From Ampullaceana balthica (Eukaryota > Mollusca > Gastropoda > Lymnaeidae): a stretch of 64,000 nucleotides of DNA. Location: positions 248,001 through 312,000 of the forward strand of contig CALYLW010000212.1 in assembly GCA_944989445.1 (NCBI GenBank). The letters run 5' to 3'. The notes below the pieces were generated by a model, which searched no databases, was not told where the DNA came from, and was given only the letters and a program-made list of their open reading frames with translations. Of the stretch, positions 1-64,000 are shown piece after piece. Position numbers and translations under genes: made by a program. Position 1 is the first letter of the stretch. Every line of letters starts with the position of its first letter.

Positions 1-1019
1 TCAGGTCAGACTTTTATTTTTCTCTTTTGTATTTTTTGAGTTTCGCGATATTTCTAAGACATTTAAGTAATTTGTTCACGATTATAATGTGGGATAAACA
101 TTATATAAAAGTATATATTTAATATACTATAGTATATATTTAATATACTATAGTATATATTTGTTTATATGATTACCCAATGAAATTAAGCTGAGCCCAT
201 AACATTTTAATTAAAGCAATACCTTAACTTCTAAAAAAAATATGTTAGCTAATCTATTTTTTTCGAGTAAGTAAAAATTTGTTGCAGATAAGTTAATAAT
301 TTATTTTCAATTATCAACAAGCCTTTACACTTCTTTCTATTTGTCTTTTATATCATTTTACCTAATGCAACACTATAACTAATAATGAATAAACGAGTTT
401 CAACAACAAGCATCATGTTACTAAGGCACATGATTAAAAAAAATTATTTCAAATAAAATTATTTAAAGTAATACTCGCTTTTTATTTATCCCTTTAAGTG
501 AAACAATTAATTATACATTTAATTTAAAATTTAACTATAATCATGTATAATACTTTTCATCTGTAATGCATGCAGCCTTTTCAATAATAAATAAATTTTA
601 CTACCATAATATATGTTGTTCTTTTTTTTTGGTAGGAAACATGTAAACTTTTCAGGTACACCAATTGTATAATCCCTGCTTCGCGCTTTGTAATACAACT
701 GTCCATGAATAAACTATGGTAGTTAGAGAAATCATTTTATTTACAAACATGTTATTGGTTTCAATTCAAATATGTTTGTAGTTTATTATTGTGTGTATGT
801 GTTGTTGGTCATTGGATTCTTTTCACTAACATTGTGATAATATTAATGGCACTTACACGTGGTCTCAAAGTTCAGTTGATACTTGGGATACAGCAAGTGA
901 TTTTGTGAGTGAACGCCCTTTAAAAACCCACCCCACCGACTACAAATAATACACTTGGAAAAAAAAACACTTTTATGATTACACATATCTTAATTTTTTT
1001 AATGGATTGTGTCGTTATT
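1..1019. other. No gene seen
   Basis: AT-rich sequence with a short tandem of tatatatttaatatactatag near 110-170. No supported coding or RNA feature. Confidence 0.5.
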
Positions 1020-1165
1020 TTACCACGTTTTTTATTAACTTGCTTTCGTCCTGTCTTTCCGCAATTTTTCAAATTTGCCAACGTAAAATTAAACCACTTC
1101 TGACGGTCCTAGAGATCTCAAAATTTTTAATTATCAATTATACTTTGCTAAAATATAAATTTATA
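1020..1165 (+). repeat. Dispersed repeat R1, copy 1
   Basis: Shares accacgtttttattaact, ctttcgtcctgtct and aaattaaaccacttctga with copies at 14685, 17107 and (inverted) 35430. Probably the end of a non-autonomous element; class unknown. Confidence 0.6.
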
Positions 1166-1871
1166 CCACTGTTCCTTTAAAAAGAACAATTATTATTGTT
1201 TTTAATTTTTTTTTATTTTTGAAATTTAAGAGCGAGTTCAAAAATGTTAATTCACAAGTATTTTAAAGTAAAAAAAAACACCAAAAGGCTAATTAAAAAA
1301 AATTAATTAACACAGCGACTATCTAAGAATGCCAAAATTTACCACAATGCGAGTTTGCCTTTCTCCACAGCTAGTGTTAAGTTTAACATAATATATGACA
1401 GGGTCTGGGTCTGAATGGAATCTGTGTCCAAACTAAAAGTAATCGTGTGTAGAACAATTATGCCTCCTAATTAAAAATGTTCGCTTGCGAAACTTTAGCG
1501 ATATATGAACATTTTACAAAGATTCTAAACCAAATTTACGTAATAAGAATAAGGAAAACAAGTTATTGTCAAATAAAAAAATTAAAAAGTCAGACACTGA
1601 AGTATTGATCATGGGCGGACCCAACTGCTCATCCCCTCATCCGACACCATTATGTTTACAGGGTAGATGCAAGTCGAAAATTAGGTTTGCTAGGGATGAA
1701 TAAATGTTCTACCATAGATGCCAGCTCAAAGATTGATAGCTTTATTGGCGATATCCGGAAAGCAGCAGCCTTGAGGAACCTTTTTTCACGAACTGGCACA
1801 ACTTATGAAACATATAGTTTTAGGCTTCCTTACTTTCGCCTTTTAAAATATATTTTTTTAACGAATAATTG

Positions 1872-1955
1872 TTATTAAATATTTCTTGGAAACGATGGTT
1901 AAAATCTTTAATAGATTAAAAGTACACCTTATTGTTTCCAAGAAATATTTAATAA
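1872..1955. repeat. Hairpin 1: 22-bp perfect inverted repeat, 40-base loop
   Basis: Arms 1872-1893 and 1934-1955 pair perfectly. The 40-base spacer (1894-1933) starts gatggttaaaatc and recurs in the next hairpin. Confidence 0.9.
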
Positions 1956-1960
1956 TTTAA

Positions 1961-2170
1961 GATATTAAAATGTTTAACAAAAATGATCTCATAGGTCATA
2001 GATCCTTATAAGTACATAGAGGTTGTTTTTTGTAAAAAAAATAATGATGGTTAAAATCTTTAATATATTAAAAGTACACCTTATTATTATTTTTTTTACA
2101 AAAAACAACCTCTATGTACTTATAAGGATCTATGACCTATGAGATCATTTTTGTTAAACATTTTAATATC
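1961..2170. repeat. Hairpin 2: about 85-bp perfect inverted repeat, same 40-base loop
   Basis: Arms 1961-2044 and 2085-2170 pair without visible mismatch. The spacer (2045-2084) is the same 40 bases as in hairpin 1 with one change (taatagatta to taatatatta), although the stems are unrelated. The pair lies about 110 bases beyond the gene A stop, possibly in its 3' UTR. Confidence 0.9.
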
Positions 2171-2281
2171 TTTTATAAGAAATCAATTTAACTAGATACA
2201 AATATTCTTATTGGAACAAATCGTCTCGTTTTGAAATTACTGGGCGTGTAAATGCGGAAACAATTTGCTTTTGAAATAGTT

Positions 2282-2400
2282 TCAAAGGTTTGTGCTTGTG
2301 GTGGTCAGCCTTTCCAAATTGTCAGCAGAGACATCACAGAAGATCTCAAAATAATCCTCATCTTCCTCCATGCGTCTCTTCAAAACTTTAAAACAAGTCC
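2282..2400 (-). CDS. Gene A cytoplasmic tail terminal exon
   Basis: Acceptor gactttacag, phase 1 entry, 119 bases, ending in TGA. The reading begins GTCFKVLKRR (basic, juxtamembrane) and goes on MEEDEDYFEIFCDV. YFEI is a Y-x-x-hydrophobic motif of the kind used for endocytosis or SH2 docking. It is assigned to gene A because phase, composition and the matching acidic tail exon of gene B agree. The intron to the transmembrane exon is 6.5 kb and holds the Ginger-like element. A transcript is needed to confirm it. Confidence 0.62.
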
Positions 2401-5400
2401 CTGTAAAGTCAAAACTGGAAATTACCCTCAGAATATCTCCAGGAGCTTACCCCATAATTATAACACGATATTTAGGGAGGGGGACTGAGATCAAGCTAAG
2501 CCGTGAAGCTTTAATCAAAGTAACTAGTTAAATATTTTGGTTGTGAAAAGCAATTTTTCTTTACTTTAAAAAAAAATTATTTTAAAAAAATAATAATAAT
2601 AAAAAATTTAAGAAAATATTTTCCAATACACACTATGTTTGGAAAATAAAGTTACCCTATTAAAGCCTCATTCTTAAAGTGACAACTTGACATTGTAACA
2701 CATGAAACTACTTCTAGAAGCTGCCTATTCTGTGTTATGTTAGAGCAACTTATTGACCTTCCGTCCATGTGTACATCTCGGCTGGTCCAATCCGACAGGT
2801 CTTATCTTATCTTATCTACACAGACGCTCCTTCATTGCAGAATATAATTGCGTCCACAGACCATGACATATGATCTGTTGGCAAGTAATGCAGCGTATAC
2901 AGGCCACAGCTTTGTGGGTTCCACGCATTACCCAGCAGCCTAACTAGTGCTAGGTACCCATTCGGAGCCCCGGTGTAACAGGCCAGATTAAACCCCCGAC
3001 CAGAATATACCCGGGTATAATCTGGCCTAGGCCAGAATATACCCCGGGGGTTAAACTGGCCTAGGCCAGAATATACCCCTCCAGGCCAGAATATACCCCT
3101 TTGACAACATGAGGATATATAGTAAAAAATGAATGAATGCTTAATTAAGACATTTTTATGAGTTTTAGCTTTGTTAAAGAAGTTAAACTCATTTCTTAAG
3201 TAGGAAAGATGTTTTATTTACAGTAAAACAGTAATAATAAAATAATTTCTTTTATTACGATGTCTGATATGACGGTAACTTTTTATCTAAAGTTACAGTC
3301 TGCACAAGTATAGATGGAATCAGCGTTTTTTTTTAATTTTTTTTTATACTTAAATTTTTTTTTAAAAGTTGACTAATTCAAGCAATAGATCTACATGAAT
3401 TGATTATTTTAAAAAAAAATAATTTAAGCGCGATAGGGACTATAGTTGTAGCTTTTCAAACTCTTGCGAACATTAATTATTTCGTGTACCTCGCTTATTA
3501 ATTATTTGTTTAATTATTTTGGGTATGGCAATAAAGATTATTTTAAATTATTGAATTAAATTATGCATGAATGTTTTTTTTTCTGTTTATGTTTTTTTTC
3601 TCCTCTCATGCATTTAAATGTTACTAGAACAACGGTTTAGGCATATCTTCATTTAAAAAAAAACAACATATCATGGCACCTTTAAATTTCTTTAATCTCT
3701 CTGAATATACGCTGACATGCAAAATAATTTAAAGAATAGGACGACTAAAGTGTGGGAAACATCGTTTGACTTCCCCTATGTTTCTTGTCATATTTCCGAA
3801 CCTTTATCTGTAGCTCGGTTTGCCTTCACGGAGTCTTAAGACATTCAAAAGAAACCTTTGCTCCAGTAGTGCAAATTATAATTATTTTTTTAAATCAGCC
3901 CACTTCATTTTTACCTATGTTACTCTTAAAACAGTATGGTCATCCTTATTGGATATCGCCAATGTTGGAATGTCAACCTAATTTTGGTGGCAATTTTGGC
4001 AGAGATAAGACAGCCACAGTCTGTGAACAATGTTATTGGAAAAGAATTAAGAATGACGTTCACATATCTATCAAAGCCTGTCAAAAATGTTTTGCCCTAA
4101 AGCCAAAAACCAACAAGAAGACACCACCACTGAACAATATACCAGTGCATACCACATCTGTACATGCCTCAACTAGGTGCACTCCTTTTGAAATTATGTA
4201 TGGACGAAAAGCCAAGCTACCTACGGATCTCAGGCCTGCAGAAGATGGAAAAATTTTACCATTAAGGATGCTGATGGCGATGATATGAAGAATCATCGCC
4301 ACATTGAAAATGGAGCCCTGCTGGAATAGTCCCTACCTCGTGGTAGATTCATTGGTCCCTGATGGAATAGTCCCTACCTCGTGGTAGATTCATTGGTCCC
4401 TGATGGAATAGTCCCTACCTCGTGGTAGATTCATTGGTCCCTGATGGAATAGTCCCTACCTCGTGGTAGATTCATTGTTCCCTGATGGAATAGTCCCTAC
4501 CTCGTGGTAGATTCATTGGTCCCTGATGGAATAGTCCCTACCTCGTGGTAGATTCATTGGTCCCTGATGGAATAGTCCCTACCTCGTGGTAGATTCATTG
4601 GTCCCTGATGGAATAGTCCCTACCTCGTGGTAGATTCATTGGTCCCTGATGGAATAGTCCCTACCTCGTGGTAGATTCATATGTCCCTGATGGAATAGTC
4701 CCTACCTCGTGGTAGATTCATTGGTCCCTGATGGAATAGTCCCTACCTCGTGGTAGATTCATTGGTCCCTGATGGAATAGTCCCTACCTCGTGGTAGATT
4801 CATTGAGCCCTGATGGAATAGTCCCTACCTCGTGGTAGATTCATTGGTCCCTGATGGAATAGTCCCTACCTCGTGGTAGATTCATTGAGCCCTGATGGAA
4901 TAGTCCCTACCTCGTGGTAGATTCATTGGTCCCTGATGGAATAGTCCCTACCTCGTGGTAGATTCATTGGTCCCTGATGGAATAGTCCCTACCTCGTGGT
5001 AGATTCATTGGGCCCTGATGGAATAGTCCCTACCTCGTGGTAGATTCATTGAGCCCTGATGGAATAGTCCCTACCTCGTGGTAGATTCATTGGTCCCTGA
5101 TGGAATAGTCCCTACCTCGTGGTAGATTCATTGGTCCCTGGTGGAATAGTCCCTACCTCGTGGTAGATTCATTGGTCCCTGATGGAATAGTCCCTACCTC
5201 GTGGTAGATTCATTGGTCCCTGGTGGAATAGTCCCTACCTCGTGGTAGATTCATTGGTCCCTGATGGAATAGTCCCTACCTCGTGGTAGATTCATTGGTC
5301 CCTGATGGAATAGTCCCTACCTCGTGGTAGATTCATTGGTCCCTGGTGGAATAGTCCCTACCTCGTGGTAGATTCATTGGTCCCTGATGGAATAGTCCCT

Positions 5401-8400
5401 ACCTCGTGGTAGATTCATTGGTCCCTGATGGAATAGTCCCTACCTCGTGGTAGATTCATTGAGCCCTGATGGAATAGTCCCTACCTCGTGGTAGATTCAT
5501 TGGTCCCTGGTGGAATAGTCCCTACCTCGTGGTAGATTCATTGGTCCCTGATGGAATAGTCCCTACCTCGTGGTAGATTCATTGGTCCCTGATGGAATAG
5601 TCCCTACCTCGTGGTAGATTCATTGGGCCCTGATGGAATAGTCCCTACCTCGTGGTAGATTCATTGGTCCCTGATGGAATAGTCCCTACCTCGTGGTAGA
5701 TTCATTGGTCCCTGATGGAATAGTCCCTACCTCGTGGTAGATTCATTGGTCCCTGGTGGAATAGTCCCTACCTCGTGGTAGATTCATTGGTCCCTGATGG
5801 AATAGTCCCTACCTCGTGGTAGATTCATTGGTCCCTGGTGGAATAGTCCCTACCTCGTGGTAGATTCATTGAGCCCTGATGGAATAGTCCCTACCTCGTG
5901 GTAGATTCATTGGGCCCTGATGGAATAGTCCCTACCTCGTGGTAGATTCATTGGTCCCTGATGGAATAGTCCCTACCTCGTGGTAGATTCATTGGTCCCT
6001 GATGGAATAGTCCCTACCTCGTGGTAGATTCATTGGTCCCTGGTGGAATAGTCCCTACCTCGTGGTAGATTCATTGGTCCCTGGTGGAATAGTCCCTACC
6101 TCGTGGTAGATTCATTGGGCCCTGATGGAATAGTCCCTACCTCGTGGTAGATTCATTGGTCCCTGATGGAATAGTCCCTACCTCGTGGTAGATTCATTGG
6201 TCCCTGATGGAATAGTCCCTACCTCGTGGTAGATTCATTGGTCCCTGGTGGAATAGTCCCTACCTCGTGGTAGATTCATTGGTCCCTGATGGAATAGTCC
6301 CTACCTCGTGGTAGATTCATTGGTCCCTGGTGGAATAGTCCCTACCTCGTGGTAGATTCATTGGTCCCTGATGGAATAGTCCCTACCTCGTGGTAGATTC
6401 ATTGGTCCCTGGTGGAATAGTCCCTACCTCGTGGTAGATTCATTGGTCCCTGATGGAATAGTCCCTACCTCGTGGTAGATTCATTGGGCCCTGATGGAAT
6501 AGTCCCTACCTCGTGGTAGATTCATTGGGCCCTGATGGAATAGTCCCTACCTCGTGGTAGATTCATTGGGCCCTGATGGAATAGTCCCTACCTCGTGGTA
6601 GATTCATTGAACCCTGATGGAATAGTCCCTACCTCGTGGTAGATTCATTGGTCCCTGATGGAATAGTCCCTACCTCGTGGTAGATTCATTGGTCCCTGAT
6701 GGAATAGTCCCTACCTCGTGGTAGATTCATTGGGCCCTGATGGAATAGTCCCTACCTCGTGGTAGATTCATTGAACCCTGATGGAATAGTCCCTACCTCG
6801 TGGTAGATTCATTGGTCCCTGATGGAATAGTCCCTACCTCGTGGTAGATTCATTGGTCCCTGATGGAATAGTCCCTACCTCGTGGTAGATTCATTGGGCC
6901 CTGATGGAATAGTCCCTACCTCGTGGTAGATTCATTGGGCCCTGATGGAATAGTCCCTACCTCGTGGTAGATTCATTGGTCCCTGATGGAATAGTCCCTA
7001 CCTCGTGGTAGATTCATTGAACAAGAGTTAAGCTAAAGAATATATCAAAATAATCAGAAACACCTACAATGTCAGTAAGGTAAAAGTTTACAACAATAAA
7101 CAGGGTTCTTCACCAAATCATTTCCCTGATGATTCTGTTAAAGTACTGCCAATGGGAGCCTACAACAAAAGGAACAGGAAAGCACTGGTGAAGAAACAGA
7201 CATCATTGTGATACAACCTGTCTAAAAACAAATGCAGATTAGGACTTTTAACCCACTAAAAATTTAAAGAATAAACCGTCTTTGCACAACTATGGCCTTA
7301 CTTTTGACAATATTGTATATTATGGCCGCAATCGAGAATTTGAACAAACCTGACGTACATATTAAAGGAAATAATAGGAGGTGGGGGCTGTTACTTCTTT
7401 TGGCCCGTAAGTTATATTCTGACAGGAACAGAGGACAACCACATCCTCCTCATTGATAAAGTGATTCAACACGTGAACACTGGGAATACATAACAACTAC
7501 ATAACAACTACAAAACAATTACATAACTACATAACAACTACATAACAACTACATAACAACTACATGACAACTACATGACAACTACATAACCACTACATGA
7601 CAACTACATAACTACTTAACAACTACATAACAACTACATAACAACTACATAACAACTACATAACAACTACATGACAACTACATAACAACTACATAACAAC
7701 TACATGACAACTACATAACAACTACATAACAACTACATAACTACATTTCAACTAGATAACAACTAAATAACAACTACATAACTACATAACAACTACATAA
7801 CAACTACATAACAACTACATGACAACTACATAACTACATAACAACTACATAACAACTACATAACTACATAACAACTACATAACAACTACATAACAACTAC
7901 ATAACAATTACATAACTACATAACAACTACATAGCAACTACATGATTACTACTTGAATAAAAAATTTGGAATAGTTTGCCTGAGGAAACCAGGAAAACCA
8001 ACTATCAACATTTAAAACTCAAATAAAAATGGAAGACTAGACATAAACCAATGATAAGCGTAGGACGTAATAATCTTCTGTATAGAAGGAGCGTCTATAA
8101 ATGATAAGATAAGATAAGGGTAAGGAATCCAAAGTGTTCGCATGCGTTTGAAAAGCAACAAATATAATAACTCTTAAAGTATTGTTTTAAAATAATCGTG
8201 TTGTGCTTGATTAAGTTAATGTTAATTGAAAAACAGAAACACAATGATTCCATATATATTTGCATGGACTGTAACTTTTGATCTTGAATCGTCGAAATTA
8301 TATAAGATTTCATATTTAAAAAACGAGACAACGACATCATCATTTTCAAAAAAAATGTAATGATCCTTTCAATAATCGTAAAATATTTTATAATTATTAT

Positions 8401-10283
8401 TTTATTTTCATTAAAACAATTTTGCTACTTAAGAAAAGAGTTTAATTTCTCTGACAGAGCTATAACATGAAGATAAAGTCTAAAAAGTCATTCATCAATT
8501 TTTTACTATATATCCCCATGTTGTCAAAGGGGTATATTCTGGCCTGAGGGGGTATATTCTGGCCTAGGCCAGTTTAACCCCGGGGGTATATTCTGGCCTA
8601 GGCCAGATTATACCCGGGTATATTCTGGTCAGGGGTTTAATCTGGCCTGTTACACCGGGAACAAATCCTTGCCTTCACTTGGATTCGAACCCGTGACCAT
8701 CGGTACGCCAATCGAGCGCGCTGCCACACGAACACCGCGCCCCCGTGGTGTACATTTTCTAGATCGCCATGACTGCTTAAAGAAACTTTGAAAATGAAAA
8801 CGATTCAATGACTTTTAAATCAGCTCACGCTAAAACCCACGTTATAATACAGCGACAGGTTGAGCCGATTACAGCATTTAAATATTTTTAAATATAGTAT
8901 TTAAAAAGACTTTTAATTATACACCTTTTAAAGCTCTCTTTAATGAATACCTTTTTTAAGCTTCGGACTTCCTTTTTTCGTTGAAGTAATCCAGCAGGAT
9001 ATTAGTACGACGCATGTGACCAGGAGAAACCACATGATGTACGGAACAGTAGACGGCCTTTTGTCCTCGATTCGGTAATAGAAGTCAACCAACCGGTCTT
9101 CGACTAAATCATTGGAGTTACCGCCTGAATCAGTGAAACGGGAGAAATGTAATAGCGTGTAACAGTGGTTGGGGGGGGGGAGGATGTTCTTAGTAATAAT
9201 AATAATTTCACAATTTATATAGTGCAGTAACCACAGCAAGCATCTTAGCTCACAGCCCTTTTAATAAAACTGGAAAGCACTTATATCCTAAATATAAGAT
9301 ACATTTACGATACCGTGTACATAAGTGAAGCGCAATCCATCTGCTGTTACCAGGACTTTAAAATTAGTTGTGCTTTAAAGGTCCATAACTCTATATACAT
9401 ATACCACCTCTTAATCTACATGATTTAATAATAACACATTCTTATGTACGCTGTATGTATGTCTAAGTAAATGAAACAACTCGTGGAATATAAAATGGGG
9501 TATTATATCTTTGGTTCCAACAGAACCTATTGAGCATAAATTTAGAGACGTCGTCTTAAATAGATATTGAATTCCGAAAGAGGTGTCTTACAATTAATGT
9601 ATTTGATGCAATAGTTAAATTATAAAATGTCATTGAGGGTTACACAATTGTAATTTTTTTTTCAACTAACGTTCCATTATGTGATGACGTTGCAATATTA
9701 TAAATTCACTTATCCATGATGCAATGATTTATTTTACACTGGTGTAATGCTTTTTTCATTCTAGCCAGTAAAATAGTAACACTTTTCAACTTAAATACTA
9801 ATTAGAAAATTATTTATTTTTTGAATATAATAATTATACACAATAGCGTCGTACTAGATAGTGACAGAAAACGTCTAGGAGAGATTAAAGAAGTATCTGG
9901 CCTTTAATTATATTTATTACAATTTTTAAAATTGTTTTAAATTCTAGCCACAATATTTTGTAAAAAAAAATTAAAAAAAACAACAACATGTGAATAATTG
10001 TAAACATATTATTTTAAAAGTAAATTTGAACTTATTTATCATTATCTAAATTTAGATTTGAAGACTTAATTTTAATACTGCATCATGCTAAGGAATTTTC
10101 TTTTAAGCAACTACAAAATTAATTGTGTAAAACAATATGAAATTTCATTTGTAAAGAAATTCGTGACAATGTCTCATTTCTCTTTTTTAACGGGATTTCT
10201 AGAATTGTATGTTAAACGACATCGATGTTCTCATGTTTAAAAAATCAAACAAGCTTACGTACAAAGGAATTAGAAAATGAGAC

Positions 10284-10341
<58 letters not shown>

Positions 10342-11208
10342 TATATTATAAAAGGCAAGTTTATGTCCTTTCTTTCCGATCTGTCCCGTAATCTATAGCG
10401 ATTGGTCCCTCAAAAAACATATGACTCCTACAGCCAATCATATTGAACTCTTTTACGCCATTTACGCGGATGTTCAAAACGAGATATTTTTGGTGCAGTA
10501 TTTCTTCCAAGACTTTATTTTGAGTTATTCGCGTTGGGATTTATAGCAAAAAGCTCTATTTTTAAATCCTTTATATTAACTCGTGGTGTCTGCGGCCGCC
10601 CGACCGACCGACCGCCCGCCCGCCCTTGTCGCCAAAACTTTTGCTCGATTTTTAACTCACTTGCTCGTACGCTAGTGAGCTGAAATTTTGCAGGCAGTTT
10701 AGTACCAATAATAAAAACAATGTATCAAAATTTCAGATCGATCGCATGTACCGTAATTAAATTATTGATTTTTTTAGATTATTTTATTTATTCCTATGTA
10801 TCATGCTATTTTTTTAGATAGAGCGTCGCGGTGCGTATTATATTGAACAACCTTTCTGTCGCGCAATAAGGTGCGTATTTTATTGACAACTCTTTTTACA
10901 AACATATTCCTGATCGGCGCGCATTATATTAAACATGTTTTACGACACATCTGCAATTTTGTATTTCTGGATGGTCTGGCGCTGCGTATTATAATGAACA
11001 TTCTTTTAGTTACGTCTCGTACATAAAGGATTTATAGTGAAAAACTTGGTTTTTTACAGGTTTTTTATTACGAGTTATTTATGTCAACTATAATGAATAG
11101 TATTTTTGACGCGATGCACATGTAATGCCGGTGGAGAAGGCTGTTGGAGGGGAGTTACAACATGCCACCAAACGGTGGCGGAACGTCCTTGGACGGGCTT
11201 TGTTGCCC

Positions 11209-11281
<73 letters not shown>

Positions 11282-14200
11282 AGTTTCATTACATGTGAAC
11301 GTACGATTGATAGTTAGTGAGGCATATGTCTGTGTTGGAATAAACGCAATCTCTTCTTTTGTTCAGCGTGACTTTATAATCACCTAATAATCTCAAAATC
11401 ACGCTTCTCTATAACGCCAATAATGTTTAAGACCTCACCTTCCATGCAGAATTTCCCGTAGCGGTCAGCTGCGCACTGGTAGCAGGTGCCTTCATAGTTA
11501 CATCTTGCCTCCAGACAACTGAATATACATGTTTCACTACACGTAGTCCCGTACTTGGGTGAGGGGCAGTCTACATAAACCGAAGCTTAAAATATATCCT
11601 TGACCCTTTTCATATTGTTTTATATATAAAATTTAGGTTCCAAATTATAATTGTTTGTTGTTGTTATTTTTGTGTGTGTGTGAATGCAAATATTTGTGTT
11701 TCATGGAAAACAACATGTAATATATAGAAAAAGTCTTTTTAAAATTTGCAATAAATTAAATCTATTATTAAGATTATGTATAGAAATACATAATTGCATT
11801 AAATTTAAATGTAATCACAGGAATTCTATAATTCAACCCGTCCATTAAAATCACGAAAAGAAAAAAAAACACACACATCTTTTGAAAATTGCATGAAATT
11901 ATTTTTTTTACAAAAAAAAACTATACATATGATTTAAAGATAGGCTTCGTCCTTTTAGTCAAAACCTCCAAAATTTTCTTTTATTGAATACCTCCAAAGA
12001 TTTCAAGCTCAGTGATTCCTATCTCACCATGGGTGATATTCAGTATGAACTTAGCCACAACCGGTTGATAAGGTAATGGAATACTGACAATGTTGTTGTC
12101 GTGCGCCTGAGATTGAAATTTAAAATCTTCACCATGTTCATTGAACAGATGAATCTGGAATGCTATATATGTGTAGTAGTTGTCTGAAAAAAATGGCAGC
12201 AGAAGTATAAAAAAACTATAAAATAATTTTATATAAATAAGATTAATAATGTTAAATGGGAAACAGTAATGTTAGGCTTTGTTTGGAATATAGATTAAAG
12301 AAATTAGTTCATTAATTTATTTGCTTAAGATTACTTAAGCAAACATTTAAATTATCATTTTCGATATCGATTTATCAATAATAATTAATATAAATATTTC
12401 TTCCACTAAGAAATCTCCTAGTTTTGCAGCTTATAATCTTAAGAGAAACAAAGCCCGTCCAAGGACGGTGCGCCATCTTTCGGTGGCATGTTGTAACTCC
12501 CCTTCAACAGCCGTCTCGACCGGCATACATGTGCATCACGTCAAAAATACTATTCATGTAGTTAAAATAAATAACTCGTAAAAACAGAGCTTTCGACTAT
12601 AAATCCCAAATCGCAAAACTGGAAATAAAGTCTTGGAAGAAATACCGTACCAAAAATAACTCGTTTTGAAAACACGCGTAAAAGTGATCAATATGATTGG
12701 CTGTAGGAGTAATATGTGTTTAAGGGACCAATCTCCATCGATGACAGGAGAGAAAATTGCCTTTTATTATATAGGATAATTTAGATATATAATAAATTAA
12801 TATTTTCTATATTATTTTAGCTTATAATCCAAATGCATTTTCTACTAAATAATAGATATTTATATAAAAAATATGAAAAGAAGTACTACAATAGTGCTAT
12901 TTCCAAATTATTCCATTAGGTAAATATAAAACATTGTTGTAAATGAAAATAACATTTAAAAGTACATGACCTCCAAGTTGCTGGGACCCGGGATAAGGTG
13001 CTTTAACTTTAATTATTTGTTTTTTTTCTAAATCCTAGTCACAATCCACAAAAATCAAACTTTCATTCACGTTTTAACACAGCGTCTCAGCGCAACAACC
13101 TACCAGAGTGAATGACAATCCTAGAAACAGACATGATTCGTGCCAACACAACTTGGATGGAATTAATCGACTGGCTACTTAACATCAAAATAGATTGACC
13201 GTGTAATTCCCCGTCAGTTAGAAGTTGTAGGGACTTTTTAATTTGATCTGAGACCTTGGTCACTTTCAGGATCTTGAATTTGGCGATCGTAGCAATGTTG
13301 CGATCTGAGAGGTTTCAAAAGAAGTTGGAAGAAAAACAAGCAATATAATTTTTGACATAATCAATTTTTCCCTTAAGCTGGACGGCCTTACGGCTGCGAA
13401 GATATCTGAACAGCAGTTGAGAATTAATGCGCAACAACTAAAAAAAAATAATTGCACCCAAAATAGATGCTATGCAACTAAAACATTAGTTTTATTTTCA
13501 CTTTGAAAACGAACAAACAAAACTCAGAAGTATCTTTTGTCATAAAAAAGAAAATGTAGTAATGGGTGAGGATATAAATACAAATCTCAGCAAAATTAAG
13601 GTTATCGGGGAAAAAAGTAATGTTTCCACAAAATCCGAAAGCTGTTACACACCTTGTAACGTTTCTCAACAACCCAACAATCGTTCAGATATCACCAACC
13701 CCCTTTAGCATTAAATTTATTTCAACAATAGTTACCTTTACGAGGAAAAAATAGAAATATTTATTTTTAATGTTTGTAATATAAAAAAAAACACACAATA
13801 ATTTCATTCTTAAATCGAAGAGTTATTGTGTTTCTTCTATAGTCCTTAGAGTTGGTTTAAAAAAATTGAAGACGTGCTAGCAAGTCAAGCTTTTATCAAA
13901 GTCATCTGAATGTAAACATTAATTTTAAACATACTTTCTGGATTTTAATTTAATTAATCTTAAAAATTTTTGTTTTAGGTTTTAGAATAATAAATGAGCT
14001 CCAGAACCATAATTCAAAGTGGTATAAACTTTAAATTCATTTGAATATCAACCGATTGTTTTACCACTTAATATGAATGATAAATATAATGCAAAGCATT
14101 TTAAATAAAAATATTTCATAAAATCACATTTTCGATGACAAATTTCGATGGCTATTTTTTTTAACAAGAAAGGAAATAACAAAAAAAAATAATTCACTAA

Positions 14201-17200
14201 GTATTTTAATCTGATGGCTTGAGTCAAATTGTCTCTTTTGTATTCTTACCCCCACTGATGTAAACAGAACACACCGACCCAAGGCCGCCCCAAGTCAGAT
14301 TGACTCGGCTAATGATGATTCCATTCTGACAGAATATGTCGAAACCGTTTTCACTGATTTGTACGACTCGCTGGTGAACGCAGTGTTTCTTGTCTATTTT
14401 ATTCCCTTGCACTAAATCAAACTCAAGCATCATAGTAGTCAGGTGAGCTAAAAATAGATCAGCAAGAGAAAAAAAGAAAGCTGAACTGCTTCTGAATGGA
14501 GTGAAAAATTAAATGAATACGGTTAATTACATCCTAAAAAGAATATTTTTATTGGCAAAATGTTTGATTTCTATAACTATTACTGTTACTTTCCACTTGG
14601 AATACATATACTTCTTTTGTAAATCCTAGATACTTCGTTTGAAACCGATGTAAGTTTTCACTTAAAAATATTATTTTTTTTATTAACCACGTTTTTATTA
14701 ACTCGCTTTCGTTCCTGTGGCATTGTTTGTGTGTCTGTCCAAGATTTTTCAAATCTGCCAACGTTAAATTAAACCACTTGTGATAGTCCTAGAGATCTCA
14801 ATATTTTACCACAGATAGATCTTGGATGACAATTCAGTATATCAAAATTTCAAATTGATCGAATGTACCGTTCTTAAAGTATTGAACTTTTTAGTTTATC
14901 TATATCTATACTAATAAAAGGCAAAGCCCTGATTGACTGACTGACTCACTCACTCATTCATCACTAATTCTCCAACTTCCGGTGTAGGTAGAAGCATGGA
15001 ACTTTGGAAAGTTGGTCAGTAGCCTCTCGCGATGAAAATTTGCGTAAAAGAATTTTAAAATTAACACTCATGGGGGCCAGGGGCCCAAAAACGTTTTTTT
15101 CCCCCTTATATGGCCTATATAAAATTTGAAAGTCATCAATTCTCCTATTTCCCGAGTAGGCAGAAGCATTAAACTTTGTGAAGTTGTTGAGTAGAAACCC
15201 GAAATGCTAACGGGCGAAAACAATATTAAATTATCACTTCCTGGGGGCCGGGGCCCAATTGAAGTTTTTTCCTAATATGAGCTATATAAAAACTGAAAAT
15301 CACAAATTCTCATATTTCCCGTGTAGGTAGAAGCTTGAAACACTGGGTAGTTCATAAGTACACTTCCGCGATGGTAACAAGCGAAAGAAATATATTTAAA
15401 TTATCACTTAATGGGGGCCGGGGGCCAAAATGTAGTTTTTTTCTTATATAAAAAACTTGCTGATCACTAATTCTCCAACGTCCCGTGTAGGTAGAAGCAT
15501 GAAACCTTGGGGAGTTGTTAAGTAGCCTCTCGCGACGAAATTTGGCATACAAGAATTTTTAAATTCACACTCATGGGAGCCGGGGCCCAAAACCATTTTT
15601 TTCCTTATTTGGGCTATATTAAAATTAAAATCACTAATTCTCCTATTTCGCGAGTACATAGAAGAATAAAATTTGGGAAGTTGTTGAGTACAATCCTGCG
15701 ATGGTAACAGACGAAAAAATATTTAAATTATTAATTCCTGGGGGCCGGGGGCCCAAAGGAAGTTTTTTCCTTATGTGATATATAAAAACTGAAAATCACT
15801 AATTCTCCTATTTCCCGTGTAGGTAGAAGCATGAAACGTGGGGTGGTTGTTAAGTACACTTCCACGATGGTAACAGGTAAAAAAAATATTTAAATTATCA
15901 CTTACTGGGGCCGGGGGCAAAAATGTAGTTTTTTCTTATATTAAAACTGACTCATCACTAATTCTCGGATTTCCCGTGTATGTAGAAGCATGAAACCTTG
16001 GGAAGTTGTCAAGTAGCCTCTCTTGACGACAAATGAAGAAAAAGAATTTTAAAAATTCACCTTCATGGGGGCCGGGGGCCCAAAATCGTTTTTTCCCCTT
16101 CAATTGGCTATATAAACATTTTAGAACGACTAATTCTCCTATTTCCCGAGTAGGTAGAAGCATGAAACTTTGGGAAGTTGTGGACTACACTTCCGCGATG
16201 GTAACAGTCGAAAAAATATTTAAATGTTCACCTACTGGGGGCCAGTGGCCCAAATGTAGTTTTTTTCCTTATATGAGCTATATAAAAAATAAAAATCACT
16301 AATTCTCCTATTTCCCGCTTGAAACTTCGGGCAGTTGTTAAGTAACATTCCGCTATGGTAACAGGTAAAATAATTATATAAATTATCAATTACTGGGGAC
16401 CGGGGGCCAAAATTATTTTTTTTTGTAATATTTAAAAACTGACTCAACACTAATTTTCCAACTTCCATTGAAGGTAGAAGCAAAAACTTTGGGAACTTGC
16501 TTAGTACACTCTTATGACGATAATTGGCGAAAAAGAATTTTAAAAATTTCACTCATGGGTGGCTGGGGGACCAAAAACGTTTTTTTCCGTATATGGGCTA
16601 TATAAAACTGAATCAACACTAATTCCTCAGCTTCCCGTGTAGGTAGAAGCATGAAACTTTGGAAAGTAGTGGAGTACCCTGCCTCGATGGTAACAATCAA
16701 AACAAATACAAAATTATCATTCACTAGGGGGCCGGGGGCCCAAGTGTATTTTTTTTTCTTATATGAGCTATATAAAACAGACTCATCATTAAATATTTAA
16801 CTTCCCGTGTAGGTAGGAGCATGAAACTTTGTGAAGTTGTTGAATACCCTCCCGCAATGGTAGCACACGAAAAAAGAATTAAATTATCAGCTCAATGGAA
16901 GCATATGAAGTGTGTCAATTTTTAGTTTTTGTTTTTGTTTTCCTACGGGACGACAGACAGACAGACAAGACGATGAAGTTAATATCTGTATTATATCCAT
17001 CATGATCCAGATTGAAATCAATTGGTGTTTTAAATTTTTGTTACGCGGGTTCTCAACGCTTACTGAAATCCTAATTTACCGGAGCAAAGCACGGGTATTT
17101 TGCTAGTTTTATTATATACTTGCTTTCGTTTCTGTCTGTTCGCAATTTTTCAAATCTGCCAACGTAAAATTAAGCCACTTCTGATAGTCCTAGAGAGCTC

Positions 17201-20200
17201 AAAATTTTACCACAGATAGATCGTGGATGATAATACACTGTATCAAAATTTAAGATCGATCGAATGTATCGTACTTAAATTAATGCATTTCTTAGTTTAT
17301 CTTTATATAAGCCTCTGTACCCGCCTGCCGTAGTTTAATTGCACGTGGTGAATTCACCCCGTGACCTCATCGATGATGAGGTGTTTGGAAAAATAAATAG
17401 AGGTAAAAAAATATTTTAAAAAACCACGTTTTTATTAGTGGACTAAAAAGACGAAAGTAATTTAAAAACTTATAAGTTCAAGTACTTCGATTTAATATGA
17501 CTAAAAACGTGGGGCGGGTGTTTGGTATAAAAATTAAAGATTTATAATTTAATAGGCAAAAGAGAGATCTATAAGTGAGAGAATGAGTGAACCGCATATG
17601 TTAAACCTCATAAGCGCCCGCCCCACGTTTTTAGTCATATGAAATGGAAGTACATGAACTTATACTTTTTAAATTATCTTCTTCTTTTTAGTCCACTTAT
17701 AAAAACGTGGTTTTTAAAAATAATTTTTTACCTTTATTTATTTATTATTGATTTGTACATGATTGAAGTGCCCTGTTACCTAAATAAATATTTGAAATCA
17801 AGGTGTCCCCAATGTTTTATTTTTAACAAATTTTAGAGCCAGTTAGTTGAACCATACAAGAAAGATAAATTTTATGTTGACAACAATATGTTTTGAAAAT
17901 AATCGCAAAGCTGTCATTGAATTAAACGTTCATTCTTTGAAGAATTATGGAAATTTTATTTCTTAGAGCTAAAATATCATACAATGAGCGGTAGATAATT
18001 AAGAGGGTATCAGTTCTTTGATATACTTTCAAAACTAAAAGTTATAACCTCCTGTTTTTTTTCTTGTGCTTAATATATACTTATTGTTATACTTATCATT
18101 GTAAATATCTTTTTTAAAAATCTCCCGAAATCAAACAGTAAAGTAAAGAAAAGCGCATTTAAGAAATCCATTACCATCACGTCCAAATATAATTCTGGCC
18201 CAAGTGTACACTATTGGGTGTCTGAGTTCAAATGTCAAGAGGTTCTCTTCCAGTAGCAAACATGTTGTGTCATCATTGTCATGAAGTGTTTCTAGGTAGA
18301 TCTTAGAAGAAATTGAGACATCACCTTAAAAAAAAATAACAAAAAAATAAATAAATAACGGTCGACATATAAAATCAGCTGTGTGATAATAACAAATAAT
18401 TTGTGTTTCATGTTTTATCTTGCCTGCTGAAGAAGAGTGTACCACTAAAGCAATGCGTTTGACTGTGTCGTTACTCATTATTAAAATATATATATATGTC
18501 TTTATTAGATGTAATATTGCGTAATATTATTAGATGTAATATTGCCTCAATAGCTGCTAATCATGTGAGTTTAACTCTTAGTATACGCTTTGATTACATA
18601 GAGGCGTCTTCTTATGAGAATTCTCTACTGGACTACTTGGATTTCACCGCAGCTAAGTGGGTTTTTTTATATTTCGTTTTATTCGTTTCATTTGTGTACT
18701 ATTTGTCCGTTGAGGAAGGCTCTTTGTCGAAACGTTCACTGTTGTGTTACGTCCTGTCAGGCCTACTAATACCCTGTTTTTATATTATACATTTACCGAT
18801 GATTGCGAAACGCTTAAACTCATAAATTCAAACAGTTTTAATTGTATTCTGGAATTAAAGTTTTTTTTTAAAATGCTCTTAAATACACGAATCTCAATAT
18901 TCGTATATTTTAAAATTTAAAGATTATCCAAAGAATGTAAAAGTTACTTACTGTATTGGCAGTCCAGAGAAAACCAGCCCACCTGACAATGTGTACCTGC
19001 TTTAATTAAATCGGACTCATTTCATTAGGCTGTTGTTATTTTTTATAGTATGCCAGAAACATTTCTATACTAAAGGCATTCATTTTTTTACGATACATTG
19101 AATAATTTATTAGGGAAATTTGAAAAATAGCTACGTCCCGTTTGGTTGGTTACACTGTTGAGGCGATAACATTTAAATGAATGAAAATTGGAAACATTTA
19201 TTTTAAAAAATAACATTTTATTTGATTACACTGACACAATAATACACATTCGGAGTGTTTTTCGCACTTTAAACACTAGACACAAATAAATACTTAGATG
19301 ATCAACTGAAAAATGCAATAAAAGTTTAAGACGTTTGCTCATAGAGGAAGAAAACAGAAGAAACAAAACAATCTAAACCAAAGAAAAATTATCTGGCGAT
19401 AAATTGCTACACAAAATGCATTCTATAACATTTAAATCATAGTGTGTTAGTAATACAAAAATATATCTTAACAACAACAACTTTAAGTTTAAAAACAAAA
19501 TTTAATAGTTTACCATAATAATATGAAGTGGTTATCTATTTTAAATGATTTTCTGACCTAGCGTTTCTAATGTTAAGATTTATTTTTTTTAAATCCCTTT
19601 TTTTTTGTTTAAATCTGTTTTTGGGATAATTTTAAAAAAAAATGTAATCATTGATGAACGTTTAGATTTCCTACTTTACTTGATGTTATTACCTCGTTTT
19701 AAAAGAAACTCACCGCTCGAACAATTTTTAAACAGAAGACAAGTTGTCTTGGTATCACTCGTGTCATTCTTAAGCTCCGGTTCATTACAATCGTCACAGA
19801 TATTACTAGTTACTCCAGTGACACCGGCTGGGGAATAATACAGATATTACTAGTTACTCCAGTGACATCGGCTGGGGAAAATACAGATATTACTAGTTGC
19901 TCCAGTGAAACCGGCTGGGTAAAAGTACAGATATTACTAGTTACTCCAGGGACACCGGCTGGGGAAAAGTACAGATATCACTAGTTACTCCAGGGACTCC
20001 GGCTGCGGAAAAGTACAGATATTACTAGTTACTCCAGGGACACCGGCTGGAGAAAAGTACAGATATTACTAGTTACTCCAGGGACACCGGCTGGGGAAAA
20101 GTACAGATATTACTAGTTACTCCAGTGACGCCGGCTGGGGAAAGGTATACATTAAAATACATCATAATGAAAAAAACAAAAACAAATTAAAGTAACTGCT

Positions 20201-22387
20201 TTTGTTATGTCTAACACTGATAGTTTGTTAACACCTTGTATAATTGAATATAAAATAACATTAATATTTAAGAGTTTGTATAAGGATATCTTGGATAATT
20301 CTACTCAGCAGTATGAAAATAATGTACATTAAGATTAATATCGACATACGCAAAAATATACGGTAAATAATCTTGAAGTCGTTTTATTCTAATACATGTT
20401 AAAAATGTTGAATTCAAGGTTAAGAATTTAAATTTTGAATTTCATAACTGTAACTAAAAGTGTGCATTACATTACTAACTTATGGGTAATGAAATTTGTT
20501 TTAAAAAAACAAAACACACAAATTGTGATGTAGGAGTGATGGTGACCTTGTTCTTAGCCCACATTTTAATAATTGAGAATTTATTTCTCATCTTCCTTCT
20601 CCAACAGTGTAGGAGTACTGATCATTTACAAGTGAATTAAATAGCCATACATAATCTCATCAAGATTACGTTTTTTGCTGGGTTATATGAATCTCTCTTC
20701 ATGTCATTTAATTTTTGTATTTAACGTTAACTACAATTAACTACAATTATATATTATAAAAATTATTTTCTAATCGATCAAGGACTTCGACAGAGATTAA
20801 TTTGAGGGGTCTACCGAAAAAACAGCAAGCCGATTATATCGGCTCCGATACCAGGGTATCGGCAATATCGGTATCGGTAGCACGCAAAGGTCCCGATATT
20901 GACGTCACCGATATTTTATAATAAGTGACATTTTGACCTAAAAAAAAATTCAGAAACAAAATTGATCATTTAGATTTATAAATATCTAAAAAAAATAATA
21001 TATCGATCCCTTTACCGATATTGAAAGAACCAAAAGCGTCCAAATATTAATATGTACAGCCACGATACAGCGAGCCATGTGCCATCATATTGCTTGTGTT
21101 TGAGTAGTTTGTAAACATATTAAATTAATATTAATCTATTTTTAAAATTGTTTTTGTTATTATTAATAAAACATGTCTTGGTGTGTTATTTTATCGCGAT
21201 TATTACGGTATTAATTTATTGTATCTGAAAACAAAATCTCCCATCCATTTTCCTGCACTTTTTAAGAGTAAAAGAAACAAGCAGGAAGCGCAGTAACGTA
21301 GAAGATTGAACACGAAATCCGGATGACCGTAATCGACACACACTTATAATTCAAACGAAGTTGTACGATTTGTTCCTTAATTTACGTTTGTCTTAATTAA
21401 ACCAATAACCTGACATATAAAATATAAATAATTACGAGTCATGAATTTAAGAATGACTTCAACATCATCGAAGCTGTGCAGTGCAATTTGGGGATTTCTT
21501 TTTCGGTTAACTCTCTAGATATGAGCAAAGAAAACTGCAACATATGCACTGCTGCAGTTTCTCGTGTTTTAATTTAGTATTAGGGTCAGGATTAGAATGA
21601 TTATTAGGATGTTTAGAGTTTGGATGTCATTCTTCAAAATCATCTAATTTGACTATTGGTTTGTGTCCTAACAAATACCAATATCGGCCACACACACACA
21701 CAATAATATATCGAAACAATCGGTACAGGCAATATCGGAAAAAATGCTTATCTGTAGACCCCTAATTAATGTTTAATAATATTTGCTAGCAACTAAAAAA
21801 AAATTACGTCTAAATAAATATGAAGATTGACTTTACTAAAGGCGGTTGTTCGCGTGCTATGGAGGTAGTGTAATAATAAGATTTAATTTGAGTAAATTCT
21901 TAGAAGGAAATGTAACCGTGTGAACAAGCAATGAGTCACGCGTGGTTGATACCCAAAACATGGAATACCCTTTTTTAAATTCAAACAATAATAGTCATTT
22001 GGTTTGTCAGATAATTTTTTTTTATTGATGAAGAAATTTTACAATGACTTAAGTAGGCCCTAAAGTATCAATATATCAATATATAACTTACGTATGTTAC
22101 ATGCGAGTGGATTGTTGTACACATTGCAATCTTCTACACATGAGCCATTATCTCTTATCAAAAAAGAGTTGTTGCAGTTCTGACAGCTCGTGCAGTCTAG
22201 CCCCCAAGTACCACTGATACAGTCTAGGATACATGCCATAATACAGTGGGTTAGTTTTAAAATATCCTACAACGAGGACACATGAAAAAAAAATTAAGAC
22301 TGTACCGAATTCTAAATTTTGAAATCTGGCTAGAGCCGAATATGTAGAAATGCCCAGATTCTGGATTTCCCTGAGCCAGAGCCATTA

Positions 22388-22455
<68 letters not shown>

Positions 22456-25400
22456 GGCTCTACAGGCCAACCCGAATTTGGCCGGATTTATGAAGTGAAA
22501 TCGTGCCGGATCCGGTAGTGTAAAAATGGCCGGATTCCAGTTTTGCCGAGCCCGAGCGGAAATCCAGTACGCCTCTAGAAACAATTAATATAAATATATA
22601 TTTTATAACATTAAATTAAAAATTAAAGAAAAATATTTATTTTTGTTTATGACAATATTAGATTTTCTAGTTCATCATTAAGTTTTTTTTTAAATGATGT
22701 ACATGAGGATATACCTATTTAAAACGGAATTATGAAGCTTTGCAAAACGAACATTAAAATTTAGAAATACTATGTGCTGAAATTATACTTAGTGTAGATC
22801 AAATAGATTGCATATTTAAAATATTACTTTTGTTTTAAAATTTCACATATTTGGATATCAATTTGACTTCTAAAATAATGAGGCAAACTGATTATATAAT
22901 TTTTTTTTATTTTTAACGTTGACATTTCAAGTATCTAGATCTGTAAATAACACCAAAAAAATAAATAATATGTATATCATTAGCTCATCGTCTGCTATGA
23001 CATGTATGCTGGTGCTTATATAATTAAATTTCAATGATTAAATACACATTTCAATGTCTAAATATTTGACGATCTCTTAATGAATAATATCCTAATTACA
23101 CATACAAATTTATTCAAGTCTGTCATTGATTTTAAGGGTAATCATTTATCCAGTAGATCGCTTATATTTTATATACGGTGTAACCAATCAATGAACAAAC
23201 CTCCAAATAACTCCATCTCACACAACACAAAACCTTGTTCCCTATCGCTGTCATGCTCCCCAGTCATCATGAGTGTCACACTTTGTATAGCTTCACGCCA
23301 ACTCTTGGCATTCAAGATATCATAAACAAACTGCTGGCTTGTATTTTTGCACGTGTATTCAAAGACTAAACTGTTGTTTGCGTTAACGCTTTGAAGAGTT
23401 AATCCTGTAAGATATAAGTACAGGATTTTTCATTGCACGTTTTTACAAAATTGACTAATAACCAGGTACATCTGTTAAGGAATAGAGTAGTAATTTTTTT
23501 TCTTGTTTTGTTATTATTTATACATTTAAAAAAATTAACTTCGTTAAGTATGCATTTATTTTTAATAACTTAAAATAAATGCTTATGCTATATATATATC
23601 TAAAAATAATTTGTATATGTTATAAATAAATCATTCAAAATAAATTCATCGATGTGTCAGAATATGTCACAAACAATCTATATATATAATTCTCATCGTG
23701 GTCGGACCCTGCGAGGCAACAAGAAGCTGCATGTGCAACAGAGCATGACGAATGACCCTCGCTCGGGTCAACTAAACATACTTACCTGTTGACAAGCAAA
23801 GGTAGTGGATGGGTAACTAACAATGGCCCTTGCGTTGCACTTGCATTGTTCCTTCACAGAAAACGTGATATTTGTAGTGTACTTGGTAACACGTCCGCCT
23901 CATGCGAGGAAGGTCCGGGTTTCAAGCCCCGGCGAATATATTGTTTTTTTGTGTGTTTTTTTTAATGTCTGTTTGTGCCTGTTCTTTTACTTCTTTATTG
24001 CATAGAATACGCCGCAGACTGGCTCATCATAGACGGTTGGGGGGGTGAGAGTACGGACACAAAAAGCAGCACCAAGTAAATAACAAATAGCGAGCAAAGG
24101 TGAAGACATGCACACTTAGGTTGTTGTTACCCGCCTCCCATTTATTACTACCATCCCTTAAACATACACTTTGTTTGGCCGATCCTAGCGAGGGTTAGTC
24201 ATATTTAGGGTTGTTAATTGCGTGGTTTTTGCTGTTTTTTTTTGAGAACTGATTATCGATTATGTAACTCCGATTTTAAACTGATTATCGTTTTACAGCA
24301 GACTTCATAGAAGTTAGGGGTGTACCGAATTTCACCTGCAAATGTCGCGAAAATAAACAATGAGTTGGCAGTTCCCCACCCCCCCCAAACCAACGTTCAC
24401 TCGCGTTGTTTTGATTTCTTCGTGCTGTAGTTTGTGTCCGTTCTTTCTCAACGTTCTTTGCACTCCCCATGAGCAAGTCTGCGGCGTATGCAACATCACG
24501 GAGCGTCTAGTAACATATAAAAAGCTTTATTCTTTAATCTTTGATTTACAGCCCTGCTGTGTTTAGCCAGAACAAACACATGCACAAAACATTGTGATTG
24601 CAATTTATCGGCTCATTCTGTTAACACATTTTTGTATTTTATTGAAAACGTACCATCGACATCTAGCAGTGTGTAAATTCGATATCGCGTTATTCTGTAC
24701 TCCCCTTCTAACTGCACAGTCCACGATCGGCTAACAGAACTGTTATCTGCTGCTGCACAGTGCGCGTTGTCCAATTTATTGTCTGTAATTCCATCAACAG
24801 CTTTTAATGCTGTAAGACCATCTCCGGGATTCGAATAAAATGTGTTCTGTCTTAAAGCGACATTTCGACCTTTTAAAAGCATCAAAAGAAAATAACGTTT
24901 AAATTATTTTTGACATGCTTGTTGTTTTATACCATTTGTAAAATGTCTAATGATGTGGTATGTATTTTAGTTTCTAAGAGCTTCTAGTGCCATTATTACA
25001 GGGCGGTATAGTTTCAAATTGTCCACTATCTAGTGGTATATAAAATTAAAATATCTGATCAAATATGATATTGCAATAAGTTGTTTAAAATTATTTTTGT
25101 TAATATAAATAACGATATATTGTTGAGCTTAATGTCATTAAGCAATTCAATTTAGTATATTAATTATTTTTTACAAAAATATAAAATGAACACATCACAT
25201 TTTCCCTCTAGATCTGATTTACAAAATAACAAATATATTCGTAAAAAAATAATGTTATTATACAGTTCGCTTATGAATCAATTAATATAAGTATTTCTAC
25301 ATTCACAACAGTACAGTAAAACAATGACACTTAGGGTATCCTGAAGGAACTCGCCTACCTCCATTGATATGGAACGAACACAGCGCTCCAAGAATTTCAC

Positions 25401-26702
25401 CTCCCAATGTTAGTTCCTTAACAGCTTCCGTTAAATCACAGTGAATCTCAAATGTTCCAACATCAACATTGAGCATTTTTCGGTTTGCGCAATCAAGAGC
25501 TCTTGTTTTATCAGAAGATTTGAAAGTTAAACTAATCAAACAAATATTACCTGTCGAGTAAAATGCAAATGAAAAACAAATGTTGATATTTAATGTTTTT
25601 CCCCTTTTCTTTATTCACTAAGTTTTGGTATAATCGTTAATAGCAATTTTTACGAATGGTACATGCTAAAGTTCTTACAGGTATTCCAATAGCAAAAACC
25701 TACATGCAAATCTTTGCAAATATTCAAGCATAACCATCAATATGTAGCATAGCTTAAGGATAGCTAATACAAAAATCTTTTGGCGACATAAATGATAAAT
25801 CTTAGAATCTCAATTTTGATAGAATAAAAAGGTATGAGAAGGCCAAACAATGTCAGAGGAGGTAACAGTTGGAAGTAATGTGTTAATCTTGTGCGAGATT
25901 GATACCACTGCAAGAATCGTATAAATGTATATATTCATAAAAATTATCAATATTATTATTAAACATTAGTTGTGTTTTCTTAAGTCTTAATACAACGAGC
26001 GTAGTAAAATTAACCATTCCCATATCCACTGCCCCTAAAATGTTAATAAACAATTTTCATTTTTACTACATGAGAACAATTATCGAAAAAAGCCAAGTTA
26101 ATACATTTTCTGTTCGTAATGCTTCATAAAGTATGAAATGGTTTTCAGGTTGCGAATTGTATACTTTCATGGGTATAACTAACTTGTTCTCCTTAGTTCA
26201 ATATGCCATTGAGCACATACGCAATCAAGATAAATACTTTCAACCATTATTTAAAGACCAAAAAGTTGTACACTATGGTTTTAAATTATGTATTGTATGA
26301 CACATATCTATGAACCTCACTTGTTGTATTTAGTTTAATGAGCAACCAGGTAAAGACATACGGTTGGCTCCAAGTGACTGTTACGTTACTGACAGTGTGG
26401 TGAGCATTGCAAGTCGCGTCGTCATTATCAGTCAACCATGAAACATTGTTCTGTGATGGGATTATGTTCAGTGTTGCATCTGGAAATGCTGCCAAATCCT
26501 CTAAACAAAAATGGAAACTTTAAATAAATACAATAAAAACATAGATCTGTAGATTACAGTAAAGTAGTAAATCTGGATACAAATCCTTAAGTTTCAATAA
26601 ATCAGTTTACAGACAACAGCATTAAATGTTGTTATGTCTCGGATAATGTACGGTGCCTCGTATTACGAAAGAGAGAAAAAGAGAGATAAAAAGAGGGAGA
26701 GA

Positions 26703-26733
<31 letters not shown>

Positions 26734-29527
26734 TGAGGGGGAGGGAGAGAGAGAGAGGCAGGTTGATCCTACATGTGGAAGAAAATCATAAGCCCCGAGC
26801 CTAGTGCTCTTCGTGGGTCTTCCTGGAAGACCCTCCCAGCTATCTGGCCCCCTCCCCCAGAAAAGGACGTTGACAGCTGGGAAACCCCCCCCCCGGAGCG
26901 GTCGCTTCTGAAGCGGCTAACTCGGCATCTAAGACAGAAAGTCGAGGATGCCTCCCACTAAGTTGACCTCACAAGGAGGGGTGGAATTGCCTTACTACGA
27001 CCCGCTACCACTTCGGCGCCACCCGGCAAAGCATACGAGTCTCAATGGTTAGGTTCGCCGCAATGCGGGCAGGTAAAAAGTGCGATTGTGTACAGTGCAA
27101 ACTATGCTAAGATTTACTACGCTTAGTGCTACGCTATATCACGTAGTTTTGAAGGTGTGCCATGCAGCCTCGCTTTTATTGGCCTTTCTAAACAGCAGTT
27201 AAATATTTCTTAGAAAGTCGAGCGTTGAACTTGATAGTTTTCTTGATAAGAAAGACAGAGGGAATATTTTCTTATATTACATTATATTATTTTGTCATTT
27301 CCTTCAGCTAATACGTGAAATACACAAATGTTTTGTGTTTTTCTCTAGTAGGGACCGATTGTCAAATTTCATTAATTTCGTTGTTTGAGGTGTTGAACTT
27401 TTCAGGTTACTAACTAGCTTATAACTGTAATTACTGAGTTTTTAGTCTCTGTGATAGAAAAAATTTTCTATGTATTTAATAACATTTAAAAAATAACCTA
27501 GAACTGCTGCTACACCGATTTTAAAACAATGTTGCAATGTTTAAAATGTGATGTAATAATAATATTTGAACAATTAAACTGCTAACCCGTATGAATTAAG
27601 CTGTAATAAAACAATGCCGTAAAAACAAAGTTTTTGACTATAAATCCCTTATATTTGAGACATAATTAACAGTATTGATCATTTTTAAACGCGACAAACA
27701 TTTACAGACTGAATCTGTCTTAAATCAACTTTGCTTCATAACCCTGGGGGGGGGGTGGGGGGAGTGGGGAAAAGTCTGGTCACCGATCGCTTGACCGAGC
27801 TCAGCGTGACACGTAAAATGTTAACAAAAGCACGCCGGTACTTCGATGGGTCGCGTCAACGCGTCAACTCAAACTCTCAAGTGGAATAAAAACAATAACA
27901 AACAGTGAATTTGAATTACATACGTCATATAAGAATAAACTAAAAATGCATACATTTAATTACGGTAAGTCGATCGATCTGAAAATTTGACACGATGCAT
28001 TTTTAGGTGTGACGGATCAGTATGGAAAATTTCAGCTCGATCGGATCACGGGAAGTGGGTCACTTTTTACTTTTGTTTTTCCGCCCGACCGACGTACGAA
28101 GACAGACAAGATTTCGAAGTTAATATAAGGGATTTAAAAAGTGTTAATAGTTGTAAAGAAGTACATATGTTTAAATCAGGCACTCTATGTCAAATATTTT
28201 CACAGTTGAATTCCTGTCTTTTAGACTAGTTCGAACATTATGCTACTGGATTGAAAAGCCTTAACTACATTTTCTAAACTTTAGTAACTGTTTCAACGTA
28301 ACTGTTTCAAAAAACTATTGTGTTTTTCACAACTTTAGTAACTATTTCTACGTAACTGTTCCAAAAAAAAACTATTGTGTTTCTTTAGTGACTCACGATA
28401 TTGACATCCGGGACCGAACCATCCATTCTCACATTTTGTGTCATCTGCGCATTGACCACTGCTGCTGCATTCCTCGTCACAATGACAATTGTACTGACAC
28501 GCGGGTCCAAACCAGTCATGATCACACGATACGCAAGCTATAGTTAGAAATTACTTAAGTTGAGTTTAAGTCTATTTATCTTTCATTTTATTTTTTATTT
28601 TGAAATTGTGTATGTGTTCCGAAATTTACCAATATGTGTATAAATATTTGTTTACACAAAGATTGCACAGTAGCAGGCAAAAGAAGTAAAGCATGCCCCA
28701 CATCTTCAAAGTTATACTTAACGATGCATAACATGCATAGATCACCGTATAATAATTGCTATATGATATGTTCTGAAAAGTAAGTTTAGGGCGGACAATG
28801 CTGAGGGACAGCGGAATCAGTAATGTTTTTATACAAAGAATCTTATTATAAATTTTGATAAATTATTCACAAAACGTTACGCCTTATGGCATTTCTTATT
28901 GCAAAGAAGCGATATTGTATGAATCAGTCATAGACACACAAAGCTCTTCTAAAGATACTGTAACTTTGGCAAAACAGCAAAAAGGTATACGCATTCCCAG
29001 ACGGGCCTCTAAAGTTTTAGCAGTATTCAGTAGAAATAATTGACCTGGTTGTGTGAAATATTTCTTAAATAAACTTAGGGAAACGTTTTCAGTTTTAGGA
29101 ACAATATTACGTCATTTCAAGATGATAAGTTTTTTTACGTCACATGAGTTCATCTCATTTATCCACACACGTTTCGATTAAAATAACAGTTTACACAGAA
29201 CATTACTAAAATTGCAACGATTGGTAAAAATGAAAAGAATTATTATCAAATTATTCAAAATGAAATGGTCATTTTCACAGACCCGTATTCTCCAAGTGTG
29301 GCCGACCAATACCTCTTCCAATCAGGTAAGGAAACACACCCCTTCATTTAACTGAATAATGCACTGTCGTAAACTGCTAACCAAGGGCGTTTCATTGGAC
29401 AGTTAGGTCTCTGCAAAAACTGGCGCATACCATGTTTCGAAATGGGACAGTTGCAATTTTATTATACACTTACTTACCAGTTATCATATTTATCAGAATA
29501 AAGATGAGTCTTGATACCTAATATCAT
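2282..29527 (-). CDS. Receptor gene A: EGF-like and galactose-binding-like type I membrane protein (16 exons, assembled)
   Basis: I assembled this gene from exons at 29478-29527, 28397-28537, 26321-26500, 25359-25550, 24654-24869, 23201-23404, 22092-22223, 19714-19827, 18952-18996, 18175-18324, 14250-14447, 13104-13304, 11992-12183, 11439-11570, 8951-9124 and 2282-2400. Each has AG/GT borders and phase 1 at both ends, and the exons from 28537 down give about 796 residues without a stop. Order: signal peptide, EGF-like, two galactose-binding-like domains (each an N-half and C-half exon), EGF-like exons, two more such domains, EGF-like, one membrane helix, acidic tail. C-halves end in LCEMELFGG-type motifs typical of F5/8C/fucolectin folds; N-halves carry DNDDTTC or AVDG. 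It is probably a cell-surface carbohydrate- or ligand-binding receptor. Ligand and signalling are unknown. The first exon appears frameshifted. Confidence 0.75.
2800..2973 (-). mobile_element. SINE, tail-side half, split by the Ginger-like element
   Basis: Minus-strand copy of the tRNA-derived SINE seen complete at 48465. It runs from the (TCTTA)n tail through cgcattacccagcagcc to cattcggagc, where the inserted element begins. The other half is at 8655-8742. Confidence 0.75.
2974..3209 (+). repeat. Left terminal inverted repeat of the Ginger-like element
   Basis: Matches the inverse of 8419-8654. It carries four copies of ggccagaatatacccc, alternately facing each other, plus the palindromes acccgggt and ggcctaggcc, so the end itself can fold. 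Confidence 0.75.
3900..4310 (+). pseudogene. Integrase remnant of the Ginger-like element
   Basis: The open frame (with start upstream at 3785) shows GGNFGRDKTATVCEQCYW, then an ICKSCQ-like KACQKC zinc-finger end, a linker NKKTPPLNNIPV, and then jumps to ASTRCTPFEIMYGRKAKLP. The first part is the H2C2 zinc-binding domain and the last is the region after the DDE core (known in relatives as TPF-x-x-x-FGR-x-x-LP). The roughly 150 to 200 residue catalytic core that should lie between is deleted, so it cannot be active. The frame shifts near 4260 and then runs into the 41-bp array. Confidence 0.65.
4312..7018. repeat. 41-bp minisatellite, 66 copies
   Basis: The unit runs tggaatagtccctacctcgt plus 21 further bases. 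The first copy begins at 4322 and the last at 6987, exactly 65 x 41 bases apart, so no net insertions or deletions have occurred. Variation is almost confined to the linker (ggt, ggg, gag or gaa before ccctg) and to gatgg versus ggtgg. Each unit has stop codons in rotating frames, so the array is not coding. It sits where the integrase remnant would continue. Confidence 0.95.
7020..7480 (+). other. 3' internal region of the Ginger-like element
   Basis: Holds short open stretches in broken frames (for example KVKVYNNKQGSS) that may be the degenerate C-terminal part of the integrase gene. No intact gene seen. Confidence 0.35.
7488..7945. repeat. 11-bp tandem repeat (aactacataac)n
   Basis: About 40 units of aactacataac, with occasional 8-base shortened units and ataac to atgac variants, ending at the LINE 3' tail. 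Confidence 0.9.
7948..8117 (+). mobile_element. LINE 3' end with (TAAGA)n tail
   Basis: Reads WNSLPEE-like codons (ggaatagtttgcctgaggaa), then the conserved 3' UTR (gactagacataaaccaatga) and cttctgtatagaaggagcgt before a gataagataag tail. The same end occurs at 32047 and 47388, and the SINE shares it. Confidence 0.7.
8419..8654 (-). repeat. Right terminal inverted repeat of the Ginger-like element
   Basis: The inverse of the left repeat. It is nearly identical over the outer 150 bases and more diverged further in; both copies share ttaaactc followed by tttcttaagtag near the inner edge. Confidence 0.75.
8655..8742 (-). mobile_element. SINE, tRNA-head half, split by the Ginger-like element
   Basis: Contains the minus-strand B box (ggattcgaacc) and the A-box region. 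Together with 2800-2973 it makes one SINE that lacks about 25 bases compared with the copy at 48465. Confidence 0.75.
8743..8950. other. Intron 15 remainder of gene A
   Basis: The part of the last gene A intron between the SINE and the transmembrane exon. Nothing recognised. Confidence 0.4.
8951..9124 (-). CDS. Gene A transmembrane exon
   Basis: This is a phase 1-1 exon of 174 bases with acceptor cactgattcag and donor G|GTATTC. After an acidic/polar juxtamembrane stretch, residues VPYIMWFLLVTCVVLISCW form one helix, followed by a basic stop-transfer run (STKKGSPKLKK). If the donor is not used the frame ends three codons later at TAA (8940), giving an almost tail-less receptor. The spliced form continues at 2400. 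Confidence 0.78.
9125..10270. other. Intron of gene A, no other feature
   Basis: AT-rich intron between the transmembrane and EGF-like exons. A G-tract lies at 9171-9180. No coding signal seen. Confidence 0.45.
10279..10338. repeat. (TA)n microsatellite
   Basis: About 60 bases of pure TA, bordering the 5' end of the Helentron-like element; a matching tract borders its other end (11208-11268). Confidence 0.95.
10339..11208 (+). mobile_element. Helentron-like non-autonomous element, long copy
   Basis: Starts TCCTATATTATAAAAGGC and ends with hairpins CGTCCttGGACG and ACGGGCtttgttGCCCGT. Short minus-strand copies at 12445-12775 and 58660-58995 have the same ends and only about 335 bases. This copy carries an extra 500-base GC-richer segment (10550-11045) between ggatttatagcaaaaagctc and its repeat, so it is nested. 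TC start and terminal hairpin suggest the Helitron/Helentron group; no Rep/helicase is present. Confidence 0.5.
11208..11268. repeat. (TA)n microsatellite
   Basis: Pure TA dinucleotide tract adjoining the 3' end of the Helentron-like copy. Confidence 0.95.
11439..11570 (-). CDS. Gene A membrane-proximal EGF-like exon (132 bases)
   Basis: This is a phase 1-1 exon with acceptor ttatgtag and donor G|GTGAGG. It encodes DCPSPKYGTTCSETC, then RCNYEGTCYQC and YGKFC, a six-plus cysteine EGF-like module. It corresponds position by position to gene B's exon at 61427-61558. Confidence 0.85.
11992..12183 (-). CDS. Gene A galactose-binding-like domain 4, C-terminal half
   Basis: This exon is 192 bases, phase 1-1, with acceptor tttttttcag and donor G|GTATTC. 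It starts DNYYTYIAFQIHLF and ends GITELEIFGG. The usual LCE of the terminal strand is TELE here, so this domain lacks that cysteine. Confidence 0.78.
12445..12775 (-). mobile_element. Helentron-like element, short copy
   Basis: Minus-strand copy from TCCTATATAATAAAAGGC (12775) to ggacgggctttgtttc (12445). It lies in a gene A intron between the domain 4 halves. Confidence 0.5.
13104..13304 (-). CDS. Gene A galactose-binding-like domain 4, N-terminal half
   Basis: This exon is 201 bases, phase 1-1, with acceptor gaaacctctcag and donor G|GTAGGT. It begins DRNIATIAKFK and contains LQLLTDGE, aligning with GRNVALRQ and AVDG of domain 2. The conserved cysteines of domain 2 are not evident here. Confidence 0.7.
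14250..14447 (-). CDS. Gene A galactose-binding-like domain 3, C-terminal half
   Basis: This exon is 198 bases, phase 1-1, with acceptor ttttag and donor G|GTAAGA. It reads LTTMMLEFDLVQGN and ends SVCSVYISGG, the same terminal strand as GALCSFHINGG in domain 1. Domains 1 and 3 are therefore of one type (A), and domains 2 and 4 of another (B). Confidence 0.75.
14685..14895 (+). repeat. Dispersed repeat R1, copy 2 (left of the Helitron)
   Basis: Runs from accacgtttttattaactc through ctagagatctcaa and cacagatagatcttgg to tttagtttatc. The copy at 17107 on the other side of the Helitron has the same order and direction. Confidence 0.7.
14905..17106 (+). mobile_element. Non-autonomous Helitron (2.2 kb)
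   Basis: Begins TCTATACTAATAAAAGGC after an A and ends GTATTTTGCTAG before a T. These are the known Helitron hallmarks: 5' TC, 3' CTAG and A|T insertion. A GC-rich hairpin (accggagc aaa gcacgggt, imperfect) lies just before the end. The interior is about 12 tandem, diverged repeats of roughly 160-170 bases, each with ctaattctcc, gtaggtagaagcatgaaac and ggggccggggcccaaa. No Rep/helicase gene is present, so it depends on a relative elsewhere. It lies in a gene A intron. Confidence 0.8.
17107..17300 (+). repeat. Dispersed repeat R1, copy 3 (right of the Helitron)
   Basis: A direct copy of 14685-14895 immediately right of the Helitron end. Confidence 0.7.
17400..17734. mobile_element. Fold-back element
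   Basis: Arms 17400-17521 and 17613-17734 are inverted copies (ttttagtccac, aaaaacgtgg, cccgccccacg) around a 90-base centre. A solo arm lies at 34951-35062. The outer ends share accacgtttttatta with repeat R1. Confidence 0.6.
18175..18324 (-). CDS. Gene A galactose-binding-like domain 3, N-terminal half
   Basis: This exon is 150 bases, phase 1-1, with acceptor ending aag and donor G|GTAATG. It contains LHDNDDTTC and VYTWARIIFG, matching the acidic loop and following strand of domain 1. It is shorter than the domain 1 exon (180). The C-half lies 3.7 kb away because the intervening intron holds a Helitron and a fold-back element. Confidence 0.75.
18496..18825 (+). other. ORF of unknown origin, possibly retroelement-derived
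   Basis: A 109-codon frame beginning in a TA tract, in the antisense direction inside a gene A intron. It has one hydrophobic stretch (WVFLYFVLFVSFVYYL) followed by SVEEGSLSKRSLL. DNA of the type gaagaaggc...cgaaacg is common near the ends of some retroelements, and a second related stretch lies just upstream (18425-18470). I do not recognise a family and doubt it is a gene. Confidence 0.3.
18952..18996 (-). CDS. Gene A 45-base EGF-tail mini-exon
   Basis: This is a small phase 1-1 exon with acceptor ctgcag-type and donor A|GTAAGT. It encodes THCQVGWFSLDCQY, the same GWF-x-x-x-CQY ending as the exon at 28397-28537. It joins the next exon to read CQYSDVSI, parallel to CQYQDLAAF in the first half of the gene. 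Confidence 0.75.
19714..19827 (-). CDS. Gene A cysteine-rich (EGF-like) exon with duplicated acceptor
   Basis: This exon is 114 bases, phase 1-1, with donor G|GTGAGT. It encodes GVTGVTSNICDDC, then a TTCLLFKNC group. Its first 32 bases belong to unit 1 of an eight-unit 44-bp array; the acceptor used here (attattccccag) is the one nearest the exon body. Starting at any upstream acceptor of the array would reach TAA in the second unit, so only this start keeps the frame through to the exon at 18996. Confidence 0.75.
19796..20146 (-). repeat. Eightfold 44-bp repeat of a splice acceptor and exon start
   Basis: Units begin at 19796, 19840, 19883, 19927, 19971, 20015, 20059 and 20103; seven are 44 bases and one 43. 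On the minus strand each reads acttttccccag followed by CCGGTGTCACTGGAGTAACT and atatctgt: a polypyrimidine tract, AG, and the first 32 bases of gene A's exon 19714-19827. All eight retain the AG despite substitutions elsewhere. Confidence 0.9.
20147..20795. other. Gene A intron, nothing seen
   Basis: AT-rich intron sequence between the acceptor array and the hAT-type MITE. Confidence 0.4.
20804..21764. mobile_element. hAT-type non-autonomous element (961 bp)
   Basis: Ends GAGGGGTCTACCGA and the inverse TAGGGGTCTACAGA, flanked by near-identical 8-bp duplications ATTAATTT and ATTAATGT, as in hAT elements. Near both ends it has repeated ccgatatcgg-like motifs (tatcggcaatatcggtatcg). No transposase remains. 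It lies in a gene A intron. Confidence 0.65.
22092..22223 (-). CDS. Gene A EGF-like exon (132 bases)
   Basis: This is a phase 1-1 exon with donor C|GTAAGT. It encodes DC-x-G-W-G-x-DC-TSCQNC and a second cysteine group NGSCVEDC. It has the same length, 132 bases, as the EGF-like exons at 11439-11570 and 61427-61558, so these three are the same module after duplication. Confidence 0.78.
22395..22451. repeat. (TA)n microsatellite
   Basis: TA tract between two stretches that share inverted similarity (ggatttccctgagccagagc and gattccagttttgccgagcc), perhaps another small fold-back element at about 22300-22580. Confidence 0.85.
23201..23404 (-). CDS. Gene A galactose-binding-like domain 2, C-terminal half
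   Basis: This exon is 204 bases, phase 1-1, with acceptor tatcttacag and donor G|GTTTGT (weak at +3 and +4). It ends FVLCEMELFGG, the terminal strand signature of the fold. A broken copy with a stop and net two-base loss is at 38523-38724. Confidence 0.82.
23690..24010 (+). mobile_element. Possible tRNA-derived SINE (Met-CAT-like)
   Basis: Around 23877-23936 the sequence has tRNA-like D, anticodon and T arms: ttggtaacacgtc, a seven-base loop ctcatgc with anticodon CAT, and ccgggtttcaagccccgg. The acceptor stem does not pair, so it is a SINE head or tRNA pseudogene rather than a working tRNA. Confidence 0.4.
24654..24869 (-). CDS. Gene A galactose-binding-like domain 2, N-terminal half (fucolectin-like)
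   Basis: This exon is 216 bases, phase 1-1, with acceptor cttttaaaag and donor G|GTACGT. It begins GRNVALRQNTFYSN, contains LKAVDG and a WTVQLEGEYRITRYRIYTLL strand. NVALR-T-x-S, AVDG and W-VxL are the classic landmarks of fucolectin/F5/8C-type galactose-binding domains. A decayed copy lies at 39290-39503. Confidence 0.85.
25359..25550 (-). CDS. Gene A galactose-binding-like domain 1, C-terminal half
   Basis: This exon is 192 bases, phase 1-1, with acceptor ctcgacag and donor G|GTAGGC. The end reads GALCSFHINGG, matching the terminal LCE-E-x-x-GG strand of the fold. Extending the exon to 25550 restores the phase; the nearer AG, in gattag, would give an immediate stop. Confidence 0.72.
26321..26500 (-). 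CDS. Gene A galactose-binding-like domain 1, N-terminal half
   Basis: This exon is 180 bases, phase 1-1, with acceptor tttgtttag and donor A|GTGAGG. It encodes DLAAF, then WLTDNDDATC, then a WSQPYVFTWLLIKLN strand, the usual front half of an F5/8C-like jelly roll, where an acidic DNDD-T-C loop precedes the first long strand. The C-half is the next exon at 25550. Confidence 0.75.
26690..26758. repeat. (GA)n microsatellite
   Basis: Purine-rich GAGA tract with scattered interruptions, followed by an unusually GC-rich stretch to about 27080. Confidence 0.9.
26760..27085 (+). other. GC-rich island, probably a transposon fragment
   Basis: Contrasts in composition with the surrounding intron and contains a C-run (26887-26894). 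Short open frames only; I cannot name the element. Confidence 0.35.
27607..28140 (+). repeat. Dispersed repeat R2, copy 1
   Basis: About 530 bases shared with 62882-63320, including gtttttgactataaatccct, acgcgacaaacatttacaga and gatttcgaagttaatataag. It has a G-tract and a cgcccgaccgac segment. Class unknown; the latter segment resembles parts of the Helentron-like copies. Confidence 0.65.
28397..28537 (-). CDS. Gene A EGF-like exon
   Basis: This exon is 141 bases, phase 1-1, with acceptor ctatag and donor GTGAGT. It encodes a cysteine-rich stretch with the repeated pattern WFGPxCQY followed by CHC, ending in GWFGPGCQY. That is one full EGF-like (MEGF/laminin-like) repeat plus the start of a second. 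It splices to the galactose-binding-like exon at 26500 to give CQYQDLAAF across the junction. Confidence 0.8.
29478..29527 (-). pseudogene. Gene A candidate signal-peptide exon, one-base frameshift
   Basis: On the minus strand an ATG at 29527 leads towards a good donor (G|GTAAGT) at 29478. The frame that joins the next exon in phase 1 is strongly hydrophobic (RLIFILINMIT), as expected of a signal peptide. The ATG, however, is one base out of that frame: there are two Gs (29517-29518) where one would give 16 codons plus one base. That is the same 49-base length as the signal exons of the Kazal genes nearby. Either the gene has lost its signal peptide, the assembly has an indel here, or the true start lies elsewhere. 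A degenerate relative of this stretch lies near 34.4 kb. Confidence 0.45.
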
Positions 29528-29929
29528 TTAAAATTGAAGGGAAAACAAAATTAGTATTTCAAATAAATTTTGTTTGGAAAAAAAAACAATATATTATATC
29601 TTCTTTTATGATTTACATAAATATACGCTTTACCAATTTAAAATGTGTTAGTAAACTCAAACCGTGTTACAGACGATTTTAAAGTTAAAAATTGTATATT
29701 TTTTTCTTTTAATGGTACATGTGTTTTGGGATGCTAGAAGCAGTAAAAGTGAAGCGAGACAAACTTTGAAAATGTGTAAAATTGAAGAAACTACATCATA
29801 AAAATTGATCGCAAAAGTCATAATCTTGATGAAGAATAATCTACATTTAATTGACATTTCACTGAGCACTATCTGACTGTTCATTGATCTACATTGATCC
29901 TACATCGCTGTATGTTATTCCTTCTAATT

Positions 29930-30700
29930 GTGCTTTATGTTTATTCGTTATGGTATGGCGTAAAAAACAAAACTTGTGTAAATGATTTCTTGGTCATAAC
30001 TATTTCTCATATTATTATTAACAGTTGCTACAAAACACAAGGTAAATGGAATGTTTAAATGTATAAACTGTTACTTTTGTGACGATATAGCAACCATCAG
30101 TAAATACTCACTTTGCTATCATTGACGAACATGATTATTTTTATGGCATTACATCAATGAATAAAGCGTATCCTTCAAATTAATAAAATAATAAGGACCA
30201 AATGTGTTTCATTTCCTTGTGTTTTTAAAATATATAATTAAAGTGTTCTTTTAAATTTTGAAGCCGTTTCTCTAGCATTTCATACGGTGCTGTGGATGCT
30301 ACGCACCGTGCGCAATATAACATTAATATTAATTTAATAAGAATCTAAATCAGATACAAATAAATATTTAAAAACATGACTAAATAAAAACAGGCACAAC
30401 ACAAATACATACATTAACTTTCAATAAGAGTAGGTTAGAATGATAAAGTATCATGCTTGTCAATATACGAACATAAATTTTAAAAATGATATATAAGAAG
30501 CTAGTTAATAGACTAAAATATAAGAAGCTAGTTAATAGACTAAAATATAAGAAGCTAGTTAATAGACTAAAATATAAGAAGCTAGTTAATAGACTAAAAT
30601 GATTGCTACATAAACTCTATTTTTAAAGTTTGAAAAACATTAATATCATCTAGGTGGTACAAAAGAAAATAATAAATGTGTCAGTTTTGTAAACAATTTT
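29930..30700. repeat. Segmental duplication, source copy (matches 46.95-48.1 kb)
   Basis: Stretches such as ataaactgttacttttgtgac and gcaaccatcagtaaatactc have clear counterparts at 47085-47135; gaagccgtttctctagcatt matches 47242-47262. Non-coding. Confidence 0.6.
30488..30600. repeat. 27-bp tandem repeat, four copies
   Basis: Four near-identical units of ataagaagctagttaatag plus actaaaat. The duplicated counterpart near 47.96 kb has only one. Confidence 0.9.
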
Positions 30701-30959
30701 TGTTTTACGTAACTGAGTTAAATTCAAATTTATGATTAAAATAAATGTATGATTAAAATGTAAATTAATCTATCCAGATTTGTTATCTCAAGGTATATGC
30801 TAGTCAAAGAAAACACATATAAACTTGATCAAATTAAAAACAAAAATAACACAATATGTTAAATCTCTAAGGTTATAAACACTACGGATAAGAAGTCGAA
30901 AGAGCGATGTACAAACTCGAAAACATAGGAGGTTTAACAATAAGTAAAAATTATTTTCC

Positions 30960-31055
30960 ATATGCCAGAACACATGAATGGGAATCCATCTTTTCGATAG
31001 GCTTAATTAAAATGAAAGACTAGAAATAAAGCATGAATAAGCGTATTAGGCCTCA
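30960..31055 (+). mobile_element. LINE 3' end fragment
   Basis: Resembles the local LINE tail (ttaaaatgaaagactagaaa, aataagcgtattaggcc) but is diverged and lacks the repeat tail. Confidence 0.45.
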
Positions 31056-31369
31056 TCTTCAGTATATTTGATGAGTTAAAAATATATACGATAATTAATG
31101 TGCTATTATTTTGTAATATATTTTTTCTCTTGCAAAATTATTATTAATACATATTTTTTTGCAAATGTAAACTGTAATACTAAGGACTTATATAATCGTA
31201 CAAAAATTGTGTCCAGTAACCATGACTTTGGATGTCATAAGTCTGGATCATCGTATTTATTTTTGAGCTTATTATTGTTGATAACAGATAGAAACTAACA
31301 AGAAAAGTGCCAACTGTTAAGAGTGACAACTAAAAAGAAATACATAAATTCAAAATATTTCATTCATGA

Positions 31370-32047
31370 AGAATAACTTTTCAAAAATAAAGATTCAAAA
31401 TAAATACTTAGAAGTACCAATAAATGATAAATTGTCATAGAATTCACATGTCAATGATGTAATCACGAAATCAAACAAAATCATATCCTTTATACAGAGA
31501 AATTTTAAAGACATAATAAGAAGAAAAAAAATAAAATGCTACTTCACTTTGGTGAGACTTGTACTCGAATGTGCATCTTCTGTATGGGACCCATCCAGCA
31601 AAGAAAATATCGATAAACCAGAACAAATCCAAAAAAAGAGCTGCCACATTCATTACTGGAGAATATTTAAAACTGACAAGAATAACAAGATTATTTAAAT
31701 CATTAATCCTTGAAACTCTAGAGGATAGAAGAACCAAGAGTAAAGTAGTAATTATACATAAAGCAATTAATTCTAAATTTGAAATACAACACAAAGATAA
31801 CTCAATACAACCCAATGATATACAAAAGGATAAAAACACCTCTCTTATTCTGTATGCAAGAATAGACACATACACATGATCGTTCTTCCCATCCGGAATT
31901 CGGGCGGGTCATGCGTTGCCTGAAGAACATGTTGTCAACATTTAAAACTCTAATTAGAATGTAGGACTAAACACAAACCACAGATAAGCCTAGGACGCAA
32001 TAATCTTCTGTATAGTATGAATGTTTGTAACAGATAAGATAATATAA
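31370..32047 (+). pseudogene. LINE reverse transcriptase C-terminus and 3' end
   Basis: In broken frames the sequence reads KYLEVPINDKLS, SHVNDVITKSNK, FIQRNF and ECASSVWDP, then after a frameshift RAATFITGEYLKLTRITRLF and LETLEDRRTKSKVVIIHKA. These are the end of a non-LTR retrotransposon polymerase, after the RT core. The 3' UTR and gataagataat tail follow. 5' truncated, as usual for LINEs. Confidence 0.75.
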
Positions 32048-32049
32048 TA

Positions 32050-34300
32050 ATCACATGGTAATCAAGTACGCTATGGCAACACACACCACACATGTATTTA
32101 GATTGTCTTTACTTGTTAGATTATTACTTCTGGACTACACCTTGCAACTGTGTTTTACTTTATTTACTTACTGATTGTTGTATATTATTGGATCTGAAAG
32201 GTCTTATTGTTTTTTGAGTCATCTTTAGTCTTGCCGACATTCAACCAAAGACATCTTTAGATAAGACAGAGAGTTTTGTGATAACCAATGTAAATTTAAA
32301 CTGACGGTACTGCACATTTGATATAAATGAACTCAAGACTCCAAGCTACTGTTATAATCAAGAATAAAGCAACCAAATGATGAAGTGTGAGGGCATTTTA
32401 GTTGAATATCGGACTACGTTATTGATTTTTAGCTATTTGAAGAAAAATGTGCAGTGTGCACCTCTGGTTTGAGAACTTGTTGCAAGTGACATTTTTGAAA
32501 TCTTCATCTCATGATATTTGTTTTAGATATTGATTAAGGAGGAGGTAACCCCAATTCTTGGTGTTATAGCAACAACAACAAAAATTAAATGTAGTTAATG
32601 GAACTTTGCAATGAATGGGAAATAAAGATGGTTGCAGCCTCAGAGGAGTCAGATGCCGAATGTGTGAATCTGTGGGGAAAAAAACAAGTATAAGGATCGT
32701 GCTTGAAAACAAGTGGTAACAATAATGTTGTAACAATGCTACTGCAGGAGAGCACATTAACCCGCTTCGTCGCAACCGAACGAAGGAACTAATTGTAAAA
32801 ACTAAAACGCAACAACCATAGTTTTGTTAACCAAATAATAATGAATAATTGAATTTAAAGTGGACCCAAATAAGTTAGATCGTCAAAGCATGCAATGACT
32901 ATCTGGAACCAAAGAAACAGTAGCATGATGCTTATTTCGTGGCCTGATCTAGATTCAATACGCTTAAATAATTGTGAATAATTGTAACCAAATGTTGTTA
33001 ATTGCTGCAGCTTCAAAAAATGGCTGAATTTAAAAGTTTTTCACGCTTACTTATCTACTAAATGAAATGACTAATGGCGGTATTCGATTTTAATTTGTTT
33101 ATTTTAGTCTAATACATAGAGTCTTATTAAATCCTTATTACTTCCTATAAAAAATTTAATTCATAAACAGTGGTTAGCATTAGAAAGACCACAATTTAGT
33201 TTAATTAGTGTGACTGTGTGAGACTCGAGCCTGCACATTTGAGCACAACATATCGAAACGACGTGTAATACTTAAAAGATCCAATCGTAGTTCATCTTCA
33301 AATTCAAATTGGCTATGATGTTTGTTTTGATTGTAACCAATACAAAAAAATCCAAATTCACAAAGATATGATGTTTCAATGGATACTAGTATTTTAGAAC
33401 TTTCTGAGATAGGCCTGAGTACTCACGTGAAGCTTGTGTCCACAATTTCATCAAGCTCACTTTCGGATGCAACATATGTAAATTAGTATCGATAATCAGT
33501 GCAATAAATGTTTTTAATTCCGATATTGATATGTTTAATGAGTCACAGTATGCAAAAATTGGATTGGAAAACCACGAAAAATGATAAAAGTTCAAAACTT
33601 TTAATTAGAAGTTTAATTGATGCTTAATTGATTCAATATGGCCATAAATCAAATTTATCAACAGTTAATAATTGATTTCGGTATTTTCTGGTTTCTCGGC
33701 GAATTCGTACAATTGATTAAAAAAAATGTCACATTTATCCTAAAATAATCTCGCTTTCCAAAGATTAAGTTTTTTCTCGTTAAAGCATAAGCTTTGTCAT
33801 TGATAGTAATTAGATGTGTCTGCTTTCCATGCAGAGATCAATTAAGTTTATCAATTTTTCAAAACTGTCAGCTAAATAAGCCGGAACAGCAAATCATCGT
33901 TCAAATGATAAACAAGCTTTAATTTTATTTTCTCCAAGAAAAGTTATCCCAGCATCATGTAATTCAGTCTGTTAAATAATTTCCCCCTTAATATCAGGCA
34001 ATGTTATGTATATATTAATGTCCGTTCATGTACAAGATCAATCAATATTCGAGCATAAGGGAGCAAACAGACGAAGATTTAGCGGACGAGCCTAGATCAG
34101 ATTAAAAACTTGTATGGCCTGATGGAAAAAAGATTTCAAGTCTGCATTCATTATTTTACTAGCTTAGCTTTCTCGATGAATTAAACATCAAGTAAATTTT
34201 TTTTCTGCTTTTTTTATATTGAGTGACCAGTCTCCAAGAAGGACATATTTCAAACTCTTATTATCTTGACGGGAAACGCCAAATCATTTAAATGCATAAT
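32050..34300. other. Intergenic, degenerate duplicated sequence
   Basis: No gene seen. Stretches at about 32.1-32.5 and 32.85 kb resemble 52.98-53.5 and 53.68 kb (for example gtgcagtgtgcac and aagttagatc), so part of it is an old duplication. Confidence 0.4.
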
Positions 34301-34329
34301 CCTGTATAACTTTGTAAATGTAAAATAAG

Positions 34330-34500
34330 CGCGTTTCTTTTGGGACAGTTATGTATCATCAAGAAATGGCGCTTACCATGCGTTGAAATTGGACCAATGC
34401 TATATCATTATAAAAATAATTACCACTTATTATTGACTTGATTAATTATAATGAATCATTTATTAGTATTTTATATTATGTTAACAGAAATTCATTAAAA
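34330..34500 (-). pseudogene. Degenerate relative of the gene A first-exon region
   Basis: Matches 29400-29530 in order (gggacagtta, tggcgcttaccatg, ttgaaattgg). The counterpart of the signal-peptide exon has stops. Suggests a third partial copy of the receptor locus. Confidence 0.4.
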
Positions 34501-34950
34501 AAATTTAGGGCCCTTATCAATAATCTGACCCTTTTTGTCATTTAAAAAAGTTGAGGTTTTGTACTTCTGTGATCGTCTACGTACTCCCTGACGAAAGTTC
34601 CCGGTGTTCATGGACACAAGGGTAAGTCCTTTAACATGCGCTGTTTTGAATCCCTGGCAACAAAATTGTGGAACAGTTTTCCGAAATTATAAAAAGAAAG
34701 AAAACAAATACCAATTTAAGAAAAATATATGAAGGCATTTTTAAAAATTTGATATCGTATTGAAACATCAAAGTGCAAAACGCATGCCAGTCTCAAATAG
34801 ACAGACAGCATTAAAGCTGTAGAGGAATATATTCATTCATTCATACATAGGTCCGTGAAAGTGATGCCATGTAATACTGCTTATCGTGGTATAAAAGACT
34901 AATTAAACATCAAGTTTTCAAGGCCATTCGAAATAGTTTACTCTGCTCGC

Positions 34951-35062
34951 CATTTTTAGTCATATTAGATATGTACTTGAACTTATAAGTTTTAATTTAT
35001 TTTCTTCTTTTTAGTCAACTTATAAAAACGTGGTTTTTAAAAATCTTTTTTTTACCTTTATT
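34951..35062 (+). repeat. Solo arm of the fold-back element
   Basis: Matches the right arm at 17630-17738 (tttttagtca, tataaaaacgtggtttttaa, ttttttaccttta). Confidence 0.6.
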
Positions 35063-35429
35063 TTCAGTGTAAAATCATAGAGTATATCGACATTTTTCTC
35101 GAGCCTTCTCTAGTTGTCTCACATTCTGCGTAGCGGTTTCCTTGCCCATTGTAATGTTGTTAATATCCTTTAACTAAAATTAATTGTTTTACTTTAAAAT
35201 CACTTTTCACTATATATATTTTGATGACTCACTCTTATCACCTGAAAACTCTACACTAATTCATACTAAGACTGCTTTCTTATTCAATTTTCTTATTTTT
35301 TTCACTGACTAAACTCCCCTTGCAGTAAGACACGAGGATGGGTTGCAATCCGCTGGCACGTGGATGTAAACAGTGGCCGATGGATAATACAGATGCTATT
35401 TAGAGATAAACTGAAAAAAATGCATTTAT

Positions 35430-35615
35430 TTATTTAAGGTACATTCGATCGATTTGAAATTTCGATACAAAGCATTGTCATCCAAGATCTATCTGTGGTA
35501 AAATTTTGAGATCTCTTGGACCATCAGAAGTGGTTTAATTTTACGTTGGAAAATTAGAAAAAAATTACGGACAGACAGGACGAAAGCAATTTAATAAAAA
35601 CGCGGTAAAAATAAA
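35430..35615 (-). repeat. Dispersed repeat R1, copy 4
   Basis: Inverted copy with ggtacattcgatcgattt, ccaagatctatctgtgg and gtggtttaattttacgtt. Confidence 0.65.
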
Positions 35616-36077
35616 TCAAATTTAGAATGTTGCTAATTTGTAACAGACATTTGAAGACGTAAACAATATTTATTCCGTGAATGTAACTGATTATAAAGTA
35701 ATTTCTGTGTAGTTGTAAATAAACGCTGTAAACTATTCTATATTCATACATTAAATTAATTACGTGCTTGTTTTGTTTAAAATGTTCCGCACATTCTCTG
35801 CTATTTTCTTTTGCGTTTTAACCATTTTAATAATTTTTTTAAATTATAGAACATTTGTATTGATGTTTTTGTTAAACTAAAAGCAACTATAAAAGGCTTA
35901 CATGCAATACAATAGGTCTTAAAATAATAAAAAAGCAGGTATGCATTGTATTTTTATCAGTTATTTCATATACATAGACCCACTTAGTTAAACAAAAAAC
36001 AAACAAAAAAAACAATAAGACCTCAAACATTTTTTAAAAGAAATAACGGTTGACTTCAATGACGGAGGTCCGTTTCC

Positions 36078-37169
36078 TTAACATAATCCATTTTTGACAA
36101 TGAAAAGAGAATTGTTCTTGCACTTTTCAACTTCAAATTCGCATTAGTTTGGGTACATGTTGCCATCACTCGCACAAACAGGAAGGTAGATGAAGGGACA
36201 CGGTTTGTCACACTCTGTCTGACGCTTGGTTATGGCATTGGTGCTGAAACTGCCTGAACATGCAGAGGATAATACAACCATTTTTAGATAATTTGAAACA
36301 TAAATGTCTAAAACACACAAGTTGAACATATATGAATTACTATTCACTTTCCTTTAAATTTTCCAGATAGGTTTTAGTTTCAGTTTAAGTTGATAAGTTT
36401 ATGTATGTTATAAGTTTAATTTAAATTCTAGAAAGCACTAACAATCTAAAGCCTTATATTGACATAGTGCTATACACCGTTGGGATACTTGTGTTTTATG
36501 CTAATGAACGTCGTACACGTTTGTAATGTATCACTGATTTACTGATTCAAAATATTTTTCCATTAAAAAAAAACAACAAAAAAACCTTCTATGTTAAATA
36601 TGTATTACGGCTATTTTGCAATATAACTAAGAAAAGAAAAAAAAACAAACAAACAAACAAACTATGAAACTATAAACATATGTAAAAACTTATTGCATAG
36701 AATGCATTGGCAGCACTGTCTTGAGTTTTATTTAACGCAAGCACCCGTGACTCAATATTTAAAAAAAAATTTAGCACTGATTGATTTTATTGTTAATACG
36801 CAAAATATTTGATGTTGAGTTTGAATACATGCTTTTGATGACATACAACTATTTTCTTTAGAACTGGTAGACTTATATTTGGAAACAGTTTTATTTAGGA
36901 GAATTATGTATTTATCAAAGGGTATATCTAATTATACAAAGATTATCAATATTGTTGAAATCATTGTTATTTAGAAAGTTGAATACTGAAAAGTAAAATA
37001 AAATAAAATTTAAAAAAGTACCATGAATGTATGCTGCATATTCATGATTCGTCATCTAAGCATTAGTATTATTATCATGATTTAAGCTTGATTTTTTTTT
37101 AAAAGTTTAAAACACTTTACCAAGTAGTATGGTAACGGCAACTAGAGAAAATACTTTCAAAGAATTCAT
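36078..37169 (-). pseudogene. Kazal-type inhibitor paralog with in-frame stop
   Basis: Exon 1 (37121-37169) encodes MNSLKVFSLVAVTILLG and is intact; exon 2 (36078-36253) keeps frame from end to end. A TAA at 36144-36146 stands where the intact gene has a Glu codon, just before the fourth cysteine (PVCASDGNMYPN then stop then CEFEVEKC). After it the domain continues to its sixth cysteine and a second stop at 36078. The P1 residue is Phe, so the ancestral target would have been chymotrypsin-like rather than trypsin-like. A 5' UTR acceptor (cttttctccag) is also conserved. With a single lesion this is a recent pseudogene, a sequencing error or a polymorphic null. Confidence 0.75.
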
Positions 37170-37600
37170 TGTCAGGGCCTTGATTGCGGTTTTATTCTGG
37201 AGAAAAGAAAATAGGTTTTTTCTTGGAATTTTTTTTATTTATGAAAGTTGATCATTTCAATCAGTTGAAGATCACAAACAAACATTTTAATTAAGTAATT
37301 TTAAATTTAGTTTTAAAGCAATTCCAATTGATCTAGTCACTAATAATCAGTCATACAGAACAATTCACTCAGAAACAATCACTCCGAAACACTAATTCAA
37401 ATCCAAAATTCCCAAACCCATAAATTCAAAAATGAAAAATTTCGGTAAATGTTTGTTAACAATCGTAAAAATTCAATCAAAATTGACAAAAAATAAAAAA
37501 TAAAAAAATAAATAAATAAAAAATAAAAAAATATATAAATGAATCAAAAATTAAAAAAATAAAATGTATAAACAATAATTAATAAAATAATCAAAAAAAT
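36078..37600 (-). repeat. Inverted duplication unit containing the Kazal paralog
   Basis: The flanks of the minus-strand Kazal copy match those of the plus-strand copy. Upstream, both share GAGTGA-type repeats and an attgctttaaaactaa stretch (about 37260-37400 versus 50940-51090). Downstream, both share tttgaggtcttatt. The two units are about 14 kb apart and inverted. Confidence 0.6.
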
Positions 37601-38522
37601 GACCCAGAAATAATTAAAAGGAAACAATCAGGAATTGTAGCTGAAGATAGACCAATCAGAGACAGATACGAAGTACAAGCAGTTGAGTTACCCGATGCGA
37701 CTGTTTAAGAACTCACTGACTAAAGATATAAAAGTGTATAAAAAAAACAGATCCTGAAGGGTTGCCTTATATTCAGCGGGTTTGCAGCCAATGGTGTTAA
37801 ATGGAAAATAATAAGATATTTTATGCGACAGATGTTGCATATTTTTAAGGCGGATTCTAGATGTACATATTACATATACCATGCACTGACATCGCCAAAG
37901 ATTTTGTCTGACACTTTAACACGGCATTTACATTCGTATTACAAAACAAGTATTACATTTTCGTAATGAATATCGATTTAAATAAAGCAAAATAAATTAA
38001 AGTTAATACTATTTTTTCAAATAAAAATTTAAAAAATGCTCAAGTTTTTATTAAAATTTTCTTTTTAATCTTTTTTGTGTGTTAAATTTCGTTTCACGCT
38101 TACTAAGTGAATTATCTCGACATAAAAAAGTATTTTTTAATTTTTTGACCGGGGTAATATTTTACTGTTTAACATCAACCGATATAATATATAAATTGCA
38201 TATATATATATATCCTGTCGATGTTGTCAAGCATGTCATTTACACAATATAATTTACCTTAAAAATTTGAAGTGTTTTTTTTAATCTATGAAGGATTTTA
38301 ATTCAGTGTTTGGAAATAAAGTACCAAAAAATTTTCAAAATGAATATAGGGGATTAAAAATAATCCACTTATAATTCTCACTTTTTTCCCAAGTCTGTTA
38401 TTGATTTTTTTAATAATTATTTTATAAAAGTTTGTTTTGTTTATTTAAAGGCTGAATCTCACGTATCCAGTAGATCACTTCTATTATAAAATACAGTGGA
38501 AACAATCAATGGACACACACAC

Positions 38523-38724
38523 CTCCAAATATCTCCATCTCACACAATGCAAAATCTTGTTCCCCCTCACTGTCCTGCTCTCTAGTCATGATTGTCACCC
38601 TTTGTATAGCTTCACGCCAAATCTTCGCTTTTCTAGATTTGAGAAACCAGCTGCATGCTTGTGTTGTTTCAATGTGTATTCAAAGACTTAACTGTGGATG
38701 CATTAAAGCTTTGAACTGTTAATC
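38523..38724 (-). pseudogene. Broken copy of galactose-binding-like domain 2, C-half
   Basis: Starts LTVQSFNAS then meets TGA; the frame shifts and ends in ALCEMEIFGG. Two bases shorter overall than the gene A exon. Confidence 0.8.
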
Positions 38725-39289
38725 CTGTAAGATATAAGGAGATGCGTTTTCATTGCACTCTTTACAAAATTGAATGATTTGGAGGTCTATCTATCAAGCA
38801 ATACGGTAGTAAGTATTTCCTTTGATTATTATGTTTAATAATTTTAAAGAAATGCTTTTGTTTTAAAACTATAAATAGTGTTATTAGTCATAAATATATT
38901 AGGTTAACGAATTGAAAATATTTTTTATTCAAAATGTGACAGAATATGTCACACACTCACAACCATCAAATGCCATAATCGTCATTCCGTAATGAATGAT
39001 AAATAGCAATGTTGTCTTTAGCCCAAACAATCACATGTATAAGAAAACAACATTTCATGCTTGCCAGTTAGTAGTTAGCGGTTCACTCATTTAAAGTATG
39101 GTGGATTAAGAGAGGGTGCTGACTGGGCTAAAGCCAGGGGCCCCCAAAGATTTAAGGGCCCCAAACTTAATTATATAGTATTAGAAAGGTGGCTTGACTG
39201 GGACCCAGATGGAATTGCAGCCAGGGGCCCCTTGCAATATTGTTCCATCCCTGCAGTTAACACATTGTTGTATTTTATTGATTACATGC

Positions 39290-39503
39290 CATCAAATCTA
39301 CAATTGTGTAAATACGATATCACGTTTTTCTGTAACCACCTTCAACTGCACAGTCAAAGATGAGATAACAGAATTGTTATATTCAGCTGCACCGGAAGAG
39401 TTGTTAAATTTATTGTCTGTATTTCTACAGCTTTTGAGCCTGCACGACCATCCATCCCCAGGACTGCAATGAATGGTATTATGTCTTAAAACAACATTTT
39501 GAC
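39290..39503 (-). pseudogene. Broken copy of galactose-binding-like domain 2, N-half
   Basis: Begins GQNVVLRHNTIH and keeps SLTVQL but is out of frame between and ends in TAG; 214 bases against 216 in gene A. Confidence 0.75.
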
Positions 39504-39786
39504 CTTTAAAAGCATCATTCCAATATGACGTTTGATTTAATTTTGAATGATGTGTAGGCTTATACTATTGTGAAAAATTAAATTGATGCTTTATATTTTA
39601 GATGATTATAAAATGACCTCATCAAAGATTTCCTCACATTTATTTTACAAACAAACATTATGGTCCAATAAAATCATATATTATGATAAATTGTACTTGC
39701 ACATCATTTTTTAAAAAAAAAGTATACATACATAAAAGCAGAGTTAAAACAATGATAATTTGGGTATCTTGTAGAAACATCCCAAT

Positions 39787-39846
39787 CGCCTTCTGACATA
39801 AAAATAACACAGCACACCAAAAATTCTACCTCCAAATGTTTGGTCT
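39787..39846 (-). pseudogene. Fragment of the domain 1 C-half exon
   Basis: About 60 bases align with the 3' part of exon 25359-25550. The rest is replaced by unrelated sequence with ggcgtagcgagggggg. Confidence 0.5.
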
Positions 39847-41269
39847 GTAATTGGTTCCTATTTGGCGTAGCGAGGGGGGGCAGGGGTGGCATATTTTTCG
39901 GGTGACAATTTGTTAGGAGCGACGAATTCCTCATTATTTAGCTTCTAGGAAATAAAATTTTTTAAAAAAGTGGAACTTTTTATCAAAATAAAATAAAAAC
40001 CAAACAAATTATTTAAAGAAATGAACGAACCGTCCTAAAATAAGTGAACGTTTATACTGCAAACTCTGGAAACTCAATATTTGATACAAATTCTTCTGAT
40101 ACTAATGCTAATGAACTGAAAAAGCAAGAGTAGTATGATAACGTGACACTGACCTGATGAAAACTAAATTGATTCTTAAAATTTGACAGCCACTCCTGTT
40201 GTAGAAGCAACATTTACTGTACCCTATCAATTTCAAACATGAGCCAATCAAAAGCTCCGGTCGGCAGTTTGTTAGGGTGGCAATTTCCTTGATGTTAATT
40301 AGCTTCTGAAATTGAAAAATAAATGTTAAAATAGATGAAAAGAAAAGCAAAGTTAAACATAAATAAGAGAAATTACGGAATTTTATTACAGCTCGAGAGC
40401 GTTTCTAATGCCTAACATTCAAACACCATAATGTTGTTATTAAAAAAAGAAATTAAGAACACATATTTTAAAATCATTCTTTGCTCAAGACACTAGTTTA
40501 CGGTATATTTGTTAATTACATGGTTTACGAATGAAACATTATTATTTAAGCTAAAGTCTTACAGATAAGTCAATCGCTTACACTACAATCTGCATACTCT
40601 TCTCAATCTTATGCATAACCATTAAAGTGTGACGTAACTTAATAGTAGCTAAAATCAAATCTAAAAGGCGACATAAATTAGTACTCCCGGATTACCTTTA
40701 TGGTACAAAAATCTTGGTTGAGTAGGTCATAGAATGTCAGAGGGGAGAAAAGATTAAAATGATTGGTTAATCTTCTGTGAGAAATAGGATCACTGTATGA
40801 ATCATACAACGGTTTTTATACATACATATTATAAATAATAGTTGTGGTTCCAAAAGACTAAATAAAACATGAGAAAGAGGCTACGTCTAAAAGGCACTTA
40901 TAGACTCAGGCTCCCGTTTAAACGATGTTTTGAAAGTTTTAGAATTATCATTTAATTGTTGTTTTTGTGCCTACATGTCCGCAATCGACTTTTGATTCGG
41001 CGTAGCTATACTTTTCTTCACTACAGACTTAAGACATTCTGTTTTGGATGATTTAATAGTAAAGCATCATGCCATTTACTGCCGCCAGTGTCAGTCATCT
41101 TTGTTGATGTTAATATCATCGTTCATGCAGCACCAAACAAGGAATAATAACGCTTGAAATAAACAATAACATACTATACAGGATATTTAGCTCTAAAATA
41201 TATAACAGTGTTGAAAAACAATTGGTGATTCTGAAACGATATCGAAGATTAGTCTTCAAAACGGCTCAT

Positions 41270-42488
41270 ACAACAGCATTGGCGGACACATGTCAGTCAG
41301 AAGAACAAAATACATAATTTTGTCACAGTATTTCTGGCCACATATGAGCAGAGTAATCAAAGAATTCGTTAAGTCTTACCCTATTTGCCAAAAAGCACGT
41401 TCACCGGGGAGCATAAAACCCATAGAATAAGGTCAAATGGAAGTGATCGGAACACCATTTCAGAAGGTTGCTATTGATATCGTAGGGCCATTACAAGTAA
41501 CTGACAATAAGAATAGATATATCCTTACGTTGGTAGATATGGCTACTCGTTGGCCTGAAGCTATTGCACTAAAAAATATAACAACACAAGACGTTTATGA
41601 GGCCCTATTAACAATATTCTCTAGAATGGGATTCCCTGAAGAGATCCTGTCAGATAACGGGCCCCAGTTCTCCTCCGATATGTACAAATAGGTGTGTGAA
41701 TTGTTTAATATAAAATCCAGTCACTCTTCTATTTACCACCCACGGTCTAACGGGATGGTGGAAAGATTAAATCGCATCCTGAAATGCATGTTAAGAAAAG
41801 TGGCAGATGAGGAACCCAACAATTGGGATAGATTTTTACCCGCAATTTTGTTTGCATATCTGGAAGTTCCGAACGAGACAACGACAATGTCACCTATAAA
41901 CTCCTCTTCGTGCGAAAAGTGAGAGGACCAATGTCGATTTTAAGGAAAATACTGACAAAAGAAAATACGACAGAGGGAGATAAAACGACATATGAATATA
42001 TAATTGACCTCAAAAACAGAATAAAATCAGGGTTGTATAAAACAGAGGCAATCGCGAAAGAAAAGGCAAATAAATATAAACAATATTATGACCAAAGGGC
42101 TAGAGAGAAAGATATATAAATTGGTGACAAAGTGCTCGTGTTGAAACCTAAAATAGGAAATAAACTCGCTCTGTATTCAGAAGGTCCATTCACTGTCACG
42201 AGAAAATTATCGAAACTTAATGTAGAGCTTGGGAATGGACATACGCGTACAGTTTATCACCTTAACAGATTAACAAAATTTGTCGAAACTAACATGGATA
42301 ACACAGATGCGAAATATTCGGCAGCAGATAAATATAAAAAGACAATTACTGGTGCCATTGTCACAGTGATAATCGAAGAAGAAATAGAAGATGTAAATAG
42401 TGAGGACATTATGAAAATTCCGTTCATCAACGCCAAAGAAAATTCATGCATTGCTATTAATAAGGAACTAATGGAGACACAGAAATGA
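41270..42488 (+). pseudogene. Integrase of the gypsy-like element
   Basis: In sequence: an H2C2 zinc finger (GGHMSVRRTKYIILSQYFW ending CQKA), the catalytic core with DIVGPL (first Asp), SDNGPQF (second Asp) and the YHPRSNGMVERLNR segment (Glu), and a C-terminal GPFTV-x-RKLSKLNVEL stretch like the GPF/Y module. In-frame stops after MYK (41689) and after REKDI (42117) and a shift near 41905 break it. Confidence 0.8.
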
Positions 42489-42500
42489 TAGGTTAACGAC

Positions 42501-43842
42501 ATGGTGCGAGAGTACAAGGAAATTATTTCAGATATTCCAGGGAAAACATCGGCGGGTACGAATAAAATAGAATTATTATATTCTAAGCCCATTAACGTAA
42601 AACCTTATGCAATACCTATACATATGATACAAAGTCTAAAAGAGGAGCTTAGTATGATTTTAGAACTAGGAATAATCGAGGAATCACAGTCACCATATTG
42701 TTCTCCCTTAGTTTTAATTAAAAAGAAAGATGGATTGATTCGGACTTGCGTGCATAATAGAAAGTTGAAAGCAATTACAAAAAAAAAGCAGCAGAAGTTA
42801 TACCAAACCAAGATAAACTTCTAGAACACATGAATAAAGCCAAATACTTTACGAAACTAGACTTAACAAAGGGATATTGGCAAAAACCTCTTGAGGAGAA
42901 AAGCAAAGAATACACAGCTTTTCAAGGCCCTGATGGGGCATATCAATATAATTTTATGCCATTCGGATTGGCAACCGCACCGGCAACGTCCAATAAAATT
43001 GTTAAGAAATTATTCAAAGGAGTAAAAGAAGTAGTTACTTAATTTGACGATATCTGTGTATACACAGACGACTGGGAAACTCATATACGAGTTACTCGAG
43101 AGGTTTGAGAGATTCTTAAAAAGGCAGGGTTCACCATTAAACCATCTAAAGTTAGGAACAGGTAAAGAATCAATCGAATTTCTGGGAAATAGAATTGGAG
43201 CATGCATCTTAAAACCAGGCATGAACAATATAAACTAAGTGTTGGAAATAGAACGACCCAAAAATAAGAGACAAGTAAGGGGACTAGTTGGCCTAATATC
43301 GTATTGCAATAAATTTATACCTAATTTTTCAATGTTAACAGCACCATTGACGGACCTTACAAAGAAAGGTAAACCTAATAATATATGTTGGACTAATGAA
43401 TGCCAACAAGCATTGGATACAATACAAAGCTATTTAACAAATAACCATATTTCGGTTCTTCCCGACATCAAGGACCCGTTTATATTTCGTACAGATGCGT
43501 CAACGAAGGGATTGGGCGCATGTTTGATGCAGAAGAGGGACAATATACTCCACCCGGTTAAATATATTAGTCGTAAACTTTTTCGACAGGGAAACTAGAT
43601 ATTCAACAATAGAGAGGGAATGCTTGGCCATAATATGGGGAATTCAGAAATTATCCTACTTTTAAATGGGTGCAAGATTTACGCTCCAGTGTGATCCCCA
43701 AGCGTTAAAATACTTGAATAGGACTACATTTGAAAATTCAAGAGTTTCCAAGTGGGCTTTGATGTTACAGGAATACATTTTCAACGTTGAATACATTAAG
43801 GGTGAAGATAATATTATTGGAAATTTTTTATCTCGGCAATGA
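42501..43842 (+). pseudogene. Reverse transcriptase and RNase H of the gypsy-like element
   Basis: RT motifs in order: LGIIEESQSPYCSPLVLIKK, FTKLDLTKGYW, QYNFMPFGLATAPA and FDDI at the YxDD site (Tyr replaced by Phe). RNase H follows with FRTDASTKGLGACL (first Asp) and VKYISRKL, then EYIKGEDNIIGNFLSR. Several frameshifts and stops (for example at 43040 and 43236) inactivate it. Confidence 0.8.
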
Positions 43843-43849
43843 GCATATA

Positions 43850-45045
43850 TGGCAGCTGATTTTGTTGGGTTTTACATTAAGATTTGGTCGAGTTACGGCG
43901 ACCAGGGGATAGATGGGAGAACGGTGAGGAGACACGCAGGTGGAGAATAGCAGTTCACTAGTGAATATAATGAGGGAAAAACTGAGTATGCTACAAAGGC
44001 GATGGGAAAGAGTACAACTAGGGACGAAAAGGGGAAAATTAAAGGTAAAATATTATAAGAAAAACAAAATGAGAACCGCTACAGCTGTTCAGAGAAAAAA
44101 CTGACGTGGGCTCGACGGGCCATTGTTTGATTACTGGGCAAAAGTTATGCGTATGACCACAGCACGGGGAATGTTTCTCGTGACAGAGCCTGCACGGAGT
44201 TAGACAGGGACATTGAGAACAGGACTGATCAGAAATCAGACCATGACCGACAAGGACTCGCAGGACAAGTTTAATATGCGGTCGAGTTACGGAGGCCGGA
44301 AAACAAATAGATTTGCTTGTTCGTGGGGACTAATAATGTGGATGATAATTGGGGTCCTCGAGAAAACATTGATTCACGTGGGTAAAGATGGCTGTTTCGC
44401 TGAGTTATTAACGGAGACAAAGTGGAAATTGACAAATAAAGAAGTAGAAGTTAAAGGTTGTGACAAGGGAGGCCGGGGAGATGTCAGAGGTGGAACTAAG
44501 TCGACCGGGGAGGTCGTAGGTGTAGTGACATGGGTGATCGGAGAGATGACAGAGGTGGCAATGGGTGTTGAGACAAACTATGATATAAGATCACGGTCCC
44601 ACTGAGACTGGTAGGGTCATGACAGATCTGGCAATGTTGATCATAATTACTGATCAAAATAATTAATAATTGATTTCGCGAGAAGGATAAAGAGTAGGCA
44701 TTACCATACTTTTTGGGGTAACCACAGGTACCAATTTAACCTTGTATTACTAATAAGGGCTGTTTTTGTTGTGGATCACCATCAAAATAATGGCTATGAT
44801 TTTTGGTGTATACTTTTTTTTCCCCTTGATGGATATTGGATTGATATAAATAAAGAGGAAATAAGTATTGTATTTTCTATGATGATGATTTGGTTTTTTT
44901 TATATAGCTGTTAGGAGAAAGGACAATGTTGTTTGGTTAGAAATTGGGGTCTGAGTTACCTCTGGCCAGTACTATTAGTATATGAACATGAGTGTAAGGC
45001 TTTATAGTGATTAGGTACTAGTTTAAGTTAGTGCTTTGATGATAA
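43850..45045. other. Non-coding part of the gypsy-like element
   Basis: G-rich sense-strand sequence after pol with one short open frame (44213-44605) rich in Gly and charged residues. No homology recognised. It may be untranslated region or degraded gag. Confidence 0.4.
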
Positions 45046-45048
45046 TTG

Positions 45049-46640
45049 TTGGGTCCGAGTGACCTCAGGCCATTTTGTATTATACGGAAATGTAATTATG
45101 ATATGTTGTGATAAAGATGTTGTTCATGATTATGATTATTATGATGAATTATGTTGATTACGACTACGATATGCATATGATTGTTATATAATTGATTGTA
45201 TTGGGGTAAATACAATTAAGCTGAAGTGTTTATAGTTTGGATAAGTAGTAATCACTATAACATTATCTCATGCTGGAGGTAATCCTGGAATAAATATCTT
45301 AAGGAATTTATATGAGGAACCAGTAGAGTCAGTTGTAAAAAGAAAACAATCTAGCGTAAAAATGGTCAATTGTTGGGTACTAATTATGTTGATGTGTTAT
45401 GACCAGTAGGATGTCGAAGGTTGTTCGTTGAGATTAAAGATAATGATAACGTACGAGTAGTAGGTTGGTGAAGTCAGACCTGTATGGCTTGAGAGATAGG
45501 CTCCCTTTGGTATATAATTAACTACGTCCTGTGCGGCATGAGACATGGGAAGTTTTTGTTAATCAATTAACCAAGTTCTTGTGTGGCAGGAGCGATGGGC
45601 TGTATTGACATACATATATTTAGAACTGTGCCTATGGAGGGATAAGAGAGCTCAATAACACACGTGGGGAAAATAATTAAGTAAGCAGTGATTGTCCCGT
45701 AAACTGCCACATGATGTGGACAAGTTCTTAAGTGCTAGACATTTTCTTGTGTGGTTTTTTCTAAGATTTTTAAATTGTATAATTATAGATGGATTGATTA
45801 TTATTGATAATGAGATGCATTAAGACTTCAAATGTATATATATTTTATAAATTATTTTTTTGCATTTATGTATATATAGAGTATGTAATTCAGGTGTGGT
45901 AGTAGGACGGCTGTCCATCTCGAATGACGTTGCGTGTTATTGGAGTCGTATACAAGTACGACCAAGTTGATTTTTTGCTCTGCGTTGTATATACAATTAG
46001 TGTTGTAATGCATTTATGTGTACCGATTTTTTTTAAAGGATGTTGATTAATTCATGATGTATTATATTAATGTATTTGTAAGGTGCAGTGATTCCATGCC
46101 CTGACTTTGTTGTTATTGTGAGATTCTACTCGTAAGTAGAATCTAACGGAAGAGTATGTCAGAGTATAAGAATCGCTGCGAATAATTGTGAGATTGCTAT
46201 AACATTGTTGTGACTCGGGTCAAGGCGTGACTTGACAAGAGTTCACTTGTAAATAATAGTGTTAGTTGTAGTCACTCGATATGAGAGTTAGACATCGAGG
46301 CTGTGTATAAATAGTGTGGTGTGAGACAGAGAGAGGGGAACACAAGAGAGTAGAAGAGGGACCGAGTGAAGAGGTTCATAGTCCTTGTTAGGACTAGCCA
46401 TTAGTGATAGAGCGTTGGCTCTAATAGCTGGTAACACATCGAGGTGTGCTCGAGTGTACAGAGTGGTACTGAGAGTAGGAGGGACAGAGAGTCCGTGTAT
46501 GCACTTACGAGTTAATGGATTACGTTGTGTACCTGAATATGTTGCTGTAAATATATTGCTGACTGAATAAAGGCTTGAATTATCCATTGAACAAGAGTCG
46601 AGACTTTAGTCTTCTTTCGTCCAGAACCCAGAACGCAACA
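45049..46640 (+). repeat. Putative 3' LTR of the gypsy-like element
   Basis: The end CAACA (46636-46640) is the inverse of TGTTG at two candidate starts, 45049 and 45373. It contains a TATAAATA box (46306-46313) and AATAAA (46566-46571) about 260 bases later, as expected for a promoter and poly(A) signal in an LTR. With no 5' partner the start is uncertain. Confidence 0.45.
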
Positions 46641-46799
46641 CTAACCATGGAACACTATACGTTGATGGGAAAATGCTGAAATTTGCATAAAAATATGCGA
46701 TTTCACCAATTGAATTGCGTAGATTAACCTAAAAACTGTTAAAGATCTTAAAGATAATTTTCATTTTTATTTGTTTATAAATTCGGATCCAAAAAGCTT

Positions 46800-48110
46800 G
46801 AATTAGGGAGAACCAACAGCCAGTAAATGTCTAGAATTTAAGTCAAAATTGCTTCTAAATTCAGAAACCTCAGGAAGAATAATTTTCATTTGATTAACTA
46901 TTTATTGAGTATTATTTCACACCTAATTAATCCTGTATCTCTGTATTTTATCACTTCTAAATCTTTTATGTGTTTTTGTTTTTAGCGTAAACCAAAACTC
47001 ATGTAAATGACTTCTTTATCACAACTATTTCTCTTATTATCAAAGATTAATATTTTCCAAAGCGATATTTTGAATGTTTAAAATACAAACTTTTAATTTT
47101 TGTGACAATATGGCAACCACCAATAAATACTCATTTTATTACAAATACGATTTTTTTTTAGAATTTGAAGAAATATATTAGCAAAATAAGTATTACTTCC
47201 TAGTTTTTTTTAAAATAAATATAATACGCTTTAAAATTATGAAGCCGTCTCTCTACCATTGTCAACGGCGATCTGCAAGTTACGCTTTGCATGTAACATT
47301 CAAAATCATTTATGCTAGTTTAAATTAGAAAAAAATCTAACTACAAAATAACTAATTATCGTAACGTATGTTATCTGTTATCTGTCTATATATAAGATTA
47401 TTGCATCCTACGCTTATCAATGTTTTGTGTTTAGCCCTGCATTCTTTTTAGAGTTTTAAATGTTGATAAAGGGTTTGTTTTCCTGGTTTCTTCAGGCAAC
47501 CCATCAACCCCGAATTTCGGACGGGAAGAACGAAAATTTGTGTTTGTTTTTGCATAAGGAATAAGAAAGGTGTTTTTATCCTTATGTCTATCAGAGGGTT
47601 GTCTGAAGTTATATTTGTGTTGTATTTCTAAATTCGAATTAATTGCTTTATGTAAAATTTCTAGTTTATTCTTGGTTCTTCTATCCTCTAGTTTTTCAAG
47701 GTTTTATGATTTAATTAATGATGTTATTCTTGTCAGTTTTAAATATTCTCCAGTAATGAGTCTGGTATCTCTTTTTTTTTAATGTTGTTCTAGTTTATCA
47801 ATGTTTTCTTAGGTTGATGGGTACCAAAAAGAAGATGCATATTCTATATTACTCATTTACAAAAAAATCAAGAAGAAAACAAATAAATACATTTACTGTC
47901 AAAAGTAATAGGTTAGTATTAAAATACTTGTCGATATTTGAAAGTAAATAAAATATGTTTGATATATGAAGAGAATAAGCTAAAATGATTGCAAAATTAA
48001 TTTGATTTTTAAAGGATGATTAATATAAATTAAACTATTAACAAAGGCATATATAACACAACTGTTATTTTTGTAAACCGTTCTAAAACTTACTTAATAA
48101 AGTTAACAAA
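46800..48110. repeat. Segmental duplication, right part
   Basis: Resumes similarity with 29.8-30.7 kb after the gypsy-like insertion. It is itself interrupted by a minus-strand LINE tail (47388-47875). Confidence 0.55.
47388..47875 (-). mobile_element. LINE 3' fragment
   Basis: Minus strand. Encodes, in broken frames, the same LEKLEDRRTKNKL-type end as 31.7 kb and the 3' UTR (aagcgtaggatgcaataatc on the minus strand). Confidence 0.7.
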
Positions 48111-48164
48111 TTAAGAATTCGATAAAGAATGCTAACAAAGTTAACATACTTTAACTATAACAGA

Positions 48165-48463
48165 GTCAAAACAAACATAACAAATTTAATAAATCTCTAG
48201 TCTTGGAAATAGTAGAGAGCAAAAGGACAAAGAGACATGTAATAATTTCAGATAATTCATTGAATTCTAATCTTGAAATACTACACAACAACCATATATT
48301 ACAATTCTCGGATTGACATGGGGCTTCTAAACAAACATTAAAAATATTTCTTTCGTATGGAAAAACGAATGCATACAAATCATACTATCCGAATGGTTCT
48401 ATTAAAATACAAGACTAGACACAAACACTGATAAGTCTAGTGCGCAGTAATCTTCTGTATTTT
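48165..48463 (+). mobile_element. LINE 3' fragment
   Basis: Plus strand, the same family end (caagactagacacaaacact, cgcagtaatcttctgtat). The SINE at 48465 joins it directly. Confidence 0.6.
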
Positions 48464-48464
48464 A

Positions 48465-48748
48465 AGAGACGCGGTGGTCGAGTGGCAGCGCACTGGACTG
48501 TCGTACCGATGGTCACGGGTTCGAATCCGTGTGAAGGCAAGGGTTTGTTCCCGGGGCCTAGGGCGTCCTTGAGTCACCCCGCTCCGAATGGGTACCTATC
48601 AAGTGTTAGGCGGCTGGGTAATGCGTGGAACCCACAAAGCCGTGGCCTGTGAATGCTGCATCACTTGCCAACAGATCATCTGTCATGGTCTGTGGACGCA
48701 ACTATCTTCTGCATAGAAGGAGCGTCTGTATAGATAAGATAAGATAAG
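48465..48748 (+). mobile_element. Complete tRNA-derived SINE
   Basis: The head has an A box TGGTCGAGTGG (48475-48485) and a perfect B box GGTTCGAATCC (48518-48528), so it can in principle be transcribed by RNA polymerase III. The body contains ccgaatgggtacc and aatgcgtggaacccacaaag. The end, cttctgcatagaaggagcgt then (GATAA)n, equals the end of the local LINE family, which probably supplies the enzyme for its movement. Confidence 0.85.
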
Positions 48749-48749
48749 A

Positions 48750-49735
48750 ATTGAAAATATTTCAATTAAGTAATGTGCTATCTGCTTGTCATAATCTTCG
48801 TTTCTTCTTAAAACAAAATTTACACGAAATTCTTTTTTTTAAAGTGAAATATGAAAATGTTTAGGAGTTCTTCAATCGAAAAATGATTTAAGAAGACGTA
48901 CATTAGGATGACCGATTTCTAGTTCCAATTTATATATATAATATTTTTAAATATATATATTTTAAATATATGAATGTCGATAACATATTGAACATAATGG
49001 CAAAACATCATAAACTCTTAGTAGCATGAACATATATTTTTTTTTGTTTTTTACAAAACGATGTTAAAAAAGTGACGAAACTTAAATTTTATAAATACCC
49101 CATTGCCAGAATTCCTTTTAAATGTGTTTTCACCATCTTTGTTCGTGTCATTGCAATAATCAAATTAGAATCTCTTTGCGATGCGCCATGTGGGATGACT
49201 ACGTATTAGCTATTTTAAAATCAATATCATGAGTGGTCCAATGATGAGTCAACACACATTTTTGCATTTCGTTTTAGTTAGGGCGTTTGTTCATTTACAT
49301 CAGGTCTGATCTTGAGTTAGTGTTTTAAAAAATCACAGCTTAATGCGACACATCAAAGGAGTGCCACAACTCGTTGCTTAAAATAGATTTAATAATGGAG
49401 GCATATCTAAAAAGTGTTGTGTGGGCTCTTTTAGGTATTCACCTCATTACTTTGTCTCCCTTTGTAAAAGTTCGCTGAATTAGAATACCGTTTAGCTCAG
49501 CGTGAATAGTAAGCCCAATGCACAATTTAATTTTCTACGCTGGGCGGCCTTGAGGGACAATAGAAATTCGTTGTTGACGACAAAGAATTATCTATAATAG
49601 GAGTTGTTAAAGTACACGTTCATTCCACACATTTAAACATGTGATTTATGTCTACGATTTATTTGTTAACAATGATGAAGTATCTGATAAAAAAACGAGC
49701 CGATTAACAAAGTGCTTAATAAAATTCTGAAAAAA
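48750..49735. other. No gene seen
   Basis: AT-rich intergenic sequence, nothing recognised. Confidence 0.4.
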
Positions 49736-49740
49736 AGTAT

Positions 49741-50064
49741 TAGGCTGCGGAAATTACCGATTTACTTCGCCTACTTGTTTAACCAAATGAAAAACGCATT
49801 AAGCTAATGTCAGTAATTAGACCCACTCATCATTTGAACCAAATAATGTCTTGTCTTTTTAAATAACATGTTTCTTTTTGCGTTGTTGGTTAAAATATGA
49901 TATATAATGGACAAAATCCATTGTTAATTTTCAACAAGAATGATTAATAGTGTTGCTTATGAAATTATAAAATTATTTTTGGCTTTAATAGAAATTAACG
50001 ATTAATTAATCATTAATTTGTCAAAAGTTAACGATCAAAATTAAATTAATCGCTAACTTCCCTA
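49741..50064 (+). mobile_element. Small MITE, copy 1
   Basis: Begins TAGGCTGCGGAAAT and ends CTTCCCTA. Collinear with 54285-54696 (ttttcaacaagaatg, ttttggctttaat, acgattaattaatcattaat). Probably hAT-like; no coding capacity. Confidence 0.55.
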
Positions 50065-50354
50065 AAATTTATATTTTTTCAAAAGGGGGGGGGGATGGGA
50101 TATGCTTACAAATTCATATGTAAAAAATATAATGTCTATAATGAGGAACAGAACAGAGAAATGAGCACAATATACATTTTATTTTTTAAATTATGCAATT
50201 TAAAAATTAAATATCTCATTCTGTATGGGCTTTTTTACTCATTGGAAAGCTTGTTTTTATATTGCTGCATGTAAACAAAAATATTTTGCACATTCCCTTG
50301 TATTTTATAAATGATAAAACTAAGCTGTTGAAGAATGACTCAATACATAGCCAA

Positions 50355-50505
50355 TTTGTTTGATGAACTAGAACAAATTCAATAAAGAGCTGCCAGATTC
50401 ATCACTGGAGATTATTCAAAACTGACAAGAATAACAATCAAACCTTGAATCACTAGAGTTTGACTAGAGCATAGAAGAACCAAGAGTAAAGTAGTAACAC
50501 TGTAT
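50355..50505 (+). mobile_element. LINE fragment
   Basis: Matches the 31.62-31.75 kb LINE piece (gaacaaattcaataaagagc, attcatcactggaga, gaagaaccaagagtaaagta). Confidence 0.6.
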
Positions 50506-50939
50506 TTGTATGGTATACTTACATCTGCCATACGCTTACGAAATATGCTACATCTGTTGCTAATCAGATCCTGTTGTTTTCCATTTAAGGCAATTATCCC
50601 GAACCTTGGTGAATATAAGGCACCGCTTCACCCACTGTCGTTTAATCACGTTGCAATCTTTAGTCGGTGAGTCGTTTTAAACAGACGTGTGTGGTAACTC
50701 TGGTGCTGATCTTTGTTGTCCGTATCTGATCGGTTTGTCTTAAATATATTTTGTGATTGTTTCACATTTATATTCTTTTTAATAATGTGTGGTGCATATG
50801 TATGATTAATTTTTAAAGTTTGGATTTTATAACTGTCTCTTTTTTTCGTTCTTGGTTTCGATTGACTTTTCACTATTGTGAGTTATTGTTTTTTTTTAAC
50901 GAATTTTTGTTAAATTTTTATTTATGTTTTTGTGATTGT

Positions 50940-51060
50940 TAGGTTCTGACTCAGTGGTTATGAGTGACTGTTTTTGAGTGGCTGGTTCTGAGTGATTGGT
51001 ACTGAGTGAACATTTCTGTGTGACCGGTTCCAAGTGACTTATTCTGAATTGATCAACTCA
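50940..51060 (+). promoter_or_regulatory. Degenerate GAGTGA repeats upstream of the Kazal gene
   Basis: About six spaced copies of a motif close to ttctgagtgac in 120 bases. Related copies stand in the same place upstream of the inverted paralog (37310-37400, minus strand). Retention at both genes makes it a candidate promoter or enhancer element, but it may simply be duplicated sequence. Confidence 0.35.
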
Positions 51061-51241
51061 ATTTGAATTGCTTTAAAACTAATTTAAAATTGCTGTATCT
51101 TCTTTAAGCTGTACGTGTGGGTTATATACACTGATTGACATGTTCAGCTATTATTTTATTTTAAATCTAAACATATTGTGTAATTTATGTATTTCCAATT
51201 CTGTCTCTCCACAGAAGTAGAACCCTAATAAAAGCCTGAGA

Positions 51242-51290
51242 ATGAATTCTTTGAAAATATTTCCCCTTGTTGCCATTGTCTTACTGCTTG
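51242..51290 (+). CDS. Kazal gene exon 1 (signal peptide)
   Basis: ATG at 51242, 16 codons plus one base, donor G|GTAATT. Hydrophobic core LVAIVLLL. The start is supported by the near-identical exon 1 of the paralog (37121-37169). Confidence 0.85.
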
Positions 51291-52211
51291 GTAATTTCTT
51301 TTACTTCCTTTTAGAAAAAAAGTAGTTTAACTTATGTTAATAGTTATAATTTTCAATTGACGAATAATGAAAACGTAGTGGGTAGTCATGTTAGTTGTTT
51401 TAACAAAACTGTTTTAATAAAGTCTTTATTTTGAGTATCTAAAATTCTAAACATATGGATGCTCCTCGTAAAAGTAAATAAATCGCTTTTATAAAAATAA
51501 TTCCAACAAAGTGTTCAAAACAAAAGTAAACAATTTTGTACGGCAATAAAAGCCTCTATTAGTCTAACCTTCAATTATTTTGCCGTTTTAACAATGAAAC
51601 AATGGTTACCTTAAAAATCAACGCTTCCTAGAATAAAATTTAAATTTGAAGTCATTTGTGTTTACGTTAAAAAAACTTAACGCCATGCTGCCACTGCGTA
51701 ATGTGCGGTTATTTTTTACATATCTATTTAATTTTTTAATTTTTTTTTACTCCGTTTCATATATTTTAAAAAAAATTACAATAAAATTAACGTAAAAAGT
51801 ATTAGAAAACAAGAGAGAAAGCAGATGTTTATTTTAGAATCATTAAAAAGTGTTACAACAAAAAAGTGTACAAAGATCTTGAGCGTAACAGAAATGTTTT
51901 CAAAATGAGTATAACACTGTGAATATCAAGCTTTAGAGTTTTTGTAATTTCTAGAATTAACCATCCTTTATGTTTCAAATTATTCAAACACATTTTTATT
52001 ATCATCTACTTGTTCAGGCTGTGTCGGCGCCAATGTCATAACCAAACGTCAGACAGATTGTGACAAACCTTGTCCCCGCATCTACAGCCCTGTGTGTGCG
52101 AGTAACGGCAAGACTTACAACAGCGAATGCGAATTCGAAGTTGCAGATTGTAAGAAACTAACCAAGGATATTGTATACCTCGTCCACGTGGGCCCCTGTG
52201 AAAGTAAATAA
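51242..52211 (+). CDS. Kazal-type serine protease inhibitor (two exons)
   Basis: Exon 1 is 51242-51290 and exon 2 is 52018-52211. Joined they give 80 residues: a signal peptide MNSLKIFPLVAIVLLLG, a short linker with a dibasic KR site, and one Kazal domain with six cysteines. The domain shows CDKPC, then PVCASNGKTYNSEC, the hallmark VC-x-x-x-G-x-TY-x-x-C. The residue two after the second cysteine, the P1 position in this family, is Arg, suggesting trypsin-like targets. It should be secreted. A conserved acceptor (ctctccacag, exon from 51215) upstream of the ATG points to a 5' UTR intron. The paralog at 36-37 kb is in the opposite orientation. Confidence 0.88.
52018..52211 (+). CDS. Kazal gene exon 2 (inhibitor domain)
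   Basis: Acceptor acttgttcag, phase 1 entry, stop TAA at 52209-52211. It carries all six Kazal cysteines, the last in VGPC followed by ESK and the stop. Confidence 0.9.
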
Positions 52212-52311
52212 ATTCAGTCATTGAATTCAACTGTTATATTATACTTCTCTTTAAAAACGTTTGAGGTCTTATTATCTTATTTCCTTTTGAAGTTACATGA
52301 TTTTTCTGTGA

Positions 52312-52317
52312 AATAAA
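52312..52317 (+). terminator. Polyadenylation signal of the Kazal gene
   Basis: AATAAA about 100 bases after the stop codon of the plus-strand Kazal gene, repeated in overlap (aaataaataaata). Confidence 0.6.
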
Positions 52318-52329
52318 TAAATATTTAAT

Positions 52330-54150
52330 TTGATGGTGCTGTTTAATAATTATTTTTAGTTACCTCCTAACGCACTTTATTGCCTTAAAAAGATGCTTTT
52401 AATTTTTTTTACAACAATCTAGATCTTAAAACAACACAAAGTGTTAATTTGTATAAATTAAAAAAAAGAAATGTTAAAATTCCCAATTTTTTTTGTGTAT
52501 TGTAAATGAACAGAAACTTAATTTTTATAAATGCATATACAATAAGTTACAACCGTAGTTAAGTTTCCAAGAGAATTTTTGTTTAAAACAATGACATATA
52601 ATAAGTATTTACATACAGTTGGTTTATTTACATATGTTTTAAAATTAAAACAACAATTTTGCACCCATTTCTTAATGCATTTTCTTACCATCAATTGCAG
52701 CAAGTTGAAAATTTTCTAGAGACAGGTAACTTTAATTACGCTTAGTCGACGATGTGCAAACGTTACTTCTACCGTTATTCATAACTAACTATAGCTCTTT
52801 TTTTCTAGAACTTTTATTTTTTTAAAGAATGGCAGTTAAACTATTGGCACTTAGATAAATTGTATTTACTGTTAGATCTCAGATAATTTTTTTGTAAAGT
52901 GTAATAATATTCAATTTTAAAAAAAAATCATGTTAATTTTATCGACAACCCTATGGAAAGATGTATGCGAATTGTATTCCCTTGTTAGATTACTAATTTT
53001 TTCCTGCACATTGCAAATATAATTTAATTTATTTCCGTACTTCTTGTTGTCAGTGTCTGTATGAACAAAGGCCTTCTGTCGATAGGTTCGTTGTCATATT
53101 ATGCATCACGTTTAGGCTTGGTTATGGTTATGACATCTGTCCGTCTACGAAAGACGATATATTTATCTTTACTATTTGCAGCTCTTGGTTTGGCTGCTGA
53201 GACCAATCCTTTAGTGATAGTCTCTTCTGTTTAGGCTTTACAATATTCAATTCAAAACAATCGTTTGATACTATTTAGAGAAACGCAAAAATGGATCTGA
53301 AGTTTGCAAGAACGCATCTGCCATTTTAAAAGAAATAATTAATGATGCGATGCAAATGCTATAGTCAATTTTAAATGCTGCTTAATAAGGGAAATATGAG
53401 GACTCTTTGGGTCAACTACTAATTTTGATATATATTTATAGTTTTTAGCTAATCACACAAAAGTTTGCAGTGTGCACTTTTGATGTCGGAACACACATTT
53501 TTTTTATCTGGGGACTAATCGCTGAAAGGGTCATGACAGAAACGAGAGGTAGATTGTGGAACAAAACTGCTGCAAGAACCCCTCAAAAACCTGCTTCTTC
53601 ACAACCGACCGAAACCACAAATGCCTGAATCTGAGACGCCAAAACAAGAGTTTGATTAATCAAATGAATCATCGCATTAAAAGTAATTACTCAGACAAGT
53701 TAGATCCCAACTGCGATTCAAATTGCAAGGCTGTACCTCTTAGCACATAAAGCAGTACTGAAACGTTTAACCTCTTGCCCTGTGCAGGGCATAGAGGCTT
53801 GGGGATGGCTGTTTGGAGCGCAACGCTAATATAATCCTGGACGGATGTGCCTGGCCGCACAAACAAGGATAGTTAAATGCTGCAGCCGTGATAGAAAGCT
53901 AAATTTAAATGGATTTGTCGCCACGTCATGTTATAAGTGGATATGAATGCGTAATGTGCTGCATCAAATTTATATTTTTGGGATTTACAGGTAAACGGAT
54001 AATTAATAAAATTATTTTAAAAAATTGTATCAACTTAGAGCTGTGAAAAAATTATAACAGTAATCAAACCTTATAAGAAAATTTGTCTAGAAAAACTTAA
54101 CAACATATCATCGCTTTAATTTTGAAAAGAAATGTTTCACTGTAGATTAC
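52330..54150. other. Intergenic, no supported gene
   Basis: Partly an old duplicate of 32.1-32.9 kb. The open frame at 53556-53750 has no recognisable domain. Confidence 0.4.
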
Positions 54151-54162
54151 AATAGAATTATA

Positions 54163-54696
<534 letters not shown>

Positions 54697-54910
54697 AGTT
54701 ATTTTATTTATCAAAAACATTTTAAAGGTATTTGTTGTCATTATTATTTAATCGATTTCAATAAATATGCTCTTTTATTTACGTGAGCAAAATATTTATT
54801 GCCAAAGTTGTACAAAAGATTTAACTATTTATGGTGAAATACATATTCAACAATGAAATTTAAAGTCGACTTTATTTGTATTTAAATAAAATATTGTGTC
54901 ATATTTTAAT

Positions 54911-56402
54911 CAGTTGTTCCCAAACTGGTCCCTACGGACCCCAAGCGTCCCTGGTACCGTCTAGTGGTTCCGTGGAAAATTTAAATTGATATGGGGGTCC
55001 CTGAACAACGTCAGGGGATCCGCGCAAGGTTTAATAAAAAGTATTAAATTTTGATCCATTTTTTTATATCATGAACATTTAAATAAATAGCAATAAATAA
55101 AATAGTATATGAATGCTTTTTCTATTAATTTAATACAGATCTTATGTGTTATCAGTAATGGAATACAATGTTCTTTTACCTAGAAAAGAAAGTAAAACTA
55201 GGGTAATTTTCACAGATGTAAACAATCAAAGTAGTTGGTTTATTGAAAGTTCAAGTTTGATACGCATGAAATGTGGAATTCCTATAAGTAGGTCAGAAAA
55301 GTACAATTTTTTTAAAAAATGTAAATCAACGAGTGTTGCAAAATGTAATTTCGGTAATTTTGGATGTGTCGGGAAATTATATACTGTATATCTAAATTGT
55401 ATCATGTCCTCAGTTGTTGTTTTTTTTTCAAAAGATTCTTACTACAGCATTCCATCGAAAACTTTAATAATTATTAACAGTGGTGTGTTAGAACAGATAT
55501 GAGAATGAGTGAGACGAAGAAAAAATGCAGACAATACAGTGTTGTTAAATATTTGAATTATGGCTAATGCTTGAAAACAGATATGAAAGTTGAAACGTCA
55601 TTTATTGAATTAAAAAGATTTTCTGAAGTTAAAGGTATAACCTTGAATTTATGGCATATTTAAAACAAGCTGTAGCGGATGTATTTTCAGTACATTGTGT
55701 CATTGGACATTATTTATTCGCAAAAAATGTTAATGAAAGTTTCCATGGATCACTTCATTACGTCATTAGAGCAGATAATAAAATCAAAAGGAATGCCTTT
55801 CACGAGAGATTATTTGCTCAACATTGTTTGGAAAATGATGAAGACTAATCATTTACTTATTCACACAGAAGTACGTTAGTTATCAACAGGTACATATTTA
55901 AATCGATTTTATACTCTTTGATTAAGTGTTGAAAATCCTTGAAAGCAAAGACAATGATTTGTTACACAACTAAAAAAATGACATATCCCTTCATGACGAT
56001 TTATTTGCAAATTTGACAAAACTCATTTGAACTAGAAGGTAACCAATTACATTTAATCGAAACTAAAAGCCGCTATGAACATCATCATCACACACACAGA
56101 CACACAAACAACAACAACCGACTAGAAATGTGTGCTCGTGGGGATTTGTGGTTGCTAATCACAAACATGAGTCGGACATATATACACTCATAAATTCTAA
56201 TCACGTTCATCCAAGTCAGTTATTGTTTTAAATTGTAATTTAAAGTTATAATCTCAATAAAAAACTTCTTCATGAAAATGGTGCTTTTTTGGATTTTTTA
56301 TTTTTGTAGTATGCATTTATGCCGTTTTTTCACTTGGGGGTCCGTGGGAAAGTTTTGACTATATCATGGGGTACATGGGTCTAAAAAATTTGGGAACCAC
56401 TG
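54911..56402 (+). mobile_element. hAT transposon remnant (ZBED5-like transposase)
   Basis: Ends CAGTTGTTCCCAAACTGG and, inverted, CAGTGGTTCCCAAATTTT, a common hAT end type. Flanking 8-mers ATTTTAAT and TTTTAAAT are similar but not identical. Two coding pieces survive (55146-55502 and 55651-55880), the second with HCVIGHYLFAKN, NKIKRNAFHERLF and, in another frame, LLIHTEVR, all features of the ZBED5-type hAT transposase. Most of the gene is deleted or frameshifted. Confidence 0.72.
55651..55880 (+). pseudogene. hAT transposase fragment
   Basis: Reads FSVHCVIGHYLFAKNVNESF and VNKIK-like ADNKIKRNAFHERLF; the following CLENDED then stops, while another frame gives TNHLLIHTEVR. This is the conserved middle block of ZBED5-like hAT proteins, with a frameshift inside. 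Confidence 0.7.
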
Positions 56403-56554
56403 TTTTAAATAAAATAAATAAAAATGTTCCAGTTCATACTCAAACTCACCGTCAGCATACAGAAGACAAAATTTCCATACCAGCCGGCACAGGCAAAGTT
56501 TATACTGAGCCTAGTGTAATCATCAATAGCAACTAAATAAACACAGTGAGCCGA

Positions 56555-57140
56555 ATTTAATTACCTTGACAGCACACTGTCTCAGAATGCCAACATCACT
56601 GACGAGGTGAACGTGAGAATCTCCAAGGCCAGTGCATCATTTGGCCTATTGGCTGAAAGCGTCTGGAACAGAACTTGAATAAGCACCCAAAAAAAACCAC
56701 TAAAAGTATACATAGCTGTAATGCTCCCACTTTACTATATGCATGTGAAACTTGGACCATATTCCAACGCCATGCGAGGTTGCTCAACCACTTCCACACC
56801 AAAAGCCTAAGAACAATTTTCAATATAAAATGTCAGCAAAAAGTTCCAGACACCGAAATATTAGACAGGGCAGGACTATCCAGCATCCACACTGGCTCTA
56901 TGCAGTGGCAAATACACTTGGCGGGGCATGTAGTGTGCATGTCTGACCATCGTCTCCTTAAGACAACAGGCTGCCAAGACCAAACTTCAAGTCAGGAAGG
57001 ATGTGTACAAAACCCTCCTGAAGGGATCCCATCCATCTCTTGTCCGACATGTGGACGAAAATTTCGTGCAAGATTTGGGCTAGTAAGCCACCAGAGGACA
57101 CGTGGTGGCCTAGCACTGGCCTAATATGTTGAGAGTGTTC
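56555..57140 (+). pseudogene. LINE polymerase C-terminus with zinc finger
   Basis: Encodes TLLYACETWTIFQRHARLLN, a CQ-Q-KVPDTEILDRAGLSSI stretch and a final C2H2 finger CPTCGRKFRARFGLVSHQRT. This is the usual end of one widespread animal LINE reverse transcriptase. 5' truncated; the upstream part (TLSQNANITDEVNVRISKA) is in another frame. Confidence 0.75.
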
Positions 57141-57199
57141 ACCGTCGACTACGACGGAAGAAAAAACAAAAACTACACAATAAAGAGCATAATGAAGTA

Positions 57200-58414
57200 T
57201 TTAAGTTATTAGTTTTTTTAAAATTTGTTAATTCTTTAAAACAAAAATGTTGTTTCACTGTTTATTAAAAATACAAAAAATTCAGAGTAAAACAAAATCT
57301 TCATCAGGCATTCTAAATGTCGATGATCTTTCCGTAAGATCTTGCAGAGTGTCCGTGAAAGTACAAACGATTTCAGAGACATTTTAAGTATTCTCAAGGA
57401 CTGCTTTTGTTTTAAATTATTAACCCTCATATTTTTGGTGTTATCTGTCCCAAAAATTTTAATTTCCTGCTGAATACATAGACTAAAGTTATTTCTAATT
57501 TAAAATATAAATATTTGCTAATTTAAGAGCAAATATGAAAGTTAAAGAGGCGTTACACGGTGCCTCAAAAAATAGATTTTTAAAAAAAGTATGTTTTGTT
57601 ATATGTAAAACATTTTTTAATGTGTCCTTTTACTCATTATCTAAACTAACTGAGTACATGCATTTCAGTTACCATTATGTCTTATTTTATACGAATAGCC
57701 AATTATTTTCAAAAGTAACTTCAATAAGTTGATCAAAATATAAAAAAAGTTGCTCGCTGGAAATGTGCTGGGTTTGGTGAATGGTAAGAAGGAAAGAAAG
57801 AAATTATAATGTCGAATATGAAATGAAACATTTAGATAAATGTATTAATAAATAAATGTATTTATTAGCAAGCGAATTTTTTTAAAAAGTGTGTGTATAA
57901 TTTATTTATTACTATTTTTTATATATACATATATAGTAAGTATAAAAAATTAAATAAATCCATTCACTGTTAGAAAAAAATGTATTTAGTTTAAAAGTTA
58001 AAACAATTGAAGCATCGAACAATTAATATAAAAATGTTAAAATAAAACTCATATATACTTTCCAGAAGAACCTTGCAGAACAAGAAAGCAATAAGGAATT
58101 ACAAATGAAAGTTGTAAGCTTTCCAAAAGGAATTTTAAAACATTTTCATATAAAATTTACATTTTATGCTGTCCAATTTCATTTGGTCGACATTAAAGGT
58201 GAAATACTAAGCAGCGTATTTTTTTAAATTGCAAAATTAATATTATAAGAATACTATAAGAACAATAAAACATGATATTAAATATTCCTTTTCAAACACA
58301 TATCACTAAAGCGTTCTTCAAATAAAAACATCACTTTCACTAATAAATTATATTTTTGTGGAAGTTCTTTCATGTCATATCTAATTAGGCTCGTTGAATT
58401 TACGATCAAAAGGA
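57200..58414. other. 3' flank of gene B, no other gene
   Basis: AT-rich; short open frames with no recognisable domain. It may include the 3' UTR of gene B, since the tail exon ends at 58415 on the minus strand. Confidence 0.4.
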
Positions 58415-58575
58415 CTATTCATATTTACAATCAATGCCAATGTCACTTTCAGCTCTAGTTTCTTCTGCATATTCATTGAATAAACACGGTTCTGTATCCA
58501 TCACTGAAGCCTTGGGTGAGACAGGATCCTCCATCGAATCGGAATCGGAAAAAGACAGCATCGAATCACCATCAT
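58415..58575 (-). CDS. Gene B cytoplasmic tail terminal exon
   Basis: Acceptor acctatttcag, phase 1 entry, 161 bases, ending in TAG at 58415. It is rich in Ser, Asp and Glu (DDGDSMLSFSDSDSMEDP), with casein-kinase-like acidic serine clusters and a tyrosine in NEYAEE. It parallels the acidic tail exon of gene A at 2282-2400. Too short to be seen in a long-ORF scan; splice support is by phase and composition. Confidence 0.65.
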
Positions 58576-61500
58576 CTGAAATAGGTACACGTTCAACAAC
58601 ATAAAAGGAAAATTAAACTCTTACACAAAATTTATTTTTAAAATTTTCTTTTAAACGAGCAACAAAGCCCGTCCAAGGACGTTCCACCACCGTTCGGTGG
58701 CATGTTGTAACTCCCCTCCGACAACAGTCTTGACCGGCATACATGTGCATCACGTCAAAAATACTATTCATTATAGTTACAATAAATAACTCGTAAAAAC
58801 AGAGCTTTAGACTATATATACCAACTCCCATAACTCAAAATAAAGTCTTGGAAGAAATACTGCATCAAAAATAACTCGTTTTGAACGTCCGCGTAAACGT
58901 TTTCAATATGATTGGCTATAGGAGTCATATGTGTTTGAGGGATCAATCGCTATCGATGACCGCACGGAACATTGCCTTTTATTATATAGGATTATTATAT
59001 AGGATTATGAGGAGCCCAGAGCTAAAAAAAAATAATTCAAAATCAAAGCTTTGTTACTACAATCTTTGTTTTCTTTTGTTTGTTATGAGCAATAATTGTG
59101 TCCTCTTTAGTGTAGTATTGATATTGTAAATTTCTTCTGCTATTGCAAGTTTGGAACATGAGGGTCACTCACTAATTGGTTAGTTCACAAGTGCTCCACT
59201 TGTTTAAACCAGTAAACAACACGCCGCTCATTAATGTCAGTTCTTTTAGTTCGACATTTTCTCAGTCTGGTCGTCGTATCGTTACTATTTCTCTCTAACA
59301 TTCCTGAATTGCTCAAGACACGTACTGATTAAGCTTATAATTACCATGCATGTTTCTCATTGGCTAAAGGTTAATGAGGAATGTGCGAAGTTCCCAACTT
59401 TTCTCTCACATTCACTCAGCATTCACTCTCGATAATTATGTTAATAATGTACCACTAAAATGCTTCATTCTTACTGGGCCATGCTCCAAAGGATATCCCG
59501 CTTTTTTATTTTCATGTCAGTATGCACCTACTCTATATGGTAAATCATTCGCATGTACTAACCCACATATTCATCCTGATATCCGTCTGTTAGTCTATTA
59601 ATATATCATATATCTATTCATCCAGTAATCCATCTATCCATTTATCCATCCTTTCGTCCATCCAGCCATCTATCTATACATCCCTTTATCCATCCATCCG
59701 TCTATCCATCGGTCACTCTTCTGTCGCCATGTATATCTACACGTTATCTGTAGATAAAGACCTTCTTTGTCAGTCGCAGCTGACTTTTCGGACCGCTTTC
59801 TGTGATGCCGGTCCTTTTTCTTTGAACACAGCAGGTAGAGAGCACCCAGCACTGTGATGAAAGTGGGCAGTAAAATGGCGACAAGCTTCAGAATCTCGGT
59901 CGTGATATCGAAATGGATTCTTGACACTTGCTGCTCAAAATCTTGTAAGGATCAACGGGGCCGAGAAAATGGAGATGTATGCATAAATTATAATACCTTC
60001 TCTCCTACTAAATTGGTTCGAAATAAAATTAAACGTTGACACGGCTTCTTTTTCAGAGCATATGAATGGGTAAAACTAGTTCAATTGCATATTACAATTT
60101 TATAACAGCGAGCTATAATTATTATTAATTAAGGTTCATCACATATAAAAGTCAAGGTAATGTGTAGTTATATACACCCAGTTATCACTTATATATATAT
60201 ATATATATATGCGACATGCTTTCGAGGTCTGCTCCGAGGGTGTGAACATTCATACCACGACGGATAAAAACCTATATAATATCAGCCGGCTCCGTGCGAA
60301 GAGCAAATTGGAAAATGTATTAATCAGAGAGTTGCTCTTCGCGGATGACGCAGCCCTTACCTCACATACAGAGGCAGGACTCCAACAGTTGGTCAATAAG
60401 TTCTCAGAGGCATGCAATGATTTTGGTTTAACGATTAGCCTCAAAAAGACCAACATTATGAGACAAGGCACTGACAGCCTTCCAGCAATCTCCATTGAGG
60501 GAAACACCTTGGACGTCGTCGATGATTTCAACTACCTTGGCAGTAACATCACAAGCGCACTCTCCCTGTATTAGGAAATAGGAACCAGAATCGGCAAGGC
60601 CGCATCATTAATGGCTAGGCTGAATCAAAGAGTGTGGAACAATGCGCAGCTCACAGGACGAAAATCACTGTGTACCAGGCCTGCGTGCTTAGCACACTCC
60701 TCTATGGCAGTGAGTGCTGGATGACCTACGCCAAACAAACAAAGCAGCTCAACAGCTTCCACTTACGATGCTTGCGTAGGATTCTACGCATCAATTGGCA
60801 GGACAAGATCACCAATGTCGAGGTATTCAAAAGAAGCCATATGCTGAGTATGCACTCAATTCTGAGTGAGACGAGCCTGCGGTGGTTAGGTCATGTCCGC
60901 AGGATGAGCTAGGAGCCCATTCCTAGAGCCTTGCTTTACGGTGAGCTGGCGAGAGAAAAAGAGGTCGCCCCTGCTTGCGCTTCAAGGACGTCTGCAAGAA
61001 AGACATGTCATTGTCACAGATAGGGAGACCAATGCCGATGAGAGCACCTCCTGGCGGGCAAAAGTGCGTGAGGGCATTCATGTCGCGGAAGCATCCCTCA
61101 TAGCTTTGAGTGAAAAGAGAAGGGCCAGGAGAAAGTTCAGGGGGCAGAGGAGCAGGAGTACACGCGATCGTCACATGAGGACGGACGGTTGCAATACCAT
61201 ACCATATATATATAATTTGTAGCCTAAATGTTTCTCAAATTTGGCTTATGGTTGACCCTTTTCCAGAAAGACAATTATTTAATTATTAATTCTTCAGGCT
61301 AAAATCATTATGTGATTTTTGATTGTCAAAATAATCAAAAGAAGCCCGGTATATTTAAATTGTAATTTTGAATTAAACTTTTACAAAGATTTGAGATATG
61401 TTGATCCACTTTCTCAGAGGTCTTACCTTTGTCACATTTGAATCCTATCCTATTTGAAACACAGCGAAAACACGACCCTTCATAGTTGCACATGCCATTC

Positions 61501-62846
61501 AAGCAGCCAAGCTCACAGGTTTTGTTGCAGGCCAGATCGTAGTAAGGCGGGTGACAATCTGTTTGTGGAGTAATACTAAAGCATTCAATATATGGCACAG
61601 ACTTTGTTGGTGTTAAGAAGGGGAGATAATGAAGGCAAACAGCTGTTTTAATAAGGAATATGTCTCATAAGATTTCTTGCAGATTTTGTTCTAACTAATC
61701 TAAAACCAGAGATTATATGAATTAATCTTGTTTTTAATAATTTATTTATTTTTTAAAAACTTTTAGGTAGGGTGGGGTTTGATGTGATAAGCAGTGGTGC
61801 AGCAACGGCTTGGCATTGGGCCATTTGCCAAGGGGGCCAGCATGCGACAGTTCAAAAGGGCACCGCTAAATATCTATTTTTTTAAAAATTTTACTTTAAA
61901 TAAGGGGCGCCAAAAATAAATTAGCCAAGGGCTTCAAGAACCCAGTTACTGCTTTGGGGTAAGGCAATTTTTATTTGTATTATTTATTAAGAATAAATCA
62001 AGAATTGATCCAGGTATGGCTTGTTTTTTTCGTGTGCAATTATAAAGCATCCGGCAATAAGTTGTAAGACATTTAGTAATTCGTTAGAAAATTGAGTTTC
62101 AACAGAAATCCAGGCTAAACAGCTGTTAAAATAGAAAACGTTTTGGTTGTACGAGGGCATATGTTAGCTCATCTGTTTCTTAGAAACCTTTTTCGGCAAA
62201 TTTTCACAACGTTTGAAATTTATTGCGATTGCATCATTTCCGAACGAAATTTTAAATTGATAAACCTATTTGTAAGAAACATTATTATTGAAATAAAGCA
62301 ATACTTGTCTAATAGGCGCCGGGGCATGTTTGGTACCCGACCAAAATTTAACATAAATTCTTTTTTCATTGGGGTGAAGGGGGAATCCCAATAGGAAATC
62401 GAGAATGCTAAATAATTGAAGGATGCATTATAGGTCGGTCTACACATGAAACTTTCCATGACAACTTGGTCTTTTCACAACTTTCAAAATCTTTATACAT
62501 GGCTAAAAATACATTATGAGTTCGCAAAATAAAATAGTGCGTGATGCCTTTGTAACACAACTTTCCCTTGTTATTTAACAAATTTTGATCAGAATTTGAT
62601 GTGTGGTCCGACCTCTAAACGACGTGCGGAGTAAGATTAAAACAGCACTTCAAATACCCCCGAGCACCTCCAGCTCACAAAGGCTCATGACCCCGCTGCT
62701 CAAATGAATCTCCACCGAGTCTATCACTGGCCTCGGTAAGGGGATGCGGTACACATGATTGGTCAGCGTGTAGTCCGGCGTAAAAGAAACGGGGTTATCA
62801 TTTTCCATATAGTGGAGACTGAAAGTGACGTCCGTCTGATTTTTTT
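58415..62846 (-). CDS. Receptor gene B, 3' part (assembled)
   Basis: Four phase-1 exons at 62658-62846, 61427-61558, 59741-59941 and 58415-58575 join in frame. They give the end of a galactose-binding-like domain, an EGF-like module, one membrane helix and an acidic tail. This is the same order as the last four exons of gene A, so the two are tandem paralogs. The 5' part lies beyond the right edge. A LINE piece (60209-61222) occupies the intron between the EGF-like and transmembrane exons, and a Helentron-like copy the last intron. A membrane receptor is likely; the ligand is unknown. Confidence 0.72.
58660..58995 (-). mobile_element. Helentron-like element, short copy
   Basis: Minus-strand copy in the last intron of gene B with the same ends and body as 12445-12775, including ataactcgtttt and acatgtgcatcacgtcaaaa. 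Confidence 0.5.
59640..59720. repeat. ATCC/ATCT tetranucleotide repeat
   Basis: Irregular catccatctatccatc tract. The unspliced reading of gene B's transmembrane exon enters it and ends at 59670. Confidence 0.85.
59741..59941 (-). CDS. Gene B transmembrane exon
   Basis: Acceptor ccttacaag, phase 1. The helix is LKLVAILLPTFITVLGALYL, followed by a basic run CSKKKDRHHRKR. The donor chosen is ACG T|GTAGAT at 59741, which is phase 1 and joins the tail exon at 58575; it is only moderate, and G|GTCTTT at the nearby DKEG codons is an alternative. Without splicing the frame runs to TAG at 59670 through an ATCC-type tetranucleotide repeat, adding 24 residues such as DRWIDGWMDKG. Confidence 0.7.
60209..61222 (+). 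pseudogene. LINE reverse transcriptase, 5' truncated
   Basis: Contains the RT catalytic block LFADDAALTSHTEAGLQQL and GLTISLKKT, then DFNYLGSNI, later (frame broken at 60572) YQACVLSTLLYGSECWM, FHLRCLRRILRINWQDKITN and SETSLRWLGHVRRM. It is of the same LINE type as the fragment at 56.6 kb but extends further upstream. It lies in a gene B intron, antisense to the gene, right after a TA tract (60191-60211). Confidence 0.8.
61427..61558 (-). CDS. Gene B EGF-like exon (132 bases)
   Basis: This is a phase 1-1 exon with acceptor cacaaacag and donor G|GTAAGA. It reads DCHPPYYDLACNKTCELGC, then CNYEGSCFRC and GFKCDK. Its length and cysteine spacing equal those of gene A's membrane-proximal EGF exon. 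Confidence 0.83.
61795..61965. mobile_element. Possible small hAT-like MITE
   Basis: Starts cagtggtgcagcaacgg and ends near cccagttactg, with an imperfect inverted match. Low certainty. Confidence 0.25.
62658..62846 (-). CDS. Gene B galactose-binding-like domain, C-terminal half
   Basis: This exon is 189 bases, phase 1-1, with acceptor ctaattcaccag and donor G|GTATTT. It contains NQTDVTFSLHYMEN and ends SLCELEVLGG, the clear terminal strand of a fucolectin/F5/8C-like fold. The matching N-half should lie beyond position 64000. Confidence 0.8.
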
Positions 62847-62881
62847 CTGGTGAATTAGCAAGAAAGTTATTAAACAATCCC

Positions 62882-63320
62882 CGTAAAAACAAAGTTTTTG
62901 ACTATAAATCCCTTAAATATGAGACATAACTAAAAGTATTATGTTCAAACGCGACAAACATTTACAGACTGACACATACTGATATCGCCTTGCTTTAAAA
63001 CCGGGGGAAGAGACGGGAGGGGGTGTGGACATCGATGGGTTCGTCAACGCGTGAACTCAACTGGCACGTGGAAGAAAAACAAAAACAAACTGTGAAAATG
63101 AATTACATGTGTTTTATAGAGATAAACTAAAAATGCATTAATTTGATTACGGTAAATTCGATCGATCTGAAATTTAGATACGATGTATTGTTAGGTGACA
63201 CAAGTCTATGTACACAATTTCAGCTCGATGGCATCACGGGAAGTGTGTCCTTTTTATTTTTGTTTTTCTGCCCGCCAGCCCGACCACGAACAACAAGATT
63301 TCGAAGTTAATATAAGAGAT
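62882..63320 (+). repeat. Dispersed repeat R2, copy 2
   Basis: Same order of motifs as 27607-28140, slightly shorter. It begins 35 bases upstream (gene sense) of gene B's exon at 62846. Confidence 0.65.
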
Positions 63321-63636
63321 TTAAATATAAGCATTTTAAGACCACAAAGGCGAACACATTAAAATTAGATGTTAAGAGGGAGTTTCTTTTAATTACGTTT
63401 TATATTTTTGAAGATAAAAGCTGATATCTAAAATATAATCGACGTCAAAGATATTCGTTTGTCTTAATGGAGACATGTCGACTACTGAGATATCTCCCCG
63501 TACAATGTAATGTAAATCTACGGAGCGTGCATCAAAGCTTGCGTTAATAATATGTAATGAGATAGCTAACAATGTGCAAGAGAGCTTTTACCTCAATTAA
63601 ATATTAAAACTGAAATTTCTTTTCACTTATTTCGTC

Positions 63637-63766
<130 letters not shown>

Positions 63767-63931
63767 GAATCTAAGTACAATGTGCACCTAGAAAAAATCT
63801 ATAGACGTCAAATAATACATTTGAAGAGAGGAGTATTCTGTCAGGTAATTCCATCATTTAGTCAAATTCAGTATTGCACAAACTCGCCAGCTGCGCTAAC
63901 CAAGAGATCGAACTAATTTGATCTCCTACGC

Positions 63932-64000
63932 CAGGGGTCGGGAAATCAAGGCTCGCGAGCCATATATGGCTCTTTTGATTGCTGCACATTGCTCGCAGAA
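63932..64000 (+). mobile_element. Start of a hAT element, cut by the window edge
   Basis: CAGGGGTCGGGAAATC followed by ggctcgcgagccatatatgg is a typical hAT terminal sequence. The rest lies outside. Confidence 0.55.

Follow-up and report, generated by a model that had tools for sequence, protein, structure and literature searches.

Eight head-to-tail copies of a 44-bp minisatellite lie across the splice acceptor of a probable exon, Eg, in a receptor-type gene of the snail Ampullaceana balthica, each copy repeating the end of the intron and the start of the exon. The array lies in a stretch of 64,000 nucleotides (the window; assembly GCA_944989445.1, contig CALYLW010000212.1, here C212, positions 248,001 to 312,000 of the forward strand). 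We consider it likely, judging from the DNA sequence, that this is a mirage-type boundary minisatellite, where splicing would mostly use the exon-adjacent site or skip the exon, nonsense-mediated decay (NMD) would provide shelter, and copy number would drift almost neutrally. Mirages are tandem repeats over exon-intron boundaries; the available text of two amphioxus papers reports them for Adh3 and the globins BflGb6 and BflGb9 (PMC3087553) and, in a further lancelet case, for PGBD5, with Adh and TnC cited alongside (PMC3902484). Our literature search, with most subscription papers outside it, returned no mirage described in a mollusc, the cases in the papers found being from amphioxus; a gastropod paper (PMC3862624) deals, in its available text, with intronic microsatellites and not mirages. 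As far as the literature searched extends, mirages in a mollusc, and their recurrence within one receptor family, are new.

The original prediction, made from the letters of the window, described a minisatellite of eight acceptor and exon-start units, and the array is indeed real by TRF (period 44, 8.0 copies, 92% matches), with its end at 20147. Each unit consists, as predicted, of 12 bases of intron end (a polypyrimidine tract and AG) followed by 32 exon bases, and the AG is intact in all eight. The first exonic bases after these AGs are 20134, 20090, 20046, 20002, 19958, 19914, 19871 and 19827; the expected addition of 44 bases per unit holds for six of the steps, whereas the step from 19914 to 19871 is 43 bp. 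Seven of the units differ from their consensus at 16 of 308 positions, with no difference in the AGs. Since the 14 AG letters would stay unchanged by chance with a probability of 0.47, their retention is no evidence of selection, and the reading of the kept AGs as a sign of selection was rejected. The interior units 2-5 are homogenised, all reading TCCCTGG, and the edge units have diverged, with TCACTGG in units 1, 6 and 7 and in the exon, whose own 32 bases differ from the unit consensus at one position.

On its outer side the array is flanked by ordinary intron ending CCTTTCCCCAG, which fits a single original boundary that was duplicated. A two-unit probe searched against the 1.1-Gb genome matched four stretches, all within the array; this confinement to one place argues that the array grew locally, from the Eg boundary, and the chance landing of a dispersed repeat at Eg was rejected. 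We suggest that a 44-bp stretch (the last 12 bases of the intron and the first 32 of Eg) was tandemly duplicated at the Eg acceptor, and that the array would then have expanded internally, with homogenisation of units 2-5. Given that Eg is an exon, the array shares with mirages its tandem units over the boundary, a retained splice signal and a homogenised interior.

According to the available text on amphioxus, mirages there are likewise minisatellite-like copies spanning a boundary, occur in acceptor and donor types, keep the splice signal in many units and are homogenised in their interior, and the BflGb6 array also joins the 3' end of an intron to the 5' part of an exon. The snail array differs in phylum and gene family, and its 44-bp unit compares with units of 150-160 bp in BflGb6 and 10-72 bp in Adh3. 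For the amphioxus arrays, variation in length and splicing of the regular kind have been reported (the acceptor-type array of BflGb6, with 6 units in one haplotype and 3 in the other, reportedly splices normally; PMC3087553), whereas the snail array is known from the sequence of one assembly. Human tandem repeats at exon-intron boundaries, found in segmental duplications, may yield new introns, according to the part of PMC2812944 available. The tandem copies at a boundary are common to both, but the snail 44-mer reads AG/CCGG and, on inspection, is without GTRAGT (its best GT context is GGA/GTAACT), so that it supplies acceptors only. Intron gain by AGGT tandem duplication, in which each unit brings an AG and a GT donor, does not match this array.

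Table 1. Modelled exons of the host gene, landmarks of the array, and comparable arrays at other exons of the family (window coordinates unless a locus or contig is named).
Feature	Position	Strand	Basis or remark
Exon E1, signal-peptide-like start MWGMLYFFCLLLCNL	28658..28703	-	
Exon Ea, double EGF	28397..28537	-	comparison + splice signals
Exon Eb	26321..26500	-	comparison + splice signals
Exon Ec	25359..25550	-	comparison + splice signals
Exon Ed, F5/8-type galactose-binding	24654..24869	-	Pfam match below cut-off
Exon Ee	23201..23404	-	comparison + splice signals
Exon Ef, EGF-like, phase-1 donor GTAAGT from 22091 (22092 = last exon base)	22092..22223	-	
44-bp minisatellite, 8 copies, over the Eg acceptor (mirage-type array)	19796..20147	-	TRF + sequence
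AG + first exonic base, unit 1 (outermost; tract is array-flanking intron sequence)	20134..20136	-	
Unit 6, 43 bp, CAA for TAA, one base lost from tract	19872..19914	-	
Exon Eg (probable), 114 nt, phase 1-1, PGVTGVTSNICDDCNEPELKNDTSDTKTTCLLFKNCSS(G), donor GTGAGT	19714..19827	-	
Mini-exon Eg2, 45 nt (GTHCQVGWFSLDCQY)	18952..18996	-	apparently the remnant (3' part) of a double-EGF exon of Ea type
Exon Eb', second module	18175..18324	-	comparison + splice signals
Exon Ec'	14250..14447	-	comparison + splice signals
Exon Ed'	13104..13304	-	splice signals + start resembling Ed; no homologue match
Exon Ee'	11992..12183	-	splice signals + resemblance to Ee
Exon Ef', EGF-like	11439..11570	-	comparison + splice signals
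Paralogue D, 51 bp x 9.2 over acceptor of an Eb'-type exon	L006:6234-6703 (C212:318234-318703)		
L037, 33 bp x 3.8			acceptor in every unit, without exon bases
L046, 39 bp x 10.2 over donor			array reaches end of fetched piece
L031 / L035 / L034, 89 bp x 3.1 / 3.1 / 2.1 over donor	contig C13		like paralogues
C884, 85 bp x 4.6 + 56 bp x 4.9 (L028/L029)	C884:31500-36500 + 30900-31499		two donors, one strand

The phase-1 reading into the exon is open solely from the exon-adjacent AG (19827), as had been claimed, and closes from all seven upstream AGs. Every upstream site had been expected to meet TAA in the next unit; a stop is indeed reached in seven of seven cases (after 20 codons in five), but from 19914 it is a TAG in the next unit, after 21 codons, and the frame entered at 19958 finds CAA instead of TAA in the next unit and runs for 49 codons to a stop in the last unit. 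Each of the eight acceptors has 12-13 pyrimidines in the 15 bases before the AG, and two or more T-N-A-Y motifs lie 17-35 nt upstream of each; the 12 other acceptors of the gene have 7-13 pyrimidines in 15. The exon-adjacent site, with 12 of 15 compared with 12-13 for the others, is no stronger than the seven upstream, so the sequence does not force the choice of site. The predicted picture of eight equivalent 3' sites, seven of them leading to nonsense, thus held at the level of sequence, where the upstream seven appear as good as the exon-adjacent one. To judge by its sequence, each unit is a full 3' splice site. We propose that the spliceosome mostly joins the Ef donor to 19827 or skips the frame-neutral Eg, and that messages made from the other seven sites, with their early stop, would be cleared by NMD. 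If so, the array would be sheltered from selection and its copy number could drift with little effect. For poorly spliced new introns, shelter by NMD is proposed in the available text of PMC2809761.

That the array sits in a receptor-type gene was supported, at the level of sequence, by homologues and a gene model. Six-frame comparison together with splice signals gave a model of 14 exons on the minus strand that opens at 28703 with a start resembling a signal peptide and closes at 11439 with an EGF exon; all its introns are in phase 1, and its 714 codons contain no stop. Two modules of EGF and galactose-binding exons are separated by Eg, then Eg2, and the whole reads as an intact EGF/galactose-binding (MEGF/fucolectin-like) receptor-type gene. 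The Ee' donor itself sits within a 26-bp x 2.0 repeat (11952-12003). A 394-residue reading (six exons and Eg) has 27 homologous proteins at E <= 1e-3, the best at E 5.5e-62 and 35% identity, every one of them carrying a gastropod label (Biomphalaria, Lymnaea, Bulinus, Physella, Elysia, Plakobranchus and Bradybaena); their names are MEGF11 or MEGF6, fucolectin, cell death abnormality protein 1, hypothetical or uncharacterised. Pfam matches of the gene to EGF and F5_F8 all fall below their cut-offs, and a search with residues 300-660 of the model gave no homologue at E <= 0.001. The model stops at Ef', and no phosphatase match lies on C212 among the matches listed, so the gene may lack a phosphatase tail. 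In Biomphalaria sudanica, according to the available text of PMC12297450, genes with like domains lie in SudRes1, a region linked to schistosome resistance; these MEGF/galactose-binding genes resemble the snail family in domain make-up and in forming clustered paralogues, but some of them are receptor phosphatases.

Several features of the sequence indicate that Eg is probably a real exon. In a strict screen (phase 1, GTRAGT, open frame) of 44 kb of the minus strand, Eg was the sole stretch to pass; since exons Ea-Ef and Eg2 of the same gene fail this screen, it is specific without being sensitive. Beyond the array, the remaining 27 codons of Eg have a codon log-odds of 4.6, within the range of the gene's other exons (averages of 0.4 to 11.1, scored in-sample); of 4972 open intronic windows, 1.6% score as much. 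The GC content of Eg is 0.40 vs 0.26 in the near flanks, although a GC content this high is found in 21% of all intronic windows. An exon of this kind might nevertheless be in the course of being lost, the array weakening Eg so that it is mostly skipped, a reading that we regard as rather unlikely. The length and phase of Eg preserve the frame on skipping, which would therefore be harmless, and all internal exons of the model are phase 1-1; Eg has neither the conserved cysteine pattern of EGF nor WFG. Its codon use, however, is still coding-like.

We consider it unlikely that Eg is not used at all, in which case the array would be intronic, Ef would be joined directly to Eg2 (both in phase 1) and the eight sites would be irrelevant. 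The screen, the codon score and, within the limit given, the GC content all speak against this reading, and what speaks for it is a lack of relatives. Compared with the Ea-type profile, Eg scores 0.4 bits, a value that 665 of 1000 shuffles equal or exceed, and with the Ef-type profile 1.0 bits (558 of 1000), leaving the idea that it is a second Ef-type EGF exon unsupported. In the genome, 84 matches are listed for the Ef-Eg-Eg2 peptide, most of them owed to Ef and many of them paralogues on C212; no separate Eg-like exon is present among them, and four weak matches, either extending past Ef or falling within that part, proved on reading not to be Eg-like. Nor was an Eg-like exon found between Ef and Ea' of paralogue B by the screen used, which returned one candidate, without cysteines.

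Eg2 also bears on this reading. In a relaxed search 25 of the 27 homologues align to it (best E 0.011), and Eg2 alone scores 20.6 bits against the Ea-type profile, compared with 19.0 bits for Eg and Eg2 together. Shuffling Eg while retaining Eg2 gave a score as high in 366 of 1000 trials, and in 956 of 1000 when the cysteines of Eg were fixed in place; the proposal that Eg is the intact 5' half of an intron-split Ea-type exon is unsupported. Within 18952-19021, the frame upstream of the Eg2 acceptor is in register with the complete Ea' exons of the paralogues until it runs into stop codons, so that Eg is not simply the missing half of Eg2. The register suggests that the second-module EGF exon decayed at its 5' half with a shift of the acceptor, and that Eg may be either a lineage-specific exon in its own right or one that is dispensable.

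Boundary arrays of the same kind are present at eight further exons of the snail's receptor family, at acceptors as well as donors (Table 1). The array of paralogue D has ten AGs, and from eight of the nine upstream sites the reading meets a stop; the nearest upstream site is open in the stretch read and would add 17 residues, the unit length being divisible by three. At donors, distal sites lead to stops in nine of nine cases in L046 (one of the nine without GT), two of two in L031 and one of one in L034; in L035 the reading seed was not found, so its frames are unscored, and the exon end and a GTGAGT donor were seen. The copy numbers of L031, L035 and L034 amount to a copy-number change between duplicates. 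At the two EGF exons of C884, two of two and three of three array sites lead to stops, and one further unit, missed by the search pattern used there, has lost its GT. Phosphatase-domain matches lie about 16-21 kb further along the same strand from the C884 arrays. The arrays at L067 and L050 were rejected as mirages because they merely abut the exon and their units lack its AG, and L033 was left out as a degenerate 71% array. EGF-type receptor exons of this family have many matches on C212, C13, C16, C538, C491, C783 and C1001.

These arrays do not, however, cluster at exon ends. Exon ends, taken as the ends of tblastn hits and therefore approximate rather than confirmed junctions, are crossed by arrays in 9 of 210 cases (4.3%), compared with 5.9% of random non-coding spans and an average array coverage of 2.4% in exon interiors; without the window's own array the count is 8 of 209. 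With stricter arrays (period at least 20, at least three copies) the figures are 6 of 212 ends, 4.4% of non-coding spans and 1.4% of exon interiors. An enrichment at exon ends was therefore rejected, the rate being about that of the background. The sample consisted of 40 loci (L030-L069) out of the 84 matches, picked by their place in the list and not by arrays, with L026-L028 (three of the best matches) and 264 kb of the window's contig; 42 of 44 sequences gave a tblastn hit, and of 109 hits four, lying more than 80% within arrays, were dropped in the first setting and 105 kept. The nine crossings include the window array, which was the reason for examining the locus, the two-copy Ee' repeat and the degenerate L033, and three of them are paralogues that probably reflect one event; the arrays of D and L037 were spotted by eye and stand outside the nine. 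The sampled parts of the genome are thus rich in minisatellites, which hit exon ends about as often as non-coding DNA. Crossing at the background rate is expected if one intact exon-adjacent site suffices and arrays are tolerated, and a regulatory role is not required.

The original prediction held that copy number could tune receptor output or drive NMD. This idea has a partial human precedent in the intron-18 VNTR of ABCA7, whose 25-bp unit starts with a donor. In the available text of PMC5954066, retention of one unit causes a frameshift at about 2%, constant across VNTR length, and longer VNTRs are accompanied by more skipping of exon 19 and lower expression. The ABCA7 repeat resembles the snail array in carrying a splice signal within the unit, in that use of another unit's site brings a frameshift and premature stop, and in the idea that length affects output; it differs in that the signal is a donor and not an acceptor, and in that the effect on exon 19 skipping was measured in ABCA7. 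It speaks for a weakened Eg, in that skipping increases with length, and it is a point against our preferred reading, as it shows that such arrays can leak and accompany altered splicing.

In the strong form of this idea, eight equal acceptors would share the splicing, seven of them would poison the message, and the number of units would set output through NMD. The stops reached from seven of seven upstream sites that look as strong as the exon-adjacent one are in its favour, as are the stops from the distal sites of L046, L031, L034, C884 and, mostly, D, and the ABCA7 VNTR whose length tracks lower expression and more exon skipping (PMC5954066, available text). Stops are, however, the default where repeat units carry intron sequence, the AGs are retained at chance level (P 0.47) and exon ends show no excess of arrays; moreover, the amphioxus papers report that regular splicing goes on undisturbed by mirages (PMC3087553; PMC3902484, available text), and single-unit retention in ABCA7 stays at about 2% whatever the length. 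We therefore think this form quite improbable, and tuning by copy number, or a role in NMD, is not favoured by the sequence. That tandem arrays are prone to mis-assembly, as happened to one amphioxus mirage in a draft genome (PMC3087553, available text), makes an assembly artefact conceivable but extremely improbable here, the units being distinct by point changes and one deletion, the array lying deep inside a 1.34-Mb contig, and similar arrays occurring elsewhere. A mirage-type array, tolerated as it grew, is more likely than a proven switch.

It is highly improbable that length-variable arrays of complete splice sites, acceptor or donor, across these parasite-recognition-type receptors set the share of poisoned message for each paralogue. 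If this were true, differences in unit number would let receptor output vary quickly and reversibly from one individual to another. As genes with like domains lie in the resistance region of B. sudanica (PMC12297450, available text), variable splicing arrays there would be worth checking. Acceptor and donor arrays in one clustered, diverse family also make a system for testing how a choice is made among near-identical acceptors, and they bear on whether unit number matters and on a possible contribution of such arrays to exon loss or intron gain.

Other features were seen in the window and elsewhere. On the minus strand, 38524-38737 and 39340-39504 match Ee and Ed, being 41-68% identical to the window gene and one of them carrying a stop; they are the remains of a duplicated module. 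An Ef'-type EGF exon of a neighbouring paralogue lies at 61338-61664 (minus strand). Downstream of a paralogue's EGF exons lies an open frame that resembles part of a retroelement (L026:4350-4790). The window also holds a tandem array of about 170 bp in the Eb'-Ec' intron (14960-16889), and a 41-bp satellite of 66 copies with 97% matches (4316-7019).
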